Shown one piece after another: positions 1 to 64,000 of a DNA stretch of 64,000 bases (the first letter of the stretch is position 1; every line of letters begins with the position of its first letter). Location: NCBI RefSeq assembly GCF_003991425.1, contig NZ_CP034346.1:2641501-2705500 (forward strand), read 5' to 3'. The stretch is from Paenibacillus lutimineralis. Its GTDB lineage: Bacteria > Bacillota > Bacilli > Paenibacillales > Paenibacillaceae. A program made the translations under genes and the position numbers. The notes beneath the pieces were generated by a model. It had not been told where the DNA came from and did not search any database. It worked only from the letters and a program-made list of their open reading frames with translations.

Positions 1-297
1 GTCAGAAGTTTGCTCGGACGGGGCTTCACCCGGAACCTTATTTCTATGCAGGGGTTAGGCTACAAGGAGATTCTCGAGCACTTGGAAGACGGGGTTCCTT
101 TAGAGGATGCTGTGACCAAGTTGAAGCGGGATACGAGACGATTCGCCAAGAGACAGCTCTCCTGGTTTCGGCATATGAAGGATATTTCCTGGGTGGATGT
201 GACCGATCATAAAAATTTTTCCGGGAATTTAGAGGCTGTACGTGCTATAATAGCAGGAAAGTTTCAATTAAATCTTGAATATAAATCTAAATACTAA
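1..297 (+). CDS. miaA: tRNA dimethylallyltransferase, C-terminal part
   Basis: Open from the first base, so the gene begins outside the window; about 98 C-terminal residues are present. MiaA transfers a dimethylallyl group from DMAPP to N6 of A37 in tRNAs reading UNN codons. The visible part carries the family's C-terminal signature, MQGLGYKEI followed by KRDTRRFAKRQLSWFR, the basic helix that contacts the tRNA. The stop is at 295-297 and hfq follows 24 bases later. miaA-hfq is a widely conserved pair, which supports both calls. Confidence 0.93.
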   Translation, partial: VRSLLGRGFTRNLISMQGLGYKEILEHLEDGVPLEDAVTKLKRDTRRFAKRQLSWFRHMKDISWVDVTDHKNFSGNLEAVRAIIAGKFQLNLEYKSKY

Positions 298-321
298 TTG
301 ATCCTATTGGGGGTACGACGA

Positions 322-561
322 ATGAACAAATCCATTAACATCCAAGATACATTTTTGAACCAGCTTCGCAAAGAAAATATACCCGTAACCGTATTTTTGA
401 CGAACGGCTTCCAAATTCGCGGAACGATCAAAGCATTCGATAACTTTACGATTGTCATTGACAGCGATGGACGCCAGCAAATGGTGTACAAGCATGCCAT
501 TTCTACCTTCCAACCACAGCGCAATGTATCCCTGATGCAGGAGTCTGCGGGAGAGGTATAA
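322..561 (+). CDS. hfq: RNA chaperone Hfq
   Basis: A 79-residue Sm-fold protein that forms hexameric rings and binds A/U-rich RNA. The Sm1 region ([20 protein letters not shown]) and the Sm2 YKH signature ([10 protein letters not shown]) are intact. A TTG at 298 is in frame, but the ATG at 322 is preferred: it has a GGGGG ribosome site about 8 bases upstream and gives the normal N-terminus [16 protein letters not shown]. It lies directly behind miaA, as in many Firmicutes, and is followed by a hairpin terminator at 619-650. Confidence 0.96.
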
Positions 562-618
562 TTTGGATTTTGAAACTTTTTGATCTTCAGTACGTTTAAA
601 GGTATAGGATTAAGAGTG

Positions 619-650
619 GAGCAACCTGATCAAAGGTTGTTCTTTTCTTT
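619..650 (+). terminator. Rho-independent terminator after hfq
   Basis: GAGCAACCT (619-627) pairs with AGGTTGTTC (634-642, one G-U) and is followed by a T-rich run. It closes the miaA-hfq unit before the PBP gene. Confidence 0.75.
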
Positions 651-738
651 CCGACTAAGAATACTGGTCAGAGAAATACGATCATCTATCGAATCTGCTA
701 TCAGGTGAGACTGGTATGAAGGGAGTCAGAGAAAATCA

Positions 739-3324
739 ATGTCTACTAAGAGACCTTCCAGACTGGAAAGGAGCAGCAAGCCGAGTCACAAGCCGGCCAA
801 GCCGAAGGGAACAAAAAAGAGAAAACTTACGGCAAGACGGATTATGTGGACGTTATTTTTCACCGTAGCGATAGCCATTATATGTGCGATTGCGGGATAT
901 CTCTATATTACCGTCAACGGTGAGAGGATCCTAAGCGAGAATGAAGATAAGATGTTTATTTATGAAACTTCGAAGGTATATGACCGCAATGGAAATATGA
1001 TGGGTGAATTGTCGGTGGACCGCAGCGAGCCTGTAGATTCCGATAAAATCCCTGATCTTGTTAAAAAAGCATTTGTAGCTACAGAAGATAGACGCTTCTA
1101 TGAACATAAAGGCGTTGACCTATGGTCTATCGGACGCGCTGCTGTGAAAGACGTCATGGCCCGTTCACTCGTTGAAGGGGGCAGTACGATTACGCAACAG
1201 CTCGCCAAGAACATCTTCTTAAGCCGCGACAAGACCTTCTTCCGTAAAGCAACCGAAATGTCGATTGCGATGGCACTCGAGAACCACAAGACGAAGGATG
1301 AGATCATTACACTCTATTTGAACCGGATTTTCTTCGGTCAGAAAGCGTATGGAATCAAGGCCGCGTCACAGCGTTATTTCGGAGTTAGCAACTTGGAAGA
1401 TCTGGAGCTGTGGCAAATCGCCTCTTTGGCGGCCATTCCAAAGGGCCCGTCCAAGTACAATCCGGTATCCAATCCGGAACTGTCCAAACAGCGTCGGGCA
1501 GTTGTACTTGATCTAATGTTTGAGCAAGGTTATATTTCGGCCGAGGAACGTGATGAAGCGAAAGCTGTGGATTATGACTATACTCCACCAGTGAAGAATG
1601 AGAGCTACCTGGCTTTCAAGGATTATGTCATTAAGGAAGCTGAGGAGAAATACGGGTTGACGGAAGACGACCTGAACCGCGGCGGATATAAGATTTATAC
1701 AACGATGGACGCTCAGGCACAGAAAGCTGTTGAGAAAGCGTTCGACAACGATGATTTCTTTGAGAAGAGTAAGGATGATCAGCCGGTTCAGGCTTCGATC
1801 GTCATTATGAATCATGAGAATGGCAGCTTGATTGCTCTGCTGGGCGGACGCGACTATCAGCGCAAAGGCTTCAGTCGTATTGAAAGCCGCAGACAGCCTG
1901 GTTCAGCCTTTAAACCGATCGTATCCTATGGCCCTGCGCTGGAGTCCGGCAAGTTCAACGTGAACTCGCAGATCAGCAATGAGAAGCAGTGCTTCGGCGA
2001 CTATTGTCCGCGCAACTTGCATGGTTATTCCAAGACGATCGATTTGACCACGGCACTGACGAAGTCCGAGAATATCCCGGCCGTATGGTTATTAAATCAG
2101 GTTGGGGTTAAGACAGGTGTGAAGTATGCCGAGGAAATGGGCATCAAAATGGATAAGAATGACACCAACCTGGCGATTGCGCTGGGTGGTCTCACTTATG
2201 GTACGAATACAATGGAAATGGCTGGAGCCTTCAGCGTGTATGCGAATGGCGGGGAGTATAACGAACCGTATTCCATCAAGCTGATTAAGGATCATGACGG
2301 CAAGGATCTGTTCAAATACAATCCGCCGAAGCCAAAGCGGGTATTTAGCGAGACAACCGCTTATCATATGACGCAGATGCTGCAGAACGTTGTTAATGAT
2401 GGTACAGGTCGACGTGCTAAAATCGATCGTCCGCTTGCTGGTAAGACGGGGACGACCCAGCATGGTATTCCAGGTCTGAAGAGCAGTAAGAACCGTGACG
2501 TTTGGTTTGTCGGATACACGCCAGAATGGACAGCTGCGATCTGGGAGGGTTATGACAATCCGGATAAGAACCATCTGTTGAACGGCAGCAGTGGTCAAGC
2601 CGCGTCATTGTTCTCGACCATCATGAAGGAAGCACTCAAAGGTGTTCCAGTGAAAGATTTCCCTGTTCCTTCCAGCTTGGAGAAGACTCCAGAGCCACCA
2701 CCGGAAGAAGTTCAGATTACAGCTCCTACTGATTTGAACGGTTCTTATGATGAGGGTACGGGAACAATCACTCTGAATTGGACGGGTGTAGATCAGCCTG
2801 GTGTGAACTATCGCATTTACAAGAGAGAGGCTACGGCAGCGGAATTTACACGTTATATGGATGTGGTCACCACTTCAGCCGAAGACCTGACTGTGACGCC
2901 AGGAACCGATTATGAGTATTATGTAACGGTCTACGATCCGTCGAGCGACGCAGAGAGTCAACCGTCGAACATCGCTCAGGTCTCGGTACCTGCTGAAGAT
3001 AGCGGTGGAGAGGGCGAAATCATTCCGCCTCCAGATGGCGGTAATACGTCAAATCCTGGTGAAGGCGGCAACGGTGAAGTGACGCCTCCACCTAGTGGGG
3101 GAACAGGTGAGTCCGGTAATGGCGGTAGTCAGGTGCCTCCTGGCGGTGAAGGAACAGGGCCAGGGAACGGTAGCGGAACTGAGTCCGGCAGTGGAGGCAA
3201 CGATGGAAGTGAACCGAGTGGGACTACACCAACTGAGCCTGGGGGCACCAATCCACCGGATTCAGGTACCGACCAATCCGGGAACAGTACAGGCGGCCAG
3301 AATAGCGGCACCAGTGGAATGTAG
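739..3324 (+). CDS. Class A penicillin-binding protein (PBP1A type) with FN3-like domain
   Basis: Bifunctional murein synthase of 861 residues. Order: basic cytoplasmic tail (about 1-33); one membrane helix (about 35-57); GT51 glycosyltransferase with EDRRFYEHKGVD and GGSTITQQLAKN; transpeptidase with SxxK serine in GSAFKP, SEN as the SxN motif and KTGTT; then a fibronectin-III-like domain (about residues 655-755) and an unusually long Gly/Ser/Pro/Thr-rich tail of about 100 residues ending the protein. It acts outside the membrane in cell-wall assembly. The ATG at 739 has GGAG 14 bases upstream, somewhat far. The low-complexity tail suggests a flexible segment passing through or along the wall. 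Equivalent to B. subtilis PonA in class, though orthology is not proven here. Confidence 0.93.
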   Translation: MSTKRPSRLERSSKPSHKPAKPKGTKKRKLTARRIMWTLFFTVAIAIICAIAGYLYITVNGERILSENEDKMFIYETSKVYDRNGNMMGELSVDRSEPVDSDKIPDLVKKAFVATEDRRFYEHKGVDLWSIGRAAVKDVMARSLVEGGSTITQQLAKNIFLSRDKTFFRKATEMSIAMALENHKTKDEIITLYLNRIFFGQKAYGIKAASQRYFGVSNLEDLELWQIASLAAIPKGPSKYNPVSNPELSKQRRAVVLDLMFEQGYISAEERDEAKAVDYDYTPPVKNESYLAFKDYVIKEAEEKYGLTEDDLNRGGYKIYTTMDAQAQKAVEKAFDNDDFFEKSKDDQPVQASIVIMNHENGSLIALLGGRDYQRKGFSRIESRRQPGSAFKPIVSYGPALESGKFNVNSQISNEKQCFGDYCPRNLHGYSKTIDLTTALTKSENIPAVWLLNQVGVKTGVKYAEEMGIKMDKNDTNLAIALGGLTYGTNTMEMAGAFSVYANGGEYNEPYSIKLIKDHDGKDLFKYNPPKPKRVFSETTAYHMTQMLQNVVNDGTGRRAKIDRPLAGKTGTTQHGIPGLKSSKNRDVWFVGYTPEWTAAIWEGYDNPDKNHLLNGSSGQAASLFSTIMKEALKGVPVKDFPVPSSLEKTPEPPPEEVQITAPTDLNGSYDEGTGTITLNWTGVDQPGVNYRIYKREATAAEFTRYMDVVTTSAEDLTVTPGTDYEYYVTVYDPSSDAESQPSNIAQVSVPAEDSGGEGEIIPPPDGGNTSNPGEGGNGEVTPPPSGGTGESGNGGSQVPPGGEGTGPGNGSGTESGSGGNDGSEPSGTTPTEPGGTNPPDSGTDQSGNSTGGQNSGTSGM

Positions 3325-3402
3325 ACATCCTCAGGTCTCGAGGATATTAACAAAGACAAAGATACACCTCGATGTAAAAGGTTAGAAATAGGATTACGAT
3401 AG

Positions 3403-3439
3403 AACCCCGATGTTCCTATAAGAGCATCGGGGTTTTTTT
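3403..3439 (+). terminator. Rho-independent terminator after the PBP gene
   Basis: AACCCCGATG (3403-3412) pairs perfectly with CATCGGGGTT, followed by a run of seven T. Confidence 0.9.
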
Positions 3440-3531
3440 GCGTATTTTTTGCGTTTTTTGCAGATTCGTTTTTGAGTGAACTCTTCAAATGTGGTAAGCT
3501 GAAAGTACATTGTGCCAGAGAGGTTTTGAAC

Positions 3532-4092
3532 ATGAAGCGAAAATTCGGAGATCGTGCGAACTGGCGCCGCGTGACCCAGCGCCAGTTCAAATCGAAGTAT
3601 GTTGAAGGTGACACATTTACAGGTTATGCCACGTTTTATGGCATTAACGCCCTGCGGGACCCTCTTTGGAAGACGTATGGAGGTCATACCTTTCGCATTG
3701 CCGATAAGGGATACACCTGGCTTCAATACTATCCTAAAGGAGCCCACTATGTAGTAACTGCGATGTTTGATGATCGTGGAAGCATTGTGGAATGGTATAT
3801 CGACGTATGTAAAACCCAGGGTGTAACGGATCAGGGTGTCCCATGGTTTGATGATTTGTACTTAGATATTGTTGTTCTGAAGAACGGTGAGGTGTTCTTG
3901 CTAGATGAAGATGAACTGGATGATGCACTGAGCCGGGGCCTTATCAGTGTCAGAGACTATGATTTGGCGAAGGAGACGGCCCGCGACGTGATGAAATTGA
4001 TTAAGAATCAAGCGTTCCCTTATTTTGCGATGTCGCTTGAGCATTACCGGACCGGCTACGTTCAATCTGATTCTAGCAATCCTGGAGGTTAA
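3532..4092 (+). CDS. DUF402 protein, Ntdp-like nucleotide phosphatase family
   Basis: 186 residues. The central part (GHTFRIADKGYTWLQYYP, then VVTAMFDDRGSIVEWYIDVC, DDLYLDIVVLKNGEVFLLDE) matches the DUF402 beta-barrel family, which includes staphylococcal and B. subtilis proteins with nucleoside di/triphosphatase activity. Upstream in-frame starts exist, but ATG 3532 has GAGAGG about 10 bases upstream and begins with MKRKFGDRANW, the usual family N-terminus. The next gene starts 2 bases after the stop, so the two are co-transcribed. The enzymatic role is inferred from family only. Confidence 0.82.
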   Translation: MKRKFGDRANWRRVTQRQFKSKYVEGDTFTGYATFYGINALRDPLWKTYGGHTFRIADKGYTWLQYYPKGAHYVVTAMFDDRGSIVEWYIDVCKTQGVTDQGVPWFDDLYLDIVVLKNGEVFLLDEDELDDALSRGLISVRDYDLAKETARDVMKLIKNQAFPYFAMSLEHYRTGYVQSDSSNPGG

Positions 4093-4094
4093 TC

Positions 4095-4769
4095 ATGGCT
4101 CAATACCGCAAAAGTTCGCCGTATGTTGGGAACAGAAGAAGGAGCAAGAGCAAATTCGTCTGGGTTCTGCGTGTTGGGCTGACATGCATTCTAATCGGCA
4201 TTTTATGGTCGGTTTACGCACTGGCCCAGATCGGCAGCGTATACAGGAATACGGCTGCGACTACTGCAGCTTCGGAGCCTTCAGATGTAGGTATTATACT
4301 TGGTGCAGCGATGTGGGGCGATCAGCCTAGTCCGGGGCTGCAAGAGCGGCTTGAGCAAGGGCTCGCGGATTACAAGGCAGGCCGCTTCCACACCTTCATA
4401 CTGACGGGCGGGCTGGACAAGCCTGACTACCGTTACACAGAAGCGGAGGGAATGGCGATCTATCTCGAGCAGCACGGCGTTCCGAAGGAAGCGATCCTGC
4501 TTGAGAACAAAGCGACCAGCACCTATGAGAATTTAAAATTCAGCAAGGAGATTATGGAGGAGCAGGGGCTAACATCGGCTGTCATTATCACTCATACATT
4601 TCACGGCAACCGATCTTATGAGATTGCTAAAGCGCTGGATTATTCCAGTCCCAAGCTATCGCTCACGGAGACTCATGTACTTAAGCGTGTTCCTACCATC
4701 CTGCGTGAAATTTTAGCTTATACGAAATGGAAGATAGATTCTGTATTGCTCGCTATTGGCTGGAAATGA
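4095..4769 (+). CDS. YdcF/SanA-type DUF218 membrane-anchored protein
   Basis: 224 residues: a short basic N-terminus, a membrane helix (about residues 24-45) and an external DUF218 domain. Family marks are VGIILGAAMWGDQPSP, FILTGGLDKP, EGMAIYLEQHGVP, ENKATSTYENL and IITHTFHGNRS. These proteins are linked to envelope maintenance, but their substrate is not settled. The start has GGAGG 7 bases upstream and sits 2 bases after the DUF402 stop. A family-1 repeat begins about 40 bases after its stop. Confidence 0.85.
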   Translation: MAQYRKSSPYVGNRRRSKSKFVWVLRVGLTCILIGILWSVYALAQIGSVYRNTAATTAASEPSDVGIILGAAMWGDQPSPGLQERLEQGLADYKAGRFHTFILTGGLDKPDYRYTEAEGMAIYLEQHGVPKEAILLENKATSTYENLKFSKEIMEEQGLTSAVIITHTFHGNRSYEIAKALDYSSPKLSLTETHVLKRVPTILREILAYTKWKIDSVLLAIGWK

Positions 4770-4810
4770 CAAAACTTCTAATATCGGACGGGGAAAGAGA
4801 ATACATTTAA

Positions 4811-5031
4811 AGTGCGTGTTTAAAAAGTCAGACTTTCAGCACCGAGAAGGTTGGATGAAGCTAGGGACGAAAGGAGCGGAGCGTACGAAGTTTGTACGTG
4901 AGCACCTGAGATGTTTCCGTAGGAAACATGACTTCGTAAGCATTCGCTTAGGCCCGGCTGAATTCAAGATTCGATGTCGATTAAGCTACCGGTGCTACTT
5001 CGTGATCAAAGGGGACTTTTTAAATAACCTC
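4811..5031 (+). repeat. Family-1 intergenic repeat, copy A (long form)
   Basis: About 221 bp between the ydcF-like gene and spoVK. It starts AGTGCGTG and carries a terminal inverted repeat, GTTTAAAAAGTC (4818-4829) against GACTTTTTAAAT (5014-5025), then AACCTC. The core shares TTTCAGCACCGAGAAGG and GGATGAAGCTAGGG with the copies near 45.8, 49.8 and 61.6 kb. This copy has an extra internal hairpin of about 40 bp (ATGTTTCC-GTA-GGAAACAT) that is shared with copy D but missing from copies B and C. Open frames across it are ignored as non-coding. Confidence 0.88.
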
Positions 5032-5074
5032 ATAAATGTGTAAGCCCCTACCCTATAAAGAGGTGATTTGCGCT

Positions 5075-6049
5075 ATGTCAGGGCGAGTAATGGCCAGAAG
5101 TGGCCCTCCTGAGGAGAGGCCTTCAAGACAAATCAATATTGTTCTGCGCAATTCGGATCCGCCGGTTGTCTCGCAGAGCGTTCCGGACAGTGAAGCTCAT
5201 CCAACTGCCAAGGTTATGCCCCAGAATAGTCTGTTTACAGATTTGCAGAAGGAATTGGACGGACTGGTCGGATTGGATCATATTAAAGAATTAATGTATG
5301 AGATATTTGCACTCCTGCAAATCGCCTCAATGCGCTCCGAAGCTGGACTGCTGTCCGGGGCGCAGGTGTTCCATATGGTCTTCAAAGGCAATCCGGGAAC
5401 CGGCAAGACGACCGTCGCCCGATTAGTGGCTAAATTTTTTCAGAAAATGGGTATCCTCAGCAAAGGTCATCTGATCGAGGTGGAACGGGCGGACCTTGTA
5501 GGAGAATATATTGGGCATACGGCCCAGAAGACTCGTGATTTGGTCAAGAAGGCGATGGGTGGTATTCTGTTTGTGGACGAAGCCTATAGTCTGGCTCGCG
5601 GCGGTGAGAAGGATTTTGGTAAGGAAGCTATCGATACGTTGGTAAAAGCAATGGAAGATTCGAAGAACCAGTTCATCTTGATCCTTGCGGGGTATTGCGA
5701 CGAGATGGATTTCTTCTTGGACACCAATCCGGGATTGCCTTCACGCTTCCCGATTGTGATGGAGTTTCCAGACTATACGATCGATCAGTTGATCCAGATC
5801 GCGGAAGGAATGGCCAAGGAGCGCGACTATATTCTGATGCCACAGGCGATTGTCAAATTGAAGCAGCATCTGCTGCGTGAGAAGATGGAAGGCGAGCATG
5901 TGTTCAGCAATGCCAGACATGTCCGTAATGTCATTGAGCGTTCGATTCGCCATCAGGCTGTGCGTATTCTGAATCAATATAGCGGTGGTTCGCCCGGTAA
6001 ATTGGAGTTAATGACGATTCGTACCGAGGACTTGAAGCTTGATAAGTAA
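5075..6049 (+). CDS. spoVK: Stage V sporulation protein K, AAA+ ATPase
   Basis: 324 residues of the CbxX/CfqX-SpoVK AAA family. Walker A is GNPGTGKTT, Walker B ILFVDEAYSL, and the SRF of GLPSRFPIVMEFPDYT supplies sensor/arginine-finger features. SpoVK is needed for spore maturation in Bacillus. An earlier in-frame ATG at 5036 exists, but ATG 5075 is preferred because AGAGGTG lies about 8 bases upstream. The Bacillus neighbour order spoVK-(ynbA)-ynbB-glnR-glnA is kept here without ynbA (hflX). Confidence 0.9.
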   Translation: MSGRVMARSGPPEERPSRQINIVLRNSDPPVVSQSVPDSEAHPTAKVMPQNSLFTDLQKELDGLVGLDHIKELMYEIFALLQIASMRSEAGLLSGAQVFHMVFKGNPGTGKTTVARLVAKFFQKMGILSKGHLIEVERADLVGEYIGHTAQKTRDLVKKAMGGILFVDEAYSLARGGEKDFGKEAIDTLVKAMEDSKNQFILILAGYCDEMDFFLDTNPGLPSRFPIVMEFPDYTIDQLIQIAEGMAKERDYILMPQAIVKLKQHLLREKMEGEHVFSNARHVRNVIERSIRHQAVRILNQYSGGSPGKLELMTIRTEDLKLDK

Positions 6050-6144
6050 TTGGCTGAGTGTTCATTCGTGCAAGCTGCAATCTTTATACCGAGGAAGTCG
6101 TTTTAAAATAGAAGTTTAGGTATTTCCAGTGTTAAGCAGAGAAG

Positions 6145-6230
6145 AAGTTGAACCTATGGTTAACGCAGTGAGCGACCGTTTCTGCATTCATGTTGGAGCG
6201 GTCTACCGACTGCATCATCAGGTTCAACTT
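6145..6230. other. 86-bp nested inverted-repeat element
   Basis: Three nested perfect helices: AAGTTGAACCT (6145-6155) with AGGTTCAACTT (6220-6230); GCAGT (6165-6169) with ACTGC (6209-6213); GACCG (6174-6178) with CGGTC (6199-6203). It lies between spoVK and ynbB and could act as a terminator-like or structured RNA. A short T stretch follows. No match to a known riboswitch was recognised. Confidence 0.5.
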
Positions 6231-6281
6231 TTCAAATTATTTACAGCGAGATTGTAAGGGAATAAGGGAGAGAAAAGTGGG

Positions 6282-7535
6282 ATGGCGGTATTTTCAGAAG
6301 ACATAGTAACTAGGATGGAAGAGGCAGAGCGTCAAGCTGAACAGCAGTTCCGTGTAATCGATCGTATTGTGGACAGGAATCAGTTCAAAGTGATTGAAGC
6401 TTTTCAGAAGCATCATGTGAGTGATTTTCATTTCGCAGGTTCGACCGGCTATGCTTATAATGACCGAGGGCGTGAAGTACTGGACCTCGTCTACGCAGAT
6501 GTGTTCGGCGCAGAGGCGGCGCTGGTGCGCCCGCATTTTGCTTCCGGTACGCATACAATCTCTACAGCGCTTTTTGGCGTGCTGCGTCCGGGAGATGAGC
6601 TGCTCTATATAACTGGCAAGCCATATGATACGCTACATAAGGTGATCGGCAAGCCTGGTGATGGAACGGGTTCTTTACAGGATTTTGGAATCACGTATGA
6701 TGATGTGGCATTGCTGGCTGACGGAACGGTCGACTGGGGTACGGTGGCCGATAAACTAACACCCCAGACGAAGGTGATCGGTATCCAGCGTTCGCGCGGA
6801 TATGATTGGAGAGATTCGTTCACCGTAGAGCAAATTGGTGAGATGGTGAAGCGTGTGAAGTCATTGTCCCCGAACTGCATCGTTTTTGTCGATAATTGCT
6901 ATGGGGAATTTACTGAGGAGCAGGAGCCGACAGAAGTAGGGGCCGATCTGATTGCAGGCTCTCTAATAAAAAATCCTGGCGGAGGGCTGGCCGAGACCGG
7001 CGGATATATTTGCGGACGAGCTGAGCTTGTGGAGCTGGCAGCGAATCGCCTGACTGCGCCGGGTATCGGTGGAGAAGTCGGTGCGATGCTGGGTACGACT
7101 CGGGGGATTTACCAGGGGTTGTTCTTGGCTCCAACGATCGTAGGACAAGCCGTCAAGGGAAGTATTCTGGCTGCAGCCCTATTCGAGAGAGTTGGCTTTG
7201 ATAGCAAGCCGCGCTGGAATGATAAGCGGACAGATCTGATCCAAGCGATCTCCTTCAGCAGCTCGGAGCATTTAATTGCTTTTGTTCAAGGCATTCAGCG
7301 TGCAGCAGCAGTAGACGGGCATGTTGTACCTGAGCCATGGGATATGCCGGGGTATGAGCATCCAGTCATTATGGCAGCAGGAACCTTTATTCAAGGGGGA
7401 AGTCTCGAGCTATCCGCGGATGCGCCGATTCGTGAACCTTATATTGCTTATATGCAGGGCGGACTTACCTACTCCCACGTTAAGTTCGGTCTGTTGACCG
7501 CATTGCAGACGATGAAGGATCGTCATCTACTATAA
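6282..7535 (+). CDS. ynbB: PLP-dependent methionine gamma-lyase family protein (YnbB)
   Basis: 417 residues, fold-type I PLP enzyme of the YnbB/aluminium-resistance family. Typical segments are GYAYNDRGREVLD, ALVRPHFASGTH, PGDELLYITGKPYDTLHKVI, VFVDNCYGEF and AGSLIKNPGGG, where the lysine is the expected PLP Schiff base. The true reaction in Firmicutes is not firmly known; cysteine or methionine metabolism is assumed. It sits upstream of glnR-glnA exactly as in B. subtilis, but a GlnR-controlled promoter separates it from them. Confidence 0.88.
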   Translation: MAVFSEDIVTRMEEAERQAEQQFRVIDRIVDRNQFKVIEAFQKHHVSDFHFAGSTGYAYNDRGREVLDLVYADVFGAEAALVRPHFASGTHTISTALFGVLRPGDELLYITGKPYDTLHKVIGKPGDGTGSLQDFGITYDDVALLADGTVDWGTVADKLTPQTKVIGIQRSRGYDWRDSFTVEQIGEMVKRVKSLSPNCIVFVDNCYGEFTEEQEPTEVGADLIAGSLIKNPGGGLAETGGYICGRAELVELAANRLTAPGIGGEVGAMLGTTRGIYQGLFLAPTIVGQAVKGSILAAALFERVGFDSKPRWNDKRTDLIQAISFSSSEHLIAFVQGIQRAAAVDGHVVPEPWDMPGYEHPVIMAAGTFIQGGSLELSADAPIREPYIAYMQGGLTYSHVKFGLLTALQTMKDRHLL

Positions 7536-7542
7536 ATTTTCT

Positions 7543-7594
7543 TGTAAGTAAACCTGACATCACTATTGACATGTCAGAATAACTTACATATCAT
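7543..7594 (+). promoter_or_regulatory. glnRA promoter with two GlnR/TnrA operators
   Basis: Two 17-bp sites fit TGTNA-N7-TNACA exactly: TGTAAGTAAACCTGACA (7543-7559) and TGTCAGAATAACTTACA (7572-7588). A sigma-A promoter, TTGACA (7566-7571) and TATCAT (7589-7594), has a 17-base spacer that coincides base for base with the second operator. Binding of GlnR there would block polymerase. This is the classic feedback circuit of glnRA. Confidence 0.9.
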
Positions 7595-7629
7595 TATTTT
7601 ATGATAATTAAACTGGAAGGTTGAGAGCG

Positions 7630-8043
7630 ATGAGTGACGAAATTCGCAGAAATATGGCCTTGTTTCCGATTGGTATCGTGATGAAGCTTACGGATTTAAC
7701 AGCTCGGCAAATTCGTTATTACGAACAGCATGAGTTGATTGTACCCGCGCGCACATCCGGGAACCAACGTCTGTTTTCCTTTAATGATGTGGAACGTCTG
7801 CTCGAGATTAAAGCCTTGATTGATAAGGGAGTTAATATTGCTGGTATTAAGCAGGTGATTGCTCCGGCTAATGGCGAATCTGAAGAAGCAACTGTAATGA
7901 CGCGGGACACTGAAGAAAAACGCAAGGAAATACCGACTTCTGAGCTCTATCGTATGCTGAAGCAGGAATTGTTCACGAAGCAACGTCCTGGTCAGGTTTC
8001 ATTAATCCAGGGGGAATTATCCCGCTACTTTAAATTAAAATAA
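7630..8043 (+). CDS. glnR: MerR-family nitrogen regulator GlnR
   Basis: 137 residues. The N-terminal winged helix reads IGIVMKLTDLTARQIRYYEQHELIVPARTSGNQRLFS in sense, typical of GlnR/TnrA. The C-terminal region ends YFKLK and follows LYRMLKQELF, the segment through which feedback-inhibited glutamine synthetase controls GlnR. ATG 7630 has GGAAGG about 10 bases upstream; an in-frame TTG at 7621 is less well placed. The gene is 18 bases upstream of glnA and follows its own operators. Confidence 0.94.
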   Translation: MSDEIRRNMALFPIGIVMKLTDLTARQIRYYEQHELIVPARTSGNQRLFSFNDVERLLEIKALIDKGVNIAGIKQVIAPANGESEEATVMTRDTEEKRKEIPTSELYRMLKQELFTKQRPGQVSLIQGELSRYFKLK

Positions 8044-8061
8044 CTGTTGGGAGATGTTAGC

Positions 8062-9390
8062 GTGAGTTACACCAAGGAAGATATTCTGCGAATCGCCAAA
8101 GAAGAGAATGTCCGCTTTATCCGTCTGCAATTTACAGATCTGCTCGGAACGATTAAGAACGTAGAAATTCCGGTAAGCCAGTTGGAGAAAGCGTTGGACA
8201 ACAAGATGATGTTCGACGGTTCATCTATTGAAGGCTATGTGCGGATCGAAGAATCTGACATGTATCTGGTTCCGGATTTGGAAACTTGGGTTATCTTTCC
8301 TTGGGTTAGAGAGGATCGTATTGCCCGCTTAATCTGTGATGTGTACATGCCTGATGGCACACCATTCGCTGGTGACCCGCGTAATATCCTGAAGCGCGTC
8401 CTGAAGGAAGCCGAAGAGATGGGCTATACTTCGATGAATGTCGGACCTGAACCAGAATTCTTCCTGTTCAAGACGGATGAGAAGGGCAACCCTACTATGG
8501 AGTTGAATGACCAAGGTGGTTATTTCGACCTTGCACCGACGGACCTTGGTGAGAACTGCCGCCGTGAGATCGTGCTAACACTTGAAGAAATGGGCTTTGA
8601 AATCGAAGCTTCCCACCATGAGGTAGCTCCGGGCCAACACGAAATTGACTTCAAATATGCGAAGGCAATTAAAGCGGCTGACCAAATTCAAACCTTCAAA
8701 TTGGTTGTTAAGACGATCGCTCGTCAGCATGGCTTGCATGCTACATTTATGCCGAAGCCATTGTATGGCGTGAGTGGTTCCGGAATGCACTGTCATCAAT
8801 CCCTGTTCAAGGGTAAGACAAATGCTTTCTATGATGAGAAGGATGAGCTTGGCCTGAGCCAAGACGCTCGCCACTACATGGCCGGTATTTTGACCCATGC
8901 GCGCGCCTTCGCCGCTGTAACCAACCCAACTGTGAACTCTTATAAACGTCTCGTGCCTGGTTATGAAGCGCCATGCTATGTAGCTTGGTCTTCCAGTAAC
9001 CGTAGCCCGATGATTCGTATTCCAGCTTCCCGCGGGATTAGTACTCGCGTTGAGGTCCGTAACCCTGACCCGGCTGCTAACCCATACCTTGCACTTGCAG
9101 TAATGCTCAAGGCAGGTCTTGATGGCATCAAGAGAAAGCTGCCGCTCGTTCAACCCGTTGATCGTAACATCTACGTGATGTCTGACGAAGAGCGTATCGA
9201 AGAAGGTATTCCAAGCTTGCCAGTAGACTTGAAGGAAGCGATCGGTGAATTAGTGCGCAGTGATATCATGGCTGATGCTCTCGGCGATCATGCTATGACC
9301 CACTTCTATGAGTTGAAAGCCATCGAATGGGATATGTTTAGAATGCAAGTCCACCAATGGGAACGTGACCAATATATGACTTTGTATTAA
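8062..9390 (+). CDS. glnA: Type I glutamine synthetase
   Basis: 442 residues, dodecameric cytosolic enzyme that makes glutamine from glutamate, ammonia and ATP. Landmarks: [66 protein letters not shown] and [15 protein letters not shown]. The I-alpha class lacks the adenylylation loop, in line with regulation through feedback inhibition and GlnR. GTG 8062 is chosen over TTG 8047 because GGGAG lies 8 bases upstream and the product then starts like other Firmicutes GlnA proteins (SYTKEDI). Confidence 0.96.
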
Positions 9391-9400
9391 TTCGAGGAAT

Positions 9401-9430
9401 CCCTTGCGCCGTAAGGCGTGGGGGTTTTTT
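9401..9430 (+). terminator. Rho-independent terminator after glnA
   Basis: CCCTTGCGCC (9401-9410) pairs with GGCGTGGGGG (9415-9424, with wobbles) and is followed by six T. Confidence 0.88.
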
Positions 9431-9682
9431 ATTGTTGGGTAAATAACAATGAATAAAGCAGTTTCTACTAATTGCCGACAAATGCCCCAAATTTATGAGA
9501 AAAGATGCGCAGCTATGTATTGGCTGCCCTAGGTATTATTTCGAACCCGAAACAACCAGACAGAGGATATAACGAGTGTACAAGAATCTAATAAATAGGC
9601 CACGTATAGTGATGTATGCCTAATCTTTGTAACGGGCATTTGAATAGAATGCACTGTACCATATAACAGAGGAGGTATTTAA

Positions 9683-9802
9683 ATGGGTGAAATTGGTGGT
9701 GTAGGTTGTTGCGGTCCTGGATTCGGAGGAGCAATTGGGACTTCAACTACTGTAATTTTGGTTCTCTATATACTCCTTGTTATTATCTTAAGAACATTTT
9801 AA
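9683..9802 (+). CDS. YjcZ-like small sporulation-type peptide 1
   Basis: 39 residues: a Gly/Cys-rich head (GGVGCCGPGFGG) followed by a hydrophobic helix (TTVILVLYILLVIILRTF). This is the layout of the YjcZ/SscA family of spore-associated micropeptides. A strong GGAGG lies 7 bases upstream of the ATG. A close relative is at 10235. Both have TTTGAATAGRATG at a similar distance upstream and a matching hairpin downstream, so the whole unit appears duplicated. Membrane or spore-coat association is inferred from composition. Confidence 0.75.
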   Translation: MGEIGGVGCCGPGFGGAIGTSTTVILVLYILLVIILRTF

Positions 9803-9909
9803 TTAGTGACGAACCTCGAGTAATATCAAAAACTGGGGTGTGGTAACGTTCGTGGAAACACCGTAGCACAAGCCGAAAACAGCAGTATTTAAAAAGCCAA
9901 CTAGTTTAA

Positions 9910-10179
9910 TGGGGACTGCCCCCCGTTTGTGGGACAGGGATTAAAACTCCTTGCAAGTTTAAATAACCAGTCGTCGATATTCTATCGGCGACTGGTTATT
10001 TAGTCGTTAGATCAGATCGAGTTATAGTAGTTAATGTAATCTCGAACGGTCTGCTCAATACAGGTAAGCCAATCAATAGTCATTTTACTTTTATATAGAC
10101 GATAACTACTGTTATGTTCCCAAAGTTGTACAAGTATTTTGATAATTAGACTATAGGATAGGTAGATATGTCCAAACTG
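9910..10179 (-). mobile_element. IS3-family insertion sequence remnant (transposase tail and end)
   Basis: On the minus strand an open frame of 55 codons (10179 down to the stop at 10012-10014) ends with KSKMTIDWLTCIEQ then VRDYINYYNSI. This resembles the YI-YYN tail of IS3-type transposases, usually followed by R-x-Q, which is missing here. Beyond the stop, at 9910-9937, lies an end-like sequence (GGGACTGCCCCCCGTTTGTG then GGACAGG) of the kind seen as IS3 terminal repeats. The rest of the element is gone. It separates the two YjcZ-like genes. The assignment rests on pattern memory, not on a search. Confidence 0.55.
9961..10001. terminator. 18-bp hairpin inside the IS remnant
   Basis: AAATAACCAGTCGTCGAT (9961-9978) pairs with ATCGGCGACTGGTTATTT (9984-10001) with one G-T. 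On the minus strand it follows the transposase stop, so it is probably the element's own terminator. Confidence 0.65.
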
Positions 10180-10234
10180 TTAATCAAAATTTGAATAGGA
10201 TGATGTGTACTTTAAAAACAAGGAGGTTGCACAC

Positions 10235-10348
10235 ATGAGCGATGTAGTTGGCGGTGTAGGTTGTGGCGGGGGACTGTTTACATCAACAGCAGCAATTTTA
10301 GTGCTCTTCATTCTGCTTGTTATCATTACAAGAGCTTTTGTATTTTAA
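10235..10348 (+). CDS. YjcZ-like small sporulation-type peptide 2
   Basis: 37 residues, GGVGCGGGLF followed by a hydrophobic helix (AAILVLFILLVIITRAFVF). It is a paralogue of the peptide at 9683 with the same Gly-rich head and membrane tail. AGGAGG lies about 8 bases upstream of the ATG. A perfect 12-bp hairpin follows at 10371-10405. Assigned to the YjcZ type by layout only. Confidence 0.75.
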   Translation: MSDVVGGVGCGGGLFTSTAAILVLFILLVIITRAFVF

Positions 10349-10370
10349 CTAATTAATCTTAGTTACATGG

Positions 10371-10405
10371 CTACGGTGTTTCCGATAAAAGCTGAAACAC
10401 CGTAG
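10371..10405 (+). terminator. 12-bp hairpin after YjcZ-like peptide 2
   Basis: CTACGGTGTTTC (10371-10382) and GAAACACCGTAG (10394-10405) are perfect complements. There is no T run. A degenerate version, sharing GAAACACCGTAG, follows the first peptide near 9834-9868, supporting duplication of the whole unit. Confidence 0.6.
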
Positions 10406-10483
10406 CTCAATCCGATGATGTCGTTAAAAGGCTCCGCTGGCTTGATGCTGGCGGAACTTATTATTAATAGAAAGATCATCTTA

Positions 10484-10645
10484 GATTCGTTTAGGTAGAG
10501 ATTTTCTTATCTTGCTGTCATCATTACATTTTAGAATGGCTGTCAGATGTTTACGAAGTGCTTCAATATTTTCAAGGTCCCTATCTCTTCTCTTAATATC
10601 TATGTAACAAAGTATGCAAATAATAGGAGGAGAGGTAACGGATAT
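10484..10645 (-). pseudogene. Possible decayed small gene, no start codon
   Basis: A 54-codon open frame on the minus strand between stops at 10646-10648 and 10481-10483. It reads as a hydrophobic start (SPPIICILCYIDI) followed by a charged helix (RRDRDLENIEALRKHLTAIL). The composition is protein-like, but no ATG, GTG or TTG was found, so it may be a fragment of a lost gene. Family not recognised. Confidence 0.25.
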
Positions 10646-10722
10646 TTACCTAATTAATAAAGTTGTGTGCTTATCTACTATAGTCGTGAATATTGAACCA
10701 CCTAAGGGTGCTAATATTCAAT

Positions 10723-10806
10723 TTACTTACGCTTTATTGTACGAACAAAAGCGACTATCGAAAAAATCAGTGCAGTTAAGCTGGAAGCAAAAACTAAGAA
10801 TTCCAC
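10723..10806 (-). CDS. Possible 27-residue single-helix membrane peptide
   Basis: GTG start with GGGG about 8 bases upstream. The product is one hydrophobic helix (LVFASSLTALIFSIVAFV) with a basic tail RTIKRK, a classic positive-inside anchor. It begins 3 bases after the stop of the minus-strand frame at 10810-10926. A hairpin with arms GAATATT/AATATTC (10688-10719) follows. Plausible but unproven. Confidence 0.35.
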   Translation of the reverse strand: MEFLVFASSLTALIFSIVAFVRTIKRK

Positions 10807-10809
10807 ATT

Positions 10810-10926
10810 TCAATCCCCATTCTCGTATATTGAATACTCATTTCTTATAAGAATCTCCGGGGAGGAACTTCCCATAATAGCAATCAGCATCGGAATAACG
10901 AACCCAATAATCGTTTTTCTTCTCAC
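10810..10926 (-). CDS. Possible 38-residue membrane peptide
   Basis: GTG start with GGGGGG 4 to 5 bases upstream. It has a basic start (RRKTIIGF) and a hydrophobic stretch (VIPMLIAIMGSS), then a polar tail ending ENGD. The frame is open further upstream, to 11037, with a longer less convincing N-terminus. It appears coupled to the 27-residue frame downstream. No family recognised; together with 10484-10645 this 0.8-kb stretch may be a decayed membrane-protein locus. Confidence 0.3.
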   Translation of the reverse strand: MRRKTIIGFVIPMLIAIMGSSSPEILIRNEYSIYENGD

Positions 10927-11208
10927 GGAACCCCCCGTATTGATATCACGATATTTCCAGTGTCTTACAGTGAATACGATAGCATAATAAACATAATGGT
11001 CAAGTGCGTTAGAAACTAGTATCTCTATAAAAAACACTATAAACCTGCTCGGAACATAAAATGACCTTAGAACTTCCCACTGGGAAGCCTAAGGACGGAG
11101 AATTTTACTATCTCGTTATTTGGATTTTCATTAACCTTTTGAAAGCGACTAGTCTATATACGTATGCTTGAAGGTCTGGATAGAGGGGGCGACTAGCCCC
11201 TCTTTTAT

Positions 11209-11502
11209 CTAATATTCCGGCATGATCCAGACAATTTCGCAAATGCGAACAATAAACTTCATATGTCTTTCTTCAAGTACGACATGGTCTTGTTTTACAT
11301 CGATGATACATCCGTCGAGTCTGCCGCGAGTAGTTTCCAGAATGACAACTTTACCTTTAAGGGACATTAAACATTCAACAACGCATTGATCAACAGGATG
11401 AACAATGATAGATTGAGGCATGTGATGCTTATGTGGCATATTAGGCATATTTGACATACTAGTCATGGTGGGCATTTGATACATCATTGGATAACTGTTC
11501 AA
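11209..11502 (-). CDS. DUF2642 (YuzF-like) spore-associated protein
   Basis: 97 residues. A Met/Pro/His-rich N-terminal arm (MPTMTSMSNMPNMPHKHHMP) is followed by a small beta domain, LKGKVVILETTRGRLDGCII then DVKQDHVVLEERHMKFIVRI. That domain fits the DUF2642 family found in spore-forming Bacilli and recalls the Sm fold. The TTG start at 11502 has GGGAGG about 8 bases upstream. It is monocistronic. A spore-coat role is inferred from family distribution. The Met/His arm could bind metal, which is untested. Confidence 0.72.
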   Translation of the reverse strand: MNSYPMMYQMPTMTSMSNMPNMPHKHHMPQSIIVHPVDQCVVECLMSLKGKVVILETTRGRLDGCIIDVKQDHVVLEERHMKFIVRICEIVWIMPEY

Positions 11503-11654
11503 AAAATTACCTCCCAGTAAATTGTATACGACATTCTATGCATTAGCCTATAAAACAAACTGGGCGGATGCCTAGAGTTTAAAATTAAAATTCATTAGAC
11601 AAGTCAAATACGGACTTTGAGAACAAGAGGAGATAACAAAATAATTACAACTTA

Positions 11655-11680
11655 AAAGGCATCCCAGCAGGGATGCCTTT
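11655..11680. terminator. Bidirectional terminator hairpin after lexA
   Basis: AAAGGCATCCC (11655-11665) pairs perfectly with GGGATGCCTTT (11670-11680). It is downstream of lexA on the minus strand. Confidence 0.75.
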
Positions 11681-11775
11681 AATCCATCGTTGTAGCATTA
11701 AATCGTCAATAATCGATTGCTGCAACTTATGTAGGATTCGTCCGAACAGACGCAGTCCATTGTATAAAATCAAGA

Positions 11776-12399
11776 TTAATGAAAATCCCGGAAGAGGCCG
11801 ATGACTTTGCCGAGGATGCTTACGTGCTTCAAGCGAAGGGGCTCCATGGTTGGATTCTCCGGCTGAAGGCGGATATGATCCTTCTCTTTGTAGAAGGTCT
11901 TGACCGTGGCTTCATCTTCCTCAGTCATTGCTACGACGATATCGCCGTTGTTCGCGGTCTGCTGTTGTCTTACGATAACATAATCGCCATTATGGATTCC
12001 GGCTTCAATCATGCTGTTGCCGACAACGGACAACATGAAAATCTCGCCATCGTTCGCATAATGATTAGGCAACGGAAAGTAATCCTCTATATTCTCGGTT
12101 GCCGTGATCGGCACGCCTGCTGTTACTTTACCGACGACAGGAACGCGTGCTACCGAATGGGCGAACAGGCCGGCGCTTTCGGATTCCTCGCCAAGCAGCT
12201 CAATAGCTCTCGGTTTGGTAGGGTCGCGTCGAATGAATCCCTTCTTCTCCAGACGATCCAGATGTCCGTGTACCGTAGAGCTGGAGGCTAGTCCAACGGC
12301 TTCTCCAATTTCACGGACGGAGGGTGGATATCCTTTCGTTCGTACTTCGCTGCGAATAAATTCCAAGATTGCTTGCTGGCGGCTGGACACCTTAGACAT
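11776..12399 (-). CDS. lexA: SOS repressor LexA
   Basis: 207 residues. N-terminal winged helix ([20 protein letters not shown], then [20 protein letters not shown]) and a C-terminal S24 self-cleavage domain. The scissile Ala-Gly is in KVTAGVPI, the nucleophilic serine in [13 protein letters not shown] and the general-base lysine in [10 protein letters not shown]. RecA filaments trigger the cleavage and release SOS genes. ATG 12399 (MSKVSSRQQ) is chosen over the in-frame TTG at 12405 because of GGAG about 10 bases upstream. It is divergent from yneA and shares a region full of LexA boxes. Confidence 0.96.
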
Positions 12400-12444
12400 A
12401 ACCAATCAACTCCAGTTAGTAACGTTTGGAAAAATTATAACATA

Positions 12445-12625
12445 GAACTACCGTTCGTACAAACATAAGTTCTAACTTTATACGTTTTTGATCCCATTTC
12501 ATACATATATACCGAATAGATGCCGTCGAATGATGTGAAAAAAATAGAGAACGAATGTTCGAAAAAAGTATTGAATCAAACAAGTGTTCGTGTTATATTA
12601 TTTTCAGCAATAAGAACACTTGTTT
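12445..12625. promoter_or_regulatory. LexA box cluster and yneA promoter between lexA and yneA
   Basis: Two perfect GAAC-N4-GTTC cores: GAACTACCGTTC (12445-12456) and GAACGAATGTTC (12549-12560). Three near matches: AAACATAAGTTC (12461-12472), AAACAAGTGTTC (12578-12589) and GAACACTTGTTT (12614-12625); the last two are exact reverse complements of each other. A promoter for yneA, TTGAAT (12571-12576), 17 bases, TATATT (12594-12599), has one near-match in its spacer and one just downstream of the -10. Shared LexA control of both genes is expected from Bacillus. Confidence 0.82.
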
Positions 12626-12637
12626 GGAGTGAGGAAA

Positions 12638-12997
12638 ATGCTTAAATATAGCACTTATAAGAGTATTTATACGGAGCCAGTTCAGAAAACTTCTATATTG
12701 CCAGGGAGACGGAGCGCCCATCTTTCTAGAACAGCTAAGAGAACGATGTTGGTGCTTGTACTACTATTGTTAACCTGTACAGGAGTGGTCTCGGCTTTTG
12801 CCTCATCGACTGATAACGCTAATAAGAAACCGTTGGAGACAGTTATTGTTATGCCGGGTGATACGTTATGGGAGATTGCTTCTGAGCATAAACCCCAGGG
12901 CAAAGACATTAGAAAATATATAGATACAATCAAGCGTGCTAATGGAAAGCATTTGAGTTCGATACAAGCTGGGGAAGTGCTGGTTCTCCCTAACTAA
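12638..12997 (+). CDS. yneA: SOS-induced cell-division suppressor, YneA-like LysM protein
   Basis: 119 residues: basic N-terminus, one membrane helix (LVLVLLLLTCTGVVSAFA) and a C-terminal LysM domain (VIVMPGDTLWEIASEHKP ... IQAGEVLVLPN). This is the architecture of B. subtilis YneA, which delays septation during SOS. The ATG at 12638 has GGAG 8 bases upstream. In B. subtilis yneA is followed by the resolvase gene yneB; here a terminator and ynzC follow, with no yneB. The ortholog call is supported by position opposite lexA and by the LexA boxes. Confidence 0.87.
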   Translation: MLKYSTYKSIYTEPVQKTSILPGRRSAHLSRTAKRTMLVLVLLLLTCTGVVSAFASSTDNANKKPLETVIVMPGDTLWEIASEHKPQGKDIRKYIDTIKRANGKHLSSIQAGEVLVLPN

Positions 12998-13080
12998 TCA
13001 GTTGTAAGTTCGTTCTAGTAGGTCCACGGAATGAATGTCGATACCGTTTTACGATGAAGAGAAATTACTATATAATGAAG

Positions 13081-13124
13081 AGAGCTTGCACTAAAGGCGG
13101 CACTGCCTTGACAAGCTCTTTTTC
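13081..13124 (+). terminator. Terminator after yneA
   Basis: AGAGCTTG (13081-13088) pairs with CAAGCTCT (13112-13119), with an inner AAGGC/GCCTT helix, then TTTTTCTC. Confidence 0.82.
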
Positions 13125-13246
13125 TCATGTCAGAGTATGAATAATTACTGCTTTGCATGAGCGGTAAATACGGCTTGAATCTGAATCTCTTCTATAATAT
13201 GAGGATGAGAGCTGTAATAAAAGACTAACGACTTGGGGAGGGAATT

Positions 13247-13420
13247 ATGGATATAGAATCTGTTGTTGCACGGATCAATGAATTGGCCCGTAAACATAAA
13301 TCTGATGGGTTAACCGAAGAAGAGATTCTGGAGAGAGCTAAGCTGCGCGAGAGATATCTCGAGAATTTCCGGGCGAATTTCCGTCAAAGATTAGAACAAA
13401 TCGAAATCGTCGATGAGTAA
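13247..13420 (+). CDS. ynzC: DUF896 protein YnzC
   Basis: 57 residues, all helical: INELARKHKSDGLTEEEILE, then RAKLRERYLENFRANFRQRL. This is the DUF896 family, small cytosolic proteins whose Bacillus member YnzC belongs to the SOS operon yneA-yneB-ynzC. A GGGGAGGG site lies just upstream of the ATG. Here a terminator stands between it and yneA, so SOS co-regulation may be lost or partial. Molecular function unknown. Confidence 0.9.
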   Translation: MDIESVVARINELARKHKSDGLTEEEILERAKLRERYLENFRANFRQRLEQIEIVDE

Positions 13421-13542
13421 GCCGGCCCTTTGGGCCTGGCTATACATAACATGCTGCTTACGAACAAGTGTCGGGCTTGATTGGCTGGACATTTCGTAGG
13501 CTTATAATGTTGATAGCGCTATTAATATGAGGAGGACAGAAT

Positions 13543-14076
13543 ATGGGTTCATTTGACAGAAAAGTAGAACGCAATCAAAAAAGACTGAACCAAAAAGGGA
13601 AAGGGCCTACGATCACGACAGGCACGGCATCCAACCCACGGAAATCGCTTGGTGCAAGAGGGGAGGGGGATATTTTCCGGGGGCGCAATATCATCCTGCC
13701 GGGAGTGTTAGTGTTTATTGCCTTATTGTATTCAACCGTTGGAATGATCGGTAATTCAGCGGATATGAGTACCTGGCTTTATTGGCTGACGATCGGGCTG
13801 TACTTACTGCTGGCCTTCACCTTGTACATGAGAAGACCCTATCTACGCATTAACAAGAATTGGATATATACAACCAAATATAACCGCGACCGAATTCTGG
13901 AAGCAGGCAACATTAGCAAAATCAAAGTCAGCCGCAAGAAAATCATGATCGTGCCTAAGATTAAGGATGCGAATTGGGTATTCTATCGTACTCGGAATCA
14001 GTTTGATACGGCAGCTATGGGAGACCGTCTGGAGCAGTTCGCACACACTCATCATGTTACCTTTGAGAGAGAGTAG
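13543..14076 (+). CDS. Hypothetical two-helix membrane protein
   Basis: 177 residues, family not recognised. A basic, Gly/Asn-containing cytoplasmic N-terminus (about 48 residues) is followed by two membrane helices (about 50-70, IILPGVLVFIALLYSTVGMI, and 78-95) and a basic C-terminal domain of about 80 residues (RINKNWIYTTKYNRDRIL, KIKVSRKKIMIVPKIKDANW). The tail looks like a soluble beta-rich PH-like domain, which is an inference. GGAGG lies about 8 bases upstream. It precedes a HAD phosphatase gene by 64 bases. Confidence 0.65.
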   Translation: MGSFDRKVERNQKRLNQKGKGPTITTGTASNPRKSLGARGEGDIFRGRNIILPGVLVFIALLYSTVGMIGNSADMSTWLYWLTIGLYLLLAFTLYMRRPYLRINKNWIYTTKYNRDRILEAGNISKIKVSRKKIMIVPKIKDANWVFYRTRNQFDTAAMGDRLEQFAHTHHVTFERE

Positions 14077-14140
14077 GAAACTTCGAGAGAGCGCATAGCA
14101 AATGATGTAATTTGGCATGGGAGAGGGAGGAGTGGTCGAA

Positions 14141-14935
14141 GTGACCATAAAAGCGGTATGCTTTGATTTGGATGATACATTGCTCTGGGATGATCGGAGC
14201 GTAAAAGAGGCTTTCGAGGAGACATGTCGCAAGGCTGAAGCAGTAACGGGCTGCAACTCGATAGAACTGGAAGCGGCTGTCCGCAGAGAAGCTAGGGAAT
14301 TGTATGAATCCTATGAGACATTTTCTTTTACGAAAATGATCGGGATAAATCCATTTGAAGGGCTATGGGCTAACTTCTCAGCTGGGGAACAGCCGGAATT
14401 CCGTCAGCTTGAAGAACTGGCACCGATCTACCGTAAGGAGTCTTGGCGCCGCGGCTTGCTTGCCCTCGGTATTGCTAACGATGAATTGGCCGCCGAGCTT
14501 GCAGAAGGTTTTGCTGCAGAACGCCGGGAACGTGCGTATGTATATGAAGAGACATTCCAAATTCTGCAGGAGTTGAAGGGGAAGGTTAAGCTGCTTCTAC
14601 TAACGAATGGCTGCCCTGCCCTGCAACAAGAGAAGCTGGATGGAGTGCCAGAGCTATCTGGTTACTTCGATAAGGTCATTATCTCCGGCAGCTTCGGCAA
14701 AGGCAAACCGGATTCCACGATCTTCAAGCATGCGCTTGAGCAATTAGGAACAGAGCCCGAAGAGACCTTAATGGTTGGGGACAAGCTTACGACCGATATT
14801 CGCGGAGCGCTTAGTGTTGGCATTAATGCCGTATGGATCAATCGGGATGAGAAGACCCGAAATGATGAGATCGTCCCGGATTATGAAATTTCTCATCTGT
14901 CCCAATTGCACCAGATTATTGCGGAATTAGCTTAA
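14141..14935 (+). CDS. HAD-superfamily hydrolase
   Basis: 264 residues. HAD motif I is CFDLDDTLLWDD, motif II LLLTNG, motif III around KGKPDSTIFKHAL and motif IV VGDKLTTDIRGA. The cap domain is helical (about residues 20-100), typical of subclass I enzymes such as YjjG or YsaA that dephosphorylate small metabolites. GTG 14141 is preferred over ATG 14117 because GGGAGGAG ends 8 bases upstream and translation then starts right at the first strand (VTIKAVCFDLDD). Substrate unknown. Confidence 0.85.
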   Translation: MTIKAVCFDLDDTLLWDDRSVKEAFEETCRKAEAVTGCNSIELEAAVRREARELYESYETFSFTKMIGINPFEGLWANFSAGEQPEFRQLEELAPIYRKESWRRGLLALGIANDELAAELAEGFAAERRERAYVYEETFQILQELKGKVKLLLLTNGCPALQQEKLDGVPELSGYFDKVIISGSFGKGKPDSTIFKHALEQLGTEPEETLMVGDKLTTDIRGALSVGINAVWINRDEKTRNDEIVPDYEISHLSQLHQIIAELA

Positions 14936-14975
14936 TAGATCTCACCGTTATGATTCATGAAGAAAGGAAGATAGC

Positions 14976-15386
14976 ATGCGAAGAAGAGGCTGGAGTGTTC
15001 TGTTATTCGCACTTGTTCTCATCGTGATTAGTGGTTGCGGAGATAAGAAATCCGGCAATCATACAGACAACATGGCTATGGAACCTATTCAGGTGAGGCT
15101 TCAAGTGAATCCGACTGAGATTCAAGCAGGCGAGAAGGTTCGTTTTGAGGCCAAGGTAACGCAACAAGGGGAGACGGTGGATGACGCCAAAGAGGTCATG
15201 TTTGAGATCTGGAAGGACGGGGATACCGAGGATCAGCATAGTAAGGTAACTGTCAAGAGTGCTGGAGAGGGAACCTACGTACTAGAGAAGACCTTTAAAG
15301 AGGCGGGCAACTATCAAGTCATCTCCCATGTTACGGCCAGAGATCAGCATTCGATGCCATCAGAGAAATTTACAGTTCTTGAGTAA
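14976..15386 (+). CDS. Lipoprotein with YtkA/FixH-like domain
   Basis: 136 residues. Lipoprotein signal with lipobox VISGC (Cys at residue 21), then an Ig-like beta domain (VRLQVNPTEIQAGEKVRFEA, then KVTQQGETVDDAKEVMFEIW) ending MPSEKFTVLE. This matches the YtkA-like domain of surface proteins, often near copper or respiratory genes. AAAGGAAG precedes the ATG. A strong terminator follows. Role unknown; exported and membrane-tethered with good confidence. Confidence 0.83.
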   Translation: MRRRGWSVLLFALVLIVISGCGDKKSGNHTDNMAMEPIQVRLQVNPTEIQAGEKVRFEAKVTQQGETVDDAKEVMFEIWKDGDTEDQHSKVTVKSAGEGTYVLEKTFKEAGNYQVISHVTARDQHSMPSEKFTVLE

Positions 15387-15415
15387 GGCTTAGGATGCAA
15401 ATGTTATGTCAAGAG

Positions 15416-15449
15416 AACTGCTCTTCATTACGAAGGGCAGTTTTTTTTA
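15416..15449 (+). terminator. Terminator after the YtkA-like lipoprotein gene
   Basis: AACTGCTCTTC (15416-15426) pairs with GAAGGGCAGTT (15432-15442, one G-U), then eight T. Confidence 0.9.
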
Positions 15450-15842
15450 TGTCCTCCTCTGATGTGCATATTTGTCACTGCGAAGTCCAGAACTTCATGC
15501 GGAATAGAAGCTCAGTCGTTAGTTCTGCTCGACAGAACGAAGTGTAGAGACGGCTTTTTACTCATTCAATCAAGGTGGATATAAATACGAACATTTATCA
15601 ATCCACTGGTAAAATTTATTCGTGTTTTTAATTCTCATTACCCTGATGCGATTACCTGTTCATTAATTGATTCTTAATCGAGTTAAATACATCCGGTTAT
15701 GTGATAGCCGCGTTTGGATCGACGCTTGAAATTCAGCGATAAGGTCAGTCATGGCGCGTACTTTCCGATTTGTAATTGCACCTTTTCTTAATGGCTGACT
15801 TCTGATACACTAAAACTTAACGTTTTGCGGGAGGGATTGAAC
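15450..15842 (+). other. Non-coding leader region upstream of metH
   Basis: About 390 bases without a convincing gene. Small inverted repeats are visible (GTTCTG-CTCGA-CAGAAC at 15522-15538; GAAGT/ACTTC near 15482-15495). I looked for an S-box, a cobalamin riboswitch and a T-box and recognised none. The metH promoter probably lies here, but no clear one stands out. Confidence 0.4.
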
Positions 15843-18800
15843 ATGAGTAAACCAAGTCTAGAGTCCAGAATGAAAGAACGAATATTAATCCTCGATGGGG
15901 CCATGGGCACCATGATTCAGCAGAAGAACCTGTCTCCTGCCGATTTCGGCGGGGAAGACCTGGACGGTTGTAATGAAATGCTTGTGCTCACCCGTCCGGA
16001 TGTGATTCAGAACATTCATGAGCAATACTTGGAAGCGGGAGCCGATCTAATCGAGACGAATACATTCGGTGCTACTTCTATAGTGCTTGCTGAATACGGG
16101 CTGCAAGACCAAACGCGTGAGATTAACTTGGCAGCTGCGCGTCTGGCGATTGCTGCGGCTGATAAATATAGCACACCGGAACATCCGCGCTACGTCGTTG
16201 GTGCTCTTGGCCCCACGACGAAGACATTATCGGTTACAGGTGGAGTCACTTTTGACGAGCTTATAGACAGCTATGAGGAACAAGTGCTGGCATTAATCGA
16301 GGCCGGTGTCGATGCAATGCTACTTGAGACATCGCAGGATACGCTAAATGTGAAGGCGGGGAGTATCGGAATTACCCGAGCTTATGAGAAGTCCGGAATA
16401 AGACTGCCTCTCATGATATCCGGTACCATCGAGCCGATGGGAACGACACTGGCTGGACAGAATATCGAAGCATTCTATATCTCGCTGGAGCATTTGAAGC
16501 CGATCTCGATTGGACTCAACTGTGCTACCGGACCGGAATTCATGCGTGATCATATCAGAACCTTGTCCGATATGGCCAGAACAGCTATAAGCTGCTATCC
16601 AAATGCCGGACTGCCTGATGAGAATGGTAATTATCACGAATCGCCGGATTCGCTGGCCCAGAAGCTGGCAGGCTTCGCTGAGCAAGGCTGGCTGAATATC
16701 GCAGGTGGCTGCTGTGGGACGACACCTGCTCATATTGCTGCAATGGCCGATAAGATGAGCCACTTCGAACCGAGAACGATTAGCGGCGAGCATCCGCCGG
16801 CATTATCCGGTATCGATCCAGTCTATGTTGAAGCGGACAACCGTCCATATATGATTGGTGAGAGAACGAACGTACTTGGATCACGCAAGTTCAAGCGCCT
16901 TATTGTAGAGGGGAAATATGAGGAGGCGTCGGAGATTGCCCGTGCTCAAGTGAAGAATGGAGCTCAGGTGATTGACGTCTGTGTACAGGACCCGGATCGC
17001 GACGAAGCCCAGGATATGAAGCTATTCTTGGAGCTTGTAGCCAAGAAGGTGAAGGTACCGCTGATGATCGATACGACGGATCCCGAGGTGCTGGATCTCG
17101 CTCTAACCTACTGCCAGGGTAAGTCGATAATTAACTCCATTAATCTTGAAGATGGTGAAGAAAAATTCGAGACCGTAACCCCGCTTATTCATAAATATGG
17201 GGCAGCGGTTGTCGTTGGCACGATTGATGAGAAAGGGCAAGCGATCACACGGGAGGGCAAACTGGAAGTTGCCAAGCGTTCGCATGATTTGCTCGTGAAC
17301 AAGTATGGCCTTTCTGCGGAGGATATTATTTTTGATCCATTGGTGTTCCCTGTCGGCACGGGGGATGAGCAATATATCGGCTCTGCTAAGGAGACGATCG
17401 AAGGTATTCGTCTAATTAAGCAGGAACTGCCTGCTTGCCATACAGTACTTGGAATTAGTAACGTCTCCTTCGGCTTGCCGGAAGCGGGACGTGAAGTACT
17501 GAACTCCGTCTTCTTGTACGAATGTACGAAGGCAGGGCTCGATTATGCGATTGTGAACACCGAAAAGCTGGAACGTTATGCTTCGATTCCTGAGGAGGAA
17601 CGTAGATTAGCTGAAGAGCTGATCTATAATACGAATGACGAGACTTTGGCCGCATTTGTCGCCGCTTTCCGTAACAAGAAGGTAGAGAAGAAGGAGAAGG
17701 CAGTGAATCTGTCGCTCGAGGAGCGACTGGCTTCTTACGTTGTGGAGGGCACGAAGGAAGGTCTGATTCCCGATCTGGAGGAAGCGTTGAATCGTTACAG
17801 CGCGCTTGAGGTTATTAATGGTCCACTGATGGCCGGGATGGAAGAGGTTGGACGTCTGTTCAATAACAATGAGCTTATCGTGGCTGAGGTGCTGCAGAGT
17901 GCTGAGGTCATGAAGGCGTCAGTAGCCTTTCTAGAGAACTTCATGGAGAAGAATGAGACATCTGTCAAAGGCAAGATCCTGCTGGCTACTGTGAAGGGTG
18001 ACGTCCATGATATTGGTAAAAACCTGGTCGAAATCATTCTCTCCAATAACGGTTACAAAATCGTGAATTTGGGCATAAAAGTACCACCGGAGCGTATTAT
18101 TGAAGCTTACCGGGAAGAGAAAGCCGATGCGATCGGACTATCCGGTCTGCTCGTTAAGTCGGCTCAGCAGATGGTAGCTACGGCTCAAGACCTGCGCGGA
18201 GCGGGAATCGATGTGCCGATCATGGTCGGCGGAGCGGCGCTGACACGAAAATTCACGCGGACAAGGATTCGTCCCGAGTATAATGGGCTTGTCGTCTATG
18301 CCAAGGATGCGATGGATGGGCTCGATCTAGCCAACAAGCTTATGGATAAGGACCAGCGTGAGAAGATGCGGGTAGAGATGGAAGTGGAGAAAGAAGCGGA
18401 TTCCAAGGTGGCCGAGAAGACTCCACTGCCACAGTTAACCCGAGTTGAACGCTCAAAAATATCGCTGGATGTGCCAGTATATCAGCCACCAGATCTGGAG
18501 CGTCACATCTTAAGAGATTATCCGATTCAGCACATTATTCCATATATTAATATGCAAATGCTGTTAGGACATCATTTGGGATTGCGTGGCTCAGTAGAGC
18601 AATTGCTCGCCAAGGGCGATCCGAAGGCCGTACAATTGAAAGAGACAGTGGACGAGATTCTAGCGCATGCTGCCCGTGATGGTATTATTCGGGCGAATGC
18701 GATGTATCGGTTCTTCCCGGCACAATCGTCAGGCAATGATATTATCGTGTATGATCCGGAAGATCATAGCAAAGTCCTCAAAAATTTCAGCTTCCCAAGA

Positions 18801-19280
18801 CAACAGGTTGAACCGTATTTATGTCTGGCGGATTTTCTGAAGCCTGTGGACAGTGGTATTATGGATTATGTAGGTTTCCTCGTCGTTACGGCTGGACAAG
18901 GTGTACGTGAATTGTCTGAGAAATGGAAAGACAGTGGAGATTACTTGCGGTCGCATGCGCTACAGGCTGTTGCACTCGAGACTGCAGAAGGACTTGCGGA
19001 ACGGGTGCATCATATAATGCGTGATATTTGGGGCTTCCCAGACCCGCAGGATATGACGATGAAGCAGCGTCATGGAGCCAGATATCAAGGCATAAGGGTC
19101 TCCTTCGGATATCCGGCATGTCCAAATCTGGAGGATCAAGGCCCGTTATTCGAGCTGATGAAGCCGGAGGATATCGGTGTTGAGTTGACTGAAGGATTTA
19201 TGATGGAGCCGGAGGCTTCCGTCTCTGCCATGGTATTTGCTCATCCTCAGGCTCAATACTTTAATGTAGATAAAGCCTAA
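15843..19280 (+). CDS. metH: Cobalamin-dependent methionine synthase
   Basis: 1145 residues, cytosolic, transfers methyl from methyl-tetrahydrofolate to homocysteine through B12. Modules in order: homocysteine-binding barrel (ILDGAMGTMIQ ... zinc Cys pair in GGCCGTTPAH); pterin-binding barrel (MIGERTNVLGSRKFKRLI, IDVCVQDPDRDEAQDM); B12 cap; B12-binding Rossmann with the DxHxxG motif (GDVHDIGKNLVEI); and the SAM-dependent reactivation domain (GYPACPNLEDQ). All five parts are present and in full length. ATG 15843 has GGGAGGG at the right distance; the in-frame TTG at 15825 does not. The cell therefore needs B12 for this route. Confidence 0.96.
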   Translation: MSKPSLESRMKERILILDGAMGTMIQQKNLSPADFGGEDLDGCNEMLVLTRPDVIQNIHEQYLEAGADLIETNTFGATSIVLAEYGLQDQTREINLAAARLAIAAADKYSTPEHPRYVVGALGPTTKTLSVTGGVTFDELIDSYEEQVLALIEAGVDAMLLETSQDTLNVKAGSIGITRAYEKSGIRLPLMISGTIEPMGTTLAGQNIEAFYISLEHLKPISIGLNCATGPEFMRDHIRTLSDMARTAISCYPNAGLPDENGNYHESPDSLAQKLAGFAEQGWLNIAGGCCGTTPAHIAAMADKMSHFEPRTISGEHPPALSGIDPVYVEADNRPYMIGERTNVLGSRKFKRLIVEGKYEEASEIARAQVKNGAQVIDVCVQDPDRDEAQDMKLFLELVAKKVKVPLMIDTTDPEVLDLALTYCQGKSIINSINLEDGEEKFETVTPLIHKYGAAVVVGTIDEKGQAITREGKLEVAKRSHDLLVNKYGLSAEDIIFDPLVFPVGTGDEQYIGSAKETIEGIRLIKQELPACHTVLGISNVSFGLPEAGREVLNSVFLYECTKAGLDYAIVNTEKLERYASIPEEERRLAEELIYNTNDETLAAFVAAFRNKKVEKKEKAVNLSLEERLASYVVEGTKEGLIPDLEEALNRYSALEVINGPLMAGMEEVGRLFNNNELIVAEVLQSAEVMKASVAFLENFMEKNETSVKGKILLATVKGDVHDIGKNLVEIILSNNGYKIVNLGIKVPPERIIEAYREEKADAIGLSGLLVKSAQQMVATAQDLRGAGIDVPIMVGGAALTRKFTRTRIRPEYNGLVVYAKDAMDGLDLANKLMDKDQREKMRVEMEVEKEADSKVAEKTPLPQLTRVERSKISLDVPVYQPPDLERHILRDYPIQHIIPYINMQMLLGHHLGLRGSVEQLLAKGDPKAVQLKETVDEILAHAARDGIIRANAMYRFFPAQSSGNDIIVYDPEDHSKVLKNFSFPRQQVEPYLCLADFLKPVDSGIMDYVGFLVVTAGQGVRELSEKWKDSGDYLRSHALQAVALETAEGLAERVHHIMRDIWGFPDPQDMTMKQRHGARYQGIRVSFGYPACPNLEDQGPLFELMKPEDIGVELTEGFMMEPEASVSAMVFAHPQAQYFNVDKA

Positions 19281-19290
19281 GTTAAATAGC

Positions 19291-19319
19291 GAGAACCCTC
19301 CGGTCTACGGAGGGTTCTC
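19291..19319 (+). terminator. Hairpin terminator after metH
   Basis: GAGAACCCTCCG (19291-19302) pairs perfectly with CGGAGGGTTCTC (19308-19319). No T run, but the stem is very stable. Confidence 0.7.
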
Positions 19320-19360
19320 AGGCAATTTGAAGGGCTATAAGCCTTAAGGAGGTTAGATTC

Positions 19361-20299
19361 ATGGAATTATATTTCATGGGCACAAATGCCGGGGTTCCTT
19401 CATTGGAGCGAAATGTAACATCGCTAGCACTCCGCCTGTTTGATGAACGGCGCAGCTTCTGGTTATTTGATTGCGGAGAGGGCACACAACATCAAATACT
19501 ACGCTCGCCCCTCAAACTTAGTAAGTTGGAGAAGATCTTCATTACGCATCTTCACGGTGATCATCTGTTTGGACTGCCGGGGCTTATCTCGAGTAGGGCC
19601 TATCAGGGAGGAAATACACCGTTGACCCTATATGGTCCGCCAGGGTTAAAGCAATATATAACGACCTCACTGAATATTAGTGAATCAAGAATTGATTACC
19701 GACTTGATATCGTCGAACATGAGGGTGGGAAATTGTTCGAGGATGAGACCTTTTGCATTGAGTCCGAACTGCTAGATCACCGGATCGCGAGCTATGGCTA
19801 TCGAGTCATCGAGAAAGACCTCCCGGGCAAGCTTGATTCTGTTATACTTGCCAGTCACGGCATTAAGCCAGGTCCGCTATATGGTAAGCTGAAGCGGGGG
19901 GAGAGCGTTGAGGCTCCAGATGGTGTAACAATAACGCCGGATGAAGTGCTTGGTCGTCCTAAGCAAGGCAGAATCGTCACGATCCTTGGGGATACGCGTC
20001 CGTGTCAGGCTGTGATCAGTTTGTCAGAGGGAGCCGATGCTATGGTTCATGAATCCACTTTTCTCGATGAATTGGCACAGACAGCCTATGATTATCATCA
20101 TAGCACCGCGAAGCAGGCTGCCGAAGCGGCAAAGGCTGCAGGCGCGAAGCAGCTCTATCTTACGCATTTCAGTTCAAGATATAAATCCGAGGAACAGCTT
20201 CACCGATTACTTGTTGAAGCGAAGCAAACCTTCGCGAATGCTGAGCTGGCAAGAGAGCATGTGATTTACCCGGTAGTACGTGCTGATGGGGAAGAATAG
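19361..20299 (+). CDS. rnz: Ribonuclease Z
   Basis: 312 residues, metallo-beta-lactamase fold. It trims 3' ends of tRNA precursors lacking encoded CCA. The zinc motif THLHGDHLFGLPG, GDTRP and YLTHFSSRY (C-terminal zinc His) are visible, and the N-terminus MELYFMGTNAGVPSLERN is typical of RNase Z. AAGGAGG lies about 9 bases upstream of the ATG. Confidence 0.94.
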   Translation: MELYFMGTNAGVPSLERNVTSLALRLFDERRSFWLFDCGEGTQHQILRSPLKLSKLEKIFITHLHGDHLFGLPGLISSRAYQGGNTPLTLYGPPGLKQYITTSLNISESRIDYRLDIVEHEGGKLFEDETFCIESELLDHRIASYGYRVIEKDLPGKLDSVILASHGIKPGPLYGKLKRGESVEAPDGVTITPDEVLGRPKQGRIVTILGDTRPCQAVISLSEGADAMVHESTFLDELAQTAYDYHHSTAKQAAEAAKAAGAKQLYLTHFSSRYKSEEQLHRLLVEAKQTFANAELAREHVIYPVVRADGEE

Positions 20300-20555
20300 G
20301 GTGGGAAATAATAGCTCTAATGAATTATTTTCCGGGAAAGCGCAGGATATGACAGGCGATTGCAAAGTTTGCTAAATCAAAGAAATGGGATAGATCCGAC
20401 TTCGATTTTGTTCGACGCGGCCAGACGAGATAACACGATAGTTTGACAGGATCACAGCCCATTTACTGTTTATTTTGACAGCGAATTGTTCGGAAATTTG
20501 CTTGTCCTTTTGTTTTCCATGTACAATGATATTTGATACAGAGGAGGATAAAACG

Positions 20556-21365
20556 ATGAGCAAATTAACAGCCGACTGGAAGGCTTATCTTATAGATTTA
20601 GATGGAACTTTATATCATGGAAGCCGTATGATACTTGGAGCGGACCGATTGATATCAGATCTCCACGCTGCTGGTATTCCTTATCTGTTCGTTACGAACA
20701 ATTCTTCACGGACACCAGCTGAAGTTGCTGCTCATTTACAGCAAATGGGAATTCCTGCTGATGAAGAACATGTATGCACTTCGGCCGTAGCTGCGGCGCA
20801 GTACATCGCTGAGCAATATCCAGGCAGCAAAGTGGCTCCGATTGGAGAGAACGGACTGCTGGAGGCTTTACGTGAAGCGGGAATAGAGCATGATGAGCAA
20901 GATCCTCATGTGGTGGTTCAGGGGATCGATCGTTCTTTTACATATGAGAAATTAACGAAAGCGGCTCGGATGATTGCGAGTGGTGCGCACTATGTTCTGA
21001 CTAACCCCGATCTGCAGCTGCCATCTCAGGATGGCCTGATGCCTGGGGCGGGTACTATCGCTGCGGCGATTAAGGCGGCATCAGGCGTTGAACCGGTAGT
21101 GATCGGTAAGCCGTCGGGGATCTTGATGAAATTCGCAATCGACCGGCTGGGCCTCCACAATGAAGAGGTCGCAGTAATTGGCGATAATATGTTGACGGAT
21201 ATGTCGGCAGGGGTCAATGCTGGCTGCGGCACGATACTAGTACTGACTGGCGTGACTACCGAGCAGAATCTGGAACAATATGTTGCCAGCACAGGGATTC
21301 AGCCTGATGCGATCTGTAGGGACCTGGATGAGGTTCGCAAGTTGGTGTGTGGAAAGATAATTTAA
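20556..21365 (+). CDS. NagD-type HAD-IIA phosphatase
   Basis: 269 residues. Motif I IDLDGTLYHGS, motif II FVTNNSSRTP, then the IIA cap, motif III VIGKPSG and motif IV VIGDNMLTDM. These mark the NagD/AraL/phosphoglycolate phosphatase subclass. An upstream extension is open in frame, but ATG 20556 has GAGGAGGA about 7 bases ahead. Substrate unknown; sugar phosphates are typical. A family-2 repeat follows its stop. Confidence 0.86.
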   Translation: MSKLTADWKAYLIDLDGTLYHGSRMILGADRLISDLHAAGIPYLFVTNNSSRTPAEVAAHLQQMGIPADEEHVCTSAVAAAQYIAEQYPGSKVAPIGENGLLEALREAGIEHDEQDPHVVVQGIDRSFTYEKLTKAARMIASGAHYVLTNPDLQLPSQDGLMPGAGTIAAAIKAASGVEPVVIGKPSGILMKFAIDRLGLHNEEVAVIGDNMLTDMSAGVNAGCGTILVLTGVTTEQNLEQYVASTGIQPDAICRDLDEVRKLVCGKII

Positions 21366-21370
21366 ATAAT

Positions 21371-21569
21371 GGTTCAAAAAGGTCGGTTTTCAACACCGAA
21401 ACTTATGCTTCCGATGTGAATCACATCGTGTTAGATATAGAATTTATAAGTTATCAGCGACGTTAATGAAATTCTATATCGCAAGAAAACCTACCTTTAA
21501 GTCGCGGTCGCTCCTCCATGAATGGCTTCGATTGATTTTCTTATCAGAAGTGGACTTTTTGAACGACCT
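21371..21569 (+). repeat. Family-2 intergenic repeat, copy E (complete)
   Basis: About 200 bp with ends GGTTCAAAAAGGTC (21371-21384) and GGACTTTTTGAACGACC (21552-21568), which form a terminal inverted repeat. Inside, GATATAGAATTT (21434-21445) pairs perfectly with AAATTCTATATC (21469-21480). The right two thirds recur at 36255-36376. The ends resemble those of family 1, so the two families may be mobilised alike. Confidence 0.78.
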
Positions 21570-21599
21570 CTAAACATGAGAATGAAGGGAAGATGAGCC

Positions 21600-22418
21600 A
21601 TGCCGGAACTACCGGAAATGGAAAATTATAAAGTACAACTATCACAGCATATCTTAGATTTACCGATCACTTCCGTGTCGGTTAACCGCGAGAAATCGAT
21701 CAACGTAGAGGCGGAAGCTTTTAGTTCCGAGCTGCTCAACAGACAAGTTGTGTTTGTAGAGCGCCGCGGGAAACATCTCTTGTTCCATTTAGACAATGGA
21801 CGTCGTCTGTTGCTGCATCTGATGCTGGGCGGACTATTGTATCTGGGCTCATCCGAGGATCGTCCGGAGCGGACTATTCAGATTGAGATTACCTTTGGTC
21901 CTGACCTTGTGCTATATTTCATGGGATTAAGACTTGGGTATCTACATATCCTCAGCGCCAAGGAAGCGGAAGAAGTGCTGGCGCATCTGGGACCAGAGCC
22001 ACTTGGACGGAGAATGAACGAAGAGAGATTTATCAGCCTTCTACAGAATCGGCGCAGCAGTCTGAAGACTGCTTTGGTTAATCAGGATATTATCGCAGGG
22101 ATCGGTAACTGTTATGCGGATGAAATCGCCTTTGCCGCTGGACTGCGGCCATCAGCCAAGCTACAAAACTTCGATGCCGCAGACTTCTTGCGTCTGTACC
22201 ATGCGATGTGTGAGGTACTGGTTAAAGCGACTGAAGCCGGAGGCTATATGGAGATGCCTGTTATTAAAGGGGATACCTTGACGGGCGGTTCCAATGATAT
22301 TTGTGAGGTATACGATCGGGGCGGGGAGACTTGTTCCCGCTGCGGAGATAAGATCGTAAAGACGGAAATGGGCGGGCGTAAAGTGTTCTACAGCCCGGGT
22401 TGTCAGCATGATCGATGA
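21600..22418 (+). CDS. Fpg/Nei-family DNA glycosylase
   Basis: 272 residues. The N-terminus MPELPEMENYK carries the catalytic proline (after Met removal) and glutamate. RRGKHLLFHL supplies the family lysine, and the H2TH motif is NQDIIAGIGNCYADEIAFAA. Such enzymes excise oxidised bases and cut at the abasic site. The C-terminal zinc finger is altered: CSRCG is normal, but the second half reads YSPGCQHDR, with Ser where the third Cys normally lies; the trailing His might substitute. It overlaps the endonuclease IV gene by 11 bases, forming a base-excision repair unit. Probably not the main mutM. Confidence 0.85.
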   Translation: MPELPEMENYKVQLSQHILDLPITSVSVNREKSINVEAEAFSSELLNRQVVFVERRGKHLLFHLDNGRRLLLHLMLGGLLYLGSSEDRPERTIQIEITFGPDLVLYFMGLRLGYLHILSAKEAEEVLAHLGPEPLGRRMNEERFISLLQNRRSSLKTALVNQDIIAGIGNCYADEIAFAAGLRPSAKLQNFDAADFLRLYHAMCEVLVKATEAGGYMEMPVIKGDTLTGGSNDICEVYDRGGETCSRCGDKIVKTEMGGRKVFYSPGCQHDR

Positions 22419-23262
22419 GATTAAAGTCGGCGGACATTTCAGCATTCGTTACGGATATTCCGGTGCTGCAAAGACGGCGCTGCAGATGGGAGCAGGGACT
22501 TTTCAGTATTTTCCCAAGAATCCAAGAGGTCTGTCGGTAAAGTCTTTCGATGCACGAGATGCTGAGACTTGCCGCCAGCTTTGTCTCACAAATCATATCG
22601 TGTCAGTGGCACATACGCCCTACCCGAGCAATTTGGCCGCTGACCCAGGTAATGGGGATGGACTATTCCAAAGGGTGGTAGAATCGCTGCGGAACGATCT
22701 AGAAATCGCCGAAGCATGCGGTTCTATCGGAATAGTAGTTCATTTTGGTACAAATAAGGCTGGAAACCCCTTACAAAGTTATCAAAATATTATACAATGT
22801 ATAAATAAAGTGCTTGCAAATTGGCAAGGCCAGGCCAAGCTGCTCATCGAGAACCAGGCTGGGGATCACGGGGACATGGGAATGACGCTGGAAGAGATGG
22901 TTCAGATTCGCAAATTATGCGATTCTCCGCAGCAGATTGGGTTCTGCCTTGATACCTGTCACGCCTTTGCTGCGGGAATGTGGATGGGAGAGAACGATGA
23001 TGAATTTGCGGCTAAGGCACAGCGGCTTGGGTACTGGGAAGCTCTCTCGGTCGTTCACCTGAATGATTCCAGGTACCCGCTTCATTCTCGCAAGGACCGC
23101 CATGCCAGAGTCGGGCAAGGATATATAGGAGAATCAGGTTTCAGACGGTTACTGCAGATGGATGTTATCCGGCATGTGCCGTTTATTTTAGAGACCGCTA
23201 CTGGAGCAGATGGAACGTATAGAGAGGATATGGAGCTGATAAGACGGTGGGCGGAGAGCTAG
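22408..23262 (+). CDS. Endonuclease IV family AP endonuclease
   Basis: 284 residues, TIM-barrel with three-metal site. Recognisable motifs: GGHFSIRYGY, VVHFGTNKAG, LLIENQAGDHGDMG, GFCLDTCHAFAAG and VVHLNDSRYPLHSRKDRHAR. It cuts 5' of abasic sites. The start overlaps the glycosylase by 11 bases, so translation is coupled: glycosylase makes the abasic site and this enzyme processes it. VVHFG replaces the more common V-H-P-G, a modest deviation. nfo-like; whether it is the only copy cannot be seen. Confidence 0.88.
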   Translation: MIDEIKVGGHFSIRYGYSGAAKTALQMGAGTFQYFPKNPRGLSVKSFDARDAETCRQLCLTNHIVSVAHTPYPSNLAADPGNGDGLFQRVVESLRNDLEIAEACGSIGIVVHFGTNKAGNPLQSYQNIIQCINKVLANWQGQAKLLIENQAGDHGDMGMTLEEMVQIRKLCDSPQQIGFCLDTCHAFAAGMWMGENDDEFAAKAQRLGYWEALSVVHLNDSRYPLHSRKDRHARVGQGYIGESGFRRLLQMDVIRHVPFILETATGADGTYREDMELIRRWAES

Positions 23263-23293
23263 TGCTGGAATAACAGCGGAAAGGAAGAATAAC

Positions 23294-23647
23294 GTGATTC
23301 ATGTATATATGGACGACTTTCGACGATGTCCAAAAGGGTTTACATTAGCGCGCTCAGTAGAAGAATGCATTGAGCTGCTGCGATTGACTGAAGTTGATAT
23401 TTTATCGCTGGATCATGATATGGGCCCAGATGAGAAAACCGGTACCGAAGTGGCGGTTGCTATCGCTAGGGAGGGTCTGTATCCCCGTGAAATCTATTTA
23501 CACACTTCAAGTATGTGCGGCAAGAAGAGCATGTACGAAATTTTGTATCAAAATAAACCGGAGCACGTCGTACTGCATAACTGCCCGATTCCGTTCGAGC
23601 GTCTGGACGCTATTGCGCGTCAGGAAGAACAGCGTGCTGGAAAGTAA
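23294..23647 (+). CDS. Cyclic-phosphate processing receiver-like (cREC) protein
   Basis: 117 residues with the small receiver-like fold: HVYMDDFRRCPKGFTLARSV, EVDILSLDHDMGPDEKTGTE, then LYPREIYLHTSSMCGKKSMY. The DD and LDHDMG acids match the cREC group, described by comparative genomics as receiver-derived domains possibly acting on cyclic-phosphate ends. GTG start with AAGGAAG upstream. It lies between endonuclease IV and an rRNA-methyltransferase-like gene, a nucleic-acid maintenance setting. Activity is untested. Confidence 0.72.
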   Translation: MIHVYMDDFRRCPKGFTLARSVEECIELLRLTEVDILSLDHDMGPDEKTGTEVAVAIAREGLYPREIYLHTSSMCGKKSMYEILYQNKPEHVVLHNCPIPFERLDAIARQEEQRAGK

Positions 23648-23662
23648 GAGAGGTTGCACAAC

Positions 23663-24736
23663 TTGAATATTCACATACAAGATAATACAGATGAGGCGCA
23701 GACCATTACATCGGCACGATATGTGTGTACAGCGAATCATGGATTTGCTCCGTATGCTCAAGAGGAGCTGCGTAGATTATTTGGCTCGGTTAAGAGTACC
23801 GTACTTGTGCCTGGAGAGGTGCTGCTGGTTACTCTACCACAAGAGCCACAAGAAATTGAGAGACAGTTTGCTGACGTGCAGCCGCTATTTTTGCGTCATA
23901 TGTTTCCGGTAGGTTGGCAATGGACGATTAACGAAGAGAATTCAGGCCAAGCCTGGGAGAATGGATTTGTTCAATATCTTTTGGATGATGAGCGGTTAAA
24001 AGGAGCAAGGGTCGCTATTCAGCCACGGAAATCGGAGAGTGCATTATGGCAGGAAAGTGCTGTATCACTCAAAGACATGCTTCAGACGCGGCTGGATGAA
24101 CTCGGAGCTGAGTTTGTGGTAAGAGATGCCGATTGGATCATATCCGTATTCATCAGCAAGGATCAAGTCCTGGCAGGAATCTCTACGCCGCGACAGAATT
24201 TATCTGACTGGAATGGCGGAGCGATCCGATTCCAGCGTGAGGAAGGCCAGATTTCACGGGCGAAGTTCAAGCTGCTGGAAGCAGAATCGGTCTTTGATAT
24301 TAACTTTTCGGCTTTTCATGAAGCGCTTGATATCGGGGCTGCTCCGGGAGGCTGGTCTTCGTTCCTGTTGGAGCGAGGCCTTAAGGTAACGGCGGTTGAT
24401 CCGGCGAAAATGCATCCATCGATATTGGCTTCACCCCAGCTGACTCATATCCGTAAAAATGCAGACAGCGTTAAATTCCGCGATGGAGAGTTCGATTTGC
24501 TCGTATGCGACATGAGTTGGAATCCGAAGCAGACGGCCAAAATGGTTATCGATTTGCTGTATGCACTCGTTCCGGGCGGAACGGCAGTCGTTACTGTTAA
24601 GCTGATGAGTAAGAAGCCAATGGCGCTTATTCAGGAAGTTATATCACTGTTTGAGGCGGCGCAGATGCAGGTTCAGCGTGCAAAACAGCTGTTCCATAAC
24701 CGTGATGAAATTACGATATATATGATTAAATATTAA
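23663..24736 (+). CDS. RlmM-like SAM-dependent RNA methyltransferase
   Basis: 357 residues. An N-terminal THUMP-like part (SARYVCTANHGFAPYAQEEL) is followed by a Rossmann methyltransferase domain with the SAM motif ALDIGAAPGGWSSFLLERG, the acid in VTAVDPAKMHP and the FtsJ-like catalytic region LLVCDMSWNPKQ. Lys in VTVKLMSKK fits the K-D-K-E type 2'-O-methyltransferases such as RlmM, which modifies 23S rRNA. TTG 23663 has GAGAGG 9 bases upstream and is preferred over TTG 23654. The target in this organism is inferred. Confidence 0.82.
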   Translation: MNIHIQDNTDEAQTITSARYVCTANHGFAPYAQEELRRLFGSVKSTVLVPGEVLLVTLPQEPQEIERQFADVQPLFLRHMFPVGWQWTINEENSGQAWENGFVQYLLDDERLKGARVAIQPRKSESALWQESAVSLKDMLQTRLDELGAEFVVRDADWIISVFISKDQVLAGISTPRQNLSDWNGGAIRFQREEGQISRAKFKLLEAESVFDINFSAFHEALDIGAAPGGWSSFLLERGLKVTAVDPAKMHPSILASPQLTHIRKNADSVKFRDGEFDLLVCDMSWNPKQTAKMVIDLLYALVPGGTAVVTVKLMSKKPMALIQEVISLFEAAQMQVQRAKQLFHNRDEITIYMIKY

Positions 24737-24779
24737 TGCAATGAATTAATTCTTTTTAAAGTTCCTCTAAAAAAAGAGC

Positions 24780-24807
24780 TTTACTTCTTGTGAGTTTATG
24801 CTATACT
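24780..24807 (+). promoter_or_regulatory. Putative promoter of the kinase/Tad-like operon
   Basis: TTTACT (24780-24785), 16 bases, TATACT (24802-24807). A start near 24814 would give a leader of about 100 bases containing the hairpin at 24836-24896. No better promoter lies between that hairpin and the first gene. Confidence 0.5.
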
Positions 24808-24835
24808 GATTCCAAAATTATACATTAATAACAAT

Positions 24836-24897
24836 AGGGAAAGCATCCCGTTTAGTCTCGGTTAATCTGAGCTGAACTTGATTGCTTTCCCTTTTTG
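24836..24897 (+). promoter_or_regulatory. Leader hairpin with terminator-like end (candidate attenuator)
   Basis: AGGGAAAGCA (24836-24845) pairs perfectly with TGCTTTCCCT (24883-24892), then TTTTTG. Inside, GTTTAG pairs with CTGAAC and CTCGG with CTGAG around a TTAAT loop, so nearly the whole 57 bases fold into one long hairpin. The ribosome site of the kinase gene (AAAGGAGG, 24906 region) follows at once. It could instead only terminate the upstream methyltransferase gene, but then the operon would lack a promoter. Confidence 0.6.
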
Positions 24898-24918
24898 TGT
24901 TGCAAAGGAGGTTATCGC

Positions 24919-26436
24919 TTGTCGCATATCGCGATGCTTGCTGAAGGGGATGTTATAGCAGGACGATACCGGATCGAGCACTTGATCGGACAGGGTGGCA
25001 TGAGCCATGTGTATCTAGCTGGGGATTTGAAGCTTCCAGGGAAGCTGTGGGCGATCAAGGAGATGACGGCTCGTATGCCAAGAGAGCTGCAATTGGAGGA
25101 AGAAGCCGCCCTTTTGATCGCGATGAATCACCATCGCCTGCCGCGGATCGTCGATTTCTGGTCCAGTGATTCGGAAGGCCGTTCTTATCTTGTCATGGAC
25201 TACATTGAAGGGGTTCATCTTGACCAGCATGTGCGAAGGCTAGGCCGAAGCTTCAAGCTGGAAATGCTGATCGGGATTGGAGTACAGATTTGCGAAGGCT
25301 TGCATTATCTGCACAGTCGCAAACCGCCGATTATTCATCGCGATCTGAAGCCCTCGAATCTGTTGATTGACGGTAAGGGCGAGATCCGCTTTGTTGATTT
25401 CGGCATTGCCCGCAAATTTAGGCCCGATGGACTTGAGGATACGATTAAGCTGGGGACGATTGGATTTGCGGCCCCAGAGCAATATGGCGGTCGTCAGAGC
25501 GATGGAAGGGCAGATTTGTATTCTTTGGGTGCGGTATTGCTATATTTGGGAACTCATTGCAAGTATACGGAATTCACGACAGAGGCCATGAATCTGCTTG
25601 CTAAGAATGGATTTTCTAGGCTTGCTCCTACTATTGAGAAATTGCTGCATAGCTTCCCAGAGGAGCGTTTCCAGACTGCGCAGGAAGCGGGTGCTGCGTT
25701 AGCCAAGCTGCTCGAGCGTCCACAAGCTGGTGGTGTTAGAGTCAGGAACAAAGTGAGGGCGGAGGAGGCAGGGGAAGTTGTCCCTGGCCGTTCTATCGTT
25801 ATCGCTGTGATGGGGGCAGGTCCGGGAGTCGGGGCGACGCATACAGCGGTTTCACTAGCTCATTCGTTGGCCAGATATTCCCGAAGAGTCGCTGTACTGG
25901 AGCTTGATCCCCGGGCAACGGCGTTCGAACGGATTTTCCACAGACTGGGGGCGGAAGGGAGGCATTCCAGGCAGCTACCCAATCGACGTGCCCGTATGGA
26001 AGGAGTTGATTATATAAGAACCAGCTCACGCGTTGAGATGCTTGATCTATTCGCAGAGGACTATACCTATCTCATTTGTGATCTGGGTTCCAGCAGACGC
26101 AAGGATCTGCTTGAGGAATTTGTTAGGGCGGATCTGGCGATTCTGGTAGGCTCAGCTGTTGCATGGAGGGTCGATGAATTGGAGCTGTTCTCCACCGATG
26201 CTCCGGGTCAGATCAAGCGATCGCCGGTATACTGCCTTCCGCTTGCGACAGGAACAGACGTTAGCAGGCTGCAGAAATCATTGGATACGAAGCAGGTCTT
26301 TACTCTGCCAGCTGAGAGTAATCCGTTCGTTCCTGGACAGGCCATGGAGATGGCACTGCTACAGGCATGCAGTGAAGTACTGCCTCAAGGCATTCGTCCG
26401 GTCAAACGTGGATTCTGGCTATCGAGTAAAAAGTAA
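24919..26436 (+). CDS. Ser/Thr protein kinase fused to MinD/ParA-like domain
   Basis: 505 residues, no membrane helix seen. The N-terminal Hanks kinase looks active: IGQGGMSHVY loop, AIKEM lysine, HRDLKPSNLL catalytic loop, VDFGIA metal site and GTIGFAAPEQYGG activation segment. From about residue 290 a MinD/CpaE-like domain follows (VIAVMGAGPGVGATHTAVSL, VAVLELDPR), in which the Walker A is deviant, GPGVGATHT without the usual lysine. TTG 24919 has AAAGGAGG 7 bases upstream. First gene of a ten-gene co-directional operon with Tad-like genes. Kinase control over a pilus-like machine is inferred from the fusion and context. Confidence 0.82.
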   Translation: MSHIAMLAEGDVIAGRYRIEHLIGQGGMSHVYLAGDLKLPGKLWAIKEMTARMPRELQLEEEAALLIAMNHHRLPRIVDFWSSDSEGRSYLVMDYIEGVHLDQHVRRLGRSFKLEMLIGIGVQICEGLHYLHSRKPPIIHRDLKPSNLLIDGKGEIRFVDFGIARKFRPDGLEDTIKLGTIGFAAPEQYGGRQSDGRADLYSLGAVLLYLGTHCKYTEFTTEAMNLLAKNGFSRLAPTIEKLLHSFPEERFQTAQEAGAALAKLLERPQAGGVRVRNKVRAEEAGEVVPGRSIVIAVMGAGPGVGATHTAVSLAHSLARYSRRVAVLELDPRATAFERIFHRLGAEGRHSRQLPNRRARMEGVDYIRTSSRVEMLDLFAEDYTYLICDLGSSRRKDLLEEFVRADLAILVGSAVAWRVDELELFSTDAPGQIKRSPVYCLPLATGTDVSRLQKSLDTKQVFTLPAESNPFVPGQAMEMALLQACSEVLPQGIRPVKRGFWLSSKK

Positions 26437-26458
26437 TAAAGAGGAAGTGAGAATGTAG

Positions 26459-27352
26459 ATGATTAGAAAACGAACAAGGCAAGTTATTTATGCTGGCATT
26501 GTCGGTGCGGGAATCGTCGGAGTTGCCTTTGCAGGGTATGCTATCCATGCTTCCAGCCAATTGGAGCAGATGCGGATATCTATCGCGAAGCAGTATGAGG
26601 ACGAAATATCGGCCTTAAAGCAGGCTTCGGGTGCTGTTGTCACCGGCTGGACTTTATCACGGGAAATCCCCGCAGGGGAACGCATTACGAGACAGGATCT
26701 GGCTTCGATTGACCTGCCCGTGAACAGCGTTCCGGGCGATTGGTTAAAGGCCTCTGAAGATATCATCGGCAAGGCCGCCAAAATTACGGTCGCACCTAAT
26801 ACCCTACTTACCGGCTCCTTGTTATTTGAGGAGGGGGCAGTCTCTGACGATCTTCGTTATCGCGAGATGGGTTTCATCCAACTGCCAGGTGAATTGGAGC
26901 AGAAGGATGTCGTCGATATTCGGATTCAGTTCCCAACCGGACAGGATTACATCCTGCTGTCCAAGAAGCGGGTTGAATCACTCGCCCCAGGTGTAGTGAC
27001 ATCGACCCTCAATGAAGAGGAGATTCTGCTGTTGTCCAGCGGGATCGTCGACGCTTATTTACATAAAGCCTCTATTTATGCCCTTAAGTATGTGGAGCCG
27101 TATCTACAGCGGGAAGCGATACCGACGTATCCGCCGAGCGATGCGGTGCTTCAGGTGATCCGCAAGGATCCGAACATCATAGATATGGCGGAGCACGCTC
27201 TAACTGCTTCGATAAGAGCAGGTCTGGAAGGAGATTTGGCATTGGTGACGTCGCAGCGAGCGGCTGAATTTATGAGTCAGAAATCTTCTTCTACATCCGT
27301 TCGCACCTCACAAGAGCGGAGCGATTCATTTGTGCTCGATGCTGGGAAGTAA
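26459..27352 (+). CDS. SAF-domain membrane protein, CpaB/RcpC-like
   Basis: 297 residues. An N-terminal membrane helix (YAGIVGAGIVGVAFAGYAI) and coiled segment are followed by a SAF domain, VVTGWTLSREIPAGERITRQ then DLASIDLPVNSVPGDW. This is the layout of CpaB/RcpC, which in Gram-negative Tad systems assists the outer pore. No secretin exists here, so a wall-binding or scaffold role is likelier. The C-terminal half is family-specific and unrecognised. It lies 22 bases behind the kinase gene with GAGGAAG upstream. Confidence 0.75.
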   Translation: MIRKRTRQVIYAGIVGAGIVGVAFAGYAIHASSQLEQMRISIAKQYEDEISALKQASGAVVTGWTLSREIPAGERITRQDLASIDLPVNSVPGDWLKASEDIIGKAAKITVAPNTLLTGSLLFEEGAVSDDLRYREMGFIQLPGELEQKDVVDIRIQFPTGQDYILLSKKRVESLAPGVVTSTLNEEEILLLSSGIVDAYLHKASIYALKYVEPYLQREAIPTYPPSDAVLQVIRKDPNIIDMAEHALTASIRAGLEGDLALVTSQRAAEFMSQKSSSTSVRTSQERSDSFVLDAGK

Positions 27353-27409
27353 TAGACACCAGTAATCGGTTGAATTGATGGGATATCCAGGTCTATAGGA
27401 GGGGATCGG

Positions 27410-28126
27410 ATGAAACGTTGGTTATTTGCCGGGGTGAGTGATAAGCGGGAGCTTATTCTCTACATATGCAAGCTGCTCACTGCGGCCGGACAGCGTGTGT
27501 TACTTGTAGATCGAACGGTTGAGAGTAAATATCAATATCTTGCCCGCAATAGGGAGGGGGTTTTACCACTAATTGAGTTCTGTGGCTTCGATATCACAAA
27601 TGGAGAGCTAGAAGCTTCGGAAGAAGGAACAGGATTGCCGGAAGCCATCCATATTAATGCCGAGAGTTATGATTATTTATTGTATGATTATGAGCTGGAT
27701 CAGCCAAAGGCGGAAGGACTCTGCTCACAAATGGATCAGATTATATGGGTGACTACTTTTGATCATTATGAGGTGGAACGAAGTGCTGACTGGTTCAGAC
27801 AATGGCTTCGCTCGGATCCTATACTAGCGGGAGTCCTTGTTCATCCTGTTCTGATAAGAACGGTAGAGAGTTACCTAACCGCAAATTACATGATGAGTCT
27901 GACAGAGGATTTACCGATAGAGTGGAATACAGACGTAGCGTGCATTCCCTGGAATGAGCTTAATACAGCCATCCATTATGAGAACGGGCATGAGCATATG
28001 CTTCATATTCATAGAATCACCCGCTCTTATAGAAGAGCCCTGATCTCTCTAACCGTACAGTTGACCGGATGGACAAGAAGCGAAGCAAAAAGGGCAATGC
28101 GCAGTGCAAGAAGGAGGGCCATATGA
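27410..28126 (+). CDS. ParA/MinD-like protein without P-loop (CpaE-like)
   Basis: 238 residues, soluble. The N-terminus MKRWLFAGVSDKRELILYIC plus LLTAAGQRVLLVDRT reads as the first strand, helix and second strand of a MinD fold in which the Walker A loop is replaced by VSDKREL. DYLLYDYELDQP and IIWVTTFDHYEVE fit the later strands. CpaE-type proteins position Tad machinery; a nucleotide-free variant could be a scaffold. ATAGGAGG lies upstream. Its stop overlaps the next start (ATGA). The fold assignment is by inspection only. Confidence 0.5.
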   Translation: MKRWLFAGVSDKRELILYICKLLTAAGQRVLLVDRTVESKYQYLARNREGVLPLIEFCGFDITNGELEASEEGTGLPEAIHINAESYDYLLYDYELDQPKAEGLCSQMDQIIWVTTFDHYEVERSADWFRQWLRSDPILAGVLVHPVLIRTVESYLTANYMMSLTEDLPIEWNTDVACIPWNELNTAIHYENGHEHMLHIHRITRSYRRALISLTVQLTGWTRSEAKRAMRSARRRAI

Positions 28127-28947
28127 GTCGAATTGTTGTTTGGGATTACGGTTATAACGGTGCTGCGGATATTGCTGCCGCCATAGCCATTGTTACTTCG
28201 CTCTACCAGAGGCGGCGCATACTGGTGATTAATGAAGATGATATAGGGCAGGGAGTAGAGCAGGGTTTTCCTGTATATGACGAAATAGCTGTTAGAGATG
28301 GCTCAAAGATTACAGAGACAGGGACGGAAGCCCTACTGCGGCTACTTATGAATCGGCGCTTATCGCGGTATAACTTCGCGGACTATACTAGACCGCTGAT
28401 TAACAGCCGTCTTGACCTCATCCCTGGTGCAAGGGGAGGGCTGGGCAAGCAGGCAGACGTTGCGCTGCAGCAGCTATATGCAGTTGCAGAGGATGTATAT
28501 GAACTTGTATTCCTGCATCGGAGAGGCATAACGCTGCCTGTTGCCGAAACGGAGGAGGCGCTGCTGCTACCTGTACTGCAACAGAATCGAACCGAACTGG
28601 ACCAATTTTTTGCATATTACCGTTCTTGCTCTGAGGTAGCAAAGAACAAGGTAAAAGGCATCATCCTCCGCCATTACGATCGCCAGGCCAAATGGAATAT
28701 TGCGAATATCAAACGGTATTATGGCTGTGAAATTCCTCTGCATGGCATCGCTTATGATACCGGGTTCGCTGATGCTTGGAATGAACATGACCTGCTCCGG
28801 TATTTCCGCCGAATACAGCTGCCTGGCCGAATGGGGACAAAGCGCGGGACCCTGCTGGAAGCTCTGCAGCAGATTGGTGGCGCAATGGCCGCTGCGTCAG
28901 ACAGATATATGCCTCCGTCATCGCTATCTGATGATAAGGGGGCCTAG
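28123..28947 (+). CDS. Second ParA/MinD-like protein without P-loop
   Basis: 274 residues. It starts MSRIVVWDYGYNGAADIAAA, where a ParA would show the KGG-GKT loop, and continues IAIVTSLYQRRRILVINEDD. KNKVKGIILRHYDRQAKW and CEIPLHGIAYDTGFADAWNE match the late ParA strands (V-K-G-I-I-x-N and the I-P-Y-D-x-x-F-x-x-A segment). ATG 28123 overlaps the previous stop and has GGAGGG just upstream. Two such proteins plus the kinase's C-terminal domain make three MinD-like folds in one operon. Function unknown; a membrane or positioning scaffold is inferred. Confidence 0.55.
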   Translation: MSRIVVWDYGYNGAADIAAAIAIVTSLYQRRRILVINEDDIGQGVEQGFPVYDEIAVRDGSKITETGTEALLRLLMNRRLSRYNFADYTRPLINSRLDLIPGARGGLGKQADVALQQLYAVAEDVYELVFLHRRGITLPVAETEEALLLPVLQQNRTELDQFFAYYRSCSEVAKNKVKGIILRHYDRQAKWNIANIKRYYGCEIPLHGIAYDTGFADAWNEHDLLRYFRRIQLPGRMGTKRGTLLEALQQIGGAMAAASDRYMPPSSLSDDKGA

Positions 28948-28949
28948 CA

Positions 28950-30791
28950 ATGGATCGACTTACGAACGGGATTGGGATTGCTTTGATCATGCTTCTGGCG
29001 CTCCTTCTTGTCTGGCTTAGGGCCAGAGCGGTGTCTGAACATAAATTTACGAGCAAGGTGACCCATGAACGCTATAGCTTGCCCGATCTTATCGCCTATG
29101 TGAAGTTTCAGCTGCATGAATTAAGCCGCAACAAGATCAATCAGTGGGGGATGGGAGAGGAGACCTGGGCCCGTAAAGTGAAAGCGAGAACAGAATTGCG
29201 CCAGGCGCTGCGGGGATGTACTTATGGGGACCGTAGCGACAAGCGATTCGTTCAATCTTATATCCGCGATTTGCTGCTTGAAGGATACGGGGTTACGGAG
29301 GAGAGCATCGAGCATATTATTCCTTTTCATCAGCCCGCCAGGCTGACGCACCAGGATCGGTTCGAGATCATTTTCTATCTTTATCGCCAAAGATACGGTG
29401 ATGATGCGCTGTCGGTTCTGATTGAGGAATACGAACTCGACGAACCGAAGCAGACGAACGAAGAAGAGGAGGGATATATGTACGAAATTAGCGTCGAGGA
29501 TATCGATTATTGCTTCGGTAGGGAATACAGACAGCTAAGCTTCGAAGAGAAGCTGGATATCATTGTCCAGCGCATCTATCAGTCGTATAAGGGTTTCTCT
29601 GTAGTCGACAGTATACTTGAGCAGCGAATCGACGGAGTAAGCGGCGGAGTAAGTGGAATATCCGAATCGGTTCAGTTTGGTAATGAGCTGGGCGATGTTA
29701 ACAGAGCCGGGTTTGGAACTGTTCCTAGTGCTCCATTGGACGAAGATGGGCGAGAAGTCTCCCAGGTATGGGAGAGTGTATGGATATTTTATAAAGGCAA
29801 GAGCATTAGACTTCCTTTCTTATCCTTCGGCAGCGAGTTCGAGCTCAGGAGGATCTGTCAAAATATATATAAATACAATTTGCCAGGTCAATTGTCAGAG
29901 GCCAGCGGATTTAAGGTGAACGATATGAAGGATGGTTCCCGGGTCGTCGTTGTCCGGCCTCCGTTTGCAGAGACATGGGCCTTCTTCGTTCGTAAATTCG
30001 ATACCCAGGGAGCGGCGCTCGAGCAATTAATACAGGGCCATGGCGCAGAAATTCCTATTCAGCTTCTGAAATATTTAATGAAGGGTAGTCGAATCACTTC
30101 AATTACGGGGTCACAGGGCTCAGGCAAAACGACGCTGTTAATGGCGCTGGTTAAACACATCTATGCGTCTTACACACTGCGTGTTCAGGAGATGTCCTTC
30201 GAGTTGAATCTGCGGAAGCTGTATAGTGCTAGAAATATACTCAGTTTCCGGGAGACGGAATATGTAAGTGGACAAGCAGGCCTTGACTTGCAGAAGAAGA
30301 CAGACGGGACGGTGCATATTCTTGGTGAGGTAGCTTCGGATGAGGTCGCTTCCTGGATGATTCAAATGGCACAGGTGGCTAGTCTCTTTACCGTCTTCAC
30401 ACATCATGCCAAGACCTTCCCTGATCTGGTCGATTCTTTACGGAACTCATTATTGAAGACGGGAGTCTTCCGGGATGAACGGGTTGCCGAACTACAGGTC
30501 GCCGGGGTTATCGACTTTGACATCCATTTGCGCAGAGATATTCATGGCAATCGCTATATCGAAAGGATTACTGAGTGCAGCCGCCGGAGTGATGGCGAAG
30601 CAGATATATTTACCGGGGAGCGAACCTATCAGGCGAGGACGATTGTCGAATATATCGATGGTGGATACCGGATCGTTCAACCGATAACGGATTGTTGCCG
30701 TAATGAAATGCAGCGTGAGATGCTACCGGAAGATGCCCTCCGTTTCGAGCAATTTCTGTCTCAGTATTGGGGGGAGCAGATTGGAGCTTAA
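28950..30791 (+). CDS. TadA/CpaF-type secretion ATPase with N-terminal membrane helix
   Basis: 613 residues. An N-terminal helix (IGIALIMLLALLLVWLRARA) anchors it, which is unusual for CpaF. A long poorly conserved region follows, then the ATPase core: Walker A TGSQGSGKTTLL (about residues 385-396), an Asp-box-like ILGEVASDEVASWMIQMAQV and a His-box-like FTVFTHHAKTFPDLVDSLRN. GEVASDE matches the GE-R/x-x-E motif of the family. The enzyme should power assembly of the pilin-like proteins encoded downstream. The next gene overlaps its end by 11 bases. Confidence 0.85.
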   Translation: MDRLTNGIGIALIMLLALLLVWLRARAVSEHKFTSKVTHERYSLPDLIAYVKFQLHELSRNKINQWGMGEETWARKVKARTELRQALRGCTYGDRSDKRFVQSYIRDLLLEGYGVTEESIEHIIPFHQPARLTHQDRFEIIFYLYRQRYGDDALSVLIEEYELDEPKQTNEEEEGYMYEISVEDIDYCFGREYRQLSFEEKLDIIVQRIYQSYKGFSVVDSILEQRIDGVSGGVSGISESVQFGNELGDVNRAGFGTVPSAPLDEDGREVSQVWESVWIFYKGKSIRLPFLSFGSEFELRRICQNIYKYNLPGQLSEASGFKVNDMKDGSRVVVVRPPFAETWAFFVRKFDTQGAALEQLIQGHGAEIPIQLLKYLMKGSRITSITGSQGSGKTTLLMALVKHIYASYTLRVQEMSFELNLRKLYSARNILSFRETEYVSGQAGLDLQKKTDGTVHILGEVASDEVASWMIQMAQVASLFTVFTHHAKTFPDLVDSLRNSLLKTGVFRDERVAELQVAGVIDFDIHLRRDIHGNRYIERITECSRRSDGEADIFTGERTYQARTIVEYIDGGYRIVQPITDCCRNEMQREMLPEDALRFEQFLSQYWGEQIGA

Positions 30792-32880
30792 ATCGGTCTT
30801 GTTGTGGATCGCATTTATATCATTTCTATTATTTGGCGGCGTTTATTTGATCGCTTTAGAGATTCGCAGGCGTGAAGAGAAGAAGGCAGGAGAGCTCGGA
30901 GTAGCAATGGATACAGCGGCTGCAGCGCCAGGATTCTTGTCCAGATTGAAGTCAGTCGTGGCGACTTTACTGTTACGATCCTATGCCATATCGATGAAAG
31001 TGCCGCCCTTGAGGTTATATGTGCTTAAGGTTCGTGGTCGTATTTCGCTGCTGAAGACATCGGATGAATTCGAATTAAGGCGCCAGACGATGAAGCTTGT
31101 ATATTTGCTACTGGGTATATCCGGGATGGCGATTGTCTCGTTGACTTTGATGCATCCGAACGTGCTGTTCTTTCTCACTGTCATAATTACCGTTGCCGTT
31201 ATTCATGGGCTCATGCTCGAAGGTTATGTAGGAAGGCTGGAGAAGAAGTTGCTGCTGCAAATGCTGCAGTGGTTCACTGCAGTTAGACATGCCTATCATG
31301 CTCATGAAATGGTTGCGGATGCGATCGATGAGGCGAATGAGAGCTCGAGTGAGGAAATCGTCAGACATGGGGAGAGGATCTATGACGCCCTGACTTCAGC
31401 TGAACCGGATAAGGAGCTTGATCGCTATTATGAGACGGCGCCGAATCGCTTCTTGAAGGGATTTGCTTCGATCTCCCGGCTGATCATGGAATACGGAGAC
31501 CGCAAGGATGAACAGCAGGGGTCGCTATATTTGCGCGGGATCTCCAGCCTGACCGGGGAGATTCAGCTTGAGCTGATGCGTAGGAATAAGCTTGACTATT
31601 TGCTAAAAGGGCTCAGCTTAATTGCATTAGCTCCTATTCTCTTCACGAAGCCGATCGAACTTTGGGCACGGCGGAATTTTCCGCTGATGGATCAGTTTTA
31701 TTTGAGCAAGCTCGGAATCTCTATTCATATCGGCCTATTTATTATTATATTGCTCAGCTACATCCTTCTGCAGAAATTAAAAAGTGAGGAAGCTACAGCC
31801 TATCGCGCCGACTCCGATATTTCCTCTTGGGAGGCGAAGGCCTATCGCTCGAAGGTAGTAAGAATGATTGTGGGCTGGTTCTGTCCACCACCTGGATCAA
31901 TTCGTTATGATCATATCGCCGAACTACTTAAGGAGACGAATCAGAACCTGCGTGTTGAATTGCTGCAGGTAAGACGAATCGCTATTTTTGTTGGATGTCT
32001 GTTCGTCGTAGTGTGCTCGATTAGCTGGACGCATTGGAAGAGTAAGGAATGGATTATCGCTGAGCCGCCAACAAGCTACGTATTTCTTGGCTCCCTCTCG
32101 AAAGAAGAAGCGAAGGATGCCAGAGAGATGGTTGAGCTGGACCGGCAGGTCCTGCGGAGTTCAGGGATGTCCGTAGCGGCAGATGATGAAGCTATAGTGC
32201 CAATCGTTACTTCGGCAGCGAAGGAGATCGGTCTGAAGCTGGACGAAGGCAAGACGACTGCGATTACGCAGCGTATCATGGACAAGCTGGATCGCTATCA
32301 AGCCGAATATTGGAAATGGTGGGAGGTCATGCTTTCCCTTATATTGTCCATGCTCGGATATTACAGTCCGATCTGGACGCTTCGATTCCAGCGCAGATTA
32401 AGGCTGACAGATATGAGACATGAGGTGTACCAGTTCCAGACGATGATTATGATTTTAAGAGAGTTCGAACGTATCTCGGTGGAAGCAATATTGGAATGGT
32501 TGTACAGCTATGCCGTTATTTTTAAAGCTCCGATTGAGAAATGCTTATCTCATTACAGTGCAGGGGCTCAAGAGGCTCTTCTGGGATTGAAGGATGAGAC
32601 TGCGTTGGAGGAGTTCCAACGTTTGATCGAGCACTTGATTCAGGCAGAAGAGAAAATACCGATTAAAAAAGCGTTTGATGACCTACAGAGTGAGATGGGC
32701 TTTCAGTTTGAGCGAAGACGGCTAGATTATGAGAAGGATTTGGATATGAAGGCCGAAATGGGCCGAATGATCGGTTTTGTGCCGATGTATTCACTGATTT
32801 TTGCTTATTTAGTCATTCCGCTAATTTGGATGAGTTTCAAACAGATGGATATCTATTTTCAACAAATTCAAAATTTATAG
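30781..32880 (+). CDS. Large TadB/TadC-like membrane protein (probable fusion)
   Basis: 699 residues, about twice the length of TadB or TadC. Two halves each look T2SSF-like: membrane pairs near residues 10-30, 110-155 and 270-330, then again about 400-425, 515-535 and the C-terminal helix (YSLIFAYLVIPLIWMSF). Cytoplasmic helices with ELRRQTMKLVYLLLGISG and RHAYHAHEMVADAIDEA lie between. TadB and TadC together form the inner-membrane platform; here one chain may do both. TTG 30781 has GGGGGAG 5 bases upstream and overlaps the ATPase gene. Membrane positions are estimates from hydrophobicity by eye. Confidence 0.68.
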   Translation: MELKSVLLWIAFISFLLFGGVYLIALEIRRREEKKAGELGVAMDTAAAAPGFLSRLKSVVATLLLRSYAISMKVPPLRLYVLKVRGRISLLKTSDEFELRRQTMKLVYLLLGISGMAIVSLTLMHPNVLFFLTVIITVAVIHGLMLEGYVGRLEKKLLLQMLQWFTAVRHAYHAHEMVADAIDEANESSSEEIVRHGERIYDALTSAEPDKELDRYYETAPNRFLKGFASISRLIMEYGDRKDEQQGSLYLRGISSLTGEIQLELMRRNKLDYLLKGLSLIALAPILFTKPIELWARRNFPLMDQFYLSKLGISIHIGLFIIILLSYILLQKLKSEEATAYRADSDISSWEAKAYRSKVVRMIVGWFCPPPGSIRYDHIAELLKETNQNLRVELLQVRRIAIFVGCLFVVVCSISWTHWKSKEWIIAEPPTSYVFLGSLSKEEAKDAREMVELDRQVLRSSGMSVAADDEAIVPIVTSAAKEIGLKLDEGKTTAITQRIMDKLDRYQAEYWKWWEVMLSLILSMLGYYSPIWTLRFQRRLRLTDMRHEVYQFQTMIMILREFERISVEAILEWLYSYAVIFKAPIEKCLSHYSAGAQEALLGLKDETALEEFQRLIEHLIQAEEKIPIKKAFDDLQSEMGFQFERRRLDYEKDLDMKAEMGRMIGFVPMYSLIFAYLVIPLIWMSFKQMDIYFQQIQNL

Positions 32881-32917
32881 AGGTTTTGAACCTATATTTA
32901 TTAGGAGGAATTAAAGT

Positions 32918-33403
32918 ATGAATAACGCTTCATCCGCATTAAAAGTAGCGGCAGGAATCTTCCTGACGATCGCATTGATTACGATTGTCGTTGTCTTGTT
33001 CGTCTCGGCGCAAGAGGCAACGAAGACGGCGCAGAACAATTTCTCCGACATTCAGACAGAGCTGTCGCAGGCCTCTTTTACAGTATACGATGATACGACG
33101 GTTAGCGGTTCACAGGTAACGAATGCGCTTCGTAAATTTAAGGAACGCGACCAATTCGGGATTCAGGTGCTTACCGGTAAGAACCGCCAAGGGGAATGGT
33201 ACGGCAATACTCTAAATATTACCGGCAATGCTGATGATTTTGGTTCTGTTATTAATAGGAGCAATGCAGACATTAGCAACTCATGGAATGAGAAATTAAA
33301 TGAATATGTGAACCCGAGCGGGAAGTTTAAGGCCCGGGTTGTTAAGGATAATTCCAATGTCGTGCGCGGCTTGATCTTTACGCAGACGACAGTGACCCCT
33401 TAA
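32918..33403 (+). CDS. Pilin-like protein 1 (major candidate)
   Basis: 161 residues. The N-terminal hydrophobic helix (KVAAGIFLTIALITIVVVLF) is followed by an amphipathic stretch (EATKTAQNNFSDIQTELSQA) and the motif TVYDDTTVSGSQVTNALRKF, typical of short proteins in Firmicutes Tad-like operons. The classic prepilin cleavage pattern G-x4-E is absent. AGGAGG is well placed, the strongest ribosome site in the operon's distal part, consistent with a high-copy subunit. The stop shares one base with the next ATG. Confidence 0.68.
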   Translation: MNNASSALKVAAGIFLTIALITIVVVLFVSAQEATKTAQNNFSDIQTELSQASFTVYDDTTVSGSQVTNALRKFKERDQFGIQVLTGKNRQGEWYGNTLNITGNADDFGSVINRSNADISNSWNEKLNEYVNPSGKFKARVVKDNSNVVRGLIFTQTTVTP

Positions 33404-33819
33404 TGTTCAGTACGCTCAAAGATTTGATGTGGCTGCTCTGTTCCACGGTACTGTGCATGGGTGCACTTATATATACTTTGGATCACAGCGAGCGACAAGC
33501 TCTGGTATTGGCAGGGGTGGTTCCCTTTATTCAGAATCAGAAGGTCAGTGTAAATATGCAGACCTGGGCGAATCAAGAGAAACGTACGCAAGACACTTAC
33601 TCCGGAGCACAGGTTTTATACGGTCTGGTAGATTGGCTAGATCATGGGGTCCACCTTCAGGTTGAAGATATCTCCATCTCAGAGACGGACGACATCTCTT
33701 CTTTATTGCTGACTGTCATTAAGCTAGACCGCAGTTATTCCTATGATGCCGAATATGATGACATGGGGAAACTGCGGAGACTTTCCTTTTACAGTGTTAC
33801 AGGAGGCGTTGCTCCATGA
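33403..33819 (+). CDS. Pilin-like protein 2
   Basis: 138 residues: N-terminal hydrophobic helix (LLCSTVLCMGALIYTL) and an external domain containing TYSGAQVLYGLVDWL, which parallels TTVSGSQVTNALRKF of pilin-like protein 1. The two are probably distant paralogues. The start overlaps the upstream stop and the end overlaps the next ATG (ATGA). Role as minor pilin inferred from context. Confidence 0.6.
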   Translation: MFSTLKDLMWLLCSTVLCMGALIYTLDHSERQALVLAGVVPFIQNQKVSVNMQTWANQEKRTQDTYSGAQVLYGLVDWLDHGVHLQVEDISISETDDISSLLLTVIKLDRSYSYDAEYDDMGKLRRLSFYSVTGGVAP

Positions 33820-34367
33820 GTAATCCGCTGTCCAAAATAGTTGCGGCGCTGCTAGTAGTTGCCCTCATCGTACTTTTTCCGGCGGTTCAGTCCGCTGAGC
33901 GAGCAGAAAATATTTCAGTATTGACCACGTACAATACGATGGTTCAGTTTACGGATGCCGTGCGAAATAAAGGTTACTTGTCTGCTGGCATGTTTGAAGA
34001 CTTCGTGCGTGAGCTGGCTGTTTCCGGCCAGGTCTATGAGGTGGAGCTGGAGCACAGACATAAGAAATATCATCCTGAATATGATGATCCAGCTGATAGT
34101 AGCACGTTCCAGGAACAATTCAGTGTAATCTATGATTCATACTATACGGAAGAACTGCTTGGTCGGTTATTTTCTAATACGGGGGCGATTGGTGATACTG
34201 ATAGGTTGTACAAGCTGGAAACAGGCGATTTCTTCTCGGTTGCTCTGACGAGGCGTTCGGTATCTCTATATCAAGTGCTAGCTGGATTCCTGCAGGCCTC
34301 TTCCACGGCTGGGAGAGGACCACAGACGATGTATTATGGAGGGATGGTTCTGAATGAAGATTACTGA
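33816..34367 (+). CDS. Pilin-like protein 3
   Basis: 183 residues: N-terminal helix (KIVAALLVVALIVLFPAVQS), then an external domain with TMVQFTDAVRNKGYLSAGMF and QVYEVELEHRHKKYHPEYDD. This V-R-x-K-G-Y-x-S pattern recurs in small proteins of Firmicutes Tad-like loci as I recall them. AGGAGG is 9 bases upstream. The next gene begins 14 bases before its stop. Confidence 0.58.
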   Translation: MSNPLSKIVAALLVVALIVLFPAVQSAERAENISVLTTYNTMVQFTDAVRNKGYLSAGMFEDFVRELAVSGQVYEVELEHRHKKYHPEYDDPADSSTFQEQFSVIYDSYYTEELLGRLFSNTGAIGDTDRLYKLETGDFFSVALTRRSVSLYQVLAGFLQASSTAGRGPQTMYYGGMVLNEDY

Positions 34368-35334
34368 TTGGGCCATCATCTTTGTATTAATCGTCGGTCC
34401 ATTTCTCAGGGCGTTATCTCTGTATTCCACGGATTTGCAGGAGGTCAATCGCCTGCAAATCCGCTATACTACTGCGCTTCGCACGGCGGTACAGGATGCG
34501 GGAAACGTGTTGAACCGCAATGAACTTCAGCAATTCGAGATGGGCTACGACTCGAACAAATATATGCGGGCAGATAAAGAACTGGCTCTGTCCGTCCTTC
34601 TACAGTCGCTCGCGATCAACTTTGGTATAGCAGAAGATTCGCTAGCTCAAGCCGCATTTATGAAATATATTCCCGCGATTGTAGTCATCGATTATGATGG
34701 CTATTGGATTTATGCACTGGATGAATTCAGCAGTGCAAATGGAGAGCCCAGGCTGGAACATCGCTGGCACCCGAAGAAGCCTTACGTATACACGGATGGC
34801 TCTAGGAACAGTGTCGATTTTACACTGGATTCTTATATTAGGGTTATTTCTTCAACCACTGGTGAGGAGGTGCGGGGATTGTTAGAAGATCTTGCTCCTG
34901 TAACTGCCGTGCCGCTGCTGCAGGATGCGGAAGTATTCGATCAAGTAAGACGTTCCACCATCGTGCGCCAGATCGAAGAGGATTTGCAGCAAGTGATCGC
35001 TGTACATAATGAATTTACCGCCCGATTAGGCTTTACTTACACCTTCACGTTACCGACGATCCCTCAGGAGGAGTGGAATAATACATTGGACGATGTCGGA
35101 ATTATTGCCTTTCTACAGGGGATTCCCGTAGGGAATCATTACTATAACAACTTTGCTCTCGGTGGCGGTAGGCTGCGAAAAGCGGAAAGGATTGAAGGCG
35201 GAGTCGATCCGGCAACGGGTATCAGGTACTATTATTTCCCAAAGTGCGAGCTTCCCTACAATACCGAGGAAGTGTTCGCCCGCAAACGGGAAGCGGCAGC
35301 ACGGGGTTATTATGAAGCGATTTGCAGGCCATAA
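34354..35334 (+). CDS. Membrane-anchored protein ending the Tad-like operon
   Basis: 326 residues: short helix (WAIIFVLIVGPFLRALSLYS) followed by a large extracytoplasmic domain (YTTALRTAVQDAGNVLNRNE, FTLPTIPQEEWNNTLDDVGI, YYYFPKCELPYN). Family not recognised. Position last in the operon and the helix-then-domain layout suggest a tip or adaptor subunit. GGAGGG lies about 10 bases upstream; it overlaps the preceding gene by 14 bases. A terminator follows directly. Confidence 0.6.
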   Translation: MKITDWAIIFVLIVGPFLRALSLYSTDLQEVNRLQIRYTTALRTAVQDAGNVLNRNELQQFEMGYDSNKYMRADKELALSVLLQSLAINFGIAEDSLAQAAFMKYIPAIVVIDYDGYWIYALDEFSSANGEPRLEHRWHPKKPYVYTDGSRNSVDFTLDSYIRVISSTTGEEVRGLLEDLAPVTAVPLLQDAEVFDQVRRSTIVRQIEEDLQQVIAVHNEFTARLGFTYTFTLPTIPQEEWNNTLDDVGIIAFLQGIPVGNHYYNNFALGGGRLRKAERIEGGVDPATGIRYYYFPKCELPYNTEEVFARKREAAARGYYEAICRP

Positions 35335-35338
35335 TAGA

Positions 35339-35375
35339 ACAGGCGCCACTCTGATAAGAGTGTGCGCCTGTTTGT
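35339..35375 (+). terminator. Terminator of the Tad-like operon
   Basis: ACAGGCGC...ACTCT pairs with AGAGT...GCGCCTGT around GATA, then TTTGTGT. It lies between convergent genes and would also serve the SDR gene. Confidence 0.85.
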
Positions 35376-35388
35376 GTAGTATGCTATG

Positions 35389-36138
35389 TTATTTAAAAGA
35401 AGCATATCCTTCATCGGCCATAACGACGCTGCCGTTAATAGCGCTTGCGTTCGGTGTGGAGAGAAGGTATACGGTATCCGCGATTTGTTCAGGCATAGTC
35501 AGCTTATTGCCCATTACTTTGGACTTCATTGCATCAACTAAGCCTTGATCCTTATAGCCTTGAATAATTGGTGTATCTACGGCACCTGGAGCTACAGCAA
35601 CAACGCGGATGCCATGAGGAGAGAGTTCAAGAGCTGCAGATTTCGTCATCATAATGACAGCGCCCTTGCTGGCATGATAGGCGAAGGTTCCTGGAGAAGC
35701 CAGAAATCCGAATACAGAAGCGGTATTGATAATGACGCCGTGGATTCCCATTTCTCTCATCTTCTTGCCAGCGGCGATAATCCCGTGGGCCACCCCATGT
35801 TGGTTTACGTTAATAACGGCATGGTAGTCTTCCAGCTTCTGATCCAGAACAGGGGTCAGACGGCCGATTCCGGCGTTATTGAACATCACGTCAATCCGGC
35901 CATAGGTTTTAACGGCTTGGTCAACTAGAGCTTCGACATCTTCATATTTCGATACATCGGTTTTAACGCAAATAGCTTCTCCGCCATTTGCCTTGATCTG
36001 ATCGACGACGGCTTGTCCGGCTTGTTCGTTAAAGTCAGCAACGACGACGCGATCTCCTTCAGCGGCGAACTTCAATGCGGTTGATTTGCCGATTCCACTT
36101 GCACTACCTGTAATAACTGCTACTCTCTTAGTATCCAT
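35389..36138 (-). CDS. Short-chain dehydrogenase/reductase
   Basis: 249 residues, classical SDR. Cofactor loop TGSASGIGKS; acidic end of strand two (VVVADFNE) suggests NAD(H); FNNAGIG; active-site Ser in IINTASVFGF and YHASK. The C-terminus has the quinone/ketoreductase-like LSTPNASAINGSVVMADEGY. Substrate unknown. AGGTGGAG upstream of the ATG. It is divergent from the LysR gene at 36399, a possible regulator. Confidence 0.87.
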   Translation of the reverse strand: MDTKRVAVITGSASGIGKSTALKFAAEGDRVVVADFNEQAGQAVVDQIKANGGEAICVKTDVSKYEDVEALVDQAVKTYGRIDVMFNNAGIGRLTPVLDQKLEDYHAVINVNQHGVAHGIIAAGKKMREMGIHGVIINTASVFGFLASPGTFAYHASKGAVIMMTKSAALELSPHGIRVVAVAPGAVDTPIIQGYKDQGLVDAMKSKVMGNKLTMPEQIADTVYLLSTPNASAINGSVVMADEGYASFK

Positions 36139-36254
36139 ATGAAAACTCCACCTTTCTTGAAGTTGTAATTTATCTTCGAGCTCATTGTAACAAATGTCAT
36201 TGTTTAATAAAATTTATATATATTTATCTGCAATTAAATATTACTTAACAATCT

Positions 36255-36376
36255 CGTTATCAGCGTAGCTGATGAAATTCTATATCGCAAGAAAACCTAC
36301 TTCTGGATCGCGGTCGCTCATCCATGTATTGGCCTCGATTGGTTTTCTTATAAAAGCGGACTTTTTGACTACCACT
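36255..36376 (+). repeat. Family-2 intergenic repeat, copy F (left end missing)
   Basis: Shares GATGAAATTCTATATCGCAA (with small changes), AAGAAAACCTAC, TCGCGGTCGCTC and the GGACTTTTTGA end with copy E at 21371. The left third is absent. AAGAAAACC (36289-36297) pairs with GGTTTTCTT (36341-36349). It sits between the divergent SDR and LysR genes, so it may overlap their promoters. Confidence 0.72.
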
Positions 36377-36398
36377 AATTGTGAGAGGCGGGTTGTAA

Positions 36399-37280
36399 AT
36401 GAATCTGGAGCAGCTGGAGTATATCGTGGATGTGGCTAAGACGAAATCGCTGACCAAGACGGCGCAGCATGCGCATGTTACTTTGTCTGCTGTCAGTCAA
36501 TCCATTTCTATGCTTGAGTCTGAACTGGATGTCGTACTGTTCCATCGTTCTCGCGGAATCGGAGCGGTTCCAACAGCTGAGGGGCAGGCACTGATAGAGA
36601 TTGCTGGCGAAATCATGAACCTTGTGAAGCGTCTGAAAGAGGAAGCAGGCAATTATAGTGAGCGATTAAGCGGGGAATTGTTCATTGGGACCATTCCTGG
36701 ACCCATGCACTTGCTGATGGAGTTGATCGCGGATTTCAAGATTGATTATCCAGATGTGAAGATACAGATCATTGAGAAGGGGCCGAAGGATATTCTTGAT
36801 GAGCTGCACAACAGTCAGATCGATATCGGATTCATCGCGCTGAATGAGAAGCAGATCAATCAGACCAAGACGCTGCGTTTCGAACGAACCTTTACGGGCA
36901 AGATGGTTGTCGGAGTTAGATCCGATTCCCCATTGGCTCTGCGCAAGTCCATTCATCCGCGGGAATTGCTGAAATATACGCTCGTATTGTACGACGACGA
37001 ATATATCAGATCTTACATCACGGAGTTCGTGGCCAAGTTCGGGGAGCTTGATGTTTTGTTCATTTCTAACAATGTTCCGGCAATTCAGAAGGCCGTATTA
37101 GGCGGTCTAGCGCTTACAGTTGGTCTGGATTACTCATTCAACCATCAAGAGCTACCTGATAATATTGTACCGATTGAGCTGGAGAATCATTATCCGGTCT
37201 ATTATGGCTGGGTAAGCTCTACTCAGAATCAGACCAATCCGATTATTAAGCGATTCATCCAACGGTTGAAGCATGTTTGA
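36399..37280 (+). CDS. LysR-family transcriptional regulator
   Basis: 293 residues. N-terminal helix-turn-helix (MNLEQLEYIVDVAKTKSLTK, then AHVTLSAVSQSISMLESEL) and a two-lobed periplasmic-protein-like effector domain (ELFIGTIPGPMHLLMELIAD onward). These regulators commonly control a divergent neighbour, here the SDR gene. GAGAGGCGGG lies upstream of the ATG. Effector unknown. Confidence 0.9.
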   Translation: MNLEQLEYIVDVAKTKSLTKTAQHAHVTLSAVSQSISMLESELDVVLFHRSRGIGAVPTAEGQALIEIAGEIMNLVKRLKEEAGNYSERLSGELFIGTIPGPMHLLMELIADFKIDYPDVKIQIIEKGPKDILDELHNSQIDIGFIALNEKQINQTKTLRFERTFTGKMVVGVRSDSPLALRKSIHPRELLKYTLVLYDDEYIRSYITEFVAKFGELDVLFISNNVPAIQKAVLGGLALTVGLDYSFNHQELPDNIVPIELENHYPVYYGWVSSTQNQTNPIIKRFIQRLKHV

Positions 37281-37374
37281 TGTAGAACGATTTCCGTCGG
37301 ACTATTTCGATATAACATTGCATGAATTGCTAGGTTACGAACGACGGTTTGTTATGCTACAATAAATTCTTGAA

Positions 37375-37390
37375 TGTCCGCAATCGGACA
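37375..37390 (+). promoter_or_regulatory. Small hairpin and short leader frames before the ABC-F gene
   Basis: TGTCCG (37375-37380) and CGGACA (37385-37390) form a hairpin behind a possible promoter (TTACGA, 17 bases, TACAAT). The leader holds two short frames, MKNDILRATLD and one starting MNYMIKGLF that overlaps the yfmM start in another frame. ABC-F genes are often controlled by leader translation, so these are worth noting. Confidence 0.35.
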
Positions 37391-37472
37391 GATACCATGA
37401 AGAATGATATTTTACGGGCAACACTGGATTAAATAATAATGAATTATATGATAAAGGGGTTATTTAGTTTCT

Positions 37473-39020
37473 ATGAGCTTATTGACAGTCGAGAATGTAT
37501 CTCATAATTTTGGGGATCGCACATTGTTTAAGGAAGTATCCTTTCGCCTGCTGGCCGGAGAGCATGTAGGTCTGGTAGGGGCGAACGGGGTTGGAAAATC
37601 TACATTAATGAACATCTTGACCGGGCAGCAGTTGAGGGATTCGGGCAAGGTGGAATGGACGCCAAAGGTTCGCTACGGCTACCTGGATCAGCATTCCAAA
37701 TTGACGCCAGGAAAGACTGTACGTGATGTGCTGAAGGATGCGTTCCTGCCGCTGCTTGAGTTGGAGAAGGAAATGATGGAGATCACGGAGAAGATGGGTG
37801 AGGCCACTCCGGAGGAGTTGGAAGAGCTTCTCATACAGATGGGGGATATTCAGGAGCAGCTCGAAATCGGTGATTTCTATCTGATCGATGTGAAGGTTGA
37901 AGAGATGGCTAACGGACTCGGTCTATCGGCGATCGGTCTGGATCGCGACGTATCTGCGCTTAGCGGGGGACAGCGTACTAAGGTGCTGCTTGCCAAGCTG
38001 TTGCTGGAGAAACCCAATGTATTGCTGCTTGATGAGCCTACGAACTATTTGGACGTAGAGCATATCCAGTGGCTTACTAACTATTTGCAGAATTATCCGT
38101 ATGCTTTCATTCTGATCTCGCATGATACGGAGTTTATGAACCAGGTGGTCAATGTCATCTATCATCTGGAGTTCGCCAAGCTGACTCGCTATACCGCAAA
38201 CTATAACAAGTTCCTGGATATGGCGGACATCAGCAAAAATCAACATATTGATGCGTATGAGAAGCAGCAGGAATTTATTAAGAAACAGGAAGACTTCATC
38301 CAGCGCAACAAAGCTAGATATTCGACTTCTGGACGAGCTAAGAGCCGTGAGAAGCAGCTTGATCGTCTGGAACGGATCGACAGGCCGGAGGAGGCGGCTA
38401 AGCCTACCTTTGGTTTTAAAGAATCCAGGGCCAGTGGAAAGACGGTATTTGAAGGTATAGACTTTGAAATCGGATATACACATCCGCTGCTGCCGAAAAT
38501 GTCGATGACGATTGAACGCGGTGAGAAAATCGCTATCGTCGGCTGTAACGGGGTAGGTAAATCAACCTTGCTTAAGACGATTCTAGGTGTGATTCCGCCA
38601 GTTAGCGGTAAGACCTATCAAGGGGATTTTCTGTTCCCGAGTTATTTTGAACAAGAGGTGCGTCCTGGCAATTCAACGCCAATCGATGATGTGTGGAACG
38701 AGTTCCCGCATCTGAATCAGCATGAGGTGCGTGCTCATCTGGCTCGCTGCGGCCTGAAGAATGATCACATTACGAGACAGCTCCGGGCGCTGAGCGGTGG
38801 CGAGCAAGCCAAGGTACGGCTCTGCAAGCTGATGATGCGCGAGACGAACTGGATTCTGTTCGATGAACCGACGAACCACTTGGACGTCGTAGCTAAGGAA
38901 GAATTGAAGCGCGCGCTCAAGGAATTCAAGGGTACCGTTCTGCTCGTCTCCCACGAACCCGACTTCTACGAAGATTGGGTTACGAAGGTGTGGGACGTCG
39001 AAGCATGGTCTAACAAGTAA
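37473..39020 (+). CDS. yfmM: ABC-F ATPase, YfmM-like
   Basis: 515 residues, two ABC domains and no membrane segment. First domain: GANGVGKST, LSGGQRTKVLLAKLLL, LLLDEPTNYLD. Second: GCNGVGKST, LSGGEQAKVRLCKLM, LFDEPTNHLD. They are joined by the charged P-site tRNA interaction linker (about residues 240-310, QEFIKKQEDFIQRNKARYST). Overall it resembles B. subtilis YfmM. ABC-F proteins act on stalled ribosomes, some giving antibiotic resistance. The AAAGGGG site is about 13 bases from the ATG, longer than usual, which may point to regulated initiation. Confidence 0.88.
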   Translation: MSLLTVENVSHNFGDRTLFKEVSFRLLAGEHVGLVGANGVGKSTLMNILTGQQLRDSGKVEWTPKVRYGYLDQHSKLTPGKTVRDVLKDAFLPLLELEKEMMEITEKMGEATPEELEELLIQMGDIQEQLEIGDFYLIDVKVEEMANGLGLSAIGLDRDVSALSGGQRTKVLLAKLLLEKPNVLLLDEPTNYLDVEHIQWLTNYLQNYPYAFILISHDTEFMNQVVNVIYHLEFAKLTRYTANYNKFLDMADISKNQHIDAYEKQQEFIKKQEDFIQRNKARYSTSGRAKSREKQLDRLERIDRPEEAAKPTFGFKESRASGKTVFEGIDFEIGYTHPLLPKMSMTIERGEKIAIVGCNGVGKSTLLKTILGVIPPVSGKTYQGDFLFPSYFEQEVRPGNSTPIDDVWNEFPHLNQHEVRAHLARCGLKNDHITRQLRALSGGEQAKVRLCKLMMRETNWILFDEPTNHLDVVAKEELKRALKEFKGTVLLVSHEPDFYEDWVTKVWDVEAWSNK

Positions 39021-39033
39021 CTTAAAGTCTCTC

Positions 39034-39267
39034 TAACGAAACGTGGTATCGCTATTTAGGCCAAAAAGGGCTGATAAAAATTGTAACGAAACTGGGCATC
39101 GTTATTATGGCAAATTTAAGTGTAAAAGCCGTGATTTTGCTCGAATAACGATATGGTGTTTCGTTAGATTTTATACACCGCTGTTTTTGTGGAAATAGCG
39201 ATCCGTAGTTTCGTTAGATTTCTTGCATCGCTGTTTTGTGCAAATAACGATCTGTAGTTTCGTTAGA
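39034..39267. repeat. Array of 50-bp units, two forward and three inverted
   Basis: Unit core TAACGAAAC-xx-GG-ATCGYTATT. Forward copies start at 39034 and 39084 (50-base period). Inverted copies, ending TTTCGTTAGA, span about 39142-39168, 39193-39218 and 39242-39267 (49 to 50-base period) and share a spacer with CRCCGCTGTTTT-like sequence. Forward and inverted groups face each other, so the whole can fold into large alternative hairpins. It fills the gap between yfmM and the ThiF-like gene. Confidence 0.82.
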
Positions 39268-39319
39268 GGATCATAATAGAAGCGGATTTGCAGTGATCTG
39301 GTATAAAGGAGTGGTTCCT

Positions 39320-40342
39320 GTGCAGGATCGGTATTCGAGGCAGAAGCTGTTCCGGCCTATAGGGACAACGGGTCAGCAGAAGCTCCTTGATGCCAAGGTA
39401 CTCATTATTGGAGCGGGTGCGCTTGGGACTGGGCTGGCTGAATCCTTGGCCCGTTCCGGGATTGGTCATCTGGTGATAGCGGATCGCGATTATGTAGAAT
39501 GGAGCAATCTGCAGCGCCAGCAGCTGTTCACAGAGGAAGATGCTGCTTCTCGCAAACCGAAAGCCGTAGCGGTTAAGGAGCGGCTTGCCGCCATCAATTC
39601 TGAAGTGAACATCGAAGCGCATGTGCTTGATGTTACTAAGGAAGAACTGGAGGGACTGCTTCCCGGTGTCCAGCTCATTCTTGATGCGACGGATAATTTC
39701 GATACCCGCCTGCTGATCAATGATATCTCCCAGAAATACCGTATTCCTTGGATTTACGGCGCATGTGTCGGCAGCTACGGGATGACCTACACGATCCTCC
39801 CGGGTGTAACTCCATGTCTGAATTGCCTGCTTGGGATGGTATCGACCGCAGGAGATACGTGCGACACGGTTGGTGTTATCCCTTCCGTGGTACAGACAGT
39901 CATTGCACACCAGGTTACAGAAGCTATCAAGCTACTGACGGGTCATGTGTACGCTTTACGTAGAACGCTGCTGACGTTTGATCTGTGGAAGAATGAGCAG
40001 TTAACGATCAAGGTTGATTCTGCCCGGCGCAGCGACTGTGCCTCTTGCGGAGAAGCGGCGGATTATCCGTATTTATCTGCTGCTGGCACAAGAAAGACAG
40101 AGGTGCTGTGCGGCAGACATACTGTTCAGATCCGTCCTGCGAAGTCAAGGGAATTGAACTTGCCTGAGCTGGCACAGACGCTGGGCAGACTAGATGAAGG
40201 ACAGGTTGAGCTGAATCCATATCTGCTGTCCTTTTCTATCGGGGATCAAAGAATCGTCTTGTTTGCAGATGGAAGGGCGCTCATTCACGGCACAAAAGAA
40301 CCGGCTGAAGCCAAAGCCATATATGACCGTTATTTCGGTTAA
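39320..40342 (+). CDS. ThiF/MoeB-type E1-like adenylyltransferase
   Basis: 340 residues. N-terminal ThiF domain: RYSRQKLFRPIGTTGQQKLL, nucleotide loop VLIIGAGALGTGLAESLARS, the DxxxxxN-R-Q segment ADRDYVEWSNLQRQQLF, and GVTPCLNCLLG and CASCGEA as zinc-ligand cysteines. It activates the C-terminus of a sulfur-carrier protein (MoaD or ThiS). The extra C-terminal part (about 70 residues) is carrier- or rhodanese-like in position but unrecognised. GTG 39320 has AAAGGAG 9 bases upstream. No other thi or moa genes adjoin it, so the pathway is undecided. Confidence 0.85.
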   Translation: MQDRYSRQKLFRPIGTTGQQKLLDAKVLIIGAGALGTGLAESLARSGIGHLVIADRDYVEWSNLQRQQLFTEEDAASRKPKAVAVKERLAAINSEVNIEAHVLDVTKEELEGLLPGVQLILDATDNFDTRLLINDISQKYRIPWIYGACVGSYGMTYTILPGVTPCLNCLLGMVSTAGDTCDTVGVIPSVVQTVIAHQVTEAIKLLTGHVYALRRTLLTFDLWKNEQLTIKVDSARRSDCASCGEAADYPYLSAAGTRKTEVLCGRHTVQIRPAKSRELNLPELAQTLGRLDEGQVELNPYLLSFSIGDQRIVLFADGRALIHGTKEPAEAKAIYDRYFG

Positions 40343-40372
40343 CGACTGATAACATATTTCTAAGATTAATGG

Positions 40373-40411
40373 CCATTCCCGACTTATACGGGAATGGTTT
40401 GTTTATTTTTT
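40373..40411 (+). terminator. Terminator after the ThiF/MoeB-like gene
   Basis: CCATTCCCG (40373-40381) pairs with CGGGAATGG (40389-40397), followed by TTTGTTTATTTTTT. Confidence 0.9.
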
Positions 40412-40499
40412 GACCACTTTAATAATACGTCATGATTCAAGGATGAACAGAACAGTTTCTTATTCAGTTAGTTTGATGGTACGGAAGGTGGGGGACAAC

Positions 40500-41171
40500 A
40501 TGAAGGCTAGCTTGGTACTAATCTCGGAGGATAATAATTGGGGGGTGAAGTGGCAGAATGATCTAAAAGGAGTAGGATTCAAGGTTCATTTAGTCCTTGA
40601 TTCTGAACAACTGGATCGGGAACTCGTCGGAGAGGCGCCAGAAGTTATTTTAATTGCGGGCGAATTGCCTTTTGTCCTCGAGATGATGACTAGACTAGGT
40701 GATGAACCAGCATTTCCTGTTATCATATTGCAGCGCTTAGCGAAGACAGCGGATACCGTGATGGCATTTCAATATGGCGCGAATGAGGTTGTGAGCGGAA
40801 ATATAACCATCGAAGAGCTTAATGCGCGGATAGTCAGCTTGATTAGATTATTTCGCCGCATTATGGATGGTCATTCGGATGAACTGTCCTTCGAGGATTT
40901 GCGAATGGAGTTGAAGAGTCGTAAAGTGTTCCGGGCGGGTGAATTGATCCGTCTAACTCCGAAGGAATATGAACTGCTGAGGCATTTGCTCAAAAGAGTA
41001 GGCGAGGTTTGTCAGAGAGAGGCGATCTTGCAGGAGGTATGGGGCTATGATTTTGCTACGGGTACAAATGTAGTTGATGTGTATATAAGACATTTGCGTA
41101 AGAAGATCGACAAGGGTCGGCCGCGCAAATTGATTCATACCGTAAGAGGAACGGGTTATATAATACAATGA
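40500..41171 (+). CDS. OmpR-family regulator with degenerate receiver
   Basis: 223 residues. The C-terminal winged helix is a normal OmpR/PhoB domain (IRLTPKEYELLRHLLKRVGE, then EVWGYDFATGTNVVDVYIRH and VRGTGYII). The N-terminal receiver-like domain lacks the usual aspartate: the expected LLD-x-x-LP reads LIAGELPFV. The conserved lysine near KP is replaced by SGN. It therefore probably works without phosphorylation. No kinase gene adjoins it. ATG 40500 is preferred, with a purine-rich AAGGTGGGGG just upstream. Confidence 0.83.
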   Translation: MKASLVLISEDNNWGVKWQNDLKGVGFKVHLVLDSEQLDRELVGEAPEVILIAGELPFVLEMMTRLGDEPAFPVIILQRLAKTADTVMAFQYGANEVVSGNITIEELNARIVSLIRLFRRIMDGHSDELSFEDLRMELKSRKVFRAGELIRLTPKEYELLRHLLKRVGEVCQREAILQEVWGYDFATGTNVVDVYIRHLRKKIDKGRPRKLIHTVRGTGYIIQ

Positions 41172-41212
41172 GGGCTGATCCCTGGCCATATGGCACAACG
41201 GGAGCAGCCCTC
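41170..41212 (+). terminator. Hairpin after the OmpR-like regulator
   Basis: GAGGGCTG (41170-41177) pairs with CAGCCCTC (41205-41212), with additional inner pairing. No clear T run. Confidence 0.55.
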
Positions 41213-41313
41213 GGTTATTGTTAAGGTGTTTTATGCAAGGTTTGGGTGATCAGTTATAAGGATGTTACAAGGTTTATAAAGCACTATTAAAAATTTAAAA
41301 TGATTATTGAGTA

Positions 41314-41835
41314 CTAAAGTACACGGCGCGCTTTCAGGTAAGTCTTCTTCCAGTTGCCGGAGTTAAGATCGGAGATCGTTACGCCTGGTTTGCCGTAAGT
41401 GTGCAGGATTTTACCGTTGCCCATATAAACTGCGACATGAGTTACGTTCTTGCCGTTAGCACGGCTTCCGCTGGAGAAGAATACAAGGTCTCCAGCCTTC
41501 AGATTGCTCTTAGATACGGCTTTGCCGACCTTCGCTTGAGCAGCAGAGGTACGTGGCAGAGTTACGCCATATTTTTTGAAAATATGCTTCATGAAGGAAG
41601 AGCAGTCAAATACTTTTGTAGTAGAAGTGGAAGCGCCGAATTTATAAGGGGTTCCCATAAATGTCTTACCAAAGTTGACGACTTGCGTTCCCTTGGATAC
41701 TGCTGTAGCTTCAGCAGTTGTCTTCGAAGCGGATGCCGAAGCCGCATCAACGCCAGTGACCATGAATCCGCCAAATCCGATTGTAGATGCAAGGCCGACA
41801 ACCAATAGTTTTTTGGATATGTTGTTCATTTTCAT
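41314..41835 (-). CDS. Secreted NlpC/P60 (C40) cell-wall peptidase
   Basis: 173 residues. Signal peptide (basic MKMNNISKK, hydrophobic core, cleavage near VDA-A) and an NlpC/P60 domain with catalytic Cys78 (VFDCSSFMKHIF), His (NVTHVAVYMGNG) and third polar residue (LHTYG). It should cut D-Glu to diamino acid links in peptidoglycan stems. There is no SH3 or LysM anchor, so it is probably released or wall-associated. GGAGG lies 9 bases upstream of the ATG. Confidence 0.9.
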   Translation of the reverse strand: MKMNNISKKLLVVGLASTIGFGGFMVTGVDAASASASKTTAEATAVSKGTQVVNFGKTFMGTPYKFGASTSTTKVFDCSSFMKHIFKKYGVTLPRTSAAQAKVGKAVSKSNLKAGDLVFFSSGSRANGKNVTHVAVYMGNGKILHTYGKPGVTISDLNSGNWKKTYLKARRVL

Positions 41836-42060
41836 GTTGTAGTTACCTCCAAAGTGTTATAAATAGATTTAGTAGTTTTGGTTAACAGAATCAAGTTAAC
41901 CGGCTCGAGATAAACTATAACAGAACTTTAATATCCTAATAATTGGTACGGAGTTGCTCAAACTGGATATACCAAGGATTTGATGGTGATTATTAAAATA
42001 TGATTAAAGTTACAAAATATTAATTTCTTGACAGTTTCATAGTCGTGAAAACAATGAAAA

Positions 42061-42084
42061 AACCTTGGTCCTCCAAGGTTTTTA
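42061..42084. terminator. Terminator after thiN
   Basis: AACCTTGG (42061-42068) pairs with CCAAGGTT (42073-42080), with A and T tracts on both sides; works in either direction. It serves the minus-strand thiN gene. Confidence 0.82.
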
Positions 42085-42135
42085 TTCGATATCATATGAG
42101 ATTTTCGATGGTTACAATTTTGTATTAATTATATT

Positions 42136-42777
42136 TCAATCTTTACTTTGAATAATTAATAGTAGACCGCTGCGAATGGAGACCGTTCCTACCTTGTCTT
42201 CCAGGCGGTTGCTTACAGCAAGTGATTGACCCATTATTAATGTGGCATTATGTAATGGATATTGAAAGCCTGTCAGATCAATACCTGTTACCTCGGTAGT
42301 GACGGGCAATAAAGAGACATAAGTGAAGCCCTGGTCTTGAATCGTAATGCTTGAATCGGTTAAGGTTACATAATTGTTGTGATCCCGGATGGCGCATGGA
42401 ATATGCTGCTCCAGGCTTTTAACTAACAGGTGAATGTTAGCCAGTGTATGGTCGAGTCTTGAACCGGTAACGCCGAACATGACGATTTGTTCTGGCCGCT
42501 GCTTTATAGCGATATCGAAGGCAAGCTCCGTATCAGTCAGATCCTTATTAATTGCGTCGCAAGCCAACATTTGTTCACTGTGCTTAGTAATGTTCTCTAA
42601 TTCAATGGGACTTACAGAATCGAAGTCGCCGACTGAGAAGTGGGGCCTGACACCATGTTCAACAAGGAATAACGCTCCCCGGTCCGCACCAATAATCAGA
42701 TCATCTGAATGAATTTCTTCTATAAAAGAGGGATCGATCGATCCTCCGGCAAAAATAAGTACACGTTGTGCTGCCAT
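42136..42777 (-). CDS. thiN: Thiamine pyrophosphokinase
   Basis: 213 residues. Converts thiamine and ATP to thiamine diphosphate. The N-terminal domain shows IGADRGALFLVEHG, HFSVGDFDSV, KDLTDTELAFDIA and VTGSRLDHTLANIH, all family hallmarks; the C-terminal beta domain (TGFQYPLHNATLIMGQSLAV) closes the active site. ATG start with AAGGAAG upstream. In B. subtilis thiN lies elsewhere in a ribosome-biogenesis cluster; here it stands alone. Confidence 0.93.
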   Translation of the reverse strand: MAAQRVLIFAGGSIDPSFIEEIHSDDLIIGADRGALFLVEHGVRPHFSVGDFDSVSPIELENITKHSEQMLACDAINKDLTDTELAFDIAIKQRPEQIVMFGVTGSRLDHTLANIHLLVKSLEQHIPCAIRDHNNYVTLTDSSITIQDQGFTYVSLLPVTTEVTGIDLTGFQYPLHNATLIMGQSLAVSNRLEDKVGTVSIRSGLLLIIQSKD

Positions 42778-42919
42778 CCGTACTCTTCCTTTCTATATCA
42801 CGCTTTGCGCCTTTGTTCAGTATAATTTAAATTTATCCCTTGCACAATTAAAGGAAGCGAGTCTACAATGTATTAAGCAATGAGATGAGACGTGAAGAAA
42901 GGGCAGTGAAGTACGGGGC

Positions 42920-43591
42920 ATGGAACTATTTGAGATTTTTAGCGTCATAGGAACGGTTGCTTTCGCGTTGTCTGGCGCTTACGTGGCGATGGAAGAGGAG
43001 TACGACATTCTAGGAGTACTTGTATTAGGATTAGTTACGGCTTTCGGCGGAGGAATCGTCCGCAATATCGTCATCGGTGTCCCGGTTACCATGTTATGGT
43101 CCCAGGGAGGACTTCTTCTACTGGCAATTATATCGATTGTTATCGCGTTTATCCTGCCTTTATCGTGGATTCACCACTGGAAGAAGACAGAGGCCTGGTT
43201 CGATGCCATCGGACTGGCGGCATTCGCAATTCAAGGAGCGCTCTACGCTACTGGCATGAAGCATCCGATTCTGGCCGTGGTTGTTGCCGCGATGCTAACA
43301 GGGATCGGAGGCGGGATTATCCGCGATCTGTTGGCCGGACGTAAGCCACTCGTGCTGCGAGAGGAGATTTATGCGGTCTGGTCTATTGTCGCTGGACTTG
43401 TGATCGGGCTTGGTGTTGCCAAGTCGACCGTAAGCTTGCTGGTGCTATTCACCCTGGTGGTTTCCTTCCGGATGCTGTCCGTATATTATAAATGGAAGCT
43501 GCCGCGCCGTTCACTGAAGTTCGGAACCATGGCGAATAATCCTCCAGTGAATCAAGATAACGTGAATGATCAGACGAAGGCGCAAATGTAG
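42920..43591 (+). CDS. TRIC-family (UPF0126) cation channel protein
   Basis: 223 residues, seven membrane helices in two repeated halves: LFEIFSVIGTVAFALSGAYV with GGGIVRNIVIG, then FDAIGLAAFAIQGALYATGM with GIGGGIIRDLLAGR. The G-G-G-I-x-R repeat marks the prokaryotic TRIC/UPF0126 channels, which conduct K+ and Na+ in the members studied. The ribosome site is weak (AAGGGCAG region). A terminator follows at 43637. Confidence 0.88.
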   Translation: MELFEIFSVIGTVAFALSGAYVAMEEEYDILGVLVLGLVTAFGGGIVRNIVIGVPVTMLWSQGGLLLLAIISIVIAFILPLSWIHHWKKTEAWFDAIGLAAFAIQGALYATGMKHPILAVVVAAMLTGIGGGIIRDLLAGRKPLVLREEIYAVWSIVAGLVIGLGVAKSTVSLLVLFTLVVSFRMLSVYYKWKLPRRSLKFGTMANNPPVNQDNVNDQTKAQM

Positions 43592-43636
43592 CATGTGTAC
43601 AATTATATAGTACAGAAATGAAACCCAAAAAAGACA

Positions 43637-43682
43637 GAGCGAGCTGCAGTGTTTAATCATCCCCGCGGCCCGCTCTTTTTTT
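43637..43682 (+). terminator. Terminator between the TRIC and esterase genes
   Basis: AGAGCGAG pairs with CCCGCTCT, with an imperfect inner stem, followed by seven T. Genes are convergent here. Confidence 0.78.
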
Positions 43683-43690
43683 ATCACCTA

Positions 43691-44419
43691 TTATTTTAAA
43701 AAATACATCAATGCTTCAGGCAGTTCTTTCTGCCAAAATCCCCATAGATGCTGGCCATCCTTCTCAAAATATTTCACCTTAGCGCCTCGCTCTTCAAGCA
43801 GCTTCTTCGCTTCGCGGTTCAACTCCACGAAATTGTAAGTTCCAAAAGAATTGGTAAACTTGTCTTCTTGTAAGCCGATAATCATATATAGGGAAAGATA
43901 GGATAAATCCTGTTCGGCGGCGATTAATTTCAAAGACGGTTCATAGTACGCTCCGGACATGCTGATGATTTTGGAAAACAGTGTGCGGTTTTTCATAGCG
44001 ATATGTAAAGAGACAGAACCGCCGAGCGAGTCTCCAGCGAGAATGCGCTCCTGTGCTGTACGGCGAACGGGATAATTGCGTTCTACAAAGGGAATAATTT
44101 CTTCAATGAAGCAAGCCGTGTAAGCCTCAAACCGATCTCCTTCCGGAGAATATTCCGCGGTACGAACGGAGGTGTCTACTTCTACGCCAACGATAATAAA
44201 TGGATCCACATCTTCATCTAGAATCAGCTGATTGGCCGTTGTGGCTATGCGTCCGAAGTTGAAGAACTCTTCGCCATCCTGACAGTAAACCACCGGATAA
44301 CTGATCACTTCATTATAGCCAGGAGGCAAGTAGATACGCAGGGACCGTTTCTCTCCCAGGTGCTTACTATCGATTTCTTCTTTAATTATGGTTCGTTTCA
44401 GATAGCGCGAATCTGTCAT
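43691..44419 (-). CDS. Esterase-D/enterochelin-esterase-like hydrolase
   Basis: 242 residues, alpha/beta hydrolase. Nucleophile elbow GDSLGG (LAGDSLGGSVSLHIA), strand YPVVYCQDGEEFFNFGRIAT, and a C-terminal catalytic His in KDGQHLWGFWQKELPEAL. Family members cleave siderophore esters or other carboxyl esters (B. subtilis BesA, YbbA types). No siderophore genes lie nearby, so the substrate is open. No signal peptide, so cytosolic. Confidence 0.84.
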   Translation of the reverse strand: MTDSRYLKRTIIKEEIDSKHLGEKRSLRIYLPPGYNEVISYPVVYCQDGEEFFNFGRIATTANQLILDEDVDPFIIVGVEVDTSVRTAEYSPEGDRFEAYTACFIEEIIPFVERNYPVRRTAQERILAGDSLGGSVSLHIAMKNRTLFSKIISMSGAYYEPSLKLIAAEQDLSYLSLYMIIGLQEDKFTNSFGTYNFVELNREAKKLLEERGAKVKYFEKDGQHLWGFWQKELPEALMYFLK

Positions 44420-44491
44420 TTTGCATGTACGCTCCTTCTCTTTTGTTTTGCTTTGCAGATGTATTTAAGTTAACATAACCATTAGGACGAG

Positions 44492-44620
44492 TGTTACATA
44501 CATCCGCAAATCATGATCTCTGTTACATAAATTTGATTAATCTGTTATACAAACAAAAATAAATATTTTAGTTATTTAAGCGCATTTCCTTTGACTTAAC
44601 GACTAAAACAGTTGTATAAT
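44492..44620 (+). promoter_or_regulatory. pdhA promoter with upstream direct repeats
   Basis: TTGACT (44591-44596), 18 bases, TATAAT (44615-44620). Upstream, TGTTACATA occurs at 44492-44500 and again at 44521-44529, with TGTTATACA at 44543. The 29-base spacing of the repeats suggests a same-face binding site for an unidentified regulator. Confidence 0.65.
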
Positions 44621-44672
44621 AATTCTATAACAGAGATCAATGATATTCAAATCTTTTGTCGAGGTGAAAAAA

Positions 44673-45743
44673 ATGAGCAAGATTCCTTATGAAGTATATA
44701 CGGAGGATGTCGAAGCTTTGTCTGTGTTGTCGCCTGACGGTGAAATTATAAACAAAGCGAAATCTCCTGACTTAACCGATGATCAATTGAAAGAACTTAT
44801 GTATCGCATGGTATTTACCCGTACTTGGGACGACCGTGCAGTAAACCTGGGCCGTCAAGGACGCCTGGGCTTCTATGCGCCTGTCTCCGGTCAAGAAGCT
44901 ACAATGGTAGGTAGTGAATTCGCATTGGACAAGGAAGATTTCGTCTGCCCGGGCTACCGCGATATGCCGCAGCTTGTATGGCACGGACTTCCGCTTTATC
45001 AAGCATTCTTGTATTCCCGTGGACATCAACATGGTGGACAAATTCCTGAAGGCGTAAATGTATTGATGCCGCAAATCATTATCGGCGCTCAAGTGCTTCA
45101 TGCTATGGGTATTGCGATGGGCTTCAAATTGAAGCAGCAGAAGCATGTAGCTATTACTTACACTGGTGACGGTGGTTCTTCCGAAGGTGACTTCTACGAA
45201 GCGCTGAACTATGCTGGAGTATTCAATCTTCCGGTTATTTTCTTCGTGCAAAATAACGGCTATGCTATTACAACTCCTTTCGCTAAGCAAACCGCAGCTA
45301 AGTCGATCGCTCACAAAGCGGTTGCTGCTGGCATCCGTGGTATCAAAGTTGACGGTATGGACGTATTCGCAGTAATCAGCGCTGTGCGTGAAGCTGCAGA
45401 TCGTGCTCGCAATGGAGAAGGAGCAACACTGATCGAAGCAGTTACTTACCGTTTCCGTCCACACTCCTTGTCTGACGATACTTCGAAATATCGTACGAAG
45501 GAAGAAGAAGGACAATGGAACGAGAAGGATCCAATCGCTCGTCTTGCTAAATATTTGGAGAAGAAGGGCCTCTGGACTGAAGAAGATACAGCTCGTGTCA
45601 AAGATGAAGCTAAGGCTAAAGTGAATGAGCAAATCAAGAAAGCTGAACAAACCGAGAAAATGACGGTTTCTGGCTTGATCGACAGCATGTTCGAGACAAC
45701 TCCTAAACATTTGGAAGCTCAAAAGGCTGAGTTTCAAAAATAA
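44673..45743 (+). CDS. pdhA: Pyruvate dehydrogenase E1 alpha subunit
   Basis: 356 residues. The TPP motif GDGGSSEGDFYEALNYAGVF ... NN is intact, and the phosphorylation-loop region TYRFRPHSLSDDTSKYR is of the E1-alpha type. With PdhB it decarboxylates pyruvate and acetylates lipoyl groups on E2. ATG 44673 has GAGGTGA 6 bases upstream, better than ATG 44640. Codon use is strongly biased, as expected for a highly expressed gene. It is separated from pdhB by 261 bases containing a family-1 repeat. Confidence 0.95.
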   Translation: MSKIPYEVYTEDVEALSVLSPDGEIINKAKSPDLTDDQLKELMYRMVFTRTWDDRAVNLGRQGRLGFYAPVSGQEATMVGSEFALDKEDFVCPGYRDMPQLVWHGLPLYQAFLYSRGHQHGGQIPEGVNVLMPQIIIGAQVLHAMGIAMGFKLKQQKHVAITYTGDGGSSEGDFYEALNYAGVFNLPVIFFVQNNGYAITTPFAKQTAAKSIAHKAVAAGIRGIKVDGMDVFAVISAVREAADRARNGEGATLIEAVTYRFRPHSLSDDTSKYRTKEEEGQWNEKDPIARLAKYLEKKGLWTEEDTARVKDEAKAKVNEQIKKAEQTEKMTVSGLIDSMFETTPKHLEAQKAEFQK

Positions 45744-45768
45744 TAAATTGATTTGATCATAACCCTAA

Positions 45769-45948
45769 AGTGCGTGTTTAAAAAGTAGACTTTCAGCACC
45801 GAGAAGGTTGGATGAAGCTAGGGGCTGAGGAGCGGAGCGTACGTAGTGAGTACGTGAGCACCGGAAGGCCCGGCTGAATTCAAGATTCGATGTCGATTAA
45901 GCTGCCAGTTCTACTTCGTGATCAAAGGGGGACTTTTTAAACAACCTC
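45769..45948 (+). repeat. Family-1 intergenic repeat, copy B, inside the pdh operon
   Basis: 180 bp, short form. It runs from AGTGCGTG to CAACCTC with terminal repeats GTTTAAAAAGT and ACTTTTTAAAC. The internal stem CGTAC/GTACG (around 45839-45855) is kept in all four copies while its 7-base loop differs. It lies between pdhA and pdhB. Confidence 0.88.
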
Positions 45949-46004
45949 TATAAGGGATAAATGCTGATTGGTTGTTCTAGTTCTAATGAGGAGGAAATGA
46001 AGCA

Positions 46005-46982
46005 ATGGCACAAATGAATATGAAAGAAGCAATTCGCGATGCGATGCGCGTAGAGATGAAACGGGATCCAAACGTACTTATTTTCGGCGAAGACGTTGGT
46101 AATGCCGGCGGCGTATTCCGTGTAACAGAAGGTTTGCAGCAAGAATTCGGAGATCAGCGTGTTATCGATACTCCGCTTGCTGAGTCTGCTATCGGCGGTA
46201 TGGCGGTAGGTCTTGGCGTTCAAGGCTTCCGTCCGATCGCGGAGATCCAATTCGTAGGCTTTATCTTTGAAGCACTTGACCAAATTCTCGTTCAAGCTGC
46301 ACGTATGCGTTACCGTTCCGGCGGCCGTTATCATTCGCCGATCGTGTTCCGTACTCCTTTTGGCGGCGGGGTAAAAGCAGCTGAGCTGCACACAGACTCC
46401 CTTGAAGGCTTGATCGCACAAACTCCAGGTATCAAATTGGTCATTCCTTCGAATCCTTATGATGCAAAAGGTTTGTTGATCTCGGCGATCCGTGACAACG
46501 ATCCAGTATTCTTCATGGAGCATTTGAACTTGTACCATGCGTTCCGTGATGAAGTTCCTGAAGGTGAATACACAGTAGAGCTTGGCAAGGCTAATGTTGT
46601 TCGTGAAGGCTCTGATGTAACGATTCTTTCTTACGGTTTGATGGTTCATACAGCGGTTAAAGCTGCTGAAGAGCTTGAGAAGAACGGCATCAAAGCTGAA
46701 GTTATTGACTTGCGTACCCTGGTACCGCTCGATATCGATACGATTCTTGCTTCTGTGAAGAAGACGAACCGCGTTATCATTGTTCAAGAAGCTCAAAAAT
46801 CGGCTGGTATCGCTGCAGAAGTAATCGCTCAAATTAATGAGCATGCCATTCTGCATTTGGAAGCTCCTGTGCTTCGCGTATCTGCTCCGGATACTGTATA
46901 TCCGTTCGCTCAAATCGAAGATCAATGGCTTCCAACACCTGCTCGTATTATCGAAGGTGTTAATAAAGTACTCGAATTTTAA
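46005..46982 (+). CDS. pdhB: Pyruvate dehydrogenase E1 beta subunit
   Basis: 325 residues of the transketolase-like beta subunit: [56 protein letters not shown] and the C-terminal [20 protein letters not shown]. It completes the E1 active site. AGGAGG lies 8 bases upstream of the ATG. pdhC follows after 30 bases. Confidence 0.95.
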
Positions 46983-47012
46983 TTAAAACGTAAGTTATAG
47001 GAGGTCCTCCAG

Positions 47013-48296
47013 GTGGCAAAATTTGAATATCGGTTCCCAGAGCTTGGTGAAGGGTTGCATGAAGGCGAAATTATTAAAATGCACATCAAGCCTGGCGACA
47101 AAGTAACTGACGAAGACATTATCATGGAAGTACAAAACGACAAGGCTGTCGTTGAAGTTCCTTGTCCGGTAGAAGGAACAGTTCAAGAAGTGTTCGGTAC
47201 GGACGGCGCTATTTTCCGCGTAGGTCAAGTGGTTGCTATTATCGATGCAACTGGCGATATTCCTGAGCAAGATACTCCGGCTGAAGAAGAAGCGGCACCA
47301 GCTCCAGCGCCAGCGGCTGAAGCAGCACCAGCCCCTGCGGCAGCTCCGGCAGCAGCAGAAGCTCCAGCTGCACCTAACCGTGAAGTGTTGGCAACTCCAA
47401 GCGTACGCAAATTTGCTCGTGAGCAAGGCATTGATATTACGCAAGTTACTGGCACAGGCAAAGCTGGCAAGATTACTCGCGAAGACGTTGAAGCATTCAA
47501 GAATGGTGGCGCAGCCCCTGCAGCAGCTTCCGCAGACGCTGGTCATGCAGCAGAAGCAGCAGCCCCTGCAGCAGCGGCAGTATCGACTCCAGCTGGCGAA
47601 GAAGAACGCGTTCCATTCAAGGGTATCCGTAAGGCGATCGCTAATGCGATGGTTAAATCGGCATACACAGCTCCACACGTTACAATTATGGACGAAGTAG
47701 ACGTAACGGATCTCGTTGAATTCCGTAAACGTATGAAGCCAGTAGCTGAGAAGAAGGGCATCAAGGTTACTTACCTGCCATTTATCGTGAAGGCACTTGT
47801 TGCAGCTTCCCGTAAATTCCCGGCTCTCAACGCTACAATTGATGAAGCTAACAATGAAATTGTATATAAGAAACACTATGACATCGGTATTGCTACAGAT
47901 ACAGACAACGGCTTGATCGTTCCTGTAATCAAAGAAGCAGATCGTAAGAGTATCTGGATGATCGCTGAAGCCATTACTGACTTGGCAACTCGCGGTCGTG
48001 AAGGCAAATTGTCCGCTGCAGAAATGAAAGGCAGCACGATCTCGATCACGAATATCGGCTCCGCTGGCGGTATGTTCTTCACTCCAATCATCAACTACCC
48101 TGAAGTAGCTATTCTGGGTACTGGCCGTATTACAGAGAAGCCGGTTGTTAAGAACGGAGAGATCGTTGTCGCTCCAGTGATGGCTCTGTCTCTCAGCTTC
48201 GACCATCGTCTGATCGACGGTGCAACAGCTCAAAACTTTATGAACTACATCAAACAACTGCTTAGCAACCCTGAGCTGCTTGTTATGGAGGTGTAA
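47013..48296 (+). CDS. pdhC: Dihydrolipoamide acetyltransferase (E2)
   Basis: 427 residues. One lipoyl domain (lipoyl Lys in VQNDKAVVEVPCP), an Ala/Pro-rich linker, the E1/E3-binding domain (ATPSVRKFAREQGIDITQVT), a second Ala-rich linker and the acetyltransferase core with the SFDHRLIDG His motif. It forms the 60-mer core of the complex. GTG start at 47013 with TAGGAGG about 9 bases upstream. pdhD starts 4 bases after its stop. Confidence 0.95.
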   Translation: MAKFEYRFPELGEGLHEGEIIKMHIKPGDKVTDEDIIMEVQNDKAVVEVPCPVEGTVQEVFGTDGAIFRVGQVVAIIDATGDIPEQDTPAEEEAAPAPAPAAEAAPAPAAAPAAAEAPAAPNREVLATPSVRKFAREQGIDITQVTGTGKAGKITREDVEAFKNGGAAPAAASADAGHAAEAAAPAAAAVSTPAGEEERVPFKGIRKAIANAMVKSAYTAPHVTIMDEVDVTDLVEFRKRMKPVAEKKGIKVTYLPFIVKALVAASRKFPALNATIDEANNEIVYKKHYDIGIATDTDNGLIVPVIKEADRKSIWMIAEAITDLATRGREGKLSAAEMKGSTISITNIGSAGGMFFTPIINYPEVAILGTGRITEKPVVKNGEIVVAPVMALSLSFDHRLIDGATAQNFMNYIKQLLSNPELLVMEV

Positions 48297-48300
48297 CAAC

Positions 48301-49719
48301 ATGGTAGTAGGAGACGCTTCAATCGATATCGATACACTAGTTGTAGGTGCTGGTCCTGGTGGATATGTAGCGGCAATTCGTGCCGCTCAGCTCGGCCAAA
48401 AGGTCATCATCGCTGATAAATCGGAACTCGGTGGCGTGTGCTTGAACCGCGGCTGTATTCCTTCCAAAGCGCTGATCGCGGCTGCTCACTCTTATGAGTC
48501 CGCTAAGCATGCTGACGTTTTTGGTGTTACTGCTGAGAATGTAACAGTAGACTTCGCCAAGACACAAGAATTCAAGAACGGCGTTGTTAACAAAATGACT
48601 CAAGGCGTTACGGGTCTGCTCAAAGGCAACAAGGTAGAAGTGTTCAAAGGCGAAATCATGTTCATCAATGATTCGGAAGCTCGTGCATTCAATGATCATG
48701 AATCTTTGCGCTATCGCTTCAAACACTGTATCCTGGCAACAGGCTCCCGTCCAATCGAATTGAAGCCATTCCCATTCGGCGGACGTATCCTGTCCTCGAC
48801 AGAAGCTTTGAACCTGCAAGAAATCCCTGGTAGCCTCGTTGTTATCGGCGGCGGCGTTATCGGTGCTGAGCTCGGTCAAATGTTCTCGAAGTTCGGTACG
48901 AAGGTAACGATCATTGAAGGCACAGATGCGATCCTTCCCGGCCTGGATAAGGACATGACTCGTCTTGTGGCGAAGGGCATGGAGAAGACAGGTATTGAAA
49001 TTGTAACGAATGCTATGGCTGAAGGTGCTGAGCAAACGGATAAGAGTGTTACGGTTAAATACTCTGTTAATGGTGAATCCAAAGAAGTTACTGCAGACTA
49101 CCTGCTTGTAACAGTAGGTCGTCGTCCTAATACAGATGGTGATCTTGGTCTTGATCTGGCTAACATCGAATTAACAGATCGCGGTATGGTGAAAGTAGAC
49201 CATCAAGGCCGCAGTGTAAGCAACCCTAAAGTATTCGCTATCGGCGATATCGTTCCAGGTCTTGCACTAGCTCATAAAGCTTCGTACGAAGGTAAAGTTG
49301 CTGCAGAAGCCATCTCTGGCTTGCCATCTGTAGTTGACTACAAAGGTATGCCAGCTGTAGTATTCTCAGATCCTGAATGCGCAAGCGTGGGCTACACCGA
49401 AAAAGAAGCTAAGGAAAAAGGCTTCAAGGTTAAATCCGGCAAATTCCCATTTGCAGCCAACGGACGTGCAACTTCCGTGAATGCTCCTGATGGCTTCATC
49501 AAGATTGTAGCTAACGAAGAGAATAACGTTGTACTCGGCGCACAAATCGTCGGTATCGAAGCTTCCAACCTCATCGCTGAGCTTGGTCTTGCGGTTGAAA
49601 TGGGTGCTACGCTTGAGGATATCTCTTTGACAGTCCACGCTCACCCAACACTTGGTGAGATCGTAATGGAAACGGCTGAACTCGTAGAAGGCCATCCAAT
49701 TCACATGGTTTCTCGTTAA
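48301..49719 (+). CDS. pdhD: Dihydrolipoamide dehydrogenase (E3)
   Basis: 472 residues. FAD loop VVGAGPGGYVAAIRAAQLG, redox cysteines in GGVCLNRGCIPSK, NAD loop VVIGGGVIGAELGQMFSKFG, FAD-binding VFAIGDIVPG and the dimer-interface His in VHAHPTLGEI. It reoxidises the lipoyl arms. ATG 48301 has ATGGAGGTG upstream and is preferred over the TTG at 48280, which would overlap pdhC. Last gene of the operon; a family-1 repeat and then a strong terminator follow. Confidence 0.95.
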   Translation: MVVGDASIDIDTLVVGAGPGGYVAAIRAAQLGQKVIIADKSELGGVCLNRGCIPSKALIAAAHSYESAKHADVFGVTAENVTVDFAKTQEFKNGVVNKMTQGVTGLLKGNKVEVFKGEIMFINDSEARAFNDHESLRYRFKHCILATGSRPIELKPFPFGGRILSSTEALNLQEIPGSLVVIGGGVIGAELGQMFSKFGTKVTIIEGTDAILPGLDKDMTRLVAKGMEKTGIEIVTNAMAEGAEQTDKSVTVKYSVNGESKEVTADYLLVTVGRRPNTDGDLGLDLANIELTDRGMVKVDHQGRSVSNPKVFAIGDIVPGLALAHKASYEGKVAAEAISGLPSVVDYKGMPAVVFSDPECASVGYTEKEAKEKGFKVKSGKFPFAANGRATSVNAPDGFIKIVANEENNVVLGAQIVGIEASNLIAELGLAVEMGATLEDISLTVHAHPTLGEIVMETAELVEGHPIHMVSR

Positions 49720-49758
49720 GACAAGGTTTAACCATTCATCAACTCAGAGTCCTCCTAT

Positions 49759-49938
49759 AGTGCATGTTTTAAAAGTCAGACTTTCAGCACCGAGAAGGTT
49801 GGATGAAGCTAGGGCCTGAGGAGCGGAGCGTACGTAGTAGGTACGTGAGCACCGGAAGGCCCGGCTGAATTCAAGATTCGATGCCGAGTAGCTTCATATT
49901 TTACTTCGTGATCAAAGGGTGACTTTTTAAACTACCTC
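49759..49938 (+). repeat. Family-1 intergenic repeat, copy C, after pdhD
   Basis: 180 bp, short form, same orientation as copy B about 4 kb upstream. It starts AGTGCATG and ends ACTACCTC. The inner stem CGTAC/GTACG has loop GTAGTAG. The two direct copies flank pdhBCD. Confidence 0.88.
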
Positions 49939-49966
49939 TAGCAGGATTTCTCCTAAGCTTATTGTT

Positions 49967-50000
49967 AAGGCAAGACCGTTATGGTCTTGCCTTCTTTTTT
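49967..50000 (+). terminator. Terminator of the pdh operon
   Basis: AAGGCAAGACC (49967-49977) pairs perfectly with GGTCTTGCCTT (49983-49993), then CTTTTTTT. Confidence 0.92.
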
Positions 50001-50186
50001 TGCTCAGAATGAGCAGCAATAATGGATACATAATTATCGACGGCGCTCGATCTCTTGTTTATTATGAAATTTTACTACGAAATGGAATGTTTCACTTGAA
50101 CTATTTGTTTGAATATGGAATGCTATGAAATATAATCTATTCATCACAGTATTCTCTCTATTAATCTAAAATCAAGAGGTTATTCC

Positions 50187-52391
50187 ATGATTAGAAGATT
50201 AAGATTACGAACATTAGTAATAGGCGGATGTATCACCTTTTTCTTTATCGTATTGATGATAAGGGTATTCTGGCTGCAGGTGATGGAGACGGAATTCTGG
50301 ACAGCGTATGCGGAACAACAGTGGTCTAGAAAGCAGACCCTGTACGCGACTCGGGGGACGATCACGGATCGTAACGGCGAGGTCCTGGCTATGATGGCTC
50401 CTGCTTATACGGTATCGGTTAATCCGAAGCTGATTAATAGTCTGGACTTGCAGGAAGAAGTAGCTGAAGGTCTCAGTGAAGTGCTTGGCAAGAACAAAGC
50501 CGATCTAATCAAACTAGTAAATGCGAAGAATAAAGAAGGCAGCTTCTATGTGCAGCGCGAGGTACGTTATGAGGGCTACAGGATCGATCAGGATCTGAGC
50601 GATCAAGTCGAGGTCTTCGCTCGAAATCTGAAGGATAAGCACGAGCTTGACGATGTAGGCATCTATCTGACCAAGGAGCAGAAACGCTTCTATCCATGGA
50701 AGAGTCTGGCTGCGCATGTTCTTGGCTATGTAGATCGTGACGGGATTGCCATATCTGGTCTTGAGTCATTATACGATGAGGAATTGAAGGGACAGGACGG
50801 CTCTTTTGAATATAAAAGTGATGGCCGGGGAATTACGGTTACAAGGGCGGATGAGATCTACAATCCAGCCAAGAACGGAATGAATATCGAGCTGACGATC
50901 GATCATACGATTCAATATTATATTGAAGAAGCGATGAAGGAAGCCTTTAATGAGCTGAAGCCGATTAGCATGACTGTGATTGCCGCGGATCCGAAGACGA
51001 TGGAAATATTGGGCATGGCCAATTTGCCTACCTATAATCCGAATGAATACTGGCTGGAGGATGATCTGGGCAATTTCTACAATCATGCGATCAAGTCGGT
51101 GTATGAGCCAGGTTCGACCTTCAAGATCGTAACGTTAGCTGGGGCGGTACAAGAGGATTTATTTAATCCGAAGGCCAAATATATGTCGGGAAGTATCCGG
51201 GTTCCGGGCCAGACATTGCATGATATTAAGCGTTCAGGCTGGGGGAGAATCGACTATCTGGAAGGAGTCATGCGCTCGAGTAATGTGGCCTTCGTTAAGC
51301 TTGGCTATGAAATGCTCGGACCAGAGCGATTGAAGCAGTACGTGGATAACTTCGGATTCGGGCAAAAGACAGGCATCGAACTGCCTGGTGAAGCGGCGGG
51401 AGTAGTAAGTCCGGAACAGCCCTCCGAATATGCCACCATGTCATATGGGCACGGCAAACTGATGGTTACGCCTCTGCAACAGCTGGCAGCAGTAGGTGCT
51501 GTGGCTAACGGGGGAATGCTGCTTAAGCCTCATATCATTAAATCGATTACCGATCCACAATCTGGAGAAGTCATTAAGACGCAGCCGGAGCCTGTTCGTC
51601 AAGTGATATCCGCGGACAAGGCCAAGGAGGTTGGAGAATATCTGGAGCAGGTTGTATCTAATAGTGAATACGGAACCGGGCGTAGAGCTTATATTGAAGG
51701 CTATCGGATCGCCGGTAAGACCGGTACTGCCGTTAAGCCTTTCAAGGGCAAATATGATTACACCAAGCAGGTCGTGTCTTTTATCGGATATGCGCCAGTC
51801 GATGATCCTAAGGTCGTGATGCTGGTTCTGATCGATGAACCGAAGGACTCGGATTTGGGCGGAGGCAAGGCAGCAGCCCCGGTATTCCAGAAAATTATGA
51901 AACAGATGCTTCAGTATATGGGTGTGCGGAAGACCATTACAGCGCCTGGGGACAGTGATCTTGCTCAGAATACAGCAATGCTGCGGACTCCTGATTTAAG
52001 CAAGCTGTCTTTACAGCAGGCATTAACAGAGCTTCGCAATACGGACATCCCTTATGCATTGCTGGGGAACGGGAAGGAGCTTGTATCGCAATTTCCGAAG
52101 CCAGGAAGTTCACTGATGAAGGGACAGCAAGTATATCTTCTGACAGAAGCAGTAAACCATATCAAAATCCCGGATCTCAAGGGACAATCTCTTCGCGATG
52201 CGCTTGAATTACTATCCGTGCTGAATATTTATGTTACGTTTGAGGGAGAAGGCTTTGTCGTCTCCCAGACGGTCTTAGAAGACAGCGGGAACAAGCAGGT
52301 GAAGCTTGTACTTGAACCCCCGGGCGGAGTGCGCAGCGAGAGTGAAGAAGATGAGGAAGCCATCGATGCGGATGGTGAGGAGAATGGTTAA
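50187..52391 (+). CDS. Class B penicillin-binding protein with PASTA domains (SpoVD/PBP2-like)
   Basis: 734 residues. N-terminal membrane helix (GGCITFFFIVLMIRVFWLQV), dimerisation domain with the RGTITDRNGEVLA segment, and a transpeptidase with SxxK serine in PGSTFKIV, SSN in MRSSNVAF and KTGTA. Two C-terminal PASTA domains (about residues 585-705) and an acidic tail. It resembles SpoVD, the sporulation PBP for cortex synthesis, but lies outside a mur/fts cluster, so a second copy with another role is possible. AAGAGG precedes the ATG; a terminator follows. Confidence 0.86.
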   Translation: MIRRLRLRTLVIGGCITFFFIVLMIRVFWLQVMETEFWTAYAEQQWSRKQTLYATRGTITDRNGEVLAMMAPAYTVSVNPKLINSLDLQEEVAEGLSEVLGKNKADLIKLVNAKNKEGSFYVQREVRYEGYRIDQDLSDQVEVFARNLKDKHELDDVGIYLTKEQKRFYPWKSLAAHVLGYVDRDGIAISGLESLYDEELKGQDGSFEYKSDGRGITVTRADEIYNPAKNGMNIELTIDHTIQYYIEEAMKEAFNELKPISMTVIAADPKTMEILGMANLPTYNPNEYWLEDDLGNFYNHAIKSVYEPGSTFKIVTLAGAVQEDLFNPKAKYMSGSIRVPGQTLHDIKRSGWGRIDYLEGVMRSSNVAFVKLGYEMLGPERLKQYVDNFGFGQKTGIELPGEAAGVVSPEQPSEYATMSYGHGKLMVTPLQQLAAVGAVANGGMLLKPHIIKSITDPQSGEVIKTQPEPVRQVISADKAKEVGEYLEQVVSNSEYGTGRRAYIEGYRIAGKTGTAVKPFKGKYDYTKQVVSFIGYAPVDDPKVVMLVLIDEPKDSDLGGGKAAAPVFQKIMKQMLQYMGVRKTITAPGDSDLAQNTAMLRTPDLSKLSLQQALTELRNTDIPYALLGNGKELVSQFPKPGSSLMKGQQVYLLTEAVNHIKIPDLKGQSLRDALELLSVLNIYVTFEGEGFVVSQTVLEDSGNKQVKLVLEPPGGVRSESEEDEEAIDADGEENG

Positions 52392-52413
52392 GGGCGAGCC
52401 GTAAGGCTCGCTC
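52391..52413 (+). terminator. Terminator after the PASTA PBP gene
   Basis: GGGCGAGCC pairs with GGCTCGCTC around GTAA, followed by TTCTGTTATTTT. Confidence 0.8.
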
Positions 52414-52478
52414 TTCTGTTATTTTAGATAGGGTTCAGAAGCAGGATTGAACAGACCATTTGTTTTTGTTAAAATAAA

Positions 52479-52497
52479 ACCGTCTGGACGGTATAGT
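52479..52497 (+). promoter_or_regulatory. Palindromic operator and -10 of the TetR/SMR operon
   Basis: ACCGTC-TG-GACGGT (52479-52492), a 6+2+6 palindrome, touches the -10 TATAGT (52492-52497); GTTAAA lies 18 bases upstream of it as a weak -35. Binding by the TetR protein encoded next would block the promoter. Confidence 0.72.
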
Positions 52498-52535
52498 AAA
52501 ATTGTGCGTCTATAGCAAATATGGAGGTTACGATA

Positions 52536-53075
52536 ATGGCGAAATCGAAGCGTTCGCTTCTTCTTGAAGCTGCTTCTACAATTATAGTGGAGCAGGGCAT
52601 CAGCCACTTAACTCTGGATGAGGTTGCAGCCCGGGCGGGAGTAAGCAAGGGCGGCTTGCTATATCATTTTGCAAGCAAGGATGAGCTGATCAAAGGATTA
52701 AATGAGGAGACCATTCGGGAATTCCGCGAATTGCTGCAGCAGGAGCTGGAGGAGACAGGCAGTTATACGAAGTCTTATTTATTGGCCACACTACGACAAT
52801 TGGAAGGCTGCGGTCGTTACAATGCAAGCTCCAGCATGCTGGCGGCGATTGCCACGAATATGGAGATGATCCTGCTCTGGGATGAAGACTACCAGAGGTT
52901 CCGCACCGAGATGGTGAAGGAGGGGCTCTCGTTCGAGGCTGGTATGATCATTCGATTGGTTGCCGACGGTTTTCTCTACTCCAAGTTATTCAATAGTGAC
53001 CCGCTCAGTCAGGAGGAAGGGCGGAGAGTTGTTCAATTATTATTAGACTTCATCGATAAGGAGAAAGATAAATGA
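52536..53075 (+). CDS. TetR-family repressor of the SMR pump genes
   Basis: 179 residues. N-terminal helix-turn-helix (LLLEAASTIIVEQGISHLTL, then EVAARAGVSKGGLLYHFASK) and a ligand domain of the small TetR_C type. ATG 52536 has ATGGAGG 9 bases upstream. Its stop overlaps the first SMR start, and an operator sits on the promoter, so it most likely represses its own operon until a cationic drug binds. Confidence 0.9.
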   Translation: MAKSKRSLLLEAASTIIVEQGISHLTLDEVAARAGVSKGGLLYHFASKDELIKGLNEETIREFRELLQQELEETGSYTKSYLLATLRQLEGCGRYNASSSMLAAIATNMEMILLWDEDYQRFRTEMVKEGLSFEAGMIIRLVADGFLYSKLFNSDPLSQEEGRRVVQLLLDFIDKEKDK

Positions 53076-53386
53076 GCTACTTGATGTTAGGCCTAGCGAT
53101 TGTGATGGAAGTTTTCGCTGCTACAATGCTGAAGCTGTCGAACGGCTTCGCCAAATGGGCTCCAATTATCGGCGTCATTGTGGGATACGGGTTGGCATTT
53201 TGGCTTATGTCACAAGCGTTGAAGTATCTGCCGTTAGGATTCGTATATGCAACCTGGAGCGGCATCGGAACGGTCCTGACCGTACTGGCCGGAATGTGGA
53301 TATTCAAAGAGAAAATGAATCGTCAAGCTTGGGTCGGTATGGGCATCCTCATTGCCGGCATTGTCTTGTTGAATGCAGCGAAGTAG
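53072..53386 (+). CDS. Small multidrug resistance protein, first subunit (EbrA/YkkC type)
   Basis: 104 residues, four membrane helices. The key glutamate is in LAIVMEVFAATMLKLSNGF, and YATWSGIGTVLTVLAG is the family signature of helix three. SMR proteins exchange protons for cationic drugs. The start overlaps the TetR stop by four bases (ATGA). It pairs with the second subunit 14 bases downstream. Confidence 0.93.
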   Translation: MSYLMLGLAIVMEVFAATMLKLSNGFAKWAPIIGVIVGYGLAFWLMSQALKYLPLGFVYATWSGIGTVLTVLAGMWIFKEKMNRQAWVGMGILIAGIVLLNAAK

Positions 53387-53400
53387 AGGGAGGCACTTGT

Positions 53401-53757
53401 ATGTCTGGAGTCTTATATTTAACGTTGGCGATCATCTTCGAAGGTTTCGCCACGACGATGCTGAAGCTATCGGAAGGGTTCACTTTGCTCGGACCGAGTA
53501 TCGGAGTTGCTGTAGGTTATTTAATCTCCTTCACATCGCTTAACTTTTCCTTGAAGTATATTTCCCTCTCGACCGCATATGCAACCTGGAGCGGAGTAGG
53601 AACGGCTTTGTCGGTAGTGATTGGGATCGCCGTCTTCGGAGAACATATTAACCTATTGAAGATCTCCGCGATTGTGCTCGTTATTATCGGTATTGTCGTG
53701 ATGAACCGTGCCATGGCTGAGAAGACGGAGGGGAAAGCAAGCTCTCAAGGGATGTAG
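53401..53757 (+). CDS. Small multidrug resistance protein, second subunit (EbrB/YkkD type)
   Basis: 118 residues, four membrane helices. Glutamate in LAIIFEGFATTMLKLSEGF and YATWSGVGTALSVVIG. It resembles its neighbour closely and probably forms an obligate antiparallel heterodimer with it, as EbrAB does. The frame is open far upstream, but ATG 53401 has AGGGAGG 8 bases ahead. A hydrophilic tail of about 15 residues extends beyond the last helix. Confidence 0.93.
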   Translation: MSGVLYLTLAIIFEGFATTMLKLSEGFTLLGPSIGVAVGYLISFTSLNFSLKYISLSTAYATWSGVGTALSVVIGIAVFGEHINLLKISAIVLVIIGIVVMNRAMAEKTEGKASSQGM

Positions 53758-53919
53758 CAAGGTGACGGGGCCGAGCTGATGCATATTGTAAATCATAGAC
53801 AAACTTAATTCGCACAGCTATACTTTATTAAGTAACTATATTTGTTTTGCGAGTTATTTTATTATGAACTATAATGCATACACAGTTTGGTATTTTTCTA
53901 TAGGAAGGTTGTGTTCATC

Positions 53920-54162
53920 ATGAGTAAGAAAGTGTACAAAGGAGAAGAAATCGAAGTATATTTTGATGCGGAGAAATGCATTCATTCCGGAATATGTGTG
54001 AAGGGAATGCCGGAGGTATTTGATCTGAAGAAGCGGCCATGGGTCAATACAGTAGGCGCATCGGCGGATAAGATCACTGCTCATATTGATACTTGTCCTA
54101 GTGGAGCGCTGACCTACAAGTGGCATACCAAACCATCAGATACCGAGACAGAGAAGGAGTGA
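53920..54162 (+). CDS. YjdI-like (4Fe-4S) mono-cluster protein
   Basis: 80 residues. EVYFDAEKCIHSGICVKGMP then HIDTCPSGALTYKW give the C-x5-C-x(n)-C-P-x-G-A pattern of the Fer4_19/YjdI family of small ferredoxin-like proteins. ATG 53920 has GGAAGG about 10 bases upstream. The next gene, an acetyltransferase-like YjdJ relative, starts 5 bases after the stop; the yjdI-yjdJ pairing is common, which supports both calls. Confidence 0.85.
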   Translation: MSKKVYKGEEIEVYFDAEKCIHSGICVKGMPEVFDLKKRPWVNTVGASADKITAHIDTCPSGALTYKWHTKPSDTETEKE

Positions 54163-54167
54163 GATGA

Positions 54168-54446
54168 ATGAGTAAGGTTCAACATCATGCACAGGATCAT
54201 CAATTTTATATCGAAGATCATGGGGAGATCATTGCTGAAATGACTTATAGCGTATCCAGCGAGACTCTCTATATTATCGATCATACGTATGTGGATGATA
54301 AATATCGCGGACAAGGGTTGGCGGAGGATTTGATGTCCAACGTCGCTGATTATGCAAGACGCCATCAGATCAAGCTATTCGGGCTTTGTCCATTCGCCAA
54401 GAGACAGTTGGAGACGAAGTCGGAATATGCCGATGTAAAGTATTAA
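54168..54446 (+). CDS. GNAT-fold N-acetyltransferase (YjdJ-like)
   Basis: 92 residues, the short GNAT form. The acetyl-CoA loop is YRGQGLAEDL following HTYVDDKYRG, with LFGLCPFAKRQLE at the end. Small YjdJ-like GNAT proteins lack the first part of the standard fold. AAGGAG lies upstream. Cotranscribed with the iron-sulfur protein gene. Substrate unknown. Confidence 0.87.
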   Translation: MSKVQHHAQDHQFYIEDHGEIIAEMTYSVSSETLYIIDHTYVDDKYRGQGLAEDLMSNVADYARRHQIKLFGLCPFAKRQLETKSEYADVKY

Positions 54447-54467
54447 TCTATTAGATACAGACTAAGG

Positions 54468-54500
54468 CGGGTTCTTGTTCACAAGGACCTGTCTTTTTTT
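54468..54500 (+). terminator. Terminator after the yjdI-yjdJ-like pair
   Basis: GGCGGGTTCTTG pairs with CAAGGACCTGTC with wobbles and is followed by seven T. Confidence 0.72.
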
Positions 54501-54583
54501 ACTATGCTAATGCTGCAAAAATGGTTGACCGAGGCTTCTAATCTTGGTATATTTCTTGGAATAATGTGGAGGAGGGGTGTCTT

Positions 54584-55144
54584 ATGAAGCTGGTAATTTT
54601 GTTCGGGCCACAAGCCGTCGGCAAAATGACCGTTGGCCATGAGCTTGAGAAAATAACCAATCTGAAGCTGTTCCATAACCATATGACAATTGAACTGGTA
54701 ACGCCTTTTTTTAGCTATGGTAGCGAAACGGGAAAAAGACTGGTGAACTTGTTCCGTGAGGAAATTTTTGAAGAGGTGTCCAAAAGCGATTTACCGGGGT
54801 TGATCTTTACTTATGTGTGGGCTTTTGATCTTGCTGGTGATTGGGAATATATCGATCGAATTAGCAAGAAGTTTGAATCTCGCGGAGCCGAGATCTATTA
54901 TGTCGAGTTGGAAGCAGATCTGGAAGAACGGCTGGAGCGCAATAAGACACCGCATCGGCTAGAGCATAAACCGACGAAGAGAAATATTACGCGCTCGGAG
55001 CAGGACTTAATAAGTACAATGGAGAAATACAGATTGAATTCTCATGTTGGAGAAATTCAAAAGAGTAATTATTTTCGCATTAACAATACGAATCTTAGTG
55101 CGAATGAAGTGGCTAAGATTATTAAAGAGAAATTTGAGTTGTAA
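54584..55144 (+). CDS. P-loop kinase-like protein (shikimate-kinase fold)
   Basis: 186 residues. Walker A GPQAVGKMTVG at the N-terminus and a lid-like arginine-rich region (LEERLERNKTPHRLEHKPTK). It belongs to a group of stand-alone AAA_18/shikimate-kinase-like proteins of unknown substrate common in Bacilli. ATG 54584 has GGAGGAGGGG upstream and is chosen over ATG 54566, which lies within that ribosome site. Its A+T content is higher than that of most neighbours. Confidence 0.75.
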   Translation: MKLVILFGPQAVGKMTVGHELEKITNLKLFHNHMTIELVTPFFSYGSETGKRLVNLFREEIFEEVSKSDLPGLIFTYVWAFDLAGDWEYIDRISKKFESRGAEIYYVELEADLEERLERNKTPHRLEHKPTKRNITRSEQDLISTMEKYRLNSHVGEIQKSNYFRINNTNLSANEVAKIIKEKFEL

Positions 55145-55221
55145 CCTCGTTGGAAATATGCGGGCAAATAGCGAGTCAGTTCAGTGCATCAAGATGAAAC
55201 CAGATATGGAGGAAAGATACC

Positions 55222-55467
55222 ATGATACCTATTAAGCTGCCGAAGGAACAGAAGCAAGAGATTGTGGAGAGTGTGAAGGAGTATTTTGAAATGGAGCGGT
55301 CCGAGAGCATCGGTGATATCGCTGCGGAGCAATTGCTCGATTTCATGCTCAAAGAGCTTGCGCCCTATGTGTATAACAAAGCGATTGAGGATGCCCGGCA
55401 GGCCGTAGAGCAGAAGCTAGCATCGATCGAGGAGGAATTGTACTCCTTGAAGAAGCCATTGCGTTAA
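55222..55467 (+). CDS. DUF2164 protein
   Basis: 81 residues: IKLPKEQKQEIVESVKEYFE, MERSESIGDIAAEQLLDFML, then KELAPYVYNKAIEDARQAVE. This fits DUF2164, a small helical protein family of unknown function. GGAGG is 9 bases upstream of the ATG. Convergent with the gene at 55594; a hairpin lies between. Confidence 0.85.
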   Translation: MIPIKLPKEQKQEIVESVKEYFEMERSESIGDIAAEQLLDFMLKELAPYVYNKAIEDARQAVEQKLASIEEELYSLKKPLR

Positions 55468-55549
55468 TCGGGAGCGGGGAAGGGAAGAAAGGCTTCCACT
55501 GAGGAGACCTCCGCATACGCCTGTGATGCATAGCAGTTAACATAACAAG

Positions 55550-55576
55550 AAGGGATATGGAAATTCCATACCCCTT
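55550..55576. terminator. Bidirectional hairpin between convergent genes
   Basis: AAGGGATATGG (55550-55560) pairs with CCATACCCCTT (55566-55576) with one mismatch. Confidence 0.65.
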
Positions 55577-55593
55577 AAGCAGGCCATCCGGGC

Positions 55594-55863
55594 CTATAGG
55601 AAGAAAGGAAGCAGAAATAGATCACTAATACCGAAGAACGGTAACCGCCTACGGAAGAAGCGGCGCCGCGGGAAGAATCCGGGATGGAATCCGAACTGTC
55701 GTTTGTCCCCCGACATCCCGGCCATCATCTCATCGGTTGGAATGGCGAGAGTGACGAAGTCGTTGTCGACATGGGCGATGAAGCCGTCAAAGCGCTGTCC
55801 GTCTTTCATCGTGATGCCGACATATTTATTCATGCAGTTCCAGCAAATTTGTTGATAATCCAT
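55594..55863 (-). CDS. Small Sm-like domain protein with Phe/Arg-rich tail
   Basis: 89 residues. MDYQQICWNCMNKYVGITMK, then DGQRFDGFIAHVDNDFVTLA resembles one Sm/LSm beta sheet (G-x-x-F-D-G-x-I and an N-D-x-V segment). The C-terminal 30 residues are strikingly aromatic and basic (PGFFPRRRFFRRRLPFFG, LFLLPFFL). ATG 55863 with GGAGG 7 bases upstream is preferred over the start at 55893. The exact family is not recognised; it is similar in layout to spore-surface DUF2642 proteins. Confidence 0.6.
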   Translation of the reverse strand: MDYQQICWNCMNKYVGITMKDGQRFDGFIAHVDNDFVTLAIPTDEMMAGMSGDKRQFGFHPGFFPRRRFFRRRLPFFGISDLFLLPFFL

Positions 55864-55975
55864 AGCAATCCTCCTTACAGGAATGGTTCTCAACCATAGT
55901 CTATGGATGATAACCTAGATTGCTCACGACATTCGCCCATCCTGATGAGAAATAGTGCTGAGCAGAATCAGACCC

Positions 55976-56176
55976 CTAGCTTATTCCAACGAAAAAGACG
56001 AGGATACCCACAAAAATGGCTACTCCACCGCTGATCCGAGTGAATGTCAGGTAAGTATCGCTTGGCTCGGAATTTCCGTCTACTTTCCAGCCTTCTTTTA
56101 AATACCAGGCGAACTCTGGTTTCGCTAAATTTAGTACACCGATAATAATACATATAATCCCCATAAGAAAATTCAT
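55976..56176 (-). CDS. DUF6199-like small membrane protein
   Basis: 66 residues with two membrane helices, NFLMGIICIIIGVLNLAKP and SGGVAIFVGILVFFVG, and a short outer loop containing WYLKEGWKVDGNSEPSDTYL. That loop pattern is typical of the small membrane proteins annotated DUF6199. ATG 56176 lies 9 bases from AAGGAG; the TTG at 56185 touches that site and is unlikely. Function unknown. Confidence 0.72.
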   Translation of the reverse strand: MNFLMGIICIIIGVLNLAKPEFAWYLKEGWKVDGNSEPSDTYLTFTRISGGVAIFVGILVFFVGIS

Positions 56177-56279
56177 CGGATTCAACTCCTTATGGAATAA
56201 TTACGCTCGAGTAGAAATAATGTTTCGGTGAAATGAACGTCAAGCCTTAGATGTGACTATAGGGAAAGGAGGATGCAAG

Positions 56280-56639
56280 ATGAGTATTGTAACTAGTAAG
56301 ATCAGCGGGATTTTTATACCGGTTAAAGACATTACAGCCGCCCGCGATTGGTATTGTTCATTATTAGGCCTTGAACCAGACCTCGAGATTATTTCCGGGC
56401 ATCTTTGCTGCATTCCTATGGATAACAACGGACTCAATGTGATATTGGACAGTAAGGTTTATGCAGAAGATACTTACGCGCGGACGCCGATGTTTCATTT
56501 TGACACCGATGACATTGAGCGGGCCTATCAATATGTACAGCAATTAGGCGCTGAGCTCGTGACATCTATTGAACACGGTCATTGGTTCAATTTTAAAGAT
56601 CCGGACGGAAATATGCTGATGATCTGCAAATGTAATTAA
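56280..56639 (+). CDS. Glyoxalase/VOC-family protein
   Basis: 119 residues, vicinal-oxygen-chelate fold: ISGIFIPVKDITAARDWYCS, FHFDTDDIERAYQYVQQLG and FNFKDPDGNMLMICKCN. Members include glyoxalases, dioxygenases and antibiotic-binding proteins, and this one cannot be placed further. GGAGG is 7 bases upstream of the ATG. A broken VOC relative lies just downstream at 56714-56918. Confidence 0.87.
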   Translation: MSIVTSKISGIFIPVKDITAARDWYCSLLGLEPDLEIISGHLCCIPMDNNGLNVILDSKVYAEDTYARTPMFHFDTDDIERAYQYVQQLGAELVTSIEHGHWFNFKDPDGNMLMICKCN

Positions 56640-56713
56640 CCTCGGAAGCAAGGGATTAGAGTTTATTAAAAATAAAAGTTGTAAGGTTGGCGTTTATTAT
56701 CGAAACGAAGTAA

Positions 56714-56918
56714 TTACCCAACGGATTGGGAGGGCCTGATCTCGCTTGGGATACATTTGTTCATGTCGATTATGAGTAATTCGAGCTCCTGGAGCAGCAA
56801 TTACGTTTTGTGCGGGGCCAAAATACATGGTCCGATTGAAGCAACACATAGCAATGGTATGACCTTCAAAAATATATATGTGCAGGATCCTGATGGATAT
56901 ATTATTGTCTTCAAATAA
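56714..56918 (+). pseudogene. Broken VOC/glyoxalase gene
   Basis: Residual VOC-like reading: PNGLGGPDLAWDTFVHVDYE, an in-frame stop, then FELLEQQLRFVRG, a frameshift near 56817, then AKIHGPIEATHSNGMTFKNI and YVQDPDGYIIVFK to a stop at 56916-56918. The DPDG and IIVFK ending is characteristic of VOC proteins. The N-terminus is missing. At least one stop and one frameshift show it is dead. Confidence 0.72.
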
Positions 56919-56924
56919 AATAGA

Positions 56925-56963
56925 GAGGCTATCCCTCGTCACCAATAACGGAAGGATAGCCTC
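56925..56963. terminator. Bidirectional terminator
   Basis: GAGGCTATCC (56925-56934) and GGATAGCCTC (56954-56963) are perfect complements. It serves the minus-strand oxidoreductase gene. Confidence 0.8.
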
Positions 56964-56972
56964 AGCTTTATT

Positions 56973-59468
56973 TTATATGAATAAATTGATGCCTGATTGA
57001 TCGGCTTTGCCGAGATAGTAGCCGACTCCAGCGACCTTAACGCCATCGATTAGCTCCTCGTGCTTGATGCCCATTACGTCCATTGACATTTGGCAAGCGA
57101 CGATCTCAACTCCTTGCTGGATCGCTGATTGAATCAGCTCTTCTAGGGAGGAGACATTGTTGTTGTTCATCACGGAGCGGATCATTTTTGCTCCCATCCC
57201 CATCATGTTCATTCTGGACAGGGACAGCTTCTTGCTGCCACGCGGCATCATCGCTCCGAACATGCGTCCGATCATATTCTTGGAGACGGCAACCTTCTCT
57301 GGTTTGCGGATGATGTTCAGTCCCCAGAAGGTGAAGAACATCGTGACCTTCTTGCCGCTAGCTGCTGCGCCATTAGCGATGATAAAAGAAGCGATAGCCT
57401 TATCCAGATCGCCGCTGAAGACGATCATTGAGCTTCCATCAGCCGTTGCTTGTGCCGGAGCTGTGGAGACTGCCTCGGTCAAGGGAGCTCCTTTTTCTAC
57501 ATATGCTTCAATCGTGCCGTTCGGATTTTTGCTAACTTGTCTAAGCTGGTTGCCGGACATTTTGACCCAAGCCTGAACATCCTCATAGAAACCGGCATCG
57601 GTTGCCGTAACATGCAGGATCTCGCCACTGCTCAGCTCATCCATCTTCATCCTAAGCTGAACCAGCGGTCCTGGGCAGCATAATCCGCATGCGTCCAGCT
57701 CAGCTGTAGCTTGAATCATGGTTTCAGCTGTAGAAGCAATCTGTCCCTCGGCTGCAGTACGTTCTTGTTGTAAATTCACTTGATTAGCCTGCTTCCCCGC
57801 TGGAGGTGTAGTCACTCTTCCAGGCTTATAGTTTGCCATTTGATAAGTCTTGTAGCCACCAGTCAGGTTGCGCACCTTGAAGCCTTTTTGCTGCAAAATA
57901 CGGGATGCCGTGTATCCTCTTAATCCTACTTGACAGTACACCCAGATCTCTTTGGATGCATCCAACTCATCAAGACGACTGCGCATTTCATCGACAGGAA
58001 TGTTCAAGGAGTCAGGAATATGCCCATTCGCATGCTCAAGCTCGGAACGAACGTCGACCAATATCGTATTGGCTGTATCTCTTGTTGCAAGCTGTTGTGC
58101 TGTGAACACCTGTGTCCGACCGCTTAGAATGTTCTCGGCGGTGTAGCCCGCCATATTAACTGGGTCCTTCGCAGAGGAGTAAGGTGGCGCATAAGCAAGC
58201 TCCAATTCCGTCAAGTCAGTGACGTTACCCCGGAAGCGGATTACGGTAGCAATATCATCGATACGCTTGTCGACACCGTCATAGCCAACGGCCTGGGCAC
58301 CAAGCACAGTACCTTGATCATCAAACAACAGCTTCAACGATAGTGGAGTTGCTCCCGGATAGTAAGCGGCATGAGAATTCGGATGAACATAGGATACGTG
58401 GTAGGGTAATCCCAAACGCTGCAAAGTTTTCTCGTTATTGCCCGTTGCTGCACCCGTTAACCCAAATACTTTGATGATGGAAGTGCCCTGCGAGCCTTTA
58501 TAGGTCGTCTCAAGACCATACACATTGTCTGCAGCGATCCGTCCTTGCTTGTTGGCCGGTCCTGCCAGCGGAATCGCCGTCTTGCTTCCATTGACGAAAT
58601 CCACAACTTCAACCGCATCACCGACCGCATACACTTGATCCAGATTAGTCTCTAGACGATCGTTCACGATGATATGGCCACGCGGCCCAAGTTCCAATCC
58701 GCTGTTCTTCAGGAAGCCGGTATCCGGAGTAACACCAATGGCAAGAATGACAATTTCGCTAGTTAATGTGCTTCCGTCAGCGGTTTGTACTTGAATCCGG
58801 TTGTCCGCCTCCTGGAATGCTGCTACAGTTTGTGACATAAGCAGGTTCACACCACGTTCTTCCAGCTCTTTGGCCAGCACAGCCGACATCTCAGAATCAA
58901 ACGGAGCCAAAATTTGCGGCCCGCCTTCAATCAAAGTAACATCGAGACCGATATCTCGCAGATTTTCAGCCATCTCTACACCGATGAATCCGCCGCCGAT
59001 GACGATCGCCGATTGCACCTTCTCTTCGACAACACGCGCTTTGATACGGTCCGTATCTGGGATATTGCGCAGTGTATGGATCCGTGCACTATCGATTCCA
59101 GGCAGGTTTGGCCGGATCGGTCTTGCACCCGGGGAGAGGATTACTGCATCATAGCTCTCCTCATATTCGCCGCGCTCCTTGCTGCGTACGAGTACGGTCT
59201 TGCTGTCCGGACGAAGCTCCATAACTTCGCTCTCGGTACGAATATCGATATTGAAGCGGCGATACATCGCTTCTGGAGTCTGTACAAGCAGCTTGGAGCG
59301 CTCCTTGATGGAATCTCCTATATAATAAGGAAGTCCGCAGTTGGCGAAGGAGATGTAGGCATCCCTTTCGAACATGACAATATGCGCTTCTTCATCCAGT
59401 CTCCGCAGCCGTGCTGCCGCGGTTGCGCCCCCGGCGACACCGCCTACGATTAATACTTTTCTACTCAT
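56973..59468 (-). CDS. Four-domain CoA-disulfide reductase-like flavoprotein (CoADR-rhodanese-TusA-DsrE)
   Basis: 831 residues. (1) FAD/NAD disulfide reductase, about 1-445: VLIVGGVAGGATAAARLRRL, the single redox Cys in SFANCGLPYYIGD, VVIGGGFIGVEMAENLR-like NAD loop. (2) Rhodanese, about 450-550, with active-site loop VYCQVGLRGYTAS. (3) TusA-like domain with LDACGLCCPGPLVQLRMKM. (4) DsrE/DsrF-like domain to the end (MIVFSGDLDKAIASFIIANG, VEIVACQMSMDVMGIK). Together these can carry persulfide and reduce CoA or protein persulfides. Its stop-start junction overlaps the ArsR gene by four bases. The sulfur-redox role is inferred from the domains. Confidence 0.88.
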   Translation of the reverse strand: MSRKVLIVGGVAGGATAAARLRRLDEEAHIVMFERDAYISFANCGLPYYIGDSIKERSKLLVQTPEAMYRRFNIDIRTESEVMELRPDSKTVLVRSKERGEYEESYDAVILSPGARPIRPNLPGIDSARIHTLRNIPDTDRIKARVVEEKVQSAIVIGGGFIGVEMAENLRDIGLDVTLIEGGPQILAPFDSEMSAVLAKELEERGVNLLMSQTVAAFQEADNRIQVQTADGSTLTSEIVILAIGVTPDTGFLKNSGLELGPRGHIIVNDRLETNLDQVYAVGDAVEVVDFVNGSKTAIPLAGPANKQGRIAADNVYGLETTYKGSQGTSIIKVFGLTGAATGNNEKTLQRLGLPYHVSYVHPNSHAAYYPGATPLSLKLLFDDQGTVLGAQAVGYDGVDKRIDDIATVIRFRGNVTDLTELELAYAPPYSSAKDPVNMAGYTAENILSGRTQVFTAQQLATRDTANTILVDVRSELEHANGHIPDSLNIPVDEMRSRLDELDASKEIWVYCQVGLRGYTASRILQQKGFKVRNLTGGYKTYQMANYKPGRVTTPPAGKQANQVNLQQERTAAEGQIASTAETMIQATAELDACGLCCPGPLVQLRMKMDELSSGEILHVTATDAGFYEDVQAWVKMSGNQLRQVSKNPNGTIEAYVEKGAPLTEAVSTAPAQATADGSSMIVFSGDLDKAIASFIIANGAAASGKKVTMFFTFWGLNIIRKPEKVAVSKNMIGRMFGAMMPRGSKKLSLSRMNMMGMGAKMIRSVMNNNNVSSLEELIQSAIQQGVEIVACQMSMDVMGIKHEELIDGVKVAGVGYYLGKADQSGINLFI

Positions 59469-59758
59469 GCTTGTTGTTCCTCCTCAAATAATGCTGTAAC
59501 CAGCTTCCGAATTTTCTCATCTGCGATACGATAATTGATCTCCAGTCCATTGCGCTCGGCCTCTACGATTCCAGCGCTGCGCAATTTCTGCAAATGCTGC
59601 GATACCGTCGATTGCGGTAGATCAAGGCATTCTTGCATATAAGAAACATTGCACTGCTTCTTCTCCATGAGTCCCCGAATAATACAGAGCCGAACAGGAT
59701 GGGCCAAGGCTTTCAATATTTCCGCTGCCTGGGTATAAGCTTTAAAATTGTTGTCCAC
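59465..59758 (-). CDS. ArsR-family repressor, probable sulfur or redox sensor
   Basis: 97 residues. Winged helix: AAEILKALAHPVRLCIIRGL, then MQECLDLPQSTVSQHLQKLR. Cysteines occur at about residues 31, 41 and 49, in helices usually free of them, so thiol sensing like SqrR/BigR is possible though the spacing differs. GTG 59758 has GAGGTGA 8 bases upstream; GTG 59776 is less likely. It precedes the flavoprotein gene with a four-base overlap and a perfect palindrome lies just upstream, pointing to autoregulation of both genes. Confidence 0.86.
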   Translation of the reverse strand: MDNNFKAYTQAAEILKALAHPVRLCIIRGLMEKKQCNVSYMQECLDLPQSTVSQHLQKLRSAGIVEAERNGLEINYRIADEKIRKLVTALFEEEQQA

Positions 59759-59785
59759 AAGGAATTCACCTCGCACTATTTCATA

Positions 59786-59805
59786 ATATCGTAATATTAC
59801 GATAT
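59786..59805 (-). promoter_or_regulatory. 20-bp perfect palindrome, probable ArsR operator
   Basis: ATATCGTAATATTACGATAT at 59786-59805 is its own exact reverse complement. It lies about 28 bases upstream of the ArsR start, where the promoter of the two-gene operon must be. Confidence 0.8.
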
Positions 59806-60006
59806 AGTGATACAGAAGTCAATTCCACATTTTTCGTACAAGCGTGCATATAAATAGGAAGTAATAATGAAAGGTTTTGCTCGATCCAATAAATTGAAAG
59901 TAAAAAAGCTGTGCTTGATTTCTTATATAATGAACTGGTAAAGTTGAAACGGGCCAAATTTTAATGAGATAAGAACGAACGCTTTGAAAAGGAGATTAGG
60001 CAGGAA

Positions 60007-60864
60007 ATGGACAATATTTTGGACTTTTTGAAATCAGTTATTCTAGGTATCGTAGAAGGGATTACCGAGTTCTTGCCGGTTTCCTCCACAGGCCATCTCG
60101 TAATCTTCGAGAACCTGTTAGGTTTTGAGGGTACAACCCCTTCCTTTGTAGAGATGTATACTTATGTGATTCAGCTTGGCGCCATTCTGGCGGTTGTCGT
60201 CCTGTATTGGGCCAAAATCAAGGACACGCTCGTGAACTTTTTCCCCAAGAAGGTTGGGTTTGAGCGTTCCGGGTTCAGGTTCTGGCTTATGCTGGCGATC
60301 GCATGTATTCCTGGCGGAGTATTCGGTGTTTTGCTGAACGACCTATCTGATAAGTATCTATTCACACCGGTTGTCGTAGCGATTACGCTATTCTTCGGCG
60401 GGATTTGGATGATGTATGCTGAATCTAGATTCCGGAATAACAGAGCTCCGGGAATAGGCGGCGATGAACTGAACGTGACGGTCAAGCAAGCGATTATTAT
60501 CGGTGCCTTCCAGTGTTTGGCTATCATTCCAGGGATGTCCCGTTCCGCTTCCACGATTATTGGGGGCTGGGTCGCTGGATTGTCTACGGTGGCAGCTGCG
60601 GAGTTCTCGTTCTTCTTGGCGATTCCAGTTATGGTCGGCATGAGTTTGTTGAAAATTTTGAAAATCGGCGGGTTGACAAGCCTGACTAGCACAGAGATTA
60701 TTTCACTTATTATCGGCTTTGTCGTATCTTTCATTGTTGCGTTGGCCGTGATCCGGAAATTCATCTCTTACTTGCAGAAGAAGCCGATGAAGGTATTCGC
60801 GATTTATCGTATGATCTTTGCAATTTTCGTACTGGTAGCAGGGATAGCGGGGATTTTCCACTAA
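60007..60864 (+). CDS. uppP: Undecaprenyl-diphosphatase (BacA type)
   Basis: 285 residues, polytopic. Signature motifs: GIVEGITEFLPVSSTGHL and PGMSRSASTIIGGWVAGLS, which hold the catalytic Glu, Ser and Arg. It dephosphorylates undecaprenyl diphosphate to recycle the wall-lipid carrier and gives bacitracin tolerance. AAAGGAG lies about 11 bases upstream of the ATG. Confidence 0.95.
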   Translation: MDNILDFLKSVILGIVEGITEFLPVSSTGHLVIFENLLGFEGTTPSFVEMYTYVIQLGAILAVVVLYWAKIKDTLVNFFPKKVGFERSGFRFWLMLAIACIPGGVFGVLLNDLSDKYLFTPVVVAITLFFGGIWMMYAESRFRNNRAPGIGGDELNVTVKQAIIIGAFQCLAIIPGMSRSASTIIGGWVAGLSTVAAAEFSFFLAIPVMVGMSLLKILKIGGLTSLTSTEIISLIIGFVVSFIVALAVIRKFISYLQKKPMKVFAIYRMIFAIFVLVAGIAGIFH

Positions 60865-60876
60865 TATAATAGTTGC

Positions 60877-60938
60877 TTGAAGCCAGGATGCCTGGGCATG
60901 AGGGAGTAACCTTTATCGCTCAGGCTTCGTCTTTTTAT
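60877..60938 (+). terminator. Probable terminator after uppP
   Basis: TGAAGCC near 60877 pairs with GGCTTC at about 60924-60929 across an imperfect stem, then GTCTTTTT. Confidence 0.55.
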
Positions 60939-60969
60939 AGAGGTTCAAGTCAGACAGGTGGGTGAGAAT

Positions 60970-61560
60970 GTGATAATTTGGATTAATGGAGCCTTTGGCT
61001 CGGGCAAGACGACCGCGGCATTCGAGTTACAAAGGCGGATTCCTGATTCTGTTGTGTATGATCCTGAGCACGTTGGCTTCTTCATCAGAAAGCAATTGCC
61101 AAAGTCTATACATAAAGGGGATTTTCAAGATTATCCGATGTGGCGGGAAATGAATTATGCCATGCTGAAACATTTGAGTGAGGAGTATAGCGGGACCGTT
61201 ATTGTACCCATGACAATCACGAACCCGGACTATTTTGCCGAGATCGTCGGACGATTACGAGGTGTCGGGACAGACATTTGTCATGTTACTTTGCTTGCTT
61301 CCAGGGAAACTTTACTTAAGCGCCTTAAAGGACGGGGGGAGAGGTCGAACTCTTGGCCGATCCAGCAGATAGACCGCTGTCTAGCCAGTCTTGGCACAGA
61401 GGTGTTCGCCGAACATGTCTATACCGATGAGTTGACGGCGGAAGATGCTGTTGAACGAATTGCTTCGATCAGCGGTGTTACGCTGCTCCCCGATACAAGA
61501 AGCGGCTTCCGGAAGGCGCTCGATCGCAAGCTGATTACGATCCGGCATATTCGCTTTTGA
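60970..61560 (+). CDS. tmrB: Tunicamycin-resistance ATP-binding protein TmrB
   Basis: 196 residues, the same size as B. subtilis TmrB. Walker A is in IIWINGAFGSGKTTAAFELQ; other shared parts are VVYDPEHVGF, DFQDYPMWREMNYAMLKHL, GTVIVPMTITNPDYFAEIVG and SWPIQQIDRC, with the C-terminus TIRHIRF. TmrB is a membrane-associated tunicamycin-binding P-loop protein. GTG 60970 gives the exact family N-terminus and is preferred over GTG 60958. The stop codon lies inside the end of a family-1 repeat. Confidence 0.92.
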   Translation: MIIWINGAFGSGKTTAAFELQRRIPDSVVYDPEHVGFFIRKQLPKSIHKGDFQDYPMWREMNYAMLKHLSEEYSGTVIVPMTITNPDYFAEIVGRLRGVGTDICHVTLLASRETLLKRLKGRGERSNSWPIQQIDRCLASLGTEVFAEHVYTDELTAEDAVERIASISGVTLLPDTRSGFRKALDRKLITIRHIRF

Positions 61561-61748
61561 TCACGAAGTGAATCAAGAAGTAACCTCGGCATCGAATCTT
61601 GAATTCAGCCGGGTCTAAGCAGATGCTTACGAAGTCATGTTTCCTGCGGAAACATCTCAGGTGCTCACGTACCCAAAACGTACGCTTCGCTCCTCAGACC
61701 CTAGCTTCATCCAACCTTCTCGGTGCTGAAAAGCGAATTTTTGAGCAT
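61560..61748 (-). repeat. Family-1 intergenic repeat, copy D (long form, reversed)
   Basis: Reverse orientation. Its right-hand end, TTTGATCACGAAG, overlaps the tmrB stop; the outer terminal repeat beyond is missing. It has the 40-bp inner hairpin (ATGTTTCC/GGAAACAT) shared with copy A. The CGTAC/GTACG stem here has loop GTTTTGG. The other end (GCTCAAAAATTCG) has drifted. Open frames across it are taken as non-coding. Confidence 0.85.
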
Positions 61749-61854
61749 ATTTTAATCTCAGGGCAGGATCACATTCTACTACTACATTGTAAAATTACAG
61801 TCTGTTATAATGAATAAGATATGTTATAAAACGAGTATTTGAGGTGTGCTATAG

Positions 61855-62649
61855 ATGAGAAATTATTTGGATTTACTACAGGATGTAATGGATCACGGAA
61901 CGGAAAAAGAGGATCGGACAGGCACGGGTACTTATTCGGTTTTTGGCAGACAATTACGCTTTGATCTCAGCAAGGGGTTCCCACTGATGACGACGAAGCG
62001 GATTCACTTGAAGTCGGTTGTACACGAACTGCTCTGGTTCCTCAGCGGAGACACCAATATTAGATACTTGAAAGAGAACGGGGTCCGCATTTGGGATGAA
62101 TGGGCGGATGAGAACGGAGATCTGGGCCCTGTCTATGGCTCGCAATGGCGTTCCTGGCCGACACCGGACGGAAGAAGAATCGACCAGATTGCAGGTGTGA
62201 TCGAATCGATCAAGAACAATCCGGATTCGCGCCGTCACTTGGTCAGTGCTTGGAACGTAGCTGAAATCGATGAGATGAAGCTGCCGCCTTGTCACTTCGT
62301 ATATCAGTTCTATGTGGCTGATGGGAAGCTCTCTTGTATGCTGACCATGCGATCTGTCGATACTTTCCTCGGTTTGCCGTTTAATATCGCCAGCTATGCG
62401 CTGCTCACGCATATGGTTGCACAGCAATGCGGTCTGGAGGTAGGCGAATTCATCTGGTCAGGCGGAGACGTGCATATTTACAAGAATCATCTTGAACAGG
62501 TGAAGACCCAATTGGAGCGTGAGCCGTATCCTTTGCCACAGCTGGTGATTAAGCGCAAGCCGGATTCTGTTTTCGACTATGTCTATGAAGATTTCGAATT
62601 TGTCGGCTACCAGCATCATCCTGGCATTAAAGCCCCTGTTGCGATATAG
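61855..62649 (+). CDS. thyA: Thymidylate synthase
   Basis: 264 residues, the ThyA length class. Landmarks: [50 protein letters not shown], the catalytic Cys in [11 protein letters not shown] and the folate-binding [16 protein letters not shown]. It makes dTMP from dUMP with methylene-tetrahydrofolate, which becomes dihydrofolate for the DHFR encoded 74 bases downstream. A TATAAT box (61806-61811) lies upstream. Confidence 0.96.
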
Positions 62650-62723
62650 AAGCTAGCCAATGATAGCACTGCCTGTAGAGCGGCTATTTGATGAACGGAT
62701 TCCAGGAAGGTGGATGTAAAAAC

Positions 62724-63221
62724 ATGGGGATAACATTTATTTGGGCTATGGCCAGGGACGGAGTTATTGGTCGGGATAATGATTTGCCTTGGCGTTTGCC
62801 AGCGGATATGGCCTTCTTCAAAGCACAAACGACAGGGAAGACCGTACTTATGGGACGTAAAACCTGGGAGTCGATGCGCAGCCGCCCACTGCCGAACCGT
62901 CGCAATGTCGTCATGACGAATGATGGCTCGTATCATGCTGAGGGTGCGGAGATCGTACATACGGTTGAAGAGGCGTTAGCTCTGGCGGATGGCGAGGAAT
63001 TAATGGTGATTGGCGGGGCGGGGATTTTCCAACTGTTGATCCCTTACGCGGATCGCTTGCTGGTGACGAAGATTGATGAAGACATTGCCGGAGATACTTT
63101 CTTCCCGTCGATCGATTGGTCCGAGTTCCAGCTGGAGCAGGAGAGCGCAGGAATTCGTGATGAGAAGAACCCTTATAATTACCGGTTTTTGATCTATGTA
63201 AGGCGTCATCCGTCTGCATAA
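62724..63221 (+). CDS. dfrA: Dihydrofolate reductase
   Basis: 165 residues. ITFIWAMARDGVIGRDNDLP, WRLPADMAFFKAQTTGKTVL, MGRKTWESM and VIGGAGIFQLLIPYADRLLV mark it as DHFR, which regenerates tetrahydrofolate after thymidylate synthesis. ATG 62724 with AAGGTGGA upstream is preferred over ATG 62688. The usual thyA-dfrA order supports the call. Confidence 0.95.
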   Translation: MGITFIWAMARDGVIGRDNDLPWRLPADMAFFKAQTTGKTVLMGRKTWESMRSRPLPNRRNVVMTNDGSYHAEGAEIVHTVEEALALADGEELMVIGGAGIFQLLIPYADRLLVTKIDEDIAGDTFFPSIDWSEFQLEQESAGIRDEKNPYNYRFLIYVRRHPSA

Positions 63222-63335
63222 TAGTGCAAAATATCAATTTATTAATCCATTAATAACGTTCCCCTGGGGTGCTAACATCAAGTTACACGATAACGGGAGG
63301 GTTCACTAGCGGTTGCATTTCCGTATGCGCTGCAT

Positions 63336-63367
63336 AGACAAGCCGGATCAGTCGATCCGGCTTGTCT
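63336..63367 (+). promoter_or_regulatory. 14-bp perfect hairpin upstream of gltD
   Basis: AGACAAGCCGGATC (63336-63349) pairs with GATCCGGCTTGTCT (63354-63367) around AGTC, 31 bases before the gltD start. There is no T run. It may end the thyA-dfrA transcript or affect gltD initiation. Confidence 0.6.
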
Positions 63368-63398
63368 GCTCTCGTTGGCAACGGATGGGGGAAATAAG

Positions 63399-64000
63399 AT
63401 GTCTACACCAACTGGATTTATGGAGTTTACCCGTCACCTACCGGGAGACCGCAGTCCGCTGGAGCGAGTAAATGATTGGCAGGAATTTCACAAGCATCTG
63501 ACTGAACAGGAATTACAGAGACAGGGAGCCCGCTGTATGGACTGCGGAACTCCTTATTGTCATACAGGGATCGAGATGATCGGGGGTACTTCAGGTTGTC
63601 CGCTGCACAATCTGATTCCGGAATGGAATCATCTCATCTACCGCGGCTTATGGAGAGATGCGCTGGAGCGCCTGCACAAGACGAATAATTTTCCGGAGTT
63701 TACAGGCAGGGTCTGTCCGGCTCCTTGTGAAGGTTCTTGTACAGTAGGGCTCATTGGCCAGCCAGTAACAATCAAGACGATTGAACAAGCGATTGTTGAC
63801 CGAGGCTTCGAGGAAGGCTGGATTGTAGCGGAGCCGCCTGCGCACTGTACGGGTCATAAGGTTGCGGTCGTCGGCTCCGGTCCGGCGGGGCTGGCCTGTG
63901 CAGCGCAATTGAACAAGGCTGGACATGAAGTGACTGTGTATGAACGCGCGGATCGGATCGGCGGTCTATTGATGTACGGCATACCCGCGATGAAGCTGGA
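63399..64000 (+). CDS. gltD: Glutamate synthase small subunit (N-terminal part)
   Basis: Runs off the window; about 200 residues are visible. [20 protein letters not shown], the cysteine clusters [23 protein letters not shown] and CPAPCEGSC that bind iron-sulfur, and the FAD loop [18 protein letters not shown]. This is the NADPH-dependent GOGAT beta subunit, which with GltB makes glutamate from glutamine and 2-oxoglutarate. The ATG at 63399 has GGGGGAA 6 bases upstream. gltB is not immediately upstream and may follow or lie elsewhere. Confidence 0.93.

Follow-up and report, generated by a model that had tools for sequence, protein, structure and literature searches.

A ten-gene operon in the window analysed here (64 000 nt of the Paenibacillus lutimineralis genome) probably encodes a Tad-derived envelope machine of monoderm bacteria, with subunits that carry no recognisable leader (Table 1). 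Like Tad (type IVc) systems, the operon has a CpaF-type ATPase, a TadB/TadC-type platform and CpaB-like and CpaE-like proteins. Its unusual feature is a set of pilin-like proteins without a recognisable prepilin leader, a stronger sign than the missing secretin or peptidase. The operon perhaps builds an actual filament, a reading that we hold only tentatively.

Table 1. Features of the operon and its flanks (positions in the window)
Feature	Position	Strand	Description
Promoter-like element	24780..24824	+	TTTACT-16-TATACT, then ATTCCAAAATTATACA
Leader motif	24836..24849	+	AGGGAAAGCATCCC, 14 bases; near-invariant across kinase-headed relatives
Leader hairpin	24836..24896	+	Terminator-like, T-run at end, upstream of g1; MFE -29.4, z -6.8
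g1	24919..26436	+	Hanks-type Ser/Thr kinase fused to CpaE/MinD-like domain
g2	26459..27352	+	CpaB/RcpC-like; N-terminal hydrophobic helix (by eye) and SAF domain
g3	27410..28126	+	Degenerate ParA/MinD-like protein without canonical Walker A
g4	28123..28947	+	Second degenerate ParA/MinD-like protein
g5	28950..30791	+	CpaF/TadA-like ATPase with N-terminal hydrophobic helix
g6	30781..32880	+	Apparent fusion of TadB-like and TadC-like platform parts; TTG start
g7	32918..33403	+	Pilin-like, no recognisable leader; predicted helix 2-55 and beta sheet
g8	33403..33819	+	Probable g7 paralogue; one N-terminal TM
g9	33816..34367	+	One N-terminal TM; kept into Clostridia
g10	34354..35334	+	One N-terminal TM and large extracytoplasmic part (inferred topology)
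Inverted repeat	35338..35375		Between g10 and convergent SDR gene; candidate terminator (by eye)

Gene order and its conservation

The first-pass annotation had described ten tightly packed genes in one direction, and this was confirmed: the ten forward-strand reading frames (24919-35334) overlap or are separated by no more than 57 bases. From g1 to g10 the junctions are, in order, gaps of 22 and 57 bases, an overlap of 4, a gap of 2, an overlap of 11, a gap of 37 and overlaps of 1, 4 and 14. The terminator proposed for the whole operon is visible as an inverted repeat behind g10; its T-run is poor, and the terminator scan had no entry for it. The window neighbours, identified by eye, are an RlmM-like gene, an SDR gene, a LysR-like gene and an ABC-F gene; no T7SS genes were seen among them.

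Gene order proved to be conserved in relatives. The order g2-g10 was identical in all 39 Paenibacillales loci fetched (hand-picked from ATPase matches, with L077, a duplicate 1-kb fetch, left out), which excludes a chance arrangement, and in Clostridia the order from g2 onward was complete in 16 of 20 loci. One locus, L072, has an additional g4-like gene behind g1.

Components related to Tad systems

Tad systems generally include CpaB/RcpC and CpaE/TadZ. Profile searches upheld the kinship with Tad proposed earlier for the ATPase, the CpaB-like protein, the CpaE-like domain and the platform, while g3, g4, g8 and g9 had no Pfam match up to E 1. The g2 product matched SAF (Pfam, 4.4e-7) and, under the curated cut-off, pilus_cpaB (NCBIfam, 2.6e-8). 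For g5 the match to CpaF chains had an E-value of 1.3e-8; matches to a TadA-family ATPase (NCBIfam, 2.2e-9) and to T2SSE (Pfam, 1.8e-4) fell under their cut-offs. The N-terminal hydrophobic helix of g5 was found in all 50 full-length homologues tested and is absent from the two CpaF proteins of the genome.

The double-length g6 looks like a TadB-TadC fusion. In profile comparison its N half scored 94 against TadB and its C-terminal part 96.6 against TadC, with controls at 47.6 or lower. Pfam T2SSF did not match g6, and its threshold was reached by none of 26 family members; Foldseek gave no direct structural match for g6 at E 0.001. The description of the two ParA-like proteins as lacking a P-loop holds for g3 (canonical Walker A in none of 57 homologues) and nearly holds for g4 (a loose regular expression matched 2 of 58).

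The operon differs from classic Tad loci in having no Flp pilin that we could find, no recognisable prepilin leader and no peptidase in the locus, as well as in its fused platform, the helix on the ATPase, the kinase on the CpaE-like protein and the two extra degenerate ParA-like proteins. That it is distinct from classic Tad, as first suggested, is borne out by a separate classic locus in the same genome (L082, C1:4930000-4948000) with CpaF, TadB, TadC, a peptidase and, by eye, a Flp-like pilin; TadC of that locus was matched in 78 of 79 genomes searched of the same order.

Two absences had been cited as well. No secretin was found among the ten proteins by domain search; its absence is ordinary in monoderms according to Denise et al. 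2019 (PMC6668835), so that it is uninformative here and we dropped it as a sign of novelty. No prepilin peptidase is present in the locus either, which is weak evidence because the only two A24 peptidase matches of the genome both lie elsewhere. The broader idea that genomes with the system have no peptidase was rejected, an A24 match being present in 20 of 20 Clostridia genomes tested.

Single-TM proteins g7-g10

A class III prepilin leader was found in none of 96 members of the g7 family. HHalign gave a score of 6.6 between g7 and the Flp-like pilin of the same genome, and showed no link when single TadE-like sequences from L082 were compared. Among type IV filament parts, the ATPase and the platform are present, and g7 has a predicted helix-plus-sheet topology with no significant PDB match; the helix, of 54 residues, is close to pilin alpha1 in length. 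A search for proof of the pilin fold of g7 by Foldseek and VIA gave no significant row. For the four pilin-like proteins reported in the first-pass annotation, pilin folds are not confirmed.

Paralogy of g7 and g8 is likely, judging from a full-length HHalign score of 95, though the score is 8.8 once the first 40 residues are removed; we set aside the reading that the likeness reflects merely a common TM. The g7 gene is duplicated in L075 and L076, and Clostridia loci contain several g7/g8-like genes.

The kinase-MinD protein and the leader RNA

The start of g1 is a TTG after AAAGGAGG, with the mechanical reading frame opening at 24895. The fusion proposed at first was supported by a Pkinase match (Pfam, E 3e-36) and by weak matches of the second domain, to CbiA (4.7e-5, under the Pfam cut-off) and CpaE_hom_Actino (NCBIfam, 1.5e-6, under the curated cut-off); the P-loop of this MinD-like domain is degenerate (GAGPGVGATHT). 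Catalytic residues are conserved: by alignment, kinase motifs were present in 25 of 25 kinase-headed copies, while a strict regular expression gave 10 of 33 head genes. A defence-system reading was rejected, the PADLOC matches to g1 being kinase models.

In 15 of the 39 Paenibacillales loci the kinase head has been replaced or is absent; nine of these 15 carry another CpaE-like head. No kinase head was found in the examined flanks of 20 Clostridia loci. Among 150 genomes listed with the kinase-CpaE fusion, 97 have the operon ATPase gene within 5 kb and 30 lack this ATPase, so that the fusion is separable from the machine. In seven of these 30, chosen via the leader motif, the kinase-CpaE gene is solitary and has kept the same leader. 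The earlier notion of a kinase-controlled device is therefore only partly right.

The leader of g1 is itself conserved. A terminator-like leader with the near-invariant 14-base motif precedes the operon in 23 of 24 fetched kinase-headed relatives, most of which also keep ATTCCAAAATTATACA. The hairpin is a possible attenuator; it was unlisted by the terminator scan, its loop being larger than the loop limit of the scan. A known riboswitch was rejected as its identity, as Rfam gave no match there up to E 1 (positions 20000-40000 searched; the sole match, at 37788, is unrelated). Nor does the motif mark a genome-wide regulon: the genome has one exact copy, at this leader, and five copies that differ at one position, compared with two such copies of the reversed pattern. 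Motif matches in seven genomes of another family (G063, G206, G114, G120, G199, G027 and G072), as well as both matches in G293, were unrelated when read.

Relatives next to T7SS loci

One branch of the operon family adjoins T7SSh-like secretion loci, labelled so here from their neighbour genes. It is known that 'Tad' genes adjoin T7SSh, and the reason is left open by Garrett and Palmer 2024 (PMC11217815). Like those genes, the copies L073-L076 adjoin EssC-like and WXG100 genes, and they have the same ten-gene order, with g7 doubled in two of the four; EssC, WXG100 and YukD genes lie beside L075 and L202. An EspG-like reading frame next to a T7SSh-like copy had no Pfam match. Unlike the window copy, T7SSh-like copies have a kinase-less head with a C-terminal TM (seen in the two checked) and no leader motif. 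Their clade branches within the kinase-headed copies. Paralogous operons also adjoin genes for secreted SLH or Cu-amine-oxidase-N1 proteins.

The genome has, in addition, 'Tad' genes beside a T7SSg locus (L083, C1:1388000-1406000; T7SSg assigned by eye). Mostly by eye, L083 resembles the operon in having CpaE-, CpaB-, ParA-, CpaF-, TadB- and TadC-like genes and two leaderless single-TM proteins; it differs in that TadB and TadC are separate, CpaF is without the N-terminal helix and no homologues of g3, g4 or g7-g10 were recognised.

Possible mechanism and alternative explanations

In the mechanism that we propose, a membrane-tethered hexamer of CpaF-like g5 would power the fused platform g6, which would extract or stack single-TM g7 and g8 into a short filament or pseudopilus crossing the SAF/CpaB ring of g2; g9 and g10 would be minor subunits, tip subunits or anchors. 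Both g7 and g8 lack a recognisable leader, and assembly would proceed without prepilin peptidase. The MinD-like trio (the C-terminal domain of g1, g3 and g4) may place and gate the machine, the g1 kinase may set its activity in kinase-headed copies, and the leader attenuator could gate transcription. With more reserve, we suggest that the operons might form a distinct filament lineage of monoderm Bacillota, from Clostridia to Paenibacillales, with leader-free subunits that need no peptidase, a kinase-MinD switch and an attenuator RNA in Paenibacillales, and one branch recruited to T7SSh.

An unlikely alternative, though one to be taken seriously, makes the kinase-MinD protein a regulator in its own right, of the envelope or of the cell cycle, which has a promoter in common with the machine and neither controls nor places it. 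The genomes with the fusion and no operon ATPase, the solitary genes under the same leader (picked by that leader) and the loci with no kinase head all fit such a regulator; the ATPase gene near the fusion in most listed genomes and the other CpaE-like heads in non-kinase loci speak against it. Somewhat less probable is a static or ring-forming secretion conduit. SpoIIIAF, SpoIIIAG and SpoIIIAH are membrane-anchored ring proteins; g7-g10 could be such proteins too, with the T2SS-like ATPase and platform driving export of surface proteins, or with paralogues serving an adjacent T7SS. Uncleaved single-TM subunits and the absence of peptidase suit a ring complex. For g6, the best VIA rows include SpoIIIAB (structural row 6bs9), and paralogous operons lie next to EssC-like, WXG100, YukD, SLH and Cu-amine-oxidase-N1 genes. 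Against the conduit, the CpaB-like and CpaE-like partners and the fused platform, which also distinguish the operon from the SpoIIIA sporulation channel, indicate Tad; the length of the g7 helix and the multiple g7 or g7/g8-like copies point the same way, and no ring-building fold appeared in the structure-search rows of g7, although these rows are no test of a ring fold.

We consider it very improbable that the operon is an ordinary monoderm Tad pilus locus served by a prepilin peptidase that is encoded outside the locus. Two such peptidases are available, and PMC6668835 reports peptidase sharing for other type IV filament systems; yet g7 has no recognisable class III leader to cut, no Flp or TadE link was found, the platform is fused and the ATPase bears its extra helix, and a classic locus already exists in this genome, with TadC matches almost throughout the order.

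Removal of the leader by prepilin peptidase counts as a defining step when type IV filaments are assembled. If the Tad-derived reading is true, a widespread machine with leaderless subunits makes the need for cleavage testable and presents a different way in which Gram-positive bacteria could construct a surface device. Two further handles on the family are the leader RNA, which is conserved, and the kinase-MinD protein in its stand-alone form. For the T7SSh question, as posed in PMC11217815, the T7SSh-like copy becomes one branch within a family of mostly free-standing operons.

In open-licence PMC literature we did not find the operon described as a system that is free of T7SS, headed by a kinase or leaderless. 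For Paenibacillus sp. NAIST15-1, PMC5072692 describes two loci with pili-related genes, in which the pilin was not identified, and deletions of pili-related genes without a motility defect. Public annotation names many g7 homologues 'ABC transporter permease', a naming that hides the family.

Operon organization and relation to Tad systems

The ten genes g1 to g10 of the Tad-like operon lie in the window (C1:2641501-2705500 of a single-contig genome of 6.5 Mb, whose closest named protein relatives come from Paenibacillus), with neighbours overlapping or at most 57 bases apart. Encoded in one direction, with an order kept in relatives, they form a real operon, as the first-pass annotation had proposed, and the kinship with Tad that it recognized was right. 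Its argument for a device distinct from Tad leaned on the locus lacking a secretin and a prepilin peptidase, which was the weaker part; the difference itself stands on other features. The stronger part of the argument is the combination of leaderless subunits, a fused platform, an ATPase with a tether and a pair of degenerate ParA-like proteins. By Flp, leader and peptidase the operon falls outside Tad proper; the best reading is of a machine that works like Tad.

Features of the operon and its boundaries (window positions)
Feature	Position	Remark
Promoter-like TTTACT-16-TATACT	24780-24807	upstream of leader hairpin and g1
Operon leader, near-invariant 14-base motif at base of terminator-like hairpin	24836-24896	
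g1 to g10	24919-35334	same direction
Inverted repeat	35338-35375	between g10 and convergent SDR gene; found by eye

The promoter scan returned fewer promoter-like sites (8) than shuffled sequences did (mean 15.8), and neither the leader hairpin nor the 3′ inverted repeat was among the entries of the terminator scan; thus, the claim for the leader rests on conservation, and the operon end on inspection by eye.

CpaB-like, ParA-like and ATPase proteins

RcpC, the P. aeruginosa counterpart of the SAF/CpaB-like g2, is described as a dodecamer that serves the Tad pilus as its conduit (PMC12307814). For g3 and g4 there was no match to database families. In profile comparison, the Soj/ParA profile matched g3 with 93 and g4 with 91 per cent probability, against at most 0.9 for reversed or unrelated profiles; with individual sequences of ParA and CpaE from the T7SSg-like locus the values were only 0.1 to 29. 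At the position of ParA's GGVGKT, 41 of 57 g3 homologues carry G..DKx[DE]. The ATPase part of g5 is CpaF-like: among 50 full-length homologues the Walker A motif is present in 49, and the Walker B Glu, the THHA/SHHA box and, by hydropathy window, an N-terminal hydrophobic helix in all 50. This helix is absent from the two CpaFs of the window's own genome.

Pilin-like proteins

In the structure of g7, predicted at good confidence (pLDDT 86.5), a helix of residues 2 to 55 is followed by a beta sheet; the alpha1 helix of type IV pilins is about as long. Since the modelled helix starts within the first residues, a prepilin peptidase seems to have nothing to remove from g7. The model had no significant match to solved structures, and profiles of g7, g9 and g10 showed no sequence link to the Flp-like, TadE-like and T4 pilins of the same genome. 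A class III leader was detected in none of 96 g7 and one of 103 g8 family members (two overlapping sets; g7 and g8 are probably paralogues), in none of 60 g9 members and in 3/61 g10 members, where an over-long ORF start may cause the match. The test requires Glu at +5, so that an unusual leader could be missed; it detected the genome's Flp-like pilin and two T4 pilins (3/3). Among g7 family members (P0244-P0363), many bear the public name 'ABC transporter permease', probably through the spread of a misannotation.

Leader RNA

The window's g1 is preceded by the motif GGGAAAGYATCC, as is g1 in 23 of the 24 kinase-headed relatives that were fetched (exception L071). It was found neither in the 15 other Paenibacillales loci nor in the 20 Clostridia loci, though four of these do not extend beyond the upstream end of the operon. 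In 23 of the 24 motif-bearing leaders (exception L081) the motif lies at the base of a long hairpin with a T-run at its end. Identity between species is 97 per cent in the motif and 27 per cent, near chance, in the following 20 bases; despite this, those bases stay largely paired. The motif can also pair internally (GGGA-AAGYA-UCCC, -5 kcal/mol), and we infer an attenuator in which an anti-terminator hairpin would be the alternative fold. The exact 14-mer occurs in 151 of 296 genomes, against 29 matches of the reversed pattern as counted by hand; among the matches listed, 109 of 121 checked sites lie within 400 bases of a kinase fusion gene. The leader, a candidate new cis-regulatory RNA, had no match in Rfam.

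Kinase fusion

The g1 product joins a complete Hanks-type kinase (Pfam 3e-36) to a CpaE/MinD-like domain. In the alignment, all 25 kinase-headed copies, the window's included, retain the residues of an active kinase (catalytic Lys, HRD Asp, Asn, DFG Asp, APE Glu), and both signature lysines are gone from the P-loop of their second domain.

A g1 search of 296 Paenibacillales genomes matched at least 150, listed down to E 1.2e-80. Among the matches listed, the operon ATPase gene lies within 5 kb of the fusion in 97 of 150 genomes and not in 53. Thirty of the latter, all of genus g2 (a genus label, not the gene), have ATPase matches nowhere better than 8e-15, the level of generic CpaF (counted by hand); in the remaining 23 the operon ATPase is either non-adjacent or not among the matches listed. 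In seven loci from these 30 genomes, chosen by leader motif (L182-L185, L188, L199 and L200), the fusion stands with its own leader between RlmM-like and ABC-F genes, without machine genes. As it persists in genomes where no better match to the operon ATPase was found, the kinase-MinD protein probably serves some purpose apart from the machine. Genome G221 retains a g1 and a g4 homologue as sole operon remnants, as expected of a decayed operon.

Distribution and ancestry

The order g2 to g10 is identical in all 39 Paenibacillales loci, our selection from ATPase matches; irregularities are an in-frame stop in g5 (L061), a split g4 (L073), masked bases in g10 (L081) and an additional g4-like gene (L072). 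The head gene is a kinase-CpaE fusion in 24 loci and another CpaE-like gene in nine (L062-L066, L073-L076), with N-terminal parts receiver-like by eye; in six a recognized head is missing. Pfam found a receiver domain in neither of the two non-kinase CpaE-like heads scanned.

The order from g2 on is also kept in 20 Clostridia MAG loci, several of rumen origin. All of g2-g6, at least one g7/g8-like gene, g9 and g10 are present in 16; L104 had no g10 match, and contig ends cut L097, L101 and L108. In the examined flanks of the 20, short for some, no kinase head was found. Platform proteins P0097-P0122, of the Clostridia branch by nearest loci, carry an extra segment of ~90 residues in the middle loop. 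In 398 genomes of the phylum the platform profile matched six, one weakly (8.1e-5) and five strongly, the latter all within the window's own family and including its genome.

In a FastTree built on g5 plus g6 of 60 loci, 11 copies with a receiver-like head or no head nest inside kinase-headed ones, as do four T7SSh-like-linked copies. This nesting, from one tree method and with support values of the nested nodes not seen, suggests that the kinase head is likely the ancestral state in Paenibacillales.

Type VII secretion neighbours and other flanking genes

'Tad pilus genes' always adjoin T7SSg and T7SSh loci according to Garrett and Palmer 2024 (PMC11217815), who do not settle on a reason. In the window's genome, L083 (C1:1388000-1406000) is a T7SSg-like locus, judged by eye from ORFs resembling EssC and a beta-propeller protein; it has a separate set of Tad-like genes and, in addition, two leaderless single-TM proteins. 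A single branch of the operon family, L073-L076, adjoins T7SSh-like genes, whereas the window operon has no such neighbour. Pfam identified FtsK_SpoIIIE, WXG100, YukD and a kinase domain in the T7SSh-like locus of genome G067, with no match for its EspG-like ORF; EssC- and WXG100-like ORFs were seen by eye in G256 and G211, a YukD-like ORF in G211 alone, and in L076 no more than the beginning of an EssC-like ORF was seen.

T7SSh-like loci with an operon paralogue are L073-L076 and L202-L204; the head gene of these paralogues lacks the kinase and has a C-terminal TM helix (two checked). Upstream of the operon, L075 encodes a membrane protein with a GGDEF-like match below cut-off (E 7.6e-4), and the Clostridia loci L098 (2676-4977) and L111 have repeated proteins of 340-420 aa, LXG-like by eye; the one scanned had no Pfam match. 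Downstream, Cu_amine_oxidN1 proteins follow the operon in L063, L067 (by eye) and L204, and SLH-repeat proteins in L058, L060 and L202, with Pfam confirmation for L060 alone. Such secreted or surface proteins downstream of several operons are possible cargo or decoration.
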